Shown here: positions 1-38,677 of the stretch, one piece after another
Numbering within the stretch: position 1 is the first letter of the stretch
How the letters are laid out: each line of letters opens with the position of its first letter
Assembly: GCA_017625675.1 (NCBI GenBank)
Contig: JAGAKK010000049.1
Location: forward strand, 1 to 38,677
DNA length: 38,677 nucleotides
Origin: Clostridia bacterium
Lineage (GTDB): Bacteria > Bacillota > Clostridia > UBA1212
Reading direction: 5' to 3'
The notes under the pieces: generated by a model
Seen by the model: the letters and a program-made list of their open reading frames with translations, nothing else
Databases searched by the model: none
What the model was told of the DNA's origin: nothing
Made by a program: the position numbers and the translations under genes

Positions 1-63
1 CAGACAACCGGTGCATTTCCCAGCCGGTATTTTTTTGCACCGGTTGTCTGTCCCCCTGGTGCA
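1..63. repeat. Inverted repeat, window-edge family
   Basis: Bases 1–15 and 36–50 are perfect 15-bp inverted repeats separated by 20 nt. Bases 36–63 match, in reverse complement, 27 of 28 bases of 38617–38644 at the other end of the window. A further partial copy (CCGGTGCA) lies just after it. This is therefore a dispersed palindromic intergenic family. Its role is unknown; a strong hairpin in transcripts from either direction is expected. Confidence 0.75.
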
Positions 64-90
64 CCCAGCCCCGGTGCACTCTGCAAAAAA

Positions 91-119
91 ATGAGTCAGG
101 GGGCAGGTCCCTGACTCAT
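91..119. repeat. TGAGTCAG palindromic repeat, copy 1
   Basis: A 29-bp imperfect palindrome with arms ATGAGTCAG and CTGACTCAT around a GC-rich centre. The same unit, in either orientation, recurs at 14743–14771, 34474–34501 and 34563–34590, always between genes. It is a dispersed repeat, possibly a terminator-like element. Confidence 0.7.
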
Positions 120-130
120 CGAAATAACAA

Positions 131-167
131 TAAAAAACAAACCGAAAAAAAATCCGGTTTGCTTTTT
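131..167 (-). terminator. Rho-independent terminator of the SanA/YdcF-like gene
   Basis: On the minus strand a 7-bp stem (GCAAACCG pairing with CGGTTTG) with a T-rich loop is followed by a run of six T. It lies about 25 nt beyond the stop codon at 191, the right place to end the transcript of the DUF218 gene. Confidence 0.6.
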
Positions 168-190
168 ACTTTCAAAAACATTATCATATC

Positions 191-922
191 TCAATCATTC
201 GTCACGTCGCCATTGCCCTGAAGGTCTATCCTCTCCCCCAAATACTTTGGAAGCGGCCTAAATACCGAAGTGAGAAAATCCTTGACCCTTGCGGCAAACT
301 CTCTCAGGTCGCGACCTCCTTGGCCTCCGTAGGTGCGAAGCTCCGCGTCAAGACCTACGACATCAAGCTCCATTGACTGTGCAATAAAAATTGCTCTGTG
401 GAGATGATATTTTTGCGTAACAATCAAAAGCCTTTCCGCCCCGAAAATCTCCTTTGCTCTGTATACGCTTTCGTAGGTAGAAAAACCTGCGTGGTCCATA
501 AAAATGTCTTCCGAGGGCACACCTTTTTCAATAAGAAAAGATTTCATCACGTTCACCTCGTCATAATCATCCTTGCCGTGGTCTCCGCTGACAATAATCT
601 TTTCGGCAATGCCCTGCTCATAGGCGCTCAGCGCCGTAAGAAGTCTGTCCTCAAGCATGTTGCTGGGAATAGTCTTTTCGTTTCCGTCAGGCTCTGTAAC
701 AAGCCTTACCGAGCAGCCAAGGACAAGTATGCAATCAAAGGCTTCGTCTTTCACCGCCTCTGAAAGCTCCGCGGCAGACTCATATATCTCGCCATTCGTT
801 CCCACAGTCACACGGATATTAATTGCCGACACAAAAATCAAAGCCGCCAGAAACAAAATCCCGATAACCGTTAACGATACCCTGAAGGCCTTGGCTTTAA
901 AAAACCTTTTCAAACAAGCCAT
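191..922 (-). CDS. SanA/YdcF-family (DUF218) membrane-anchored protein
   Basis: About 243 residues. A basic N-terminus is followed by one membrane span (about residues 14–35), then a DUF218 domain. Recognisable DUF218 features are the strand ending in VLGCSV, the LEDRLLTA helix, IIVSGDHG, the STYESV segment and the late YHLHRA motif. The family includes E. coli SanA and YdcF and is linked to cell-envelope integrity, but its reaction is not established, so no substrate is claimed. ATG at 922 is preferred over an in-frame TTG at 928 because GGAGG lies 11 nt upstream. It follows the YbaK-type gene with a 20-nt gap and is followed by a terminator, so it is probably the last gene of the ypeB–ybaK transcript. 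Confidence 0.85.
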   Translation of the reverse strand: MACLKRFFKAKAFRVSLTVIGILFLAALIFVSAINIRVTVGTNGEIYESAAELSEAVKDEAFDCILVLGCSVRLVTEPDGNEKTIPSNMLEDRLLTALSAYEQGIAEKIIVSGDHGKDDYDEVNVMKSFLIEKGVPSEDIFMDHAGFSTYESVYRAKEIFGAERLLIVTQKYHLHRAIFIAQSMELDVVGLDAELRTYGGQGGRDLREFAARVKDFLTSVFRPLPKYLGERIDLQGNGDVTND

Positions 923-942
923 ATACAAAAACGCCTCCGCAA

Positions 943-1428
943 TTATTTCGTAATATCAAAAAGCTCGATTTCAACCACACCGAGAAGCGCATCAGGAGCC
1001 ATTGACACCTGAAAGCCCACCTTGCCGGCAGAAAAGCATATCGTATCAAAAAGGATTGCCGTCTCATCTATAAAAGTTCTGAACTGCTTTTTCATTCCTA
1101 TAGGAGAACAACCTCCGTGTATGTAGCCCGTTAAGGGCAATAATTGTTTTTGAGGAATCATCTCAATTGACTTCTCGCCGGCAGCCTTGGCGGCCTTTTT
1201 AAGGTCAAGCTCGTTGCAGGTAGGCACCATAAAAACGTAGTAATTACCGGATTTTCCCACAGTTACCAAGGTTTTAAAAACCGACTCAGGCTCCATACCG
1301 TAAGCCTCTGCGATCCTTGCCGCCGTATACTTTTCCGTGTCGTATGAAAGAGGCGTGTAGGAAACGCCCCACTCATCCAGAAGTCGCATAACATTCGTCT
1401 TATCTTTTTTATTAAAATTGTTTTCCAT
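943..1428 (-). CDS. ybaK: YbaK/EbsC-type aminoacyl-tRNA deacylase
   Basis: About 161 residues covering the whole YbaK/ProX-type editing domain. Visible family features are the N-terminal TNVMRLLD helix, the FKTLVT strand, VPTCNELDLKKAA and the glycine-rich GGCSPIG loop that precedes the second half of the fold. Family members hydrolyse mischarged Cys-tRNA(Pro) in trans, acting in the cytosol beside prolyl-tRNA synthetase; that specificity is inferred from close similarity to the YbaK branch. An in-frame GTG at 1437 overlaps the upstream ypeB stop codon. ATG at 1428 gives a more usual N-terminus, but neither start has a strong ribosome site, so the gene may be translationally coupled to ypeB. 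Confidence 0.9.
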   Translation of the reverse strand: MENNFNKKDKTNVMRLLDEWGVSYTPLSYDTEKYTAARIAEAYGMEPESVFKTLVTVGKSGNYYVFMVPTCNELDLKKAAKAAGEKSIEMIPQKQLLPLTGYIHGGCSPIGMKKQFRTFIDETAILFDTICFSAGKVGFQVSMAPDALLGVVEIELFDITK

Positions 1429-1433
1429 ATATA

Positions 1434-2798
1434 TCACTTCACTAAAATACCATATTCATTTTCTTGTAATATTAAAATTTCACGTTCTCTGCCGTTTTCG
1501 CAGTCAATATACACGAGGCATTGCCGTCCGTCGAGAGATGCAGAGAACTCATAAACAAAATACTCTCCACCGAAATCATTCGGGATAACAGCCAGCCTTT
1601 CACTTTCCAAGGCAAGTCTTGAAGAAAGAAGCTTCCTTGCCTCCTCCGCAGAAATTGCCGGCGCCGGAAGATCCCTTGGGCAATGATTTAAAATATATCG
1701 ACCCGCTTCGACTCCCATCACTTCACCCGTATCAAGGGCAATGCTCACCTTTATCATATCCGGATAATACAAAACGTTGTCTTTTTCGTAGCAATAATTC
1801 GCAGTGACAATGCCGCCCTGCACGTTATAATAGGAAGGCTTCATGTCCTCAAATCCAACCGCCGCAAGATAGGTTGCCCCCTGCTCCACCGCCTGCTCCG
1901 CCGTCAGATTTTCCTCGCCCACCTCTCTGTACATTATAAAAGAGGAAAGCAGACCGCCCTTGACCGTAATATCAGCATAGGCCACAAGCTCCTTTTCGCC
2001 TACCGTATTATTTTTTAAGGTCACAACGTAGCTGTAAGTCCTGATATTTGAATTATTGTTTTCGTAAGCAAGCTGGCAGGACAGAATATCATATCCTTGC
2101 AGATAAGCGGCAAGCCTCTCTACGCCCTGCTCCTTTGTAACGTCCTCACCGGTAATGCCCTTCGGTGAAACCTGTTGCATGTGCTCCGAAAAAGGTCCGT
2201 CATATATAAGCGTAGGATAATCCTCCACAGGCTCGGAGAAACTCCCTAAAAACTCATAGCCCTCTGCAAGCTCTTCATTATCGGTAATAGCGCCGCTGTA
2301 CTTTTCAATGTCGCTCCAGTTGCAATTTCCGCTGCCTAAAGCGCTTGCCATATATTGGAAAGCCCCGTTAATATCCTGAGCGTATCCGTACATCTTTCCG
2401 AGAAGCTCAGTCTCCTCCTCAGTCAGCTCATCACGGTAAACCGACTTTTCATTGAAAGCCTTTGAAACGTCCGCAAGCTGCACGATGTACTTAGACACCT
2501 TCGCCATAACGGACTGGTCCACCGGAAGCACCTCCAGATGACTTTCCGCAAGGGACGCACAGCGCCACACCTCGTCCAGCATCATTGACGCATTTTCAGA
2601 AGAACCTGATGCCATTGCCTTTAAAAGATAGTTTTCAGCATCCTCAAGATTTTCCAGAAGCTCGTTAAATGCCCTGCTGTATGCAGTATCATCCGTTTTC
2701 ACAGGCTTGTGCGCCTGAACGTTCCAATATATACCGTAAACGGCAAGGCCAACTATCATTGCCACCGCCAATACAAAGGTAAAGTTTTTTAATTTCAC
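1434..2798 (-). CDS. ypeB: Spore germination protein YpeB
   Basis: 454 residues, the usual size for YpeB. An N-terminal membrane anchor (about residues 7–27) is followed by a long helical region (roughly 40–200) and C-terminal PepSY-like repeats (roughly 230–450), seen in segments such as SYVVTLKNN and TGEVMGVEAGRY. YpeB sits in the inner spore membrane region, stabilises the cortex-lytic enzyme SleB and keeps it in check until germination. The start is GTG at 2798, with AAGG about 10 nt upstream. Unusually, sleB is not adjacent here but lies about 35 kb away (37765–38535). The upstream gap holds an imperfect AT-rich palindrome (2813–2832) of unknown role; I could not identify a convincing forespore promoter. 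Confidence 0.93.
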   Translation of the reverse strand: MKLKNFTFVLAVAMIVGLAVYGIYWNVQAHKPVKTDDTAYSRAFNELLENLEDAENYLLKAMASGSSENASMMLDEVWRCASLAESHLEVLPVDQSVMAKVSKYIVQLADVSKAFNEKSVYRDELTEEETELLGKMYGYAQDINGAFQYMASALGSGNCNWSDIEKYSGAITDNEELAEGYEFLGSFSEPVEDYPTLIYDGPFSEHMQQVSPKGITGEDVTKEQGVERLAAYLQGYDILSCQLAYENNNSNIRTYSYVVTLKNNTVGEKELVAYADITVKGGLLSSFIMYREVGEENLTAEQAVEQGATYLAAVGFEDMKPSYYNVQGGIVTANYCYEKDNVLYYPDMIKVSIALDTGEVMGVEAGRYILNHCPRDLPAPAISAEEARKLLSSRLALESERLAVIPNDFGGEYFVYEFSASLDGRQCLVYIDCENGREREILILQENEYGILVK

Positions 2799-2878
2799 AA
2801 AACCGCCGCCTTCTCTATAATATTATATAGAGTATCTTGCGCCGCCATCTGTAAAATTATTCATATTTTATATTGTGT

Positions 2879-4156
2879 TCAGATTCGTCTTCTCACAACG
2901 CTTCCCGGAACGATTCTCTTGTCAGAAGGAATCTTAACGAGAGCCATAGGGTTTGCCGCTCTTTCAAGGGCCTCCCCCTTTTCATTAATTATATATTCTG
3001 CATTAACCGTCACGATCTCACGCACTCCCGGAACTACAACCTCAAGAGTTTCGCCTTTATTAAAAGCGCCCTTCACACGAAGGAACATTTCATTTTCTGA
3101 AGTTTCTTCAACCACACCGATAAAGTCCGTATCGCGAAGATACGAGGATGTGGTATAAATCTGCTCCCCCTTGTCGCCAAGGTAAAATCCCGTAGAATAA
3201 TCACGATGGCTCACAGAGCAAAGCTCCCTCATTATCTCATCTTTAAGTTCCTTATTGTTTCTGTAACCCTCCGGATCTTTGAAACACTCGTCAATGGCAA
3301 TTCTGTAAGCCCTTACAGTTACAGCCGTGTAGAACTCACTCTTCATTCTGCCCTCGATCTTAAGGCTGCCCACTCCCGTCTCCATAAGCTCAGGAAGATA
3401 TTCTGCCATGCAAAGGTCCTTGGAGTTAAATATGAAAGTACCTCTTTCATTGTCCTCTACCTGAATGTACTCTCCGGGACGGCGTTCCTCTGAAACGTAA
3501 TAATTCCATCTGCAGGGCTGAGCGCAGTCTCCGCGATTTGAGGAACGACCTGCCATATAATCACTGAGCATACATCTTCCTGAAAAAGACATACACATTG
3601 CACCGTGAACAAAAGCCTCAAGATAAGGCTCGCCGTTGTTGCCGTTTTTTACGGATTCGCAATTATTGATAAGATTATCATTGATGCCCTTGATTTCCTC
3701 AAGAGAAAGCTCCCTTGCAAGGTTTACACGTACCGCGCCGTTATCGAGCCAGAACTTTATAGTTCTCCAGTTGAGGTTATTTGCCTGAGTACTTACGTGA
3801 ACGGGAAGCTTCGGAACGGTTTCCCTTACCAGCATAAATGTTCCAAGGTCTGCAACGATAACACCGTGAACACCGATTTCATAAAGCTCCCTTGCGTATT
3901 CCGCAATCCTGTCAAGGTCGCTGTCACGGGAAATAATATTCATCGTAATATAAATTTTCTTCCCCAATGAGTTTGCAAGCTTTACCGCTTCACGCATCTC
4001 GTCACTTGAGAAATTTCCTGCCTGAGAACGCAAACTGAAAAAATGGCCCCCCATATACACCGCATCTGCGCCGTACATAAAAGCAGTTTTCATTTTAGTA
4101 AAATTCCCTGCAGGAGCAAGAAGCTCAGGCTTTGTTTTGATGTTATTCATTGTCAT
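2879..4156 (-). CDS. U32-family tRNA uridine 5-hydroxylation protein (TrhP-like)
   Basis: 425 residues. The U32 signature is intact at about residues 180–198 (E-x-F-x2-G-A-x-C, then GRCMLS), with cysteines at about 188, 195, 211 and 215 suited to an Fe–S cluster. The fold begins with the typical ELLAPAGN strand. Although named peptidases, members such as TrhP make 5-hydroxyuridine at tRNA position 34 using prephenate. The next upstream gene is TrmR, which methylates that hydroxyl, and mltG precedes it. This matches the yrrL–yrrM–yrrN/O order of B. subtilis, so a tRNA role is likely. Only one U32 gene is present rather than the yrrN/yrrO pair. ATG at 4156 overlaps the trmR end by 14 nt and has AAGGGA 10 nt upstream. 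Confidence 0.9.
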   Translation of the reverse strand: MTMNNIKTKPELLAPAGNFTKMKTAFMYGADAVYMGGHFFSLRSQAGNFSSDEMREAVKLANSLGKKIYITMNIISRDSDLDRIAEYARELYEIGVHGVIVADLGTFMLVRETVPKLPVHVSTQANNLNWRTIKFWLDNGAVRVNLARELSLEEIKGINDNLINNCESVKNGNNGEPYLEAFVHGAMCMSFSGRCMLSDYMAGRSSNRGDCAQPCRWNYYVSEERRPGEYIQVEDNERGTFIFNSKDLCMAEYLPELMETGVGSLKIEGRMKSEFYTAVTVRAYRIAIDECFKDPEGYRNNKELKDEIMRELCSVSHRDYSTGFYLGDKGEQIYTTSSYLRDTDFIGVVEETSENEMFLRVKGAFNKGETLEVVVPGVREIVTVNAEYIINEKGEALERAANPMALVKIPSDKRIVPGSVVRRRI

Positions 4157-4835
4157 AACTTAAATTTCCCTTCTTTACGGCAATAGCCATTCCGTCTCCC
4201 GTGTCAATGAGCGACGTTACAAAATCCTTATCGGCGGCAAGCTTATCAAGGAAAGCCCTGAGCCTTCCCACAATAGTTCTGTGCTTGTGAGGAGCCTCTT
4301 TCGGGTCGTCGTTTATCTTTCCGTAGAAGATAACGTCATCGCACACAAGAAGTCCGCCGGTTTTAAGGAGTCTTTTCATATCATCATACATCTCAATGTA
4401 ATGTCCTTTGGAGCTATCCACAAAGACCATATCATATTGTCCGCCGATACAATTAAAGACCTCCACCGCATCGCCGTTAATGACCCTGATATATGACGAA
4501 AGTCCTGCCCTTTCAATATTTTTCAGTGCAACCAAAGTCCTCTCTTCGCTGAGCTCAACGGTGTCAATCCGAAACTCCTTTTTTTCTTCATCAGAAAGAG
4601 CTTCAAGACAAAACCTTGCCAGCAATATTGCAGAATACCCTACGGCAGTTCCCGCCTCAAGTATTTTAAGAGGCTTGTGCATCGTCACAAGAACGCTGAG
4701 AAGGGCCGCTGCATCCTTCCTCAGAATAGGAACGTTGTCCATATCTCTTGCAGAAAGGCGGCGTATATCCTTTAAAACGTCATCTTCAAAATCAAGTATT
4801 GTTTCAGTATATTCATTCATAATATCAGGAAGCAT
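4143..4835 (-). CDS. trmR: tRNA 5-hydroxyuridine O-methyltransferase TrmR
   Basis: 230 residues, a class I SAM-dependent O-methyltransferase of the YrrM/COMT type. The SAM-binding strand and loop LEAGTAVGYSA is at about residues 59–70. VFVDSSKGHY, with the catalytic/metal-binding aspartate, and the following LLVCDDV strand are also present. TrmR methylates 5-hydroxyuridine at tRNA position 34 to 5-methoxyuridine. Its place between mltG and the U32 gene supports this over a generic small-molecule O-methyltransferase. The start is uncertain: ATG at 4835 has AAGGAG only 1–2 nt upstream, and ATG at 4820 has it about 16 nt upstream. The longer form overlaps the mltG end by 11 nt, implying translational coupling. 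Confidence 0.88.
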   Translation of the reverse strand: MLPDIMNEYTETILDFEDDVLKDIRRLSARDMDNVPILRKDAAALLSVLVTMHKPLKILEAGTAVGYSAILLARFCLEALSDEEKKEFRIDTVELSEERTLVALKNIERAGLSSYIRVINGDAVEVFNCIGGQYDMVFVDSSKGHYIEMYDDMKRLLKTGGLLVCDDVIFYGKINDDPKEAPHKHRTIVGRLRAFLDKLAADKDFVTSLIDTGDGMAIAVKKGNLSYDNE

Positions 4836-6240
4836 TCTCCTTTACAGCGGCATCGTGCTCTTCTGCAGTAACAGAAAATACGTGTGTGCCGTTGCCGTCT
4901 TTTTTCAACGTGTAATATAAATAGTCGTGCTCGTTCATTTCAATAACAGCCTTTATTGAAGCCTGACCCGGACTGCAAATCGCACCCGGAGTGAGTCCTT
5001 CATACATAAAAGTGTTATAACGATCCTTCATAAATTTCATTTCCTCGGTAATCTCAGAAACAGACTCCCCCGTATTCCTCTTGACAATATATTGAAGTGT
5101 AGAGGGGCATTCCATAAACGGCACTGTTTCGCTGTGCATTCTGTTGTAGAAAAGCCTTGCAATAGTCTCTCTTTCCGTGCCTACCTTGCACTCTTTTTCA
5201 ACGTAGGATGCAATGGTAACGACCTGATTCACCGTAAGTCCCTGCTTTTCCGCACGCTCGTAATACTCAGGCTTAAAGACGTCGCTGAATCTGTTCAGCA
5301 TCTTATATATTACCGTTTCGGGATTTGAGTCAATTTCAAACTTGTACGTATCAGGGAAAAGGTATCCGTCAAGACGGTAATCCATCTCCCCTTTCTCCTG
5401 CGGAACAAAAGAATAGGAAGACAGGTCAATATTGTCCACCGCTTCAAGGAACTCCTCTTTTCCTACGATATCATTGGCCTCCAGACGCTCTGCAATCTGA
5501 ATAGTTGTAAAGCCCTCCGGAAACATTACCGACACAGTCAGAGGCTCATCCGCAAGGAGCACCATTATTTCATCATAGGTAAGGTCCTTGCAAAGAATAT
5601 GAACACCCGATTTATAAAGGTCGTCATAGCCGTTAAACTTTGAAAGCATTTTAAAAATAAATTTATTTTTAATAAGACCCTGTTCCTTAAGCTCATCTGC
5701 AATGCTTTCAGTTCTTGAGCCTTTTTCTATTTTAAACTCCACCGCCGTAGCTTCATCAATTTCAATCGAATCCGCGGTAATGGGATTTTCATACTTGTCA
5801 ACAAGGTAAGTGTAAGATACAAAGGCAGAGAACACACCGATTGCAATAAGAACTATTCCGGAAAGAAAAACCATTGCCGCCGTACTTCCCCTTGAAAAGC
5901 GACTTTTTTTCATGTTTCTGTAGGACTTTTCTTTCTGAGCAGCCTTTTTCGTTTTAAGCTCCTTGCGTCTTTGAAGGTCGCTTTTTGCAGGTTCTGTTTT
6001 ATTTACAGGATTGGTTCTTTGCCCCGGCTTTCTGATACCGCTCTGAGAGGATGTCTGAGACGTTTTTTTCTGAGGAGCTTTTTGTGTTTGTGAAGGTCTT
6101 TTGGCAACACTTGAGGAGGCCCTTTTCTCTGAAACGGTAGAAGGGCTTTTTGCAGAATCATATCTTCTTTGGTTTGCTTCGTCATCATTTGATATAAGCA
6201 TATCAAAATCGTCGGCAACAGGCTTTCGTGAGTTAGCCAC
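4825..6240 (-). CDS. mltG: Endolytic murein transglycosylase MltG
   Basis: 471 residues. A low-complexity, Ser/Lys/Gln-rich cytosolic part (1–118) is followed by one membrane span (about 121–145) and a YceG/MltG domain (about 160–465) outside the membrane. The active-site segment IASYVEKE lies at 343–350, and E348 corresponds to the catalytic glutamate of the family; the GTERETIARLFYNRM stretch follows. MltG cleaves nascent glycan strands and so sets their length. The long cytosolic tail is common in Firmicutes and varies greatly. The start is GTG at 6240 with AAGGAG 8–9 nt upstream. It appears to head the mltG–trmR–U32 operon. Confidence 0.93.
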   Translation of the reverse strand: MANSRKPVADDFDMLISNDDEANQRRYDSAKSPSTVSEKRASSSVAKRPSQTQKAPQKKTSQTSSQSGIRKPGQRTNPVNKTEPAKSDLQRRKELKTKKAAQKEKSYRNMKKSRFSRGSTAAMVFLSGIVLIAIGVFSAFVSYTYLVDKYENPITADSIEIDEATAVEFKIEKGSRTESIADELKEQGLIKNKFIFKMLSKFNGYDDLYKSGVHILCKDLTYDEIMVLLADEPLTVSVMFPEGFTTIQIAERLEANDIVGKEEFLEAVDNIDLSSYSFVPQEKGEMDYRLDGYLFPDTYKFEIDSNPETVIYKMLNRFSDVFKPEYYERAEKQGLTVNQVVTIASYVEKECKVGTERETIARLFYNRMHSETVPFMECPSTLQYIVKRNTGESVSEITEEMKFMKDRYNTFMYEGLTPGAICSPGQASIKAVIEMNEHDYLYYTLKKDGNGTHVFSVTAEEHDAAVKENAS

Positions 6241-6265
6241 AAAGATCAGCTCCTTTTATATTGTC

Positions 6266-6401
6266 AGTGTTTTCGCAAGAAGCCTCTGCGAAGCAGTCAG
6301 CTTCTGAAGAAATCTTCCTATTTTTTCACCTTAGTTGAATGAGTGTTTTCGCAAGAAGCCTCTGCGAAGCAGTCAGCTTCTGAAGAAATCACTCATTCAA
6401 C
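6266..6401. repeat. Two 49-bp direct repeats plus a flanking inverted repeat
   Basis: Bases 6266–6314 and 6342–6390 are a perfect 49-bp direct repeat. Inside each, TTCGCA/TGCGAA and AGAAGC/GCTTCT can pair. The second copy is bracketed by 12-bp inverted repeats (6334–6345 and 6390–6401), forming one large stem-loop. The distal arm runs over the typA stop codon (6397–6399), so the element ends exactly at the gene. It fills the typA–mltG gap and may act as the typA terminator or be a small insertion. Confidence 0.8.
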
Positions 6402-8229
6402 CCTTCTTTAACTTACTTTCCGCTTTCGCTCTCAGCTCCGTATTAAGAATCTTCTTTCTGAGTCTTATGCTCTTAGGCGTTACCTCCACAAGCTCATCAT
6501 CGGAAATAAACTCCAATGATTGCTCAAGGCTCAGAATAACGGGAGGCGTAAGTCTGAGCGCCTCGTCAGAGCCGGAAGCTCGCACGTTAGATATATGTTT
6601 TTTCTTGCATACGTTTATAACAAGGTCGTCAGGTCTTGCATTTTCGCCAACGATCATACCCTCATAAACCTTTGTATTAGCGCCGATAAAGAGTCTTCCT
6701 CTCTCCTGTGCGTTGAAAAGGCCGTATACAACGGATTCGCCCTGTTCCCAGGCAATCATTGAGCCTCTCTGACGAGAACTCATATCACCCTTGTATGCCT
6801 CATATCCGTCAAAAACGTGGTTCATAATACCGTTGCCCTTGGTGTCCGTCAAAAATTCGGAACGGTAACCGATAAGGCCTCTTGCAGGAATCTTGAATTC
6901 AAGCCTTACGTAGCCCTCTGCTCCGGGATGCATATCAAGCATTTCGCCCTTACGCACACCGATCTTCTCAATTACCACGCCCACAGTGTCCTCAGGTGTA
7001 TCAACCGTAAGTCTTTCAATAGGCTCATAAAGAAGCCCGTCCACCTCTTTGAAAATTACCTTGGGCCTTGATACCTGAAACTCGTAGCCCTGACGGCGCA
7101 TTGTCTCAATAAGCACGGAAAGGTGAAGCTCTCCTCTTCCGGAAACCTTAAGGGTATCAGGAGAATCAGTTTCCTCAACTCTCAGGCTGACGTTTGTTTC
7201 AAGCTCTTTAAAAAGTCTGTCTCTTATGTGACGTGACGTTACAAACTCGCCCTCAGTTCCTGCAAAAGGACTGTTATTAACGCTGAAATTCATTGAAAGC
7301 GTAGGCTCGTCAATATTTACAAAGTCAATAGGCTCAACGCAATCAGGCGCACAAACCGTGTCACCGATATTAAGGTCTGTAATACCTGCAACAACCACGA
7401 TATCACCTGCGCAGGCAGTATCCGTTTCCACCTTTTTAAGGCCTTTAAATTTATAAAGATAATTTATTCTGCCGTTTTTCTTTGAGCCGTCAGAGTTACA
7501 AACCACAACGCTCTGTCCGTTTGAAACAGTTCCGCGGTCAATTCTCGCAACGCCTATTCTTCCCACGTAATCATCTGCAGTAACGTTTGAAATAAGCATT
7601 CTGAAAGGCGCCTCCGTATCAACGGAAGGTCCGGGAATTTCTCTTATTATAGCCTCGAACAAAGGCTCCAGATCCTTTCTGTCGCCGCCGTCAGGTGAAA
7701 GTGATGCATATCCGTCACGGGAGGATGCATATACAACAGGAAAATCCAGCTGTTCATCATCTGCGCCGAGATCCATAAAAAGTTCAAAAACCTCGTCAAG
7801 AACCTCCAGTGGTCTTGCGCCGTCTCTGTCAATTTTGTTGATTACCACAATAGGCTTCAGTTTCATTGCCAGTGCCTTGGTAAGCACGAATCTCGTCTGA
7901 GGCATTGCTCCCTCAAAAGCGTCTACCAGAAGAAGAACGCCGTCGCACATTCCAAGGACTCTCTCTACCTCGCCGCCGAAATCTGCATGTCCGGGGGTAT
8001 CTACGATATTTATTGTGTAGTCCTTGTATTGGAGTGAAGTATTCTTTGAAAGAATGGTAATTCCTCTCTCCTTTTCAAGGTCGTTACTGTCCATTACGCG
8101 CTCTGCCACCGCCTCATTTTCACGAAAAGTTCCGCTCTGATGAAGAAGACCGTCTACCATGGTGGTCTTGCCGTGGTCAACGTGGGCAATTATTGCAATA
8201 TTTCTTATCTTATCTCTTGTTTGTATCAC
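6397..8229 (-). CDS. typA: Translational GTPase TypA/BipA
   Basis: About 610 residues, the usual TypA length. The G1 loop AHVDHGKTT is at about residues 15–23, followed by G3 (DTPGHADF) and G4 (NKID), the EF-Tu-like domain II, the EF-G-like domains III/V and the TypA-specific C-terminal domain. TypA binds ribosomes and helps 50S assembly and stress adaptation. The GTG at 8229 is chosen because GGAG lies 10 nt upstream; an in-frame TTG at 8238 is too close to that site. The gene has its own neighbourhood: an esterase gene ends 38 nt upstream, and a stem-loop repeat covers its end. Confidence 0.96.
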
Positions 8230-8267
8230 AAAAAACAAACTCCTTTGTACTGGATTAATTAATTATA

Positions 8268-9095
8268 TCACTTTTTATTGAAATTATCTTTAAGCCATCT
8301 TGAACAATTTTTCACCCAAGGCTGAAAGGATGGCTCCACGTGACAATCTGCCACATAGGTTACGTCATTTGCCAATGCAAGGCCGTGCACTCCCTTTTGC
8401 ACTATATGAAGCTCAAAAGGAATTCCGTTGTCGGAAAGAGCCTTTGCAAAAACAAGTGAGTTCTCCACAGGAACGGTCTCATCTTCAAAAGTATGAACGA
8501 TAAACGAAGGTGGTGTATGCTTGCCCACCTGCTTATACGGCGATATCTTTTCAAGAAGCTTTTCACGCGCCTCGCCCTCTGTTCCCCGAAGAAGAGTATT
8601 AAGGCAATCAGCAGGGCATTCTCCGATAGGTCCCGTCACAGGATAACACAAAACCAATGCATCGGGTCTGTTTTCGTCATTAAAGCATCCTGCAGTTGTC
8701 TGAATTTCTTTGTCATTCCAAAGAGTACCCAGCGTAGCGGCCAGATGACCTCCTGCAGAAAAGCCTGCAACTGCAATTGCATTCTCATTAACGCCCCACT
8801 CCTCTGAGTGTTCGCGGACAATCTTCATTGCCCTTGAAAGGTCGCAAAGGGAATTAGGAAACACCGCATCCTCGTTAAGGGAATACCTGATCACGAAGGT
8901 GTGAAACCCCTCTGCCGCAAAGGCCATTGCAATAGGTTCTGCCTCTCTGTCAGAGCACATAAAATATCCGCCGCCGGGACAAATCATCACAGCGGGCCTT
9001 ACGTGAAGAGCAGGCATTTCAGGGCTCTTGTCAAGAATATACGTTTCAAGATAAACCTTTCCGTCATCTCTTAAATTAATTTTTTCATATTTCAT
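8268..9095 (-). CDS. Alpha/beta-hydrolase, acetyl-esterase-like
   Basis: 275 residues. The oxyanion-hole segment CPGGGY is at 39–44 and the nucleophile elbow GFSAGG at 111–116 with Ser113. An acidic residue follows in FEDETVPVENS, and the histidine is in GVHGLAL near residue 240. The pattern fits the carboxylesterase/acetyl-xylan-esterase-like branch of the fold (BD-FAE/hormone-sensitive-lipase relatives). Such enzymes remove acetyl or feruloyl groups from plant glycans, but the substrate cannot be read from sequence. It has no signal peptide and so is cytosolic. Its ATG overlaps the cysE stop by 4 nt (ATGA), so the two are co-translated, although their functions are not obviously linked. Confidence 0.85.
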   Translation of the reverse strand: MKYEKINLRDDGKVYLETYILDKSPEMPALHVRPAVMICPGGGYFMCSDREAEPIAMAFAAEGFHTFVIRYSLNEDAVFPNSLCDLSRAMKIVREHSEEWGVNENAIAVAGFSAGGHLAATLGTLWNDKEIQTTAGCFNDENRPDALVLCYPVTGPIGECPADCLNTLLRGTEGEAREKLLEKISPYKQVGKHTPPSFIVHTFEDETVPVENSLVFAKALSDNGIPFELHIVQKGVHGLALANDVTYVADCHVEPSFQPWVKNCSRWLKDNFNKK

Positions 9096-9739
9096 TTTTT
9101 TGCCTCCAATTCAGCAAGCCTCTTATTAGTCGCCTCAAGCTCTCCTCTGAGCTGCGCGATTTCCTGAGCCACAGGGTCAATAATCTTCTGGTGCTCCAGA
9201 AGAAGTGAAGGAGACTCTACCCTCTCACCGTCTGTCTTGATAACTCTTGCCTTAATTCCCGTAACCGTGGAATTAGGGGGAACGTCTCCCAGAACTACAG
9301 ACCCTGAGCCGATCATTGAATTGTCGCCGATAGTAACAGGGCCTAAAATCTTCGCACCTGCTCCTATAAGCACGTTGTTTCCAACGGTAGGATGTCGCTT
9401 GGAATGGCGCTCTCTTCCGTTACCGCCCAGAGTCACCTGATGATATATCGTACAATTATTTCCCACAACGGCAGTCTCACCGATAACTACGCCGTGGCCG
9501 TGGTCAATAAAAAGACCTTCTCCTATAGTAGCGCCCGGATGTATCTCAATACCGGTTTTTCTGCTGGAGCGCTGCGAAACGTAGCGGGCAATCAAGGGCA
9601 TTTTGTGCCTCAGAAAAAACGCCGCAATGCGATGGTCGCGAAGAGCCTTAAAGCCCGGATAAAGAAGAATAACCTCCATCACGTTTCTCGCCGCAGGGTC
9701 TCTTTCCGCTATGGATTTTGCATCTTTAAAAAGTCCCAT
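9092..9739 (-). CDS. cysE: Serine O-acetyltransferase
   Basis: About 215 residues. A short helical N-terminal domain (1–65) is followed by the left-handed beta-helix of hexapeptide repeats (about 66–175), containing the DHGHGVVIGE active-site segment at 79–88. The tail ends in a short charged coiled coil (QLRGELEATNKRLAELE). CysE makes O-acetylserine from serine and acetyl-CoA, the first step of cysteine synthesis. The start is ATG 9739, with GAGAGG 6–7 nt upstream. A longer frame to 9817 adds 26 residues unlike the family and is rejected. The upstream gap has two GTGTCAC heptamers 7 nt apart, whose significance is unknown. It overlaps the downstream esterase gene. Confidence 0.93.
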   Translation of the reverse strand: MGLFKDAKSIAERDPAARNVMEVILLYPGFKALRDHRIAAFFLRHKMPLIARYVSQRSSRKTGIEIHPGATIGEGLFIDHGHGVVIGETAVVGNNCTIYHQVTLGGNGRERHSKRHPTVGNNVLIGAGAKILGPVTIGDNSMIGSGSVVLGDVPPNSTVTGIKARVIKTDGERVESPSLLLEHQKIIDPVAQEIAQLRGELEATNKRLAELEAKK

Positions 9740-9820
9740 ATAAATCCTCTCAAAAATTAAACAATTAAAATAATATATTCCGTTATAAACCCTTGTGACA
9801 CTAAAAACGTGACACAAAAT

Positions 9821-11011
9821 TTATAAATAACTTACAACCTCTGCACACTTATCGTCAATGTAATAAGCTCTTGTAACTCGTCTTCCCACGCCGCAAAGAA
9901 TTTCGTAATTAAATGATCCTGCAATTCCGGAGACCTCTTCTGCACTTAAATACTCACCCCTTGATGAGCCGAACAAAACAGCCTCATCACCAACCTTCAC
10001 GTCGGAAAGACCGGTAACGTCCACCATAGTCTGATCCATACAGACTCTTCCTAAAATCCTGCACCGTTTACCGTTAATAAGCACGCAGCCCTTATTGGAA
10101 AGCGCTCTCGGATAGCCGTCTGCATATCCTGCAGAAAACACCGCTACCCTCATATCCTTTTCTGCGATAAAGGTATGTCCATAGCTTACGCCGCGGCCTT
10201 TTTTCAGGTCAAAAACGTTGGTAACGTGAGCAACCACAGACATTACAGGCTTTATCGGAAAAGCATCAATCCCTACGTCAAAGGAAGGATAGTGTCCGTA
10301 AAGAACGATTCCTGCCCTTACCATATTGCAGGTGACAGGAAATTCCATTATTCCTGCGCTGTTACTGATATGAATGATTGGGGGCTCAACACCCTTCTCT
10401 TTAAGTTTCAAAACAAATTCATCAAAGAGAGCCTTCTGCTTCAATGCGGTGGTCTTGTCTTTTTCATCCGCCGTTGCGTAATGAGAAAATACACCTTCAA
10501 CAAAAACGTTATCAAGGGATGCAATTTTAACGGCAATTTTTATGCCTTCATCATCAGCCGGGAGCCCTATTCTTGACATTCCCGTATCAACGGCAATATG
10601 TATCTTCGCAGTCCTGCCCTCTTTTCCGGCAATCTCAGACAAAAGCCTTGAGTCTTCTTCTCTGTAAATTGTCAGGGTAATATCATTAAGCACCGCATCT
10701 TTAAAAAATTCAGGAGGTGTATACCCAAGCACCAGAACAGGCTTCTCACCGATACCCTCCTGTATTACGATATTATCTTTTTTTCTGGGGGCTCTCAATT
10801 CAAGAGCCTCGTCAACACCTGCCACACCGAACATATCCACACGGTCTCTTATGTATCCGGAAATCTTCTCCGCGCCGTGGCCGTAGGCATCAGCCTTTAC
10901 AACAGCAAGGAGCCGCACACCTGCAGGAATGCGGCTTTCTATTACAGAAAGGTTATGTTCAAGCGCGTCCATATCAATTTTAGCGCAAATTCTGTTGTAA
11001 ACAGGCTTCAT
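9821..11011 (-). CDS. alr: Alanine racemase
   Basis: 396 residues. The PLP lysine is K39 in VVKADAYGHG. The TIM-barrel landmarks HIAVDTGMSRIG and HISNSAG and the second catalytic tyrosine segment GVSYGHTF (C-terminal half) are present, as is the CMDQTMVDVT motif. It makes D-alanine for peptidoglycan. ATG 11011 is preferred over TTG 11020 because AGGAGAGG lies 10 nt before the ATG but directly abuts the TTG. cysE follows after an 81-nt gap. Confidence 0.95.
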   Translation of the reverse strand: MKPVYNRICAKIDMDALEHNLSVIESRIPAGVRLLAVVKADAYGHGAEKISGYIRDRVDMFGVAGVDEALELRAPRKKDNIVIQEGIGEKPVLVLGYTPPEFFKDAVLNDITLTIYREEDSRLLSEIAGKEGRTAKIHIAVDTGMSRIGLPADDEGIKIAVKIASLDNVFVEGVFSHYATADEKDKTTALKQKALFDEFVLKLKEKGVEPPIIHISNSAGIMEFPVTCNMVRAGIVLYGHYPSFDVGIDAFPIKPVMSVVAHVTNVFDLKKGRGVSYGHTFIAEKDMRVAVFSAGYADGYPRALSNKGCVLINGKRCRILGRVCMDQTMVDVTGLSDVKVGDEAVLFGSSRGEYLSAEEVSGIAGSFNYEILCGVGRRVTRAYYIDDKCAEVVSYL

Positions 11012-11065
11012 TTCGGGCAAGCCTCTCCTTACTTTTTATACTAAAACAAAATTTAAGGTCTGAAA

Positions 11066-12280
11066 TCAAAGACCCAATATTTTCTTAACTTCTTTTACAA
11101 GAAGCTCTGCATTCTGCTCGTGAGCAGAAACTACGGGGTGACCTATTCCGCCTTCATTGTTGTTAACAAAATCAGTAAAAGCGTAAATACCTGCAGCCTC
11201 TCCGCCTGCTTCCTTTACTGCCGCCTCAACGAGGGGAGCAGCAACCGGTGTAACACCGCCGAAAGCCCAGAGAATTTTTGCATCAGGATTGTTTTTACGA
11301 ACCATTTTAATCAATGACACGAAACCGTCCTGAATCTGCTTTTCAGTCCAACCCTTTTCGCAACTCATATCGTTGCTTCCAAGGTTTATGATAACTAAAT
11401 CAGGCTGCTTTTCAAAGCCCCACGCATCATTTCTGCCGCGCTGATAACAAGTTTTCTCATAGGTTTCAAGCATTGTATGAGGCTGCCAGCCAATACCTGC
11501 GCCGATTCCCTGCTGAGCTATAATGCTGTAGTCTGCGCCAAGCTTCTTCATAGCAAGGCAAGCATAGGCTCTCGTTCCGTCCTGATAATACGAAGAGCGT
11601 GGATTATTAAGAGGATCCTTTGCGCCGCCGGTGTTGTTGGGATAAAGGTTTCCGTATCCTGTCGTGATAGAATCGCCTATAACCTCGATATAAACGTTGC
11701 TCTCTTCCGGTCTTGCATCAAATTCACCTGAAAATGACACGGAATTAACGTACAGGTCACCGTATTCAGCTTCGTTCTGACGTTCAATCATAAAGGTATG
11801 AGTACCCTTTGCAAGTCCCTTACCAAGAACCAATTCGTGACTGCCCTGTGTCAAGGCATAGAGGTCACGTGTTCCCTGCAAAACTCCGTCCACGTAGACG
11901 TTGATAAACAAAACAGGACGTCTGTTAGCATCTATTGCCATAGGATTTGCGTGAATAACTGCAGAAACGTCGCCTTCACAGCAAGCTCTGAACTCCACGG
12001 AAGACGCAGTAAAGTCAAGCGCAATGCCCTTGCCGGCCTGATAATCAACAACCTTCGTTCTTCCCTGAACCTTTGAATTATTGAAAAGAGTCTCTGCGTC
12101 CATAGTCTTCAATGAAAAATCCACAACAGCAGGATCTTTAGTGGGCGCGGCTGTAGGAGCAGGCCTCGGGGTAGTAACGTTTCCCTTTGAGTCATCCTTA
12201 CCTTTATCACAGCCAACCACAAAACATGATGAAACAGCCAATAACGTAACCATAATAAATGTCAAACACCTTTTTATCAT
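11066..12280 (-). CDS. SGNH/GDSL esterase lipoprotein, CE2-like
   Basis: About 404 residues. A type II signal peptide ends in the lipobox VVGC with Cys24, followed by a Thr/Pro-rich linker. A jelly-roll N-terminal domain (about 65–190) precedes an SGNH domain. The nucleophile is Ser204 in IGDSITTGYG, followed by NLGSND (Asn block) and a C-terminal GIGHPVVSAH segment with the catalytic histidine. The jelly roll plus SGNH layout is that of carbohydrate esterase family 2, which deacetylates xylan or mannan at the cell surface. The exact substrate is inference. ATG 12280 is preceded by AAGGTGAT; an in-frame GTG at 12289 lies inside that site. It follows the transketolase genes after 36 nt, hinting at a pentose-glycan theme. 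Confidence 0.85.
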   Translation of the reverse strand: MIKRCLTFIMVTLLAVSSCFVVGCDKGKDDSKGNVTTPRPAPTAAPTKDPAVVDFSLKTMDAETLFNNSKVQGRTKVVDYQAGKGIALDFTASSVEFRACCEGDVSAVIHANPMAIDANRRPVLFINVYVDGVLQGTRDLYALTQGSHELVLGKGLAKGTHTFMIERQNEAEYGDLYVNSVSFSGEFDARPEESNVYIEVIGDSITTGYGNLYPNNTGGAKDPLNNPRSSYYQDGTRAYACLAMKKLGADYSIIAQQGIGAGIGWQPHTMLETYEKTCYQRGRNDAWGFEKQPDLVIINLGSNDMSCEKGWTEKQIQDGFVSLIKMVRKNNPDAKILWAFGGVTPVAAPLVEAAVKEAGGEAAGIYAFTDFVNNNEGGIGHPVVSAHEQNAELLVKEVKKILGL

Positions 12281-12316
12281 TGATATCACCTTAAAAGTTT
12301 ATACTTCAAACAACAA

Positions 12317-13252
12317 TTATTTTCTTGCAACAGCAGCTTCTGTAGCCTCTGCAATCTTCTCTGCAGTAAGACCGAACTTCTCAAGAAGCTCAGCAGGCTT
12401 ACCGGAAGTACCGAAAGTATCGTTAAGACCGATCCTCTTTACGTAGCAAGGACAAGTTTCAGCAAGAGCCTCGCAAACTGCTCCGCCAAGTCCGCCGATA
12501 ATGTTGTGCTCCTCAACGGTAACGATTGTTCCCGTAGCCTTTGCACACTCAGCAAGAAGATCCTTGTCGATAGGCTTAATTGTATGAATATCAACTACTT
12601 TTACATTGATGCCCTTAGCCTTAAGAAGCTCAGCAGCCTTAACAGCCTCCTGCACCATAAGACCTGTAGCAACGATAGTAGCGTCATTTCCGTTGTCGCA
12701 AAGAACGATACCCTTGCCAAGCTCAAACTTCTGATCCTCTGTGTAAAGCTCCTCTACTCCGAGGCGACCAAGTCGCAGATATACGGGTCCCTCGTGCTCA
12801 ATAGCAGCCTTTATAGCAAAGCGTGTCTCCTGGGCATCGCAAGGACTCATAACTACCATGTTGGGAAGTGATCTCATAATAGCAAGATCCTCTACGCACT
12901 GATGGGAAGCGCCGTCCTCACCAACGGAGATACCTGCGTGTGTAGCGCCGATCTTTACGTTGAGCTTAGGATAGCAAATAGAGTTTCTGATCTGCTCGCA
13001 AGCTCTCTCTGCCGCAAATACTGCAAAGCTGGAAGCAAATACTACCTTGCCTGTAGTAGCAAGACCTGCCGCAACAGCCATCATATTGCCCTCTGCAATA
13101 CCCATATTAATGTGTCTTTCAGGATAAACCTTCTTAAACGTGTCGGTCTTGGTGGATTTTGAAAGGTCCGCATCAAGAACCACGATTCTCTCGTCTCCGC
13201 CGAACTCGGCAAGAGCCTTTCCGTAAGCTTCTCTTGTAGCAATCTTAGCCAT
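12317..13252 (-). CDS. Transketolase C-terminal subunit (split type)
   Basis: 311 residues. It carries the pyrimidine-binding domain (1–180) with the catalytic glutamate segment NMGIAEGNMMA and the GATHAGISVGEDGASHQ stretch, and the transketolase C-terminal domain (190–305) with TVEEHNIIGGLGGAV. With the adjacent upstream gene it forms a two-subunit transketolase, which moves two-carbon ketol units between pentose and hexose phosphates. The upstream subunit ends only 2 nt before this ATG, so the two are co-translated, ensuring equal amounts. Relatives in sugar-specific operons have similar sequences, so a specialised ketol transferase cannot be fully excluded. Confidence 0.93.
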   Translation of the reverse strand: MAKIATREAYGKALAEFGGDERIVVLDADLSKSTKTDTFKKVYPERHINMGIAEGNMMAVAAGLATTGKVVFASSFAVFAAERACEQIRNSICYPKLNVKIGATHAGISVGEDGASHQCVEDLAIMRSLPNMVVMSPCDAQETRFAIKAAIEHEGPVYLRLGRLGVEELYTEDQKFELGKGIVLCDNGNDATIVATGLMVQEAVKAAELLKAKGINVKVVDIHTIKPIDKDLLAECAKATGTIVTVEEHNIIGGLGGAVCEALAETCPCYVKRIGLNDTFGTSGKPAELLEKFGLTAEKIAEATEAAVARK

Positions 13253-13254
13253 GA

Positions 13255-14097
13255 TTAACCCTCCAATCCTGCAATTACTGCATCAATCTCTTCAAGCGCT
13301 GTCTTAGTCTGCTCTGCATCAGGAGCATTGCCGTGCCAAGCATAATTTCCTTCCATGAAAGAAACGCCCTTGCCCTTAATGGTATTCGCCACGATAACGG
13401 TAGGCTTTCCTTCGGTAGCCTTAGCGTCGTCAACAGCCTTTCTGATAGCCTCAATATCGTGTCCGTCAACAGCGATAACGTTCCAGCCGAATGCCGCAAA
13501 CTTGTCTGTAACGGGGGCAGAGTTCATAACGTCCTTCGTAGCACCGTCAATCTGAAGACCGTTCAGGTCAACAAATGCTGTGAGGTTGTCAAGCTTATAA
13601 TGAGCAGCGCACATAGATGCCTCCCATACCTGACCCTCTTCAAGCTCTCCGTCGCCAAGAATAGTGTATACACGGTAATCCTTCTTATCAAGCTTTCCTG
13701 CAAGAGCCATACCTACTGCGCAGGAGATACCCTGTCCCAAAGAACCTGTAGACATATCTACGCCGGGAACACTCTTCATGCTGGGGTGACCCTCAAGGTA
13801 GCTCTCTGTCTGTCTGAGAGTCTTAAGGTCCTCCTCAGGGAAAAATCCCTTAAGCGCCAATGCCGCATAATATGCAGGAGCGCAGTGTCCCTTTGAAAGT
13901 ACAAATCTGTCTCTGTCAGCCCACTTAGGATTTTTAGGGTCAACCTTCATCTCGTCAAAAAACAATACCGACAAAATATCCGCAATGGAAAGTGATCCGC
14001 CGGGATGTCCGCTTTTCGCAGCCGCAATAGCCTCAATAGAATATCTTCTGATGAGTCCGGCCTTCTTCTTAAGTTCAAGCAATTTCTGCTCGTTCAT
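13255..14097 (-). CDS. Transketolase N-terminal subunit (split type)
   Basis: 280 residues, the thiamine-pyrophosphate-binding half. Visible are SGHPGGSLSIADIL near residue 30, DRFVLSKGHCAPAYYAAL, the GQGISCAVGMA loop and the TPP/Mg motif beginning GDGELEEGQ and ending near NGLQIDG. It pairs with the following gene to make one complete transketolase. rpiB lies 63 nt upstream on the same strand. The three genes form a small non-oxidative pentose-phosphate set, probably read from the promoter at 14642–14670. Confidence 0.94.
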   Translation of the reverse strand: MNEQKLLELKKKAGLIRRYSIEAIAAAKSGHPGGSLSIADILSVLFFDEMKVDPKNPKWADRDRFVLSKGHCAPAYYAALALKGFFPEEDLKTLRQTESYLEGHPSMKSVPGVDMSTGSLGQGISCAVGMALAGKLDKKDYRVYTILGDGELEEGQVWEASMCAAHYKLDNLTAFVDLNGLQIDGATKDVMNSAPVTDKFAAFGWNVIAVDGHDIEAIRKAVDDAKATEGKPTVIVANTIKGKGVSFMEGNYAWHGNAPDAEQTKTALEEIDAVIAGLEG

Positions 14098-14160
14098 AAT
14101 TAAATTACCGCCCTTCTGTATGTATGATATATAAATTAATAAATTTAAAACTGATTTATA

Positions 14161-14604
14161 TTATTTTTGTTTCTTCTCAATATCTGCAATCATATCGATT
14201 CTGGTCTGGTGACGGCCGCCCTGAAACTCTGCGTCGTACCACTCGCCTACGATCATCTTGGCAAGCTCGCTGCCCACCACTCTCGCACCGAAACAAATAA
14301 TGTTTGAATCATTGTGCTGTTTAGAAAGCTTTGCTGAGAAAGGCTCAGAACAGCAAACAGCTCTTATACCGTTTACCTTATTCGCTGCAATAGAAATTCC
14401 GACACCTGTTCCGCAGATAAGAACTCCGCGCTCACACTCTCCTCCTGCAACGGCATTCGCCACCGCCTCAGCAATCTCCGGATAATTGGACGCCTCTGTA
14501 CTCTCCGTGCCGAAGTCCTTTACAACCTCGCCTTTTTCCTCAAGAAATTTCTTAATGATTTTCTTTAATTCAACCCCTGTGTGGTCATTGCCGATGGCAT
14601 ACAT
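14161..14604 (-). CDS. rpiB: Ribose-5-phosphate isomerase B
   Basis: 147 residues, full length for RpiB. The N-terminal IGNDHTGVELK substrate loop, the catalytic cysteine in CGTGVGISIAANK and the C-terminal GRHQTRIDMI segment are all present. It interconverts ribose-5-phosphate and ribulose-5-phosphate. A GGAGG site lies 9 nt before the ATG and a near-consensus promoter 40–65 nt upstream. Allose-6-phosphate activity occurs in close relatives and cannot be ruled out. Confidence 0.95.
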   Translation of the reverse strand: MYAIGNDHTGVELKKIIKKFLEEKGEVVKDFGTESTEASNYPEIAEAVANAVAGGECERGVLICGTGVGISIAANKVNGIRAVCCSEPFSAKLSKQHNDSNIICFGARVVGSELAKMIVGEWYDAEFQGGRHQTRIDMIADIEKKQK

Positions 14605-14641
14605 CTTAGCAAACCTCCTGATAACACATTATTACAAGGAT

Positions 14642-14670
14642 ATTATAACCTATTAACGATAAAATGCCAA
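14642..14670 (-). promoter_or_regulatory. Predicted sigma-A promoter for rpiB–transketolase
   Basis: On the minus strand TTGGCA (14670–14665) and TATAAT (14647–14642) are separated by exactly 17 nt. Transcription would start about 30 nt before the rpiB start codon, which has a GGAGG site. The match is close to consensus (5/6 and 6/6). Confidence 0.7.
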
Positions 14671-14691
14671 CCCCTATTTTAAACAAAATTT

Positions 14692-15017
14692 AAGCTGAGC
14701 CACGGCGTCAGATAAGTTGAGCCACGGCGTCAGACGCTGTGAATGAGTCAGTGACCTGCCCCCTGACTCATAAGGCACAAAGCCTTTCTAGAAAACGGTT
14801 TTGCCGAAAACAGGTGGCATATCGGTGGCATAATTTCGCCTTTAAAAAAGAGCCACAGCGTCTGACGCTGTGGTCCGTTTTTGATTGATTGCACCTGAAA
14901 TATACAAAAACGGACCAAAAGAAGTCTTTTGTGGCTCCTTTGGGACGCTCTGAATACAGTTCATCAATAACAAAGCGTCCGCAAAGAGCCACAGCGTCTG
15001 ACGCCGTGGCTCAGCTT
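14692..15017. mobile_element. MITE-like structured element with 21-bp terminal inverted repeats
   Basis: The 417-nt gap between rpiB and the P-ATPase is filled by a 326-bp element. Bases 14692–14712 and 14997–15017 are perfect 21-bp inverted repeats. Inside are further palindromes: GCGTCTGACGC-type units at 14719–14741, 14850–14874 and 14986–15012, a TGGTCCGTTTTT/AAAAACGGACCA pair, a GGACGCT/AGCGTCC pair, and a TGAGTCAG-family unit at 14743–14771. A 74-codon minus-strand frame (14768–14992) runs through it but has no recognisable domain, and I do not call it a gene. Its right end lies 4 nt from the P-ATPase stop codon. No transposase is encoded; no clear target duplication was seen. Confidence 0.6.
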
Positions 15018-15021
15018 TAAA

Positions 15022-17463
15022 TTACTTTGTAAAAATCCTTCCAAAACTGTCAAGAGCAGGTCCTATTGCCGTAAAGGCAATTACCGTGAGCCAGTCTTGC
15101 CACCCCAGGGGCACAGTGTTAAAAATCGGTTGCAAAAAAGGAATATATACTACGCACACCATAAGAAGAAGCGACACCGCCGCCGACACAAGAAGAAAAC
15201 TGTTGCCACGAAGACCTATCTGAAAAAGGGTTTTCGTTTCGCTTCTGCACTCAAAAGAATGTACGAGCTGTATTACCACCAATGTCATAAAAGCTACGGT
15301 CCTTGCAAGGTTAACGTTTCCGCAGGTGAAAAAGATCGTTGCAAAAGCCCCCATGGTACAAACTCCCGTCAGCACTCCCCTGAAGGCAATGAGCCACACC
15401 ATACGCTTTGTGAAAATCCCCTTGTCGCGAGGAATGGGCGGTTTTGACATTATATCCTCATCAGCCTTGTCAAGGCCAAGGGCAATGCCGGGAAGGCCGT
15501 CAGTCACAAGATTTACCCAAAGAATCTGAATTGGGTACAGCGGAATGGGAAGCCCCGTCAATGCCGCCGCCAGCATCGTCATAACCTCACCTAAATTACT
15601 TGCCAGCATATAGCGGATAAACTTGCAGATATTGGCGTAAATTCTTCTGCCCTCTTTTACCGCCGCCACAATGGTAGAGAAATTGTCGTCAAGAAGCACC
15701 ACTCCCGAGGCCTCTCTCGTCACCTCCGTGCCGTTTTTGCCCATGGAAACTCCGATGTCAGCCTCCTTCACCGCAGGGGCATCGTTAACGCCGTCCCCTG
15801 TCATTGCCACGGTGTTGCCCTTTTTCTTAAAGGCCTTTACAATCCGCAATTTGTGGGCAGGCTTCACCCTCGCAAAAACGCTTGCCCTCTCCACCGCTTC
15901 CGAAAGCTCCCCGTCTGTCATTTCATCAAGCTCTGCCCCTGTGACAACCATATCCCCCTCTCTGTAAATGTCAAGCTCCTTTGCCACCGCCTTGGCGGTA
16001 AGGGCGTGGTCGCCGGTTATCATTACCGTCTTTACTCCTGCGCTTCTGCAGGTTGCCACAGATTCCTTAACGTTATCGTGGGGCGGATCCATAAGCCCTG
16101 CAAGTCCCGCAAGCTCAAGGCGGTTTTCATACCTTTCCGCGCCGAAACTCATTTTGCCGTTAATGACCCTCTCCGAAGCCCCCAGCCGCCTCCAGCCGAA
16201 AGCAATGACACGAAGCGCCTTTGACGCCATATTATCGTTTTTCAGACGATAATGCTCCGCCGCAGTTTTATCCTTGCACATCCTTAACAACACGTCGGGA
16301 GCGCCCTTTGTGAAAACAAATTGTTCCCCTTTTGTGTCCTCAACGATTACCGACATACACTTTCTTGAAGAACTAAAAGGAATCTCCCCAAGGCGTTTAT
16401 AAAGGTCCACAGCGCCGCCCTTTTCCTTAAAGGACTCGCACATTGCCGCCAACGCCCTTTCCGTGGCATCCCCCATATTGTTACAGTAAAACCCTATCTC
16501 GCAGAGCCTCTTTTCCTCGCCGAAAATCTCCCTTACCGTCATCTGATTTTTCGTCAAAGTCCCCGTCTTGTCAGAGCAAATAACACTGGTACTTCCCAGG
16601 GTCTCCACCGCAGGGAGCCTACGCACCAAGGCATTTTTCGCCGCCATCTTGGCAACACCCATAGCAAGGGCAATTGTAACGATAGCCGGAAGCCCCTCAG
16701 GCACCGCCGCCACCGCCGTGCTGACCCCCGCAAAAAGCATCTCAAAGAAGGGCTCTCCGCGATAAATCCCAACCGCCACCACAATGCCGCAAATAAGGGC
16801 GCAGGCGATAATTATGTACGTCCCAAGCCTTGCAAGCCTCTTTTGCAAAGGGGTTTCCTCTTCCTCCACCTCACCAATCATCCCTGAAATTCTACCCATC
16901 TCGGTATTCATCCCCGTATCGGTAACGCCAACGGTGGCCCTGCCGCTTACCACGGTAGTCCCTGCAAACAGACTTCCTTCTTCCTTATACACAGCCTCAG
17001 ACTCACCGGTCAGAATAGACTCATCAACGTTAATCCCCGGCGTCTCAATAATGAAACCGTCCGCAGGCACCTTGTCGCCTGTCCTTACTGCCACCACGTC
17101 CCCCGGCACGATCTCCTCAGAGGAAATCTTTTTAAACTCTCCATCTCTTAAGACCTCCGACACAGGGGCAGTCATCTCTCTTAACGCCTCCAATGTCCTC
17201 TCGGTCCTGTACTCCTGAATAAAGCCCAACACAGCATTTGCAATCACAATCACCACCATAACAACCGCCTCAACGGTGTCCCCTAAAAAGGCGGTAATGG
17301 CAGTACAGGCGATAAGAATTATCGTCATAAAATCCGCAAACTGGCTGAAAAAGATGCCAACAGGATTTTTCTTCTTGTGCTTTTTCAGCACGTTTTTCCC
17401 GTACTTCCCAAGCCGTAAATGGGCTTCCTTGCTTGTAAGCCCCGTAAAATCATTATTATCCAT
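15022..17463 (-). CDS. P-type (IIA-like) calcium-transporting ATPase
   Basis: 813 residues. Landmarks: actuator TGES at 152–155, M4 ion motif VPEGLP at 254–259, phosphorylation site DKTGT with Asp298, nucleotide-binding KGAPD at 386–390, hinge TGDGVNDAP at 555–563 and M6 NLVTDGLPG at 651–659. About ten membrane spans fit the PacL/SERCA-like layout. E256, N651 and D655 match calcium-site residues of the family, so Ca2+ export is likely, though Mn2+ is possible. ATG 17463 has GGGGAGG 12 nt upstream; the in-frame GTG 17484 has no ribosome site and lies past it. An unusual leader hairpin (17490–17530) precedes it. It appears monocistronic. Confidence 0.92.
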   Translation of the reverse strand: MDNNDFTGLTSKEAHLRLGKYGKNVLKKHKKKNPVGIFFSQFADFMTIILIACTAITAFLGDTVEAVVMVVIVIANAVLGFIQEYRTERTLEALREMTAPVSEVLRDGEFKKISSEEIVPGDVVAVRTGDKVPADGFIIETPGINVDESILTGESEAVYKEEGSLFAGTTVVSGRATVGVTDTGMNTEMGRISGMIGEVEEEETPLQKRLARLGTYIIIACALICGIVVAVGIYRGEPFFEMLFAGVSTAVAAVPEGLPAIVTIALAMGVAKMAAKNALVRRLPAVETLGSTSVICSDKTGTLTKNQMTVREIFGEEKRLCEIGFYCNNMGDATERALAAMCESFKEKGGAVDLYKRLGEIPFSSSRKCMSVIVEDTKGEQFVFTKGAPDVLLRMCKDKTAAEHYRLKNDNMASKALRVIAFGWRRLGASERVINGKMSFGAERYENRLELAGLAGLMDPPHDNVKESVATCRSAGVKTVMITGDHALTAKAVAKELDIYREGDMVVTGAELDEMTDGELSEAVERASVFARVKPAHKLRIVKAFKKKGNTVAMTGDGVNDAPAVKEADIGVSMGKNGTEVTREASGVVLLDDNFSTIVAAVKEGRRIYANICKFIRYMLASNLGEVMTMLAAALTGLPIPLYPIQILWVNLVTDGLPGIALGLDKADEDIMSKPPIPRDKGIFTKRMVWLIAFRGVLTGVCTMGAFATIFFTCGNVNLARTVAFMTLVVIQLVHSFECRSETKTLFQIGLRGNSFLLVSAAVSLLLMVCVVYIPFLQPIFNTVPLGWQDWLTVIAFTAIGPALDSFGRIFTK

Positions 17464-17489
17464 AATCACCCAAAACCTCCCCACTTCAC

Positions 17490-17530
17490 AAGGTCGCCTC
17501 GCCTATCTCTCCAAGGAGCGCGGCGACCTT
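17490..17530 (-). promoter_or_regulatory. Leader hairpin upstream of the P-ATPase
   Basis: AAGGTCGCC and GGCGACCTT form a perfect 9-bp stem around a loop that itself contains CTCCTTGGAG, able to fold again. It sits just 5' of the GGGGAGG ribosome site on the transcript. It could influence translation, but it does not match the manganese (yybP-ykoY) riboswitch as I know it. Confidence 0.4.
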
Positions 17531-17565
17531 CTTGATAAATGGTATTCGGGTTTGTCCATAAATAT

Positions 17566-17604
17566 GCAAGGGAGCCACAGCGTCTGACGCTGTGGCTCCC
17601 TTGC
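17566..17604. repeat. Perfect 18-bp-stem palindrome downstream of receptor 1
   Basis: Two 18-nt arms (17566–17583 and 17587–17604) pair perfectly around a 3-nt loop. The core, GCCACAGCGTCTGACGCTGTGGC without a break, is the same palindrome found three times in the MITE-like element at 14692–15017. It lies 25 nt beyond the stop codon of the first TIR gene and upstream of the P-ATPase. No strong T run follows on the minus strand, so it is not a classic terminator. Confidence 0.75.
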
Positions 17605-17629
17605 TTTTCAAAGTCATGAAATATTCAAT

Positions 17630-20500
17630 TTATGCGTTCAGATCAATCCACAAAGCGGGGCGCACGGCATTGCCAGAATTGAGGACAACGAAGCCGCGCT
17701 CACGGATGCCGCCGAAATTGCCGACAATGGCGGCAGTATTCTGATATTCGCCGGGCGACCGCAGCCACCACCAGCAGTTGCCGTTGTCGCTATTAGCATA
17801 TACTCCACGCGCAACTGCATAATCTGTAGGTTCACACTGCCTTATACTTTCGGAGTAGAAATATTTTTCTGCTTCAATAATACTCAGCAAAAACACCTGA
17901 TCCTGCGTTGCGTTACCGGGATTGGTGCTGTAATTTGGATTTTTGTCTGCCGACACAGTAGCGCTATGAATCATATCCTTTTCATTGGCAGAAAATGCCG
18001 CATTGATAAAATCATTGTTTAGCCAATTGCGAAGAGTGCAGGTCTCCCAATTAACGTCTGCAGAACTCGTATTGTATTGTTTGCAATCAAGAGCGTATTT
18101 ACTGATGACAAGGATTTTTGTTCCTTCTTTTGACAAAACCAGCCACTCAATAGCTTCTTGGCCATTAGATTTGCTGTTATCCTGTTCATACGAGCCAAAT
18201 TTGTATGTATCCCCAACATTTATATTTTTGATTTTATTCCATACTTCTTCGCCATAGATATTAATATTGCAGTCTTCGATTCTATTGATGCTGTCTCTAT
18301 ATCCCTCAAGAGCCTCAAATGCATAGATGGCCTCAGTATATTTACCTGCGTCCATCAATGCAATCGCATCGTTGTATTTGCCATCAAGAATAGTTGTTTT
18401 GCATTCTCCTATCTTTGTTGTACTGTCTTTATATCCAGCAAGCGTTTCAAATGCAGATATCGCTTCACTATATTTACCTGCGTCCATCAATGCAATCGCA
18501 TCGTTGTATTTGCCATCAAAAATAGTTGTTTTACATTCGCTTATCTTTGTTGTACTGTCTTTATATCCAGCAAGCGTTTCAAATACAGATATCGCTTCAC
18601 TATATTTACCTGCGTCCATCAATGCAATCGCATCGTTGTATTTGCCGTCAAGAATAGTTGTTTTGCATTCGCTTATCTTTGTTGTACTGTCTTTATATCC
18701 AGCAAGCGTTTCAAATGCAGATATCGCTTCACTATATTTACCTGCATCCATCAATGCAATGGCATCGTTGTATTTGCCGTTAGGAATAATAACAGTATTC
18801 AAGATTATTATGAAAACAATTATTGCACAAACGATAGGTGCTGTGATGATTGCTATTTTCTTGATTCGTTTTGCTCTTTCTTCTGCTTTCTTGCGGGCAA
18901 TTTCCGCTTTGCGCTCACATTCTAAGCGTTTTGCTTCTTCCTTTGCCTCAATCTCTGCAATTTTATTTTTGCACTCCTCTATCAAAGCAGCGGAATTTTT
19001 CCACTCCGGAATGCTGTTAAGAAGATTGATAGCAATTTTGTATGAAGCTTTAGTATTTACACTCATACTGTTCTTTGCTGCAATGAGCTGGCTATCCTTA
19101 CGCGCAACCTCAGCTTTCTCCACGCATATTTCAACTAATCTGTCAGCATCCTTATACCCGGACAATTCCTTGAACTGAATTGCAGCATTCTTGTATTCGT
19201 TTTCTGTTTTTGCAGAAGCCATTTTAAAATGAGCGCTTGAATACAAACTCTCTAACCGCTCGTTTTCATTGCGAACGTTGATATGCTCTATATAACCCGA
19301 CAATGTTGCCTTCAACTTATCATCCGCAAAGCGAACCGCTTTCTGATAGTTATTCATCGAATCAAAAGGTTCTGCACAATCCTTCAAAGAATCTTGCTGT
19401 TTAACCTTTAGTTCAACCATAAGTTTTGCAACGTACGCCTCAGCACACTCAGGCTCAATATCCAGCACCTTTTCGCAGTATTCGTTGGCAGCGTTCCAAT
19501 CACCATCCTCTAAAAATATAAAAGCACGTTTTAAAAGCGGAGCAGTATTGGCATTACTTCCAGTAACCACAGTTTCCTTTACAATAGTAGCAGACTTCGG
19601 TTCTTCTTTGTTTATGACCTTTTTTATTCCCCTTACCACGTCGTTAATGAATCCTATTTTGCTCATATCCTGGGCCTGCAGATGCGCAAACTCCTCCGGA
19701 AGCTCATAGGCATCCATATCACGATAACAGGGAATAAGAATCTTGTTGCGGTCTTTCTTAATAATTTTCAAAAATCTTGACCACTCATTTTTGACCCACA
19801 CGGCGTTGAAATACTCCGGTTTCGTTCCTATTGCAAGCATCACCTTGGCAGAATTAAGCGCCGCAAATATTATAGGCTCGTAGGCACTTCCCAACTTTCC
19901 CTCAAGGGTAATCGCCGCATAGAACACCTTGAAGCCTTCCTGTGTAAGCTGGTAATAAATATCGTTGGCAATGACGCTGTCCTGCGTTCTCTGTCCGTTT
20001 GCGTCAGTCTCCTTGTAGCAAAGGAAAACGTCGTAGGACTCCTCTTTTTGCGCAAGAGCAAGGATCTCCTTTTGAATGCGGTCAATCTCTCTCGCCTGCT
20101 CCTCGTAAAGCGCACGCTGGCTGATGTCTGCATACTCAAGGGCAGACTTGTAATCGTCATCCGCCACAATGGAATCAAAGGAAGCTCTGTGGCAGGTCGG
20201 CACCTTTTTAAACGTAGCAGGGTCGTCAACGTACTCAATGCCGTACTTACAAAGTATCAGACCCCAATAAGCCTCTGACTGAGTGCTGTCTGCCTGAACA
20301 ATTTTCTCGTAAAGCCTTTCCGCCTTGTCAAACTCACTCTTAATACGCAGAGTATTTGCGCGGTTGAAAAGGTTCTGCAAGTTTTCATCCATTGCCTTCG
20401 GAACAGTTTGCTTTGTTCCGCAATATTCACATTCTACAACGGTTATGCCCTCAGCGATTTCAAGGTCGCCACCGCACATTTTACATTTAAAAATTGACAT
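17630..20500 (-). CDS. TIR-domain transmembrane receptor with DUF6273 lectin-like domain (receptor 1)
   Basis: 956 residues. Order: zinc ribbon (Cys 6, 9, 24, 27); helical TPR-like part (40–150); TIR domain (about 155–290), starting YDVFLCYKETD, with candidate NADase Glu239 in WVKNEW; a second helical region (315–510); a Lys/Glu/Arg coiled coil (511–546); one membrane span (about 548–571) preceded by RAKRIKK; four near-identical 44-residue TPR-like repeats (575–750); and a DUF6273/C-type-lectin-like domain (about 765–956) ending in the WWWLRSPG…AVRPALWI frame. The basic side predicts TIR inside, lectin-like part outside. Residues 918–944 are hypervariable against the paralogue upstream. A role in NAD+-depleting defence is inferred from the TIR family; no ligand is known. 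RBS AAAGGGA lies before ATG 20500. Confidence 0.88.
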   Translation of the reverse strand: MSIFKCKMCGGDLEIAEGITVVECEYCGTKQTVPKAMDENLQNLFNRANTLRIKSEFDKAERLYEKIVQADSTQSEAYWGLILCKYGIEYVDDPATFKKVPTCHRASFDSIVADDDYKSALEYADISQRALYEEQAREIDRIQKEILALAQKEESYDVFLCYKETDANGQRTQDSVIANDIYYQLTQEGFKVFYAAITLEGKLGSAYEPIIFAALNSAKVMLAIGTKPEYFNAVWVKNEWSRFLKIIKKDRNKILIPCYRDMDAYELPEEFAHLQAQDMSKIGFINDVVRGIKKVINKEEPKSATIVKETVVTGSNANTAPLLKRAFIFLEDGDWNAANEYCEKVLDIEPECAEAYVAKLMVELKVKQQDSLKDCAEPFDSMNNYQKAVRFADDKLKATLSGYIEHINVRNENERLESLYSSAHFKMASAKTENEYKNAAIQFKELSGYKDADRLVEICVEKAEVARKDSQLIAAKNSMSVNTKASYKIAINLLNSIPEWKNSAALIEECKNKIAEIEAKEEAKRLECERKAEIARKKAEERAKRIKKIAIITAPIVCAIIVFIIILNTVIIPNGKYNDAIALMDAGKYSEAISAFETLAGYKDSTTKISECKTTILDGKYNDAIALMDAGKYSEAISVFETLAGYKDSTTKISECKTTIFDGKYNDAIALMDAGKYSEAISAFETLAGYKDSTTKIGECKTTILDGKYNDAIALMDAGKYTEAIYAFEALEGYRDSINRIEDCNINIYGEEVWNKIKNINVGDTYKFGSYEQDNSKSNGQEAIEWLVLSKEGTKILVISKYALDCKQYNTSSADVNWETCTLRNWLNNDFINAAFSANEKDMIHSATVSADKNPNYSTNPGNATQDQVFLLSIIEAEKYFYSESIRQCEPTDYAVARGVYANSDNGNCWWWLRSPGEYQNTAAIVGNFGGIRERGFVVLNSGNAVRPALWIDLNA
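17669..17749 (-). other. Candidate DGR variable region VR1 (codons 918–944 of receptor 1)
   Basis: This 81-nt segment aligns without gaps to 20646–20726. I count 30 mismatches: 14 at first, 13 at second and 3 at third codon positions. It is preceded by 35 nt identical in both genes (through GGTCGCCCGGC) and followed by a 17-nt identical GC-rich stretch starting CGCCCCGCTTTG. Codons unchanged between the copies are GCC, GCC, GTC, GGC, GAG, GGC and GTC, nearly all lacking A. That is the pattern of adenine-specific DGR mutagenesis of an AAY-rich template. No template repeat was found in the window. Confidence 0.72.
18251..18778 (-). repeat. Four tandem 132-bp repeats in receptor 1
   Basis: Four in-frame units of 132 bp encode 44 residues each, beginning GKYNDAIALMDAGKY. 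The first three units differ by only a few bases; the fourth is more diverged. The paralogue has a single unit at the same place, so the 137-residue length difference is almost wholly three extra units. The near-identity indicates recent expansion by slippage or unequal crossing-over. The units resemble TPR/Sel1-like helical hairpins and would form a stalk outside the membrane. Confidence 0.92.
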
Positions 20501-20546
20501 AGTAATTTCCCTTTCTGTTTACAGCCATACGGCGGTATTAAGATTT

Positions 20547-20579
20547 GCGTGCTTCGCACGCGGATTGCGCCTGCGGCGC
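20547..20579. repeat. Two GC-rich hairpins after receptor 2
   Basis: GCGTGC-TTC-GCACGC (20547–20561) and GCGCC-TGC-GGCGC (20567–20579) are two perfect short hairpins in the 106-nt gap between the two receptor genes. They begin about 28 nt after the receptor 2 stop codon. No T run follows. They may be a weak terminator, or the hairpin that often follows the variable region of DGR target genes. Confidence 0.55.
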
Positions 20580-20606
20580 CGAGTGGATGATTTCAGATTA
20601 AAAGAT

Positions 20607-23066
20607 TCAAGAGTTCAGATCGATCCACAAAGCGGGGCGGACAGCAGTGTCAGCGTAGTTGACAGTGCTGCCGTACTCGCCGACGTCGCCGTCAAGGCTG
20701 ACATAGGCGGCAATAAGCAGATCGTCGCCGGGCGACCGCAGCCACCACCAGCAGTTGCCATTGTCGCTATTAACATACGCTCCGTTGGCAACTGCATAAT
20801 CCGTGGGCTTACACTGTCTTGCATTATCAGAATTAAAATATTTATTCGCTTCCGGAATGCTTAATAAGAACACTTGATCCTGCGTTGCGTTGCCGGGATT
20901 AGTGCTGTAATAGGGATTCTTATCTGCCGACACCGTAACAGTTGGAATCCTTGCCTTTTCATCGGCGGAAAATGCGGCATTGATAAAATCATTATTCAGC
21001 CACTTGCGGAGTGTGCAGGTTTCCCAAGTGACATATTCCCGTTCTTTGTTGTACCGCTGACAGTCAAGCGCATATTTGCTGACTACAAGTGCCTTTCCGT
21101 CTTTTACTTCAAGAACAAGCCATTCAACATCTTCTTTACCGTTTGAGGTGTTGTTATCTTGCTCGTATGCGCCAAAAAACACATAATCTCCAGCTTTGGC
21201 AATCTTCAATTTTTCAACCTTGTACTGATCATAAATCGAGTTTGCTTTGTCTGCACTATCCTTATATCCGTCTAATGCTACCAGAGCTTCGTACGCCTCA
21301 ATGATACTCCCGGCATCCATCAACGCTATCGCATCGTTGTATTTGCCGTTGGGAATAATAACCGTGTTCAAAACGATAATAAAAGCAATGATAGTGCAAA
21401 CAATAGGGGTTGTAATAATCGCTATCTTCTTGTTGCGCTTGGCTCTTTTTTCTGCTTCCTTGCGTGCAATTTCAGCTCTTCGTTCACGCTCTAACCGTTC
21501 CGCTTCGGCTTTTGCCTTAATTTCCTCTATCTTCTTTTGGCAAGCGTAAATCTTTTCGTCGGCATCCTTCCAACCAGAGATAGATTCAAACAGTTTTATG
21601 GCAGCTTCGTAGTTGGAGATAACCTCACCGGTCATTTTGGATTTTCCTTCGGAGAGAATGGCATCCTTTCTTGCTATCTCCGCCTTCTCATAGCACGACT
21701 GTGCAAGAACGGCAGAATCTTGATATTCATCAATAGATTCAAAGAGATGAGCCGCTTCCTTATACGCACTCTCGGTATTTGCCGCAGACATGGCATTTTT
21801 CGCACGGGTATAGATACTATCAAGACGGGCGTTTTCGTTGCGGGTATTGATATGCTCTATGCAGCCGGCAAGTGCTGTCTTTAATTTCTCGTCAGCAAAG
21901 CGGACGGCTTTTTGATAATTGTTGTTATGATCAAAGGGTTCTGCTTGTTCTTTTAATGCTTCTTGTTTCCTTACTCTCAGCTCCGACAACAATTTGCCCA
22001 AATAAGCAGAAGCGTTTTCGGGATCGATATCCAGCACTTTTTCGCAGTATTCGTTGGCAGAATTCCAATCGCCATCTTCAAGGAACATAAAGGCTCGCTT
22101 CAAAAGAGGGGCAGTATTAGCGTTTCCACCGCTGATTACCGTTTCTTTGACAACGGTTGTTTTAGGAGCATCTGCCTGCGCGATCTTTTTAATGCCTCGA
22201 ATCAGATCCTGCATAAAGCCGAGTTTGGACATATCCTGTGCTTGAAGATGCGAAAACTCTTCCGGCAGATCGTAGGGATCCATATCCTTATAGGCGGGAA
22301 TCAGCATTTTCTTCTGACCTTGCTTGATAAGAGCAAGGTAACGGCTCCATTCATTACGTACCCATACGGCGTTGAAAAATTCGGGTTTTGTGCCGAGAAC
22401 CACCATCACCTTTGCGGAGTTTAGCGCCGCAAAGATATAAGGCTCGTAAGCAGAGCCGAGCTTATCTTCCAATGTAATACGAGCAAAGAAAACCTTGAAA
22501 CCTTCCTGAGTTAATTGATGATATAAATCGTTAGCCAAAACACTGTCAGGTGTACGGCGACCGTTATTATCCGTTTCCTTGTAGCAGATAAACACGTCAA
22601 AAGGCTCTTCCTGCTGCGAAATTGCAAGAATACCTTTTTGAATTTCATTGATTGCCTTTGCCTCGTTTTCATAAATTGTTCGCTGATAACTGTCGGCATA
22701 CTGAAGCGCTGACTTATAGTTGTCATCATCAAAGATGGATGTAAATTGAGCTCTGTTCACCGTAGGGATACGCTTATGTGAAGAAGGGTCCTCTACGTAT
22801 TCGATACCGTACCGGCATAAAACGAGAGACCAATACGCCTCCGCATCATTCTTGTCCTCGTTAAGTATGTTTTCGTATATTCCCATTGCCTTGTCGAACT
22901 CATTGTTGCGGCGAAAATGGTTTGCGCGGTCATACATATTCGCGCGCTTATCGTCATCGAGCTTAGGCAACGTCTGTTGTGTACCACAGTATTCACAAGT
23001 TGCTACAGTTTCGTTATTGTTAATCTCAAGTGTGCCACCGCACATTTTACATTTAAACAGTGCCAT
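20607..23066 (-). CDS. TIR-domain transmembrane receptor with DUF6273 lectin-like domain (receptor 2)
   Basis: 819 residues, a close paralogue of the downstream gene. Zinc ribbon (Cys 6, 9, 24, 27); TIR domain about 155–290 beginning FDVFICYKETD, with candidate catalytic Glu239 in WVRNEW; helical region; Lys/Glu/Arg-rich coiled coil (511–547); membrane span (about 548–571); a single TPR-like unit (574–615); DUF6273 lectin-like domain (about 625–819). Residues 781–807 are the variable segment. The start codon follows the HEPN gene stop by only 5 nt, and that gene's last codons supply the AAGGGG ribosome site, so the two are translationally coupled. TIR domains of this kind consume NAD+ or make nucleotide signals; which one applies here is unknown. 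Confidence 0.88.
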   Translation of the reverse strand: MALFKCKMCGGTLEINNNETVATCEYCGTQQTLPKLDDDKRANMYDRANHFRRNNEFDKAMGIYENILNEDKNDAEAYWSLVLCRYGIEYVEDPSSHKRIPTVNRAQFTSIFDDDNYKSALQYADSYQRTIYENEAKAINEIQKGILAISQQEEPFDVFICYKETDNNGRRTPDSVLANDLYHQLTQEGFKVFFARITLEDKLGSAYEPYIFAALNSAKVMVVLGTKPEFFNAVWVRNEWSRYLALIKQGQKKMLIPAYKDMDPYDLPEEFSHLQAQDMSKLGFMQDLIRGIKKIAQADAPKTTVVKETVISGGNANTAPLLKRAFMFLEDGDWNSANEYCEKVLDIDPENASAYLGKLLSELRVRKQEALKEQAEPFDHNNNYQKAVRFADEKLKTALAGCIEHINTRNENARLDSIYTRAKNAMSAANTESAYKEAAHLFESIDEYQDSAVLAQSCYEKAEIARKDAILSEGKSKMTGEVISNYEAAIKLFESISGWKDADEKIYACQKKIEEIKAKAEAERLERERRAEIARKEAEKRAKRNKKIAIITTPIVCTIIAFIIVLNTVIIPNGKYNDAIALMDAGSIIEAYEALVALDGYKDSADKANSIYDQYKVEKLKIAKAGDYVFFGAYEQDNNTSNGKEDVEWLVLEVKDGKALVVSKYALDCQRYNKEREYVTWETCTLRKWLNNDFINAAFSADEKARIPTVTVSADKNPYYSTNPGNATQDQVFLLSIPEANKYFNSDNARQCKPTDYAVANGAYVNSDNGNCWWWLRSPGDDLLIAAYVSLDGDVGEYGSTVNYADTAVRPALWIDLNS
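20646..20726 (-). other. Candidate DGR variable region VR2 (codons 781–807 of receptor 2)
   Basis: Counterpart of 17669–17749 in the other receptor. It lies between an identical upstream anchor (TGCTGGTGGTGGCTGCGG and on) and the identical downstream CGCCCCGCTTTGTGG block, which would be the position of the mutagenic-homing initiation site. At 19 of 27 mismatches in first or second codon positions one of the two copies still has A, as expected if both derive from a template with A there. Confidence 0.72.
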
Positions 23067-23071
23067 TTTTA

Positions 23072-23683
23072 TTACCCCTTATGTATCTCTTTGTCTATAA
23101 TTTCTACCAGATTACAAACGATTTCAATCCATTCCTCAACTGTATTTTCTCTTATAGGAGAAAGTGCGTATTTATCGTTGTCATTTGCATTATCTGCCTC
23201 ATGAACAATTTTGTGTCTACGTTTAATAAGTTTATTCAGTTTTTCTTGGTCTTTAAATTCACTTAAATCAATCCTTATTTTTGTAGACCAAGAAACGATA
23301 TCTTGATAATCATTAAAACTGGTAAAGCTTAATGCTTCTTGTATAGATTCTGTAATCAATTGCTCAACTGTTTTTTCACGAAGTTTTAGCAAACCGCCTA
23401 ATGTAATTTTGTCTTTGTGATTGCCTGCACTTCCAAGGAAAGAAATATTTTTAAGATCGTCCTCTGTGCATACTTTCGGCAAAATGGAACTTAAAACGCT
23501 CCTATAATATTCTTCAAAAGATGAATGTAGCAAGACAACCGCAGACCTTAAAATATCAGTAAATTTGTACTCTTTTCCCTCTTTTACATCATCGCTTTTT
23601 AGCGAGTTGTATATTTTACGCAAACTACATACGCGCTCAATGTTTCTATCAAACAGTTGTTTATATTGTTCAATTTCGTTCAT
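23072..23683 (-). CDS. HEPN-domain protein (RiboL-PSP-HEPN-like), putative ribonuclease
   Basis: 203 residues, almost all helical. The segment LLHSSFEEYYRSVL (51–64) resembles the first helix pair of RiboL-PSP-HEPN proteins, and RRHKIVHEAD (155–164) contains the HEPN catalytic Rx4H motif (R156…H161). HEPN proteins of this group are RNases or toxin/effector subunits in defence and toxin–antitoxin systems. Here it lies between a membrane protein gene (10 nt away) and a TIR receptor gene (5 nt away) in the same operon, so a role with the receptors is likely but inferred. No antitoxin nucleotidyltransferase is nearby. Its base composition looks more AT-rich than the his genes. Confidence 0.75.
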   Translation of the reverse strand: MNEIEQYKQLFDRNIERVCSLRKIYNSLKSDDVKEGKEYKFTDILRSAVVLLHSSFEEYYRSVLSSILPKVCTEDDLKNISFLGSAGNHKDKITLGGLLKLREKTVEQLITESIQEALSFTSFNDYQDIVSWSTKIRIDLSEFKDQEKLNKLIKRRHKIVHEADNANDNDKYALSPIRENTVEEWIEIVCNLVEIIDKEIHKG

Positions 23684-23693
23684 ACCCCAACAC

Positions 23694-24392
23694 TCACTTT
23701 AGTAGTTTACATTTCTTACTTCTGTCACCAAGCAAAATGATTATTTCATCGGCAAGCGTTACAACTGTTTCTGAATCTTCAGAAATAACTGCTTCGGAAA
23801 ACTTCGAGAATTTTATGGTAATATCACTTTCAACAGATGTAAGCGCATCGTTGCTCATTGGATCGGAATAGCGAACGGTTTCATAAACCTTTTTACACTC
23901 TGCTTTAATTGTTTCGTTTTTCGCACGGGCAATAAGGCTTTCCGCATCAACAGTTAGTGACTTGATAAAAAATGTTTTTGTTTTAACTTTATTGTCGATT
24001 TCACTGACGATGTCAATGGCAGCGCTCGCTTTAATTACAGCAATGATATTAATCGTAAGAACGATTGCGCAAAGAATAATTCCCACCCAATAAGAAAGGG
24101 GCGAAATGATCATACATAATCCGCCAACAACAAAGGAAAGAATCAGTCCGGTGTAGCTGGTAGATATAAGCGAAACATTGTAAAACGTCTTTTTAATATC
24201 ATCATCTTTGAAGGCAAAATAAGCGCATACAATTTGGCCTATGAATGATGCTGTTATAAATGTATACCCGATCCAAAAAGAAGGCGTGTATTTTGAGATT
24301 CCTGCCCATCCAACAGATACAAAAGAAATTACATTGAATAAGACTAAAAGGATAACCCAAATAAGAGAATAAACTTTAAATATCTTTTTCAT
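23694..24392 (-). CDS. Four-TM membrane protein of unknown function
   Basis: 232 residues. About four hydrophobic spans (roughly 8–28, 40–60, 73–93 and 97–118) are followed by a soluble helical C-terminal part of about 110 residues. I recognise no domain. ATG 24392 is chosen because GGAGG lies 8 nt upstream; a longer frame to 24425 would overlap the previous gene. It starts 14 nt after the SPFH gene stop and is followed closely by the HEPN gene, so it belongs to this operon. A scaffold or membrane partner for the SPFH protein is a possibility, not shown. Confidence 0.75.
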   Translation of the reverse strand: MKKIFKVYSLIWVILLVLFNVISFVSVGWAGISKYTPSFWIGYTFITASFIGQIVCAYFAFKDDDIKKTFYNVSLISTSYTGLILSFVVGGLCMIISPLSYWVGIILCAIVLTINIIAVIKASAAIDIVSEIDNKVKTKTFFIKSLTVDAESLIARAKNETIKAECKKVYETVRYSDPMSNDALTSVESDITIKFSKFSEAVISEDSETVVTLADEIIILLGDRSKKCKLLK

Positions 24393-24406
24393 TTTCGACA
24401 CCTCCA

Positions 24407-25801
24407 TTAAAGTTTTTCGCCACATTCAAGGCAAAACTTAGCGCCTGAAACAAGTTCTTTTCCACAATTAGGACAAACCATCAAAAACTTGTGGCCGCAT
24501 TCAGGACAGAATTTCCCTTTAGCAACAGTATTTCCGCATTCAGGACATACAACTTTATCTGCAGCAACAACCTTCTCTCCACACTCTAAGCAAAATTTTG
24601 CATTATCAGGAAGTACTGCGCCACATTTAGCACATTTTGCATTACTATTTTCTTGTACAGGTTTCTCTGCAGAATTTGAAAAGCCTTTAAACATTTCCCC
24701 AAGCTGAGGTGCAACAGCACCCGCTGCAGCCATACCGACACCGAGACCTATCATATCACCTGCAACTCCGCCACCGCTGCCATTAATTGTCATATTGCCA
24801 ATTCCTTCTGCATAGGCCTTCTGTACGTCGGCAGCCAAAACGTCTCTTTGGTTGTATCCTTTCGCTGCCATAACCTCTGCTTCTGCCAAACCAGCCATTT
24901 TTGCGGCTTGTGCCTCTGCTTGCGCACGAATAAGCTCACGCTCTGCTTCACGCCTTGCCACTTCTGTTGCAGTTAACTGACGTTCCATCTCCATTTTACG
25001 ACGAGCTGCAGTAACTTCCGCTTCCGCATCCGCCTGTGCCGACTTTACAAGTGCATCAGCTTGAATCATTCTTGTCTGGAATGACACAGTATGTAATTCC
25101 TTCATTTTTCGGAAATTAGGATCATTTTCAGGAAGTGCAACATTCGTAATATAGAACTGAGGAATTGTAAGACCATATTCTTCAAAACCACCGATAATGC
25201 TTTTACGCATTATTTCCGACAGCATTTCAAGCTTTTCATCAATTTCGAGAATGTTGATATTGTTCGTTTTTATCGCATTTGACAGATTCGACTTCACTGC
25301 TGTTGAAATAAGAGGACGGAATGAATTCTGCACGGATTTTGTAAATCCTATACCATTTTCTCCCCAAGCTATGCCATTCATTGTTCCGACAAGCTTCAAA
25401 AGAAGTTTACGTGAATCTGCAACAGCAAGATTCATTTCTCCACAAGCTCCAATTTCTAACGGTATACCAAGATTAGGGTCCAGATATCTTACCTTTGAAT
25501 CAGTCCCCCATTTAATGGCCATCTGCACTGTCTTGTTTACAAAATATACTTCGCAATGAAACGGTGTTTCTCCATCGACTGTTTTATTAATAAATTTACC
25601 GAGTTTAGGAATATTTTGCGTCTCTAACGTATGTCTACCGGGGCCAAACAAATCAAGAGCCTCACCGTTCATAAAGAAAATTGCTTCCTGACTCTCGTGA
25701 ACTATAAGTTGAGTAAGACTGTTAAAGTCCTCCGAAGGATGTTTCCACACAAAGGTGCTATTATCGCCTTCATACTTAATTACTTCTGCAATTTTTGCCA
25801 T
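24407..25801 (-). CDS. SPFH/band-7 protein with three C-terminal zinc ribbons
   Basis: 464 residues. An SPFH domain of the YdjI/'virion core protein' type occupies about 1–235. An Ala/Glu/Arg-rich coiled coil (245–335) and a Gly-rich stretch (340–365) follow. Three CxxC…CxxC zinc ribbons end the protein (Cys 390/393/404/407, 419/422/432/435, 443/446/457/460). There is no clear transmembrane span. SPFH proteins form oligomeric membrane-associated scaffolds; the zinc ribbons may bind nucleic acid or protein and echo the single zinc ribbon at the start of both TIR receptors. ATG 25801 has GGAGG 8 nt upstream; a longer frame to 25843 is rejected. It is the first gene of the five-gene cluster. Confidence 0.85.
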   Translation of the reverse strand: MAKIAEVIKYEGDNSTFVWKHPSEDFNSLTQLIVHESQEAIFFMNGEALDLFGPGRHTLETQNIPKLGKFINKTVDGETPFHCEVYFVNKTVQMAIKWGTDSKVRYLDPNLGIPLEIGACGEMNLAVADSRKLLLKLVGTMNGIAWGENGIGFTKSVQNSFRPLISTAVKSNLSNAIKTNNINILEIDEKLEMLSEIMRKSIIGGFEEYGLTIPQFYITNVALPENDPNFRKMKELHTVSFQTRMIQADALVKSAQADAEAEVTAARRKMEMERQLTATEVARREAERELIRAQAEAQAAKMAGLAEAEVMAAKGYNQRDVLAADVQKAYAEGIGNMTINGSGGGVAGDMIGLGVGMAAAGAVAPQLGEMFKGFSNSAEKPVQENSNAKCAKCGAVLPDNAKFCLECGEKVVAADKVVCPECGNTVAKGKFCPECGHKFLMVCPNCGKELVSGAKFCLECGEKL

Positions 25802-25885
25802 TGAAAATACCTCCATAATATTTATATGCAACATAAAATACAAATTTGTTGTAAAACTTTACAAAATACCTATTCTATCAACCTA

Positions 25886-25914
25886 AATATACCATATTAG
25901 TTTAATATTTACAA
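25886..25914 (-). promoter_or_regulatory. Predicted promoter of the SPFH–HEPN–TIR cluster
   Basis: On the minus strand TTGTAA (25914–25909) and TATATT (25891–25886) are 17 nt apart, about 85 nt before the SPFH start codon, in an AT-rich gap. It is the best sigma-A-like match in the gap between the his terminator and the cluster. Confidence 0.45.
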
Positions 25915-25982
25915 TGTTTTTTAGAATTTTATTTTCTTTTTTGCATATAATTACATTGACCGTTACTATGATTTTTTTATTC

Positions 25983-26025
25983 AAAAAACCCTCGGGGAGC
26001 ATCAAAAACACTCCCCGAGGGTTTT
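25983..26025 (-). terminator. Terminator of the histidine operon
   Basis: A perfect 15-bp stem (25985–25999 with 26011–26025, core CCCTCGGGGAG) and 11-nt loop, followed on the minus strand by six T. It lies 30 nt after the hisIE stop codon and separates the his operon from the TIR cluster. Confidence 0.92.
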
Positions 26026-26054
26026 CACCTTCACTATTTACTTTTTAACACAAA

Positions 26055-26723
26055 TCACTTTCCGCCGGCCTTTGATGTCTCCTGCTTTACCTTCTTGTCG
26101 ATTACGTGTCTTGAGCCCAGCTCGTCACGGATGTCATTAACGGTGATACCCATCTGCACCATAAGCACCAGCACGTGGTACGCAAGGTCAGAAATCTCGT
26201 AAATCGTCTCCGCCTTGTCGTTCTTCATTGCGCCGATAAGCACCTCGGAAGACTCCTCGCCCACCTTCTTGAGAATCTTTTCAAGACCCTTGCTGAAAAG
26301 GTACGTAGTGTATGAGCCTTCAGGCATCTTTTCCTTTCTGCCAGTAAGAAGCGCATAGAGGCCGTCCACTGAAAACTCCGCCTTGTCATCGTCCTGATAA
26401 AGAGCCTCGAAAAAGCAACTCTCACTGCCTGTGTGGCAAGCAGGGCCGTCCTTTATAACCTTTACAACCAATGCATCATAGTCGCAGTCTGCCGTAATGC
26501 TGATAATGTGCTGGCGGTTGCCGCTTGTCTCGCCCTTTCTCCACAGCTCCTGCCTTGACCTTGACCAGAAGCAAGTCATTTTCTCCTCAAGGGAAATTTT
26601 AAGGCTCTCCTCGTTCATATATGCCACGGTGAGCACCTGACCTGTGTAGAAATCCTGTACAACTGCGGGAACAAGGCCCTTGTCGTCAAATTTTATCTTT
26701 TTAAGAACATCCTCGTAAATCAT
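26055..26723 (-). CDS. hisIE: Bifunctional phosphoribosyl-AMP cyclohydrolase / phosphoribosyl-ATP pyrophosphatase
   Basis: 222 residues, a fusion. The HisI part (1–105) has VAYMNEESL, the SRSRQELWRKGETSGN signature and ADCDYDALVVKV with zinc-binding Cys/Asp residues. The HisE part (about 120–215) has the helical segment KILKKVGEESSEVLIGAMKN typical of the MazG-like pyrophosphatase. It carries out steps 2 and 3 of histidine synthesis. GGAGG lies 9 nt before the ATG. Last gene of the operon, 27 nt after hisF. Confidence 0.96.
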   Translation of the reverse strand: MIYEDVLKKIKFDDKGLVPAVVQDFYTGQVLTVAYMNEESLKISLEEKMTCFWSRSRQELWRKGETSGNRQHIISITADCDYDALVVKVIKDGPACHTGSESCFFEALYQDDDKAEFSVDGLYALLTGRKEKMPEGSYTTYLFSKGLEKILKKVGEESSEVLIGAMKNDKAETIYEISDLAYHVLVLMVQMGITVNDIRDELGSRHVIDKKVKQETSKAGGK

Positions 26724-26750
26724 TTTGAAAATCCTCCAAGTAAAAAATAT

Positions 26751-27509
26751 TTATCGTCTTACGTTAATGCCTGCCTGGGCAAGATAATTTTTAAGTTCAC
26801 CAATATTAACGGTCTTAAAGTGGAAAATCGAAGCCGCAAGACCTGCGTCCACACCTTTTACCGTGTCAAAAAGTGTTTTGAAATCCTCCATACAGCCTGC
26901 TCCCCCTGAGGCAATAATTGGTATGCTCACAACCTCTGCAAATGCTGACAACATTTCAATGTCAAAGCCCTGTTTTACGCCGTCAGTGTCAATGCTGTTT
27001 AACACGATCTCGCCGGCTCCCAAAGCCTCTCCCTCGCGGGCCCAATTAAGGGCATCAATACCCGTTGCCTTTCTGCCCCCTGCGGTAAAAAGCTCAAACT
27101 TGCCGTTTACTCTCTTAACGTCCATTGACAACACCACGCACTGGTCGCCGTATCGCTTTGCCGCGTCGTTAATAAGCCTTTGGTTTTTAATGGCGCCGGA
27201 ATTGACGCTGACCTTGTCTGCGCCGCATTTAAGCACCCTGTCAAAGTCCTCAAGAGTGTTGATGCTTCCGCCCACTGTAAGGGGAATAAACACCTGGCTT
27301 GCCACCGCCGTCAACACGTCGGTGAAAATACCTCTGCCCTCAACGCTTGCGGTAATGTCATAAAACACAAGCTCGTCTGCGCCGGACTCATTATAAAACT
27401 TTGCAAGAGCCACCGGGTCGTCCACGTCCTGAACGCCCTCAAAATTAACGCCCTTCACCACTCTGCCGTGCCTTATGTCAAGGCAGGGAATAATTCTTTT
27501 CGTAATCAT
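26751..27509 (-). CDS. hisF: Imidazole glycerol phosphate synthase, cyclase subunit
   Basis: 252 residues, a TIM barrel. It starts with IPCLDIRHGRVVKGVNF (catalytic Asp11), has the SVNSGAI phosphate loop, the second catalytic aspartate in NSIDTDGVKQGF and a second phosphate site in IASGGAG. With HisH it makes IGP and AICAR. Its ATG overlaps the hisA stop by 4 nt. Confidence 0.97.
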   Translation of the reverse strand: MITKRIIPCLDIRHGRVVKGVNFEGVQDVDDPVALAKFYNESGADELVFYDITASVEGRGIFTDVLTAVASQVFIPLTVGGSINTLEDFDRVLKCGADKVSVNSGAIKNQRLINDAAKRYGDQCVVLSMDVKRVNGKFELFTAGGRKATGIDALNWAREGEALGAGEIVLNSIDTDGVKQGFDIEMLSAFAEVVSIPIIASGGAGCMEDFKTLFDTVKGVDAGLAASIFHFKTVNIGELKNYLAQAGINVRR

Positions 27510-28216
27510 ACAGCCGCCAATGCCTCCTCAAGAGTCAACTTGCCCTCGTAAATGGCCTTGCCCACGATGGCACCTGAGCAGCCCATTGCCGCCAATTCCT
27601 TTATCTCAGAAACGGTAGTTACGCCCCCTGACGCAACGATTCCAAGGCCCTCTATCTGACAAAGTTCTTTATACAAAGGCAAATTGCAGCCTGAAAGCAT
27701 TCCGTCCCTTGAAATATCAGTAAAAATTACCGTTTTGCAGCCGGCCTCCGCAAGAGTCTTGCAAAACTCCACAGCAGGAAGCTCCGTCTTCTCTATCCAG
27801 CCGCCTACTGCCACCATACCGTCCTTGGCATCAACGCCCACAACGATCTTTTCACCGTACTTTTCAATCATTCTCTTGGTAAAGTCAAAATCCTTTACCG
27901 CTACAGTGCCAAGAATCACTCTGCCGATGCCTGCGTCAAGGTAGGCTTTGATCTTTTCCTCGTCACGGATTCCTCCGCCAACCTCAGTAAAGATTCCGTC
28001 CTCTGCAGCCAATTTGCTGATAACATCAAGATTTGCAAGAGTTCCGTGCTTTGCGCCGTCAAGATCAACGATGTGAAGGCACCTTGCTCCTTTTGCCTTG
28101 AAGTCACGAAGGGCATCCAAAGGCGACTCAGCATACTTTTTCACGCTGTCATAATCGCCTTTCGTAAGGCGGACAACGTTGCCGCCGATAATATCTATTG
28201 CAGGAAATATCTCCAC
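27506..28216 (-). CDS. hisA: ProFAR isomerase
   Basis: 236 residues, a TIM barrel and HisF relative. Catalytic Asp8 is in FPAIDIIGGNVVRL; EVGGGIRDE and the FTDISRDGML segment with the second catalytic Asp follow, then VASGGVTT for phosphate. It opens the ribose ring of ProFAR in the fourth step of the pathway. It starts 13 nt after the hisH stop with an AGGAGG-like site (GTACTGAAAAG region is the end of that leader). Confidence 0.96.
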   Translation of the reverse strand: MEIFPAIDIIGGNVVRLTKGDYDSVKKYAESPLDALRDFKAKGARCLHIVDLDGAKHGTLANLDVISKLAAEDGIFTEVGGGIRDEEKIKAYLDAGIGRVILGTVAVKDFDFTKRMIEKYGEKIVVGVDAKDGMVAVGGWIEKTELPAVEFCKTLAEAGCKTVIFTDISRDGMLSGCNLPLYKELCQIEGLGIVASGGVTTVSEIKELAAMGCSGAIVGKAIYEGKLTLEEALAAV

Positions 28217-28229
28217 TTTTCAGTACCTC

Positions 28230-28841
28230 CTAAATCTCAGAAAAGGCCTTTAAAATCTTAAGGCCGTCATTGCCGCTTTTCTCAGGGTGAAATTGCGTGC
28301 CGTAAACGTTTCCCTTTGAAACAGCGCCGGTCACCTCAAAACCGTACTCAGACGTAGCAAGAACGTAATCAGGCTCGGTGTCTGCATAAAAGGAATGCAC
28401 GTAGTACATGTAATCCCCTTGCTTTGTATACTTCATCAAGGGATTGTCCGGCTTCTTTACGTCAAGAGCATTCCAGCCGATATGGGGCACTTTAAGACTT
28501 CCTTTAAGCACGTCATCCAAGGGCACAACGCTGCCGGGAATAAGACCAAGACCCTTGTGTTCTCCGTATTCAAAGCTTTTCTCAAAGAGAAGCTGCATAC
28601 CAAGGCAAATACCCATCAAAGGCTTGCCCTCCTTGACTTCATCAAGAATCACGTCTGCAAGGCCTGAATTAAATAATTTCTCCGCCGCATCTCCGAAAGC
28701 GCCTACACCGGGCAAAATAATTCTGTCACATTTCTTTATTTCAGAAGGGTCGGAAGTTACCACCGCATCAAGGTCCAGCTTCTTCAAAGACCCTGCCAGC
28801 GAAAACAAATTTCCTACGCCGTAATCAATAATCGCAATCAT
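28230..28841 (-). CDS. hisH: Imidazole glycerol phosphate synthase, glutaminase subunit
   Basis: 203 residues, a class I glutamine amidotransferase. The nucleophile cysteine is in MGICLGMQLLFE and the His–Glu pair is in GTQFHPEKSG. It feeds ammonia to HisF. The start codon overlaps the hisB stop (ATGA). Confidence 0.97.
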   Translation of the reverse strand: MIAIIDYGVGNLFSLAGSLKKLDLDAVVTSDPSEIKKCDRIILPGVGAFGDAAEKLFNSGLADVILDEVKEGKPLMGICLGMQLLFEKSFEYGEHKGLGLIPGSVVPLDDVLKGSLKVPHIGWNALDVKKPDNPLMKYTKQGDYMYYVHSFYADTEPDYVLATSEYGFEVTGAVSKGNVYGTQFHPEKSGNDGLKILKAFSEI

Positions 28842-29431
28842 AAAACACCTTTTGTTGAAGGAACCTTGTCCCCAAGCTTTTCATCAATCTCCACAGCCTC
28901 TTTCAAAGCCCTTGCAAGACACTTGAACACGCCCTCGATAATGTGGTGAGCGTTAGTTCCGGAAAGCTGCTTTACGTGAAGAGTAATATTCATATTTCTC
29001 ACAAAAGCCTGCAAAAACTCTTCGCAAAGCTCCGTGTCAAAATCTCCCACCTTCTCAGGGGCAATATTAAGGTCGTGGCAAAGAAGCGCCCTGCCGCTTA
29101 TGTCAAGGGCAATCATAATAAGAGTTTCGTCCATTGGCAATATAAAGCTTCCGTAACGCTTAATGCCCTTCTTCTCCCCTAAAGCCTTAGAAAAAGCCAT
29201 TCCGAGAGCAATTCCCACGTCCTCAACGGTGTGGTGAAAATCCACCTCGCTGTCGCCTTTTACGTTAACGCAAAGGTCAAACATTCCGTGGGATGCAAAA
29301 AGAGTCAACATGTGGTTAAGAAAACCGCAATCGGTCTTAATGTCGCTGTTTCCCTTGCCGTCAAGGTCAAGAGAAAGCTCAATCTGAGTTTCCTTCGTAT
29401 ATCTTTTAATTTCGGTATTTCTCATTGTCAA
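28838..29431 (-). CDS. hisB: Imidazoleglycerol-phosphate dehydratase
   Basis: 197 residues, the monofunctional dehydratase without the N-terminal phosphatase of enteric HisB. Metal-binding histidine motifs are visible: FLNHMLTLFASHG, FHHTVEDVGIALG and NAHHIIEGVFKCLARAL. Because it lacks the phosphatase half, histidinol-phosphate phosphatase must come from elsewhere. It overlaps the hisC stop by 4 nt; a second in-frame ATG two codons in is possible as the start. Confidence 0.97.
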   Translation of the reverse strand: MTMRNTEIKRYTKETQIELSLDLDGKGNSDIKTDCGFLNHMLTLFASHGMFDLCVNVKGDSEVDFHHTVEDVGIALGMAFSKALGEKKGIKRYGSFILPMDETLIMIALDISGRALLCHDLNIAPEKVGDFDTELCEEFLQAFVRNMNITLHVKQLSGTNAHHIIEGVFKCLARALKEAVEIDEKLGDKVPSTKGVL

Positions 29432-30477
29432 ATCCTTTCCAGCACTTCAATAAGAGCATCCATCTGTTCCTTTGTGCCAATGGTAATTCTTATAAAATCA
29501 TCTATTCTGGGCTTGTTAAAATGTCTTACCAGTATTCCTGCCTCACGAAGAGTCTTATAAAGGGACTCCCCGGATACGCCCTCTTTCTTTGCAAAAATAA
29601 AATTGGCGTCAGAAGGAAGCACGAAAAAGCCTGCCTTTTTAAGGCTCTCTGCCGTGTACTCACGGTTTTTAATTACCGTATCAACACACTGTCTGAAATA
29701 TGCCTCATCTTCAATGGCGGCCTTTCCTGCCACCAATGAAAGCCTGTCTGCATTGTAGGGGTTAAAGGAAAACTTCATTGTGTTAAGGTCCTGAATAATT
29801 TCCTTACCGGCAATACCGAAGCCAAGCCTTGCTCCTGCAAGGTTTCTTGATTTAGAAAAAGTACGAACCACCAGAAGATTATCATACTCCGAAACAAGAG
29901 GCACCGCAGTCGTTCCGCCAAAGTCCACGTAGGCCTCGTCAATTACCACTACGTTTTCCCTGTTATTATCAAGGATATTTCTTATCTCGTCAAGGGTCAA
30001 TGACATACCCGTGGGAGCATTTGGGTTTGCAATGTAAATGGTTCTGCCTGCGTTAAAGTAATCAGAGGGCTCTACACGGTAATCGTTTGTCAAAGGAACA
30101 GCCTTTCCGTCAATACAGCAAAGGTCTGCATACACGCTGTAAAAACCGTAGGATATATCAGGGTAACAAGCACCCTTGTCCTTGTCGCAAAAAGCAAGAA
30201 AGGAAAAAGCTAAAACCTCGTCACTTCCGTTGCCCACAAAAACGTTTTCGGGAGAAACTCCCGCATAGTCTGCAATGGTCTTGCAAAGCTCCTTGCACTC
30301 AGGGTCGGGGTAAAGGTTAAGGCTTCCCGACTCCCCTTTTATGGCCTCAATCACCGATGGCGCAGGGGGAAAGGGACTTTCGTTGGTATTAAGCTTTATA
30401 TACTTTCTGTTCTGTGGCTGTTCGCCTGGTGTATAAGGCTCAATATCACTGTACCTTGCCGACAAAAATCTGCTCAT
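29428..30477 (-). CDS. hisC: Histidinol-phosphate aminotransferase
   Basis: 349 residues, a fold-type I PLP enzyme. NTNESPFPPAPSV near the start, the NPNAPTGM substrate/PLP segment, VVIDEAYVDFGG and the PLP-lysine segment RTFSKSRNLAGARLG are present. It converts imidazole-acetol phosphate to histidinol phosphate. It follows hisD by 4 nt. Confidence 0.95.
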   Translation of the reverse strand: MSRFLSARYSDIEPYTPGEQPQNRKYIKLNTNESPFPPAPSVIEAIKGESGSLNLYPDPECKELCKTIADYAGVSPENVFVGNGSDEVLAFSFLAFCDKDKGACYPDISYGFYSVYADLCCIDGKAVPLTNDYRVEPSDYFNAGRTIYIANPNAPTGMSLTLDEIRNILDNNRENVVVIDEAYVDFGGTTAVPLVSEYDNLLVVRTFSKSRNLAGARLGFGIAGKEIIQDLNTMKFSFNPYNADRLSLVAGKAAIEDEAYFRQCVDTVIKNREYTAESLKKAGFFVLPSDANFIFAKKEGVSGESLYKTLREAGILVRHFNKPRIDDFIRITIGTKEQMDALIEVLERI

Positions 30478-30481
30478 ATTA

Positions 30482-31762
30482 TCACACTTTCTTTACTCTT
30501 GTACAAACACTCTCTGCGTGAGCATCAAGGCCTTCGCTTCTGGCAAATTTCTCTACAAAAGGAGCCGCCTCACAAAGGGCCTCACGGGAATAATAAATAT
30601 ACGATGATTTTTTGATAAAATCGTCTACCGACAAGGGAGAGGAAAATCTCGCCGTGCCGTTTGTAGGAAGCGTATGATTAGGGCCTGCAAAATAGTCACC
30701 CAGCGCCTCAGGGCAATTTCTTCCCATAAAAATACTGCCTGCATTCTTAATAAGGCTGAGGTATTCAAAAGGATTGTCGGTGCATATCTCAAGGTGCTCC
30801 GGAGCAATCATGTTGGCAATGTCGCAACCCTCTTTAAGGTCTTTTGCCACGATAATCTTTCCGTTGTTATCAATGGAGTCGCGGCAAAGGTCTTTTCTGG
30901 GGAGCAAGGGAATCTGTCTCTCAAGCTCCGCCTGAACCTTAAGCGCCAGCTCCTTGCTGTCGGTAATAAGAACCGCGCTGGCATTTCTGTCGTGCTCTGC
31001 CTGAGAAAGAAGGTCTGCCGCCACACACTCCGGATCGCTCTTGCCGTCTGCCAGCACCAATATCTCACTTGGGCCTGCAATCATATCAATATTTACTCTG
31101 CCGAAAACTTTTTTCTTCGCCGCCGCCACAAACACGTTTCCGGGACCAACGATTTTGTCAACCTTAGGAACGCTTTCAGTACCAATTGCAAGTGCCGCAA
31201 TAGCCTGAGCGCCGCCCATCTTAAAAATTCTGTCAACCCCTGCAAGCTTTGCCGCAAAAAGAATAGGCGCAGGAATCTTTCCGTCCTTTCCGGGCGGTGT
31301 GGTCATTATTATCTCACTTACACCTGCGATTTTTGCAGGAATTGCATTCATAAGTACGCTGCTGGGGTAGCTTGCGCTTCCTCCCGGCACGTAAAGGCCC
31401 GCCTTTTCAATAGGCGTAATTTTCTGACCGAGAATAATACCCTCTTTTTCGGTAATTGCAAAGCCGTTTCTCACCTGCTTTTCGTGGAAAAACCTGATAT
31501 TTTCCGCAGATTTCTTCATAGTTTCCTTGAGCTCATCGGAAACTGCATTTACGGCCTCCTCAATCTCCTCCGGTGAAACCTCAAGGGCTTTAAGTGTCAC
31601 TTTGTCAAATTTTTCACAATACTCAAAAAGAGCCTCGTCCCCTCTTGCCTCAACGTCTGCAATTATCTCAGCAGCCACCTTGTCAGCCATATCAGTGGCC
31701 GCAGTCTCTCTTTTCAATATATCCTCTGTCTTAACCTGACAGGTCTCCATTATCCTGATCAT
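30482..31762 (-). CDS. hisD: Histidinol dehydrogenase
   Basis: 426 residues. The glycine-rich YVPGGSASYPSSVLMN segment, KMGGAQAIAALA, VGPGNVFVAAAK, the signature from MIAGPSEILVLAD to the QAEHDRNA zinc/active-site histidine, APEHLEICTDNP, and NHTLPTNGTARFSSPLS are all present. It performs the two final NAD-dependent oxidations to histidine. Its ATG overlaps the hisG stop by 4 nt. Confidence 0.98.
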   Translation of the reverse strand: MIRIMETCQVKTEDILKRETAATDMADKVAAEIIADVEARGDEALFEYCEKFDKVTLKALEVSPEEIEEAVNAVSDELKETMKKSAENIRFFHEKQVRNGFAITEKEGIILGQKITPIEKAGLYVPGGSASYPSSVLMNAIPAKIAGVSEIIMTTPPGKDGKIPAPILFAAKLAGVDRIFKMGGAQAIAALAIGTESVPKVDKIVGPGNVFVAAAKKKVFGRVNIDMIAGPSEILVLADGKSDPECVAADLLSQAEHDRNASAVLITDSKELALKVQAELERQIPLLPRKDLCRDSIDNNGKIIVAKDLKEGCDIANMIAPEHLEICTDNPFEYLSLIKNAGSIFMGRNCPEALGDYFAGPNHTLPTNGTARFSSPLSVDDFIKKSSYIYYSREALCEAAPFVEKFARSEGLDAHAESVCTRVKKV

Positions 31763-32379
31763 TTTTTAAGCTCCTTTATCTTTGCGGTAATGTTCTCAAT
31801 CTCCTCTGACTTAAAACGATAACTGCTCTTGTTGGCAATAAGTCTTGCGCTGATAGGTAGTATCTTCGTCTCCGGATGCAAGTGATTTTCCCTTAAAGTC
31901 GTACCCGTTTCCACAATGTCCACGATTACGTCGGAAAGGCCCAGAAGAGGCGCCAATTCGATTGAACCGCTGAGTTTTATTATCTCAATTTCTCTGTTGA
32001 GGCTCTTGTAATAAGCCCCTGCAATATGAGGATATTTCGTGGCAACTCTCAGCACGGAGTCCTTGTCCTCTGTGTAGCCGTCCTTCACGCACACACACAT
32101 ATTGCACTTTCCTATATCAAGGTCAAGAAGTTCGTACACGTCAGGCTCTGTTTCCACAAGAGTATCTTTTCCCACTACACCAATGTCTGCCGCGCCTCTT
32201 TCTACGTAAATTCCTACGTCAGAGGGCTTTACAAGGAAGTAACGGATTGTGCCGTCGCTGTTTTCAATAACAAGTCTTCTGTCGTCAGGGGTTGGCTCTT
32301 CGCACTCATAACCTATAGCCGAAAATATCTCACGGACTTTCTTTCCTATCCTGCCCTTTGGCAATGCAACGTTAAGCAT
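31759..32379 (-). CDS. hisG: ATP phosphoribosyltransferase, short form
   Basis: 206 residues. It lacks the C-terminal regulatory domain of long HisG, so it needs HisZ, which is encoded just upstream. NVALPKGRIGKKV, GAADIGVVGKD and the PRPP loop IVDIVETGTTLREN are visible. ATG 32379 is chosen because the family begins MLNVALPKGR; the frame can extend 13 codons further to 32418 inside hisZ, which is unlikely. The start overlaps the hisZ end by 8 nt, with GAGGGG about 10 nt upstream. Confidence 0.96.
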   Translation of the reverse strand: MLNVALPKGRIGKKVREIFSAIGYECEEPTPDDRRLVIENSDGTIRYFLVKPSDVGIYVERGAADIGVVGKDTLVETEPDVYELLDLDIGKCNMCVCVKDGYTEDKDSVLRVATKYPHIAGAYYKSLNREIEIIKLSGSIELAPLLGLSDVIVDIVETGTTLRENHLHPETKILPISARLIANKSSYRFKSEEIENITAKIKELKK

Positions 32380-33502
32380 TCTCCTTTGCCCCCTCTCCTT
32401 TGTTTCCTCTGAGGTCAATCACTGTCTCGTATTTCACGTTCTCCGGCAACGCCTTTTCAGCAATTACCTTGAGTCCTGAATTTCTTCTGTTCTCCACAGC
32501 TTTCATAACTTCAAAGGCCGCAGACTTATCGTCATACAATATTACGGTATCAACGGAATTTCCGCCGTTCTCTTTAAGAAATCTGTCAAGCTCGTAGAAG
32601 TTAATCGCAAAGCCCATTGCCTGCAAATTCTCCTTGCCCATTTTCTTAAGAAGATTATCGTATCTTCCGCCTACAAGGGCAGAAGCCGCAACGCCTTCAA
32701 TGTATCCGCAGAACATTATTCCGTTGTAATATTGTGTGTCGCTGATGGTGTCAAAGTCAAGCACCACACGCTCCTTGTACTCGCTGTTTTCAAAGAACTC
32801 CGCAACCATTGCCAATTCCTCTGCAGCCCCAAGCATTTCGTCATTACAAGAAATCTCCTTTAATGCCTTCGCCGCTCCGCCAAGCTTTCCGCCTGCCGCA
32901 ATGATTCCTTCAATTCTCTTCTGGGTCGCTTCGTCAATTCCGTTTTCTTCGCAAACTCTCGCCGCATCGTGAGGACTTTTTCTCTTGATACAATCAAGAA
33001 TTTTCTCTTTCACCGTATAATCAGCATCAATGGACTCCATCAATCCTGAAATGATGCCCATGTGGGAAACGGTGAGAACAAAAGACTTGTCAATAATTTC
33101 AAGGCTCTTAATAGCAAGCATCAGAACCTCAACAGTCTTTATAATATCAATCTCGCCTATAAACTCAAGGCCGGTCTGGCTTATCTCACGATACTCCCCG
33201 TCTTTCTTTATCATACGGTAAATATTTTCCACGTAATAAAGCCTCTGGCTGTCCTTCACGTCGTTTTTAACGTTTTTTACAATGCTAAGCGTAACGTCAG
33301 GCTTCAACGCCATAAGACGGCCGCCCTTGTCGGTAAAAGTAATGTAGCTTCCGTTACCGAGGAAGTTTTTATTTTCAAGGTAAAAACCATATTCCTCAAA
33401 CTGATTCATACGGTATTTCACGTATCCACTCTGCTCATAAAGTTGTCTCAATTTAAGTGAAACAATATCTGCTTTTTTAAGTATCTCCGATTGAATGTTC
33501 AT
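32372..33502 (-). CDS. hisZ: ATP phosphoribosyltransferase regulatory subunit
   Basis: About 376 residues, a histidyl-tRNA-synthetase-like protein without the anticodon-binding domain. It has class II synthetase-type features (LMALKPDVTLSIVKNV motif 2 region, FDTISDTQYYNGIMF, LVGGRYDNLL). It binds short HisG and makes it sensitive to histidine. The start may be ATG 33502 or TTG 33511: a GGATGG site is 10 nt before the ATG. First gene of the operon, behind a strong promoter at 33549–33577; no T-box or attenuator hairpin is evident in the roughly 40-nt leader. Confidence 0.94.
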   Translation of the reverse strand: MNIQSEILKKADIVSLKLRQLYEQSGYVKYRMNQFEEYGFYLENKNFLGNGSYITFTDKGGRLMALKPDVTLSIVKNVKNDVKDSQRLYYVENIYRMIKKDGEYREISQTGLEFIGEIDIIKTVEVLMLAIKSLEIIDKSFVLTVSHMGIISGLMESIDADYTVKEKILDCIKRKSPHDAARVCEENGIDEATQKRIEGIIAAGGKLGGAAKALKEISCNDEMLGAAEELAMVAEFFENSEYKERVVLDFDTISDTQYYNGIMFCGYIEGVAASALVGGRYDNLLKKMGKENLQAMGFAINFYELDRFLKENGGNSVDTVILYDDKSAAFEVMKAVENRRNSGLKVIAEKALPENVKYETVIDLRGNKGEGAKENA

Positions 33503-33548
33503 TATCGGCAAACCATCCTTTTCTCTGGGTAATTATGTCACGATATAT

Positions 33549-33577
33549 ATAATAACACACTTTATCACTTTAGTCAA
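33549..33577 (-). promoter_or_regulatory. Predicted sigma-A promoter of the histidine operon
   Basis: Minus-strand TTGACT (33577–33572) and TATTAT (33554–33549) with a 17-nt spacer. The transcript would begin about 40 nt before the hisZ start, too short for a T-box leader. Confidence 0.75.
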
Positions 33578-33662
33578 GTAAATTAATAAATTATTTCCAA
33601 CTGTTTTCACAGCCAACAAATAACAATTATATTCTAAAACAAAACGGCAATATTTACAAGAG

Positions 33663-33737
33663 AAAAGTACGGAATATGTGCTCAGATGAATTAGCACACT
33701 ACGTGTGATATTCACTTCGCATATACTCCGTACTTTT
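33663..33737. repeat. Stem-loop repeat A upstream of the his operon
   Basis: 11-bp outer arms (AAAAGTACGGA, 33663–33673, with 33727–33737) enclose a second potential hairpin built on AGCACACTACGTGTG. Similar architecture and inner sequence to repeat B at 33794–33856. Together they make up most of the 357-nt gap between hisZ and the yoeB remnant, where I see no gene: a 98-codon minus-strand frame (33533–33829) there has no domain or ribosome site. Confidence 0.6.
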
Positions 33738-33793
33738 AACAAAGCTGATGAGGCAGGGATGCAGCAGGTCACCGACTCAAAAAAATTATAATA

Positions 33794-33856
33794 AAAGTGC
33801 ATACACTCAAGAGAATTAACACAGTCCACGTGTTATCGCCTTTGTGTATGCACTTT
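33794..33856. repeat. Stem-loop repeat B upstream of the his operon
   Basis: 13-bp perfect outer arms (AAAGTGCATACAC, 33794–33806, with 33844–33856) enclose an AACAC…GTGTT inner hairpin. It lies 12 nt beyond the yoeB stop codon and could act as its terminator. The inner GAATTAACACAGTCCACGTG resembles GAATTAGCACACTACGTG in repeat A, so the two share ancestry. Confidence 0.6.
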
Positions 33857-33868
33857 AAGTAAAAATTC

Positions 33869-34131
33869 TTACTTTTCTCTATAATGTGTTCCGCATTGAA
33901 CAATCTCAACATTGCCCTCGTTTATGCGAAAAACAATCCTATTTTTTTCATCAACACGAACGCTCCAAAAACCACTTAAACTGCCGTTTAATGGTTCAGG
34001 CTTTCCTATACTTTGATAACCATTTCTTTCTATATCGGTCAATAAACGATTGATTTTCTTCAATGTTTTTTATCTTGGGTTTGCCAATACAAATATTCTT
34101 CCCAAGCTTCTTCTACCCATAGTAACCGCAT
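33869..34131 (-). pseudogene. yoeB: Frameshifted YoeB/Txe-family toxin
   Basis: Reading from ATG 34131 gives MRLLWVEEAWEEYLYWQTQ then DKKH and a stop. After a one-base shift the same strand continues as KKINRLLTDIERNGYQ, GKPEPLNGSLSGFWSVRV and ends QCGTHYREK, the rest of YoeB. The break lies at a run of six A on the coding strand (34066–34071); seven A would restore the frame. YoeB is a ribosome-dependent mRNA endonuclease; its conserved C-terminal His-Tyr is present. The start overlaps the antitoxin stop (TAATG). Either the toxin is inactivated, the run is a programmed or slippery frameshift site, or the base is a sequencing error. Confidence 0.88.
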
Positions 34132-34397
34132 TAATCCACCTCGATCAACGCATGCTCGTTCAACACGTTCTTGCCTGACCGCATTTTTGTCACACGCCTT
34201 TCCAATTCAGATATATTATCTTCACTGTAAAAGGGATCTGCTGACAATTCAAAAGGAATTCTTCTTTCTCTGCTGACTTTTTTTGCAAATATCGTAAAAG
34301 CCGCACTCATAGAAAGACCAATCTCATCGCAGATAATCTCCATGTTTTTTTTAACTTCTGCATCTAATTTAAAATTAACGTTTACGGTCTGTGCCAC
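34131..34397 (-). CDS. RelB/DinJ-family antitoxin
   Basis: About 88 residues. AQTVNVNFKLDAEVKKNME forms the ribbon–helix start of a RelB/DinJ DNA-binding domain, followed by the helix GLSMSAAFTIFAKKV and a disordered C-terminal part that would wrap the toxin. GTG 34397 is chosen: AAGGAG lies 8–9 nt upstream, whereas the longer GTG at 34415 is inside that site. It would repress its own operon and neutralise YoeB encoded next. With the toxin broken, it may persist as an orphan repressor or antidote. Confidence 0.88.
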   Translation of the reverse strand: MAQTVNVNFKLDAEVKKNMEIICDEIGLSMSAAFTIFAKKVSRERRIPFELSADPFYSEDNISELERRVTKMRSGKNVLNEHALIEVD

Positions 34398-34473
34398 ATC
34401 TATCACTCCTTTCACAATAATATTATACGCAAATTTGAATAAAATAGCAAGTGTTTTTCTTTATTTTTTATTT

Positions 34474-34590
34474 ATGAGTCAGTGACCTGCCCCCTGACTC
34501 ACTCAAAAAATCCTTTATTTTATCACCTTTTTAACTTTTCAGGTGGCACTTCGGTAGCGCTTTGAGTCAGGGGGCAGGTCACTGACTCAT
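34474..34590. repeat. Inverted pair of TGAGTCAG palindromes
   Basis: Units at 34474–34501 and 34563–34590 are inverted copies of the 28–29-bp TGAGTCAG family also found at 91–119 and 14743–14771. Together they would form a large hairpin with a 61-nt loop containing TTTT-rich sequence and GGTGGCACTTCGG. The pair lies between the divergently read antitoxin and SDR genes, immediately upstream of the SDR promoter. Confidence 0.75.
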
Positions 34591-34597
34591 AAATGCC

Positions 34598-34627
34598 TTG
34601 TAAATTACAGACCTGTCGTGATATAAT
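34598..34627 (+). promoter_or_regulatory. Predicted promoter of the plus-strand SDR gene
   Basis: TTGTAA (34598–34603) and a perfect TATAAT (34622–34627) with an 18-nt spacer. GAGGAG follows, 9 nt before the ATG, so the leader is very short. Confidence 0.6.
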
Positions 34628-34648
34628 CATTTTGAGGAGATAATTTCT

Positions 34649-35407
34649 ATGAAAAACACAAAAACAGTATTGATAACAGGCGCGTCAGGAGCTATAGGCT
34701 CTGCCATAGGACGAAAATTTTTCTTAAACGGCTTTAACGTTGCCCTGCACTACCACAAAAACTACGACAACGCGAATAATTTAAAAAGCGAGCTTAGCGT
34801 ATTTGCTGCTGACAACGGATTAAATAATAAAGCAGAAATATTCAGCGCCAATGTTGGCGATTCCGCTGAGGTAGCAAAGATGTTTTCTGAAATTCGAAGT
34901 TCTCTAGGCGAGGTTGACGTACTTGTAAACAATGCAGGGGGCGGCACTCAGATTCTTTTTTCTGACATTACAGACGAGCTTTGGCGCGAAACCTTTGCCC
35001 TGAACGTTGACGGATGCTTCTATTGTTGCAAGGAAGCACTCCCCCACATGATCCACGAAAAGCAAGGAAAAATAATCAATATCTCATCCATCTGGGGCGT
35101 TACCGGCGCCTCCTGCGAGGTTCACTACTCTGCCGCCAAGGCTGCAATTATAGGCCTTACAAAAGCATTGGCAAAGGAGTTAGGGCCTTCCGGCATTAAC
35201 GTCAACTGCGTTGCACCCGGTGTAATTGACACGCCAATGAATGCACATCTTTCAGAGGAAGCAATGAACGAGTTAAAAGAAGAAACTCCTCTTTGCAGAA
35301 TTGGTACACCAGAAGACGTTGCAAATGCGGTTTATTTTCTTGCGTCTGGTGATGCAAGTTTTATTACGGGGCAGGTATTAGGAGCAAACGGCGGCTTCGT
35401 AATCTAA
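34649..35407 (+). CDS. SDR-family oxidoreductase, FabG/YmfI-like
   Basis: 252 residues, a classical short-chain dehydrogenase. The NAD(P) loop TGASGAIGSAIG is at about 10–21, NNAGGG near 97, the catalytic Ser in ISSIWG near 150 and YSAAK near 163, and PGVIDTPM follows. The sequence resembles FabG (3-oxoacyl-ACP reductase) and the YmfI branch that makes 5-aminopentanol on EF-P; I cannot decide between these. It is the only plus-strand gene, monocistronic, with its own promoter and a strong bidirectional terminator at 35482–35524. Confidence 0.85.
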   Translation: MKNTKTVLITGASGAIGSAIGRKFFLNGFNVALHYHKNYDNANNLKSELSVFAADNGLNNKAEIFSANVGDSAEVAKMFSEIRSSLGEVDVLVNNAGGGTQILFSDITDELWRETFALNVDGCFYCCKEALPHMIHEKQGKIINISSIWGVTGASCEVHYSAAKAAIIGLTKALAKELGPSGINVNCVAPGVIDTPMNAHLSEEAMNELKEETPLCRIGTPEDVANAVYFLASGDASFITGQVLGANGGFVI

Positions 35408-35481
35408 GCGGAGCGGCGAAAAGGGCGCTCTTTACGTACCTGAGGCTATGGTGGTTTCAGGCACTTTATTTACGTTTAGCA

Positions 35482-35524
35482 AAAAAACTGCAACTCTACA
35501 CAAACAGCAGAGTTGCAGTTTTTT
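35482..35524. terminator. Bidirectional terminator between convergent SDR genes
   Basis: A perfect 16-bp stem (35482–35497 with 35509–35524, core CTGCAACTCT) has A and T runs on both sides. It serves the plus-strand gene ending at 35407 and the minus-strand gene ending at 35554. Confidence 0.9.
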
Positions 35525-35553
35525 CATATCAATTATTTTAGCATATTACAAAA

Positions 35554-36348
35554 TCACGTCTTGCTCATGTGCATCACAATGCTGTGAGGCAAAAGCTTTG
35601 CAAGAACTCTGTAGAATTTAAAGAAAAGTCTTGGGGTATAAATCCCCTTGCCCTTTAAAACGGCCTTTACCGCGCCGCGAGCAGCCATTGACGGCTCTGT
35701 TCTTGGGAGAGTGTCAAAGGTCTTTGATGCGCCCTTCTGGATGCCTGCAACACTTAAAAACTCCGTGCTCATAGGCCCCGGACAAACCGCCAGAACGTTG
35801 ATGCCTTTTTTTCGAAGCTCAAAACGAAGTGATTTTGAAAAACTGAGGACGTAGGCTTTCGTAGAGCAATATACAGTCATTCTGGGGTTAGGTGCAAAAG
35901 AAGCGATAGAACACACGTTAATGATATTGGAGCCCTTGCTCATAAAGGGCAACGTAACGGATGTTATGCCTGTAAGCGCTACGTTATTCAGCTCCACCAT
36001 ATTGATCTGGCCCTCGTAGGGCATCTCGTCAAGATTTCCTAAGACACCGCAGCCTGCGTTATTTATAAGCATGCGCACGTCGGCATCGTGTTCCTTGTAC
36101 ATTGCCGTAAGGTCCTCGAAAAAGCTACGATTCGTGATGTCTGCCGCCACGGGACGAATTATTGTCTTCAAGCCCTTTTCAGCGCATACTCCGTCATATT
36201 TTTCTTTCAGCTCCAGAAGTCGCTGTTCACGGCGAGCCACAAGCCAGATTTCGTCAAGTTCTGAGACCTTTGAAACCTGTGATATCACCTCGTTAATAAA
36301 TTCACAACCAAGGCCTGATGAAGCCCCTGTAATTACAGCAATTTTCAT
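35554..36348 (-). CDS. SDR-family NAD(P)-dependent oxidoreductase
   Basis: About 264 residues. ITGASSGLG at 5–13, NNAGCG near 100, the catalytic Ser and YCSTK motif (YxxxK) in the middle, and CPGPMSTEF after it. The C-terminal FYRVLAKLLPHSIVMH segment is hydrophobic and may touch the membrane, as in DltE/YqjQ-like SDRs that act on lipid-like substrates. The substrate is unknown. ATG 36348 has GGAGG 8 nt upstream; a longer frame to 36372 is rejected. It is read after the prs terminator, so it probably has its own promoter, which I could not place with confidence. Confidence 0.82.
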   Translation of the reverse strand: MKIAVITGASSGLGCEFINEVISQVSKVSELDEIWLVARREQRLLELKEKYDGVCAEKGLKTIIRPVAADITNRSFFEDLTAMYKEHDADVRMLINNAGCGVLGNLDEMPYEGQINMVELNNVALTGITSVTLPFMSKGSNIINVCSIASFAPNPRMTVYCSTKAYVLSFSKSLRFELRKKGINVLAVCPGPMSTEFLSVAGIQKGASKTFDTLPRTEPSMAARGAVKAVLKGKGIYTPRLFFKFYRVLAKLLPHSIVMHMSKT

Positions 36349-36379
36349 ATTCGTTTCCTCCATTACCGTCACTACTTAC

Positions 36380-36438
36380 AAAAAAACCGCGACAGATATT
36401 CAATCTCCTTCTATAAAGAAATACGTTATCGCCGCGGT
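36380..36438 (-). terminator. Terminator of the PRPP synthetase gene
   Basis: ACCGCGGCG pairs with TGTCGCGGT (9 bp including two G·U pairs), and a run of seven T follows on the minus strand. It lies 33 nt past the stop codon at 36471. Confidence 0.65.
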
Positions 36439-36470
36439 AAATTCATTAATTCATATTGTCAGACAACCCT

Positions 36471-37628
36471 TTAGATTTTCTCGCCTTTTTTAATCTTTTC
36501 ATAAAGATTGATAACGCGCTGGGCAGGGTTAATAAGATTAGCCAATGACTCGTCGTAGTTGATGCCGTCAATGATTTTTGCTACGTACTTTGTCATGTCC
36601 ACCTCGTAGAACCAAGGCTTGTTCTTAAGCTCAGGACGTCTGTAGGTAAGGTTTGTAGCAAATACGCCGTCAAGAACATTGTCCGCATAGCACTTGTCAA
36701 ACTTCTCAAGACCGTTTGTGAAAAGAGCGTATGTAACGAGGCAGAAAACTCTTCTTGCTTTTCTTCTCTTAAGCTCGTAAGCAACGTCAAGCATTGACTC
36801 ACCGGATGAAAGAATATCGTCAACGACGATAATATCCTTGCCCTCAACGTCAAGTCCGATAAACTCGTGCTTCAGGATAGGATTACGTCCGTTTTCAAGT
36901 CTGCTGAAATCTCTTACCTTGTAGAATACACCCATGTCAAGGCCGAAAATAGAAGCATAGAAAAGGTTTCTGTTTACGCCGCCTTCATCAGGGCTTACAA
37001 CCATCATGTGCTCTTTGTCAAATCTGATATCGGGAATATCTTTGAGCATAGCCTTAGCAAATTGATAATATGCAACACCGTTCTCAAAGCCTACGTGAGG
37101 GATAGCGTTCTGAACTCTCACGTCGTGAGCCTCAAAAGTGATGATATTTGAAACGCCGTAATTTGCAAGCTCCTTCAATGCCTCTGCACAGTCGAGGGAC
37201 TCACGGACGGTTCTCTTATGCTGTCTGCCGTTGTAAAGAAGAGGCATAACAACGTTTACGCGCTTTGCTCTTCCGCCGATAGCAGAAATCATTCTCTTAA
37301 TATCCTGGAAGTGATCATCAGGAGACATGTGGTTGTCCATACCCATGATCTTATAGGTCTCATTGTAATTTCCCACGTCACAAAGAAGGAAAACATCCTT
37401 ACCTCTCACGGTCTCATCGATAATACCCTTACCTTCACCGTTAGCAAATCTGGGGCAACGAGCCTTAGTTATATAAGTATCCTCGGCGCATCCCATCATT
37501 TCCTTTCTTCCGTCAACGATCCATTTGTCAACCTGAGCGGTAAAATCCTCGAAACCTCTCATACCGATAAGACAAAGGGGACCGATCGGGAAAACGCTGT
37601 CAGTATCACAAGCTCTTTTATTCTCCAT
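36471..37628 (-). CDS. prs: Ribose-phosphate pyrophosphokinase, long divergent form
   Basis: 385 residues, longer than the usual ~315 of PRPP synthetase. The PRPP-binding loop VVDDILSSGESM is intact, as are the N-terminal ARCPRFANGEGKG stretch, the NVVMPLLYNGRQHKR catalytic region with MPLLYNGRQ replacing the common MPYFGYARQDR, and the VVSPDEGGVNRN segment. It makes PRPP from ribose-5-phosphate and ATP, for nucleotide and histidine synthesis. ATG 37628 follows GGAGG by 7 nt; an upstream TTG/ATG extension to 37658 is rejected. It is monocistronic, with a terminator at 36380. Confidence 0.88.
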   Translation of the reverse strand: MENKRACDTDSVFPIGPLCLIGMRGFEDFTAQVDKWIVDGRKEMMGCAEDTYITKARCPRFANGEGKGIIDETVRGKDVFLLCDVGNYNETYKIMGMDNHMSPDDHFQDIKRMISAIGGRAKRVNVVMPLLYNGRQHKRTVRESLDCAEALKELANYGVSNIITFEAHDVRVQNAIPHVGFENGVAYYQFAKAMLKDIPDIRFDKEHMMVVSPDEGGVNRNLFYASIFGLDMGVFYKVRDFSRLENGRNPILKHEFIGLDVEGKDIIVVDDILSSGESMLDVAYELKRRKARRVFCLVTYALFTNGLEKFDKCYADNVLDGVFATNLTYRRPELKNKPWFYEVDMTKYVAKIIDGINYDESLANLINPAQRVINLYEKIKKGEKI

Positions 37629-37764
37629 AAACAAACCTCCAACGATTATTATGAACAAGCAAAATCTTTTGCAATATCAATTCATTTAAAACTCTATTCC
37701 ATAATACCATTGAACAACTCTTTTTTCAAGTCCCCGAAGCAACAAAAAAACAATTAATTTATCG

Positions 37765-38535
37765 TCAATGTCCCCTTGAAAAGACATGCTTGCCAATTCT
37801 CACTGTAATGGGAAGGGTTTTTATCCATTTATTTGTTGCAGTAGCAGGGTTATAATAGTAAATACTTCCATAAGAAGGATCCCAGCCGTTAAGGGCATCC
37901 CTTGCAGCATTGTAGGCAGTCTGGTTAGGTGTCAGATTTATCTGGCCGTCTGCCACTGCGTCAAAAGCTCCTGCCTGATATACAACGCCTGCAATAGTTT
38001 TCGGGAATCTGCTGTCCTCCACCCTGTTTAACACAACAGCCGCAACTGCAACCTGCCCTGCATAAGGCTCTCCTCTCGCCTCGCCGTAAATTACTCGCGC
38101 AAGAAGCTCCACGTTTGCAGAACTTGATGAAACAGAGGAATTTCCGGACGACCCTGACGAAATACCCATTGCCGCCAATGTCTTTTTCCCTGCAATACCG
38201 TCTACCGTCAAACCATTTTTCCGCTGAAAATACCTTACCGCCTCCTCAGTTTTGCTTCCGTAAATGCCGTCAACAGATCCTGTATAATATCCCCAGCGTT
38301 TAAGTTTTGTCTGTATTTGTCTTACTTCTTCTCCCCGTGAACCACGCTTCGACAACGCCTCAACCACACCATACTCGCTTGCACTGATTTCTCCTGCAAT
38401 ATTTTTTTGCTTCTGCACGCCAACACCGCAAAACACCACAGCCAACACCACAGCCAGATTAAAGGCACAAAATCCCCACAATGTCAATGCTTCCTTTCGC
38501 TTTCCGCTCCCCCAACGCCCAAAATACTTTTTCAT
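37765..38535 (-). CDS. sleB: Spore cortex-lytic enzyme SleB
   Basis: 256 residues. A membrane span or signal segment (18–38) is followed by a peptidoglycan-binding type 1 domain (about 64–122; VRQIQTKLKRWGYY, VDGIAGKKTL), a Ser/Gly-rich linker (125–141) and the Hydrolase_2 catalytic domain (142–256) with the lytic transglycosylase Glu152 in VIYGEARGEP. SleB cleaves cortex peptidoglycan at muramic-lactam sites during germination. Its partner YpeB is encoded at 1434–2798, not next to it as in most spore formers. GGAAGGTG precedes the ATG at 38535. Confidence 0.95.
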   Translation of the reverse strand: MKKYFGRWGSGKRKEALTLWGFCAFNLAVVLAVVFCGVGVQKQKNIAGEISASEYGVVEALSKRGSRGEEVRQIQTKLKRWGYYTGSVDGIYGSKTEEAVRYFQRKNGLTVDGIAGKKTLAAMGISSGSSGNSSVSSSSANVELLARVIYGEARGEPYAGQVAVAAVVLNRVEDSRFPKTIAGVVYQAGAFDAVADGQINLTPNQTAYNAARDALNGWDPSYGSIYYYNPATATNKWIKTLPITVRIGKHVFSRGH

Positions 38536-38616
38536 AACACTTCACCTTCCAAGCAAAAAACTTTACCAATATATTTCTCCAAAACATCAACAATTATTCA
38601 TCTCAAAAACAATCAG

Positions 38617-38644
38617 TGCACCGGGGGGACAGACAACCGGTGCA
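38617..38644. repeat. Window-edge palindromic repeat, second copy
   Basis: 28 nt matching 27 of 28 bases of 36–63 in inverted orientation (TGCACCGG…GGTGCA). It lies upstream of sleB. The window is therefore bounded on both sides by the same repeat family, though the window boundary is arbitrary. Confidence 0.75.
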
Positions 38645-38677
38645 GCTTCCATACTAAAAAGTGCCTGGGGCCACCAC

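Follow-up and report, generated by a model that had tools for sequence, protein, structure and literature searches.

The closest described systems include those of Thiohalocapsa PB-PSB1, where, according to the accessible text of PMC10907252, DGR-varied C-type-lectin domains are found on proteins that also have TIR and further conflict domains, or at loci that contain these. These proteins are regarded as putative antigen sensors, and some of the targets are thought to be varied in trans. The DGR 3 and DGR 9 targets contain membrane helices, and their lectin domain is predicted to be periplasmic, whereas the DGR 2 target, which combines TIR with CHAT, is predicted to be cytoplasmic; the bacteria concerned are multicellular and have ternary or STAND systems. 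In the accessible parts of the respective papers, DUF6273 domains with a DGR variable region and a C-type-lectin-like fold are described for phage tentaclins (PMC10743442) and Faecalibacterium prophages (PMC11792537), and TIR-like and TPR parts occur among the variable proteins of diversifying conflict systems (PMC7159879) and cyanobacterial DGR targets (PMC7517822), where DGRs are linked to vWA ternary systems. Treponema denticola TvpA (2y3c) is also counted among the closest known systems.

We analyzed two TIR receptors encoded in tandem by a Clostridia bacterium. In contrast to the Thiohalocapsa proteins, as far as these are described in the available text of PMC10907252, TIR and varied lectin are predicted to lie on opposite sides of the membrane within one chain, the lectin is a DUF6273 domain, and the partners are an SPFH protein and a small membrane protein. 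The DUF6273 targets in PMC10743442 and PMC11792537 are phage proteins for which the text available describes neither TIR nor the layout of a membrane receptor, and the systems of PMC7159879 and PMC7517822 have FGS-type lectin domains and other cores, likewise without a DUF6273 membrane receptor in the parts accessible. Animal Toll-like receptors are alike in combining an inside TIR domain, a membrane helix and a predicted outside domain, but in the receptors studied here the direction of the chain is reversed (TIR first), the predicted outside domain is lectin-like and diversification is most likely by a retroelement. In animal Toll-like receptors, the outside domain carries leucine-rich repeats. 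No paper found by our literature search, which had most subscription papers and bioRxiv preprints outside its scope, names such a receptor in its title, the opening of its abstract or its accessible text. We propose, with a probability of roughly 0.85, that the two proteins are DGR-varied TIR receptors, predicted to span the membrane with the lectin-like domain outside and the TIR domain inside.

Domain architecture of the receptors

The window, i.e., the whole stretch of 38,677 nucleotides that was analyzed, contains the genes for receptor 1 (956 aa; 17630..20500) and receptor 2 (819 aa; 20607..23066), both on the (-) strand, as are all the other features of the window described below. Each protein consists of a zinc ribbon, a TIR domain, TPR, one predicted membrane helix, TPR and DUF6273. 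The TIR domains correspond to residues 158-280 of receptor 1 (19661..20029; PF13676, E 2.1e-10) and 158-281 of receptor 2 (22224..22595). The latter contains a YEP motif of which Glu208, invariant in 38 aligned sequences, is presumably the catalytic glutamate, judging from TIR enzymes. The TIR fold was confirmed by fold matches to the TIRs of SPARTA, plant resistance proteins and SARM1, and the sole match by sequence among solved chains was a TLR15/TLR2 TIR (7ylf; E 5.3e-6).

The predicted membrane helices span residues 552-572 of receptor 1 (18785..18847; hydropathy 2.82) and 551-571 of receptor 2 (21354..21416; hydropathy 2.46), with a net charge of +5 before and -1 after the helix in both cases. 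We then considered the 39 full-length family members, defined as those ending in the DUF6273 motif and leaving out L212 as a repeat of L018. A single strong hydrophobic helix, always preceding DUF6273, is present in 33 of them, and in 31 of these 33 the N side is the more positive one; by the threshold used, the remaining six lack a membrane helix. From these sequence features, the varied DUF6273 domain is predicted, with good confidence, to be located outside the cell. Since the full-length structure model had a pTM of 0.38, its domain arrangement was not used.

The DUF6273 domains are located at 17642..18118 (receptor 1; PF19789, E 1.4e-27) and 20619..21101 (receptor 2; C-type-lectin-like model). 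The sequence-only reading had noted that DUF6273/lectin-like domains belong to a fold often diversified by DGRs, and the domain match and the structure model place the variable region in a C-type-lectin-like domain. Among solved structures, the ectodomain is best matched by an IgA protease domain from a gut bacterium. Receptors of this kind are not rare, as at least 7999 proteins match receptor 2 at E 1e-50 or better, and DUF6273 is present in all of the best 120. The records of relatives carry Clostridia names and come mostly from the guts of animals.

Probable adenine-dependent variation of the two receptor genes

The variable regions are formed by codons 918-944 of receptor 1 (17669..17749) and 781-807 of receptor 2 (20646..20726). 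The sequence-only reading had counted 14, 13 and 3 mismatches between them at codon positions 1, 2 and 3, and had taken this as the reverse of normal divergence. Our recount gave the same numbers, and the 792 other aligned codons of the receptor pair gave 204, 151 and 449 (positions 1 and 2 versus 3, variable stretch versus rest: p = 5e-7, Fisher test). Among the 754 windows of 27 codons without overlap with the variable stretch, the most similar one had 12, 13 and 14. Third positions are homogenized: 3 of 27 differ in the variable stretch, versus 52 of 108 in the DUF6273 codons that come before it (p = 3.6e-4). As had been noted, six of the seven unchanged codons lack A (GCC, GCC, GTC, GGC, GAG, GGC and GTC, with GAG as the exception). 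The claimed identity of the flanks held for the 35 nt before the stretch, provided that the count takes in the first two bases of codon 918, but the identical 17 nt after it are not adjacent, being preceded by third-position differences at codons 945 and 946. Both genes contain the GC-rich variable-region end CGCCCCGC. A third gene of the same genome, located on contig C48 and encoding a DUF6273 protein with a lipoprotein-like N-terminus, has inner flanks in common with both receptors, and has one extra codon inside the stretch and more third-position differences.

Next, we analyzed the best 120 of the at least 7999 receptor 2 homologues, which are at least 86% identical outside the variable region. 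Mean entropy was 2.14 bits in the variable region versus 0.087 in the TIR domain, and 113 of the 120 homologues have distinct variable regions. The residues are nearly all reachable from AAY, GAY, CAG or GAG, as expected if related variable regions differ by A-to-N substitutions. Of the 1797 residues at AAY positions (15 in all), 19 are K, E, Q, M or W, versus 657 of 3581 in the 30 most variable other columns. The CAG position holds Q, R, L or P in 118 of 120 homologues, the GAG position A, E, G or V in 114 of 120, and the GAC positions A, D, G or V in 330 of 360 residues. The earlier suggestion of a template with AAY at most varied codons is supported, with about 15 AAY codons varied in addition to single adenines in GAY, CAG and GAG codons, and a scaffold is kept throughout the region (AA, V, G, V, E, G, V and then AVRP). 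A smaller set, in which 28 of the 40 variable regions found had a common length (the other 12 were dropped), contained 26 distinct regions out of 28; it is partly circular because it takes in the G039 template as one row as well as the G039 and G041 variable genes.

From the homologues, the template for these receptors is expected to read about NNQNNAANVNNDGDVNENGNNVNNDNN. Both receptor variable regions fit this inferred template: receptor 1 differs from it at 21 of 35 A sites and 6 of 46 non-A sites, and receptor 2 at 19 of 35 and 0 of 46, a comparison that is partly circular because the codons were read from the same homologue columns on which they were tested and the third bases were taken partly from the two receptor genes. 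L049 and L075 show 18 and 15 non-A differences from the inferred template and therefore need other templates. The adenines of templates from two relatives predict where the two receptor copies differ from each other: with the G041 template, the copies differ at 25 of 38 A sites and 7 of 70 non-A sites (p = 2.6e-9), and with the G039 template at 23 of 36 and 9 of 72 (p = 8e-8).

The tandem arrangement of the genes, and a 3' end that is copied in L017 with no difference in the variable region, would be consistent with recombination among paralogues or strong positive selection, with no retroelement involved. Neither process accounts for why K, E, Q, M and W are almost absent, for the D/G/V/A and Q/R/L/P columns and the conservation of third bases, or for the templates and reverse transcriptases that sit with the same domain in relatives. 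On the residue spectrum of the best 120 homologues we rejected recombination or plain positive selection, and we consider an origin without a retroelement extremely improbable. The template adenines of relatives, the residue spectrum and the DGR genes beside the same domain together support adenine-templated diversification, and a DGR origin of both variable regions is very likely.

Search for DGR genes in relatives and in the receptors' own genome

In relatives, the same domain is accompanied by templates, reverse transcriptases and Avd-like genes. In G039 the order is receptor-Avd-template-reverse transcriptase, and in G142 a variable gene, Avd, template and reverse transcriptase share one contig of 3041 bp, on which the target is a 237-aa fragment ended by the contig edge, so that a TIR domain is not visible there. 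The G041 cassette is split over two contigs with the break inside Avd; its machinery probably adjoins the variable gene. Template and variable gene mismatch at 16, 15 and 20 A sites in G039, G041 and G142, respectively, and at one non-A site each. All three reverse transcriptases have GNQTSQW and YMDD motifs. Among 47 genomes with a family gene, an intact-looking reverse transcriptase more than 50% identical to the query is present in G039 and G041 only, with a broken one in G037 and a fragment in G003. An Avd gene was found in 3 of 16 genomes (G039, G041 and G037) and not in the receptors' own genome, whose assembly is 76% complete; the G142 Avd is 77% identical, and that of G039 scores 37.0 bits to bAvd, slightly below the cut-off of 40.

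The sequence-only reading found no reverse transcriptase or template in the window, and this now extends to the whole 76% complete assembly, in which we detected no RVT_1 protein and no match to a relative's reverse transcriptase or Avd. The RVT_1 search is able to detect such enzymes, since the L121 reverse transcriptase scores 63.9 bits versus a PF00078 cut-off of 29.6. In the same assembly, the left-flank pattern with up to three mismatches matched three variable genes only, and an N-rich template-like protein query gave four matches, all in open frames of at least 265 codons. No template was seen in nine genomes of the same family (cut 0.01), as all matches listed lie in frames of at least 137 codons. 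Two matches, both variable genes, were obtained among 31 genomes of the order (cut 1e-11), and among 391 genomes of the class (cut 1e-13) the two matches were the G142 template and one variable gene; these two cuts are strict, and diverged templates would escape them.

RVT_1 matches were present in 13 of 36 genomes (the genus-level search covered the receptors' own genome only), and their motifs, judged by eye, suggest group II, retron-like and other reverse transcriptases beside DGR types. No template was found when nine of the reverse transcriptase loci were scanned with the variable regions in an A-tolerant manner. In G021 the DGR has another target, and G031 has an apparent prophage DGR as judged by eye. 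In viral contigs, the template pattern matched ten stretches, nine of them with a reverse transcriptase match, which apparently are phage DGRs of another kind; a tighter pattern had no match. The receptor search in viral contigs gave a single contig, L212, with a receptor scoring the same as L018.

With the assembly 76% complete, the missing machinery speaks neither for nor against action in trans. A cis cassette that was lost or escaped assembly would be at least as likely, since the machinery adjoins the variable gene in G039 and G142, and probably in G041. If the cassette was lost, the variable regions might be fossils, made by a DGR and now ordinary fixed alleles. Besides the missing machinery, this would agree with the six non-A changes in receptor 1 and with the remains in relatives: L017, whose receptor is 86% identical, keeps just a 63-residue reverse transcriptase end directly after a hairpin, and L029 (Emergencia) has a broken reverse transcriptase and a short Avd. 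Against it stand the distinct variable regions of nearly all the close homologues, the agreement of receptor 2 with the (partly circular) template at every non-A base, and assemblies that seem to break at the cassettes, such as the 3-kb contig of G142 and the split Avd of G041. We regard fossil regions as unlikely, and machinery active in this very lineage as fairly probable.

Possible function and neighbouring genes

A DGR reverse transcriptase, seen in relatives, would copy an RNA template with adenine-specific errors, as the substitution pattern suggests, and the error-bearing copies would be written into each receptor gene at its 3' end, changing the AAY codons and the single adenines of GAY, CAG and GAG codons and sparing the scaffold codons. 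As the tip varies, among the 120 homologues, almost only as adenine changes in one inferred template allow, the retroelement likely keeps altering what the sensor binds. Binding of the varied tip to a surface ligand, possibly from a phage or some other microbe, may bring the TIR domains together, which could switch on NAD+-based signalling or scaffolding.

The odds that the receptors have a role in defence appear about even. The varied lectin might instead serve adhesion or the sensing of kin or host glycans, with TIR only signalling, which is a credible possibility somewhat short of even odds. The latter agrees with the IgA protease match of the ectodomain and with PMC8144416, the accessible text of which takes most cellular DGR targets as membrane-anchored binders of outside particles, cells or viruses; moreover, neither the receptors nor the two upstream proteins matched any PADLOC family. 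Against this alternative stand the invariant YEP glutamate, the fold matches of the TIR domain and a weak similarity to a Thoeris type III protein, which at E 1.3e-6 falls far short of the curated cut-off.

We tentatively suggest that membrane Toll-like receptors form a large family in gut Clostridia and that a retroelement continually rewrites their outside lectin tip. Each lineage would then have an anticipatory repertoire of surface sensors with a TIR response via SPFH and a membrane-protein partner. If so, the family would be a bacterial analogue of variable immune receptors, in which gut single cells join both halves, TIR signalling and a binding face rewritten by a retroelement, within a single membrane protein. 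It would also be a testable case for the purpose of bacterial DGRs outside phages, and offer a natural library of varied lectin faces for ligand matching.

The presumed partners are encoded upstream: a 243-aa membrane protein with three hydrophobic segments and no Pfam family (23694..24425), present upstream at 44 of the 72 loci that have a receptor gene, and an SPFH/Band 7 protein with C-terminal zinc ribbons (24407..25843; PF13421, E 2.4e-36), present in 45 of 72. Both likely take part in signalling. Between them and receptor 2 lies a HEPN_RiboL-PSP gene with an RHKIVH motif (23072..23683; PF18735, E 3.1e-14), which had no match in 79 related loci.

Hairpins downstream of the variable region are known as marks of DGR targets. 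Two small GC-rich hairpins, GCGCC-GCA-GGCGC and GCGTGC-GAA-GCACGC, follow receptor 2 (20547..20579), although the predicted fold of this stretch, taken whole, is no more stable than that of shuffled sequences (z -0.71). By the same rule, no small hairpin follows receptor 1, after which there is a terminator-like 18-bp stem (17566..17604). Small hairpins are present 3' of the variable gene in all five loci that have a DGR reverse transcriptase or what is left of one.

Probable variable regions of the two tandem receptor genes

The tandem minus-strand genes for receptor 1 (956 aa) and receptor 2 (819 aa) both encode a zinc ribbon, TIR, TPR, a predicted membrane helix, TPR and a C-terminal DUF6273 domain, and each contains a 27-codon stretch among its last codons, at positions 17669-17749 and 20646-20726 (minus strand), respectively. 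The sequence-only reading proposed that these stretches are variable regions of a diversity-generating retroelement (DGR) whose machinery lies outside the window and acts in trans, pointing to an unusual distribution of mismatches over the codon positions. This distribution is indeed present: the two stretches differ at 14, 13 and 3 sites at codon positions 1, 2 and 3, whereas the remaining 792 aligned codons of the receptors show the opposite skew (204, 151 and 449 differences). The nearest other 27-codon window among 754 has 12, 13 and 14 differences, and none approaches the stretch. Moreover, third positions differ in 3 of its 27 codons, compared with 52 of the 108 preceding DUF6273 codons (p = 3.6e-4). 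Given the codon-position pattern and the nearly fixed third positions, the two regions look like recent copies of a single source that were afterwards altered at chosen bases.

On contig C48 of the source genome, a third gene (L012:4949-6112, minus strand) encodes a DUF6273 protein whose variable-region-like end shares the inner flanks of the two receptors and is one codon longer; by eye, its N-terminus resembles a lipoprotein signal. Receptor 1 alone contains a 132-bp tandem repeat (18291-18778; 3.7 copies, 93% match), which encodes TPR units.

Substitutions among homologues

A protein search matched at least 7999 proteins, of which the best 120 were used; outside the region, each has 86% identity or more to the window protein, gaps not counted. 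In this set, entropy averages 2.14 bits within the region, 0.43 in the preceding part of DUF6273, 0.175 in the C-terminal flank and 0.087 in the TIR domain, and 113 of the 120 have distinct regions. Read backwards, the columns yield a single template of AAY codons plus CAG, GAY, GAG, GCC, GTC and GGC at fixed places. The sequence-only reading had expected related regions to differ by A-to-N substitutions, and nearly all residues of the 120 homologues at the adenine-bearing template codons fit this: those reachable by such a change make up 1778/1797 at the 15 AAY positions, 118/120 at CAG, 330/360 at GAY and 114/120 at GAG. NNY codons cannot specify Lys, Glu, Gln, Met or Trp, and these five account for 19/1797 residues at the AAY positions versus 657/3581 in the 30 columns that vary most elsewhere. 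Because the template codons were inferred from the very columns tested, p values are descriptive here, and the weight rests on the joint agreement of several codon classes.

The inferred template was compared with 14 places, including the two region copies of L017, L212 in addition to L018, and the template of genome G039. Its non-A bases match receptor 2 at 46/46 sites and receptor 1 at 40/46; loci L049 and L075, with 18 and 15 non-A differences, do not fit it. In L017, the 3' end of a receptor gene is copied with an identical variable region (8453-8776 and 10019-12442), the similarity ending sharply on both sides.

Templates and reverse transcriptases in related genomes

The genome-wide search for a reverse transcriptase (RT) and template was only partly borne out: neither was found in the 88 contigs of the source genome (76% complete), but related genomes G039, G041 and G142 have both. 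The source assembly yielded no RVT_1 protein, no match to the RT of a relative, no gene resembling the accessory gene Avd and no template. The relative's RT scores well above the Pfam cut-off, and therefore an RT of this kind would have shown in this genome if assembled. The absence of the machinery from the assembly may reflect loss, an assembly gap or action in trans.

A template query in which each varied position was set to asparagine gave two matches in 25 genomes (77 and 85% identity), both in short frames, and a third template was found in G142 when 391 genomes of the class were searched. In G041, the template directly precedes an RT bearing the motifs GNQTSQW and YMDD. The variable gene lies on a separate contig; since both contig ends carry part of an Avd gene, the two contigs may adjoin. 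The gene order in G039 is receptor gene, Avd-like gene, template and RT. A single 3041-base contig of G142 holds a variable gene (a fragment without N-terminus), an Avd-like gene (77% identical), a template and an RT that shares 70% identity with the G041 RT. Mismatches between template and variable region fall at 15/37 A and 1/84 non-A sites in G041, 16/36 and 1/85 in G039, and 20/36 and 1/82 in G142. The adenines of the G041 template also predict where receptors 1 and 2 differ (25/38 A sites versus 7/70 other sites, p = 2.6e-9).

Some RT match at 1e-8 was obtained in 12 of the 47 genomes with family genes, among which the RTs of G039 and G041 are intact-looking and more than 50% identical. 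In Emergencia sp. 1XD21-10 (G037, L029:12533-13909), a short Avd-like gene comes after the receptor gene, together with a DGR RT that is in pieces and has a stop; by eye, this locus shows no template. G003 (locus L017), whose receptor is 86% identical to receptor 2, retains only an RT end, right after a hairpin. The intact-looking RTs and these remnants show that DGR cassettes can adjoin the receptors and are sometimes lost.

One further DGR and one apparent DGR have other targets. L114 (G021:C107) has a different small target (a 194-codon open frame with, by eye, a DUF6273-like end), a template and an RT, with template/target differences at 10/19 A sites and 0/52 other sites. L115 (G031:C2, about 7700-10400) holds an apparent prophage DGR, comprising by eye a long structural-looking target protein, a template-like repeat and an RT.

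Gene surroundings and known systems

Upstream of the receptors, on the same strand, are a HEPN gene, a gene whose 243-aa product has three hydrophobic segments and falls into no Pfam family, and one for an SPFH protein with zinc ribbons. Both a membrane protein of the 243-aa type and an SPFH protein are present in 35 of 50 related loci having at least 6 kb upstream. Judged by this co-occurrence, the arrangement looks like a conserved operon, and the receptor therefore likely works together with the two proteins. The HEPN gene (23072-23683), beside the TIR genes, has an RxxxxH motif and no match in 79 related loci. Several related loci hold more than one zinc ribbon-TIR-TPR gene, and in some (e.g., L020, L039, L071 and L073) this front is joined to other C-terminal ends of several kinds, among them apparently RCC1-like repeats (by eye).

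Small GC-rich hairpins lie 3' of the variable gene in all five loci that contain an RT or remnants of one (L017, L029, L049, L059 and G142); by the same rule, they are present after receptor 2 and not after receptor 1. The rule, which also admits terminator-like stems, detects a hairpin in 16/49 downstream stretches versus 2.7% of base-shuffled ones. By total energy, the sequence downstream of receptor 2 does not fold better than its shuffled versions (z -0.71; 51/200 as good). Of the two receptors, it is also receptor 1, lacking the hairpin, that shows non-A drift; a single pair gives only a hint.

In the available texts on Thiohalocapsa and cyanobacteria, DGRs diversify lectin domains of conflict proteins that bear a TIR domain or are linked to one, with a predicted periplasmic position of the lectin domain in some (PMC10907252, PMC7517822, PMC7159879). 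In phages, DUF6273 is a known DGR target (PMC10743442, PMC11792537). A global DGR survey terms most cellular targets membrane-anchored, and the word TIR is absent from its main text as available (PMC8144416). The literature searched names no TIR receptor of gut Clostridia with a varied DUF6273 domain predicted to lie outside. The related records are Clostridia by name and mostly of animal-gut origin. Finally, an intergenic repeat, GAGCCACRGCGTC, is present in five copies at 14697-15020 and 17566-17604, some of them within palindromes.
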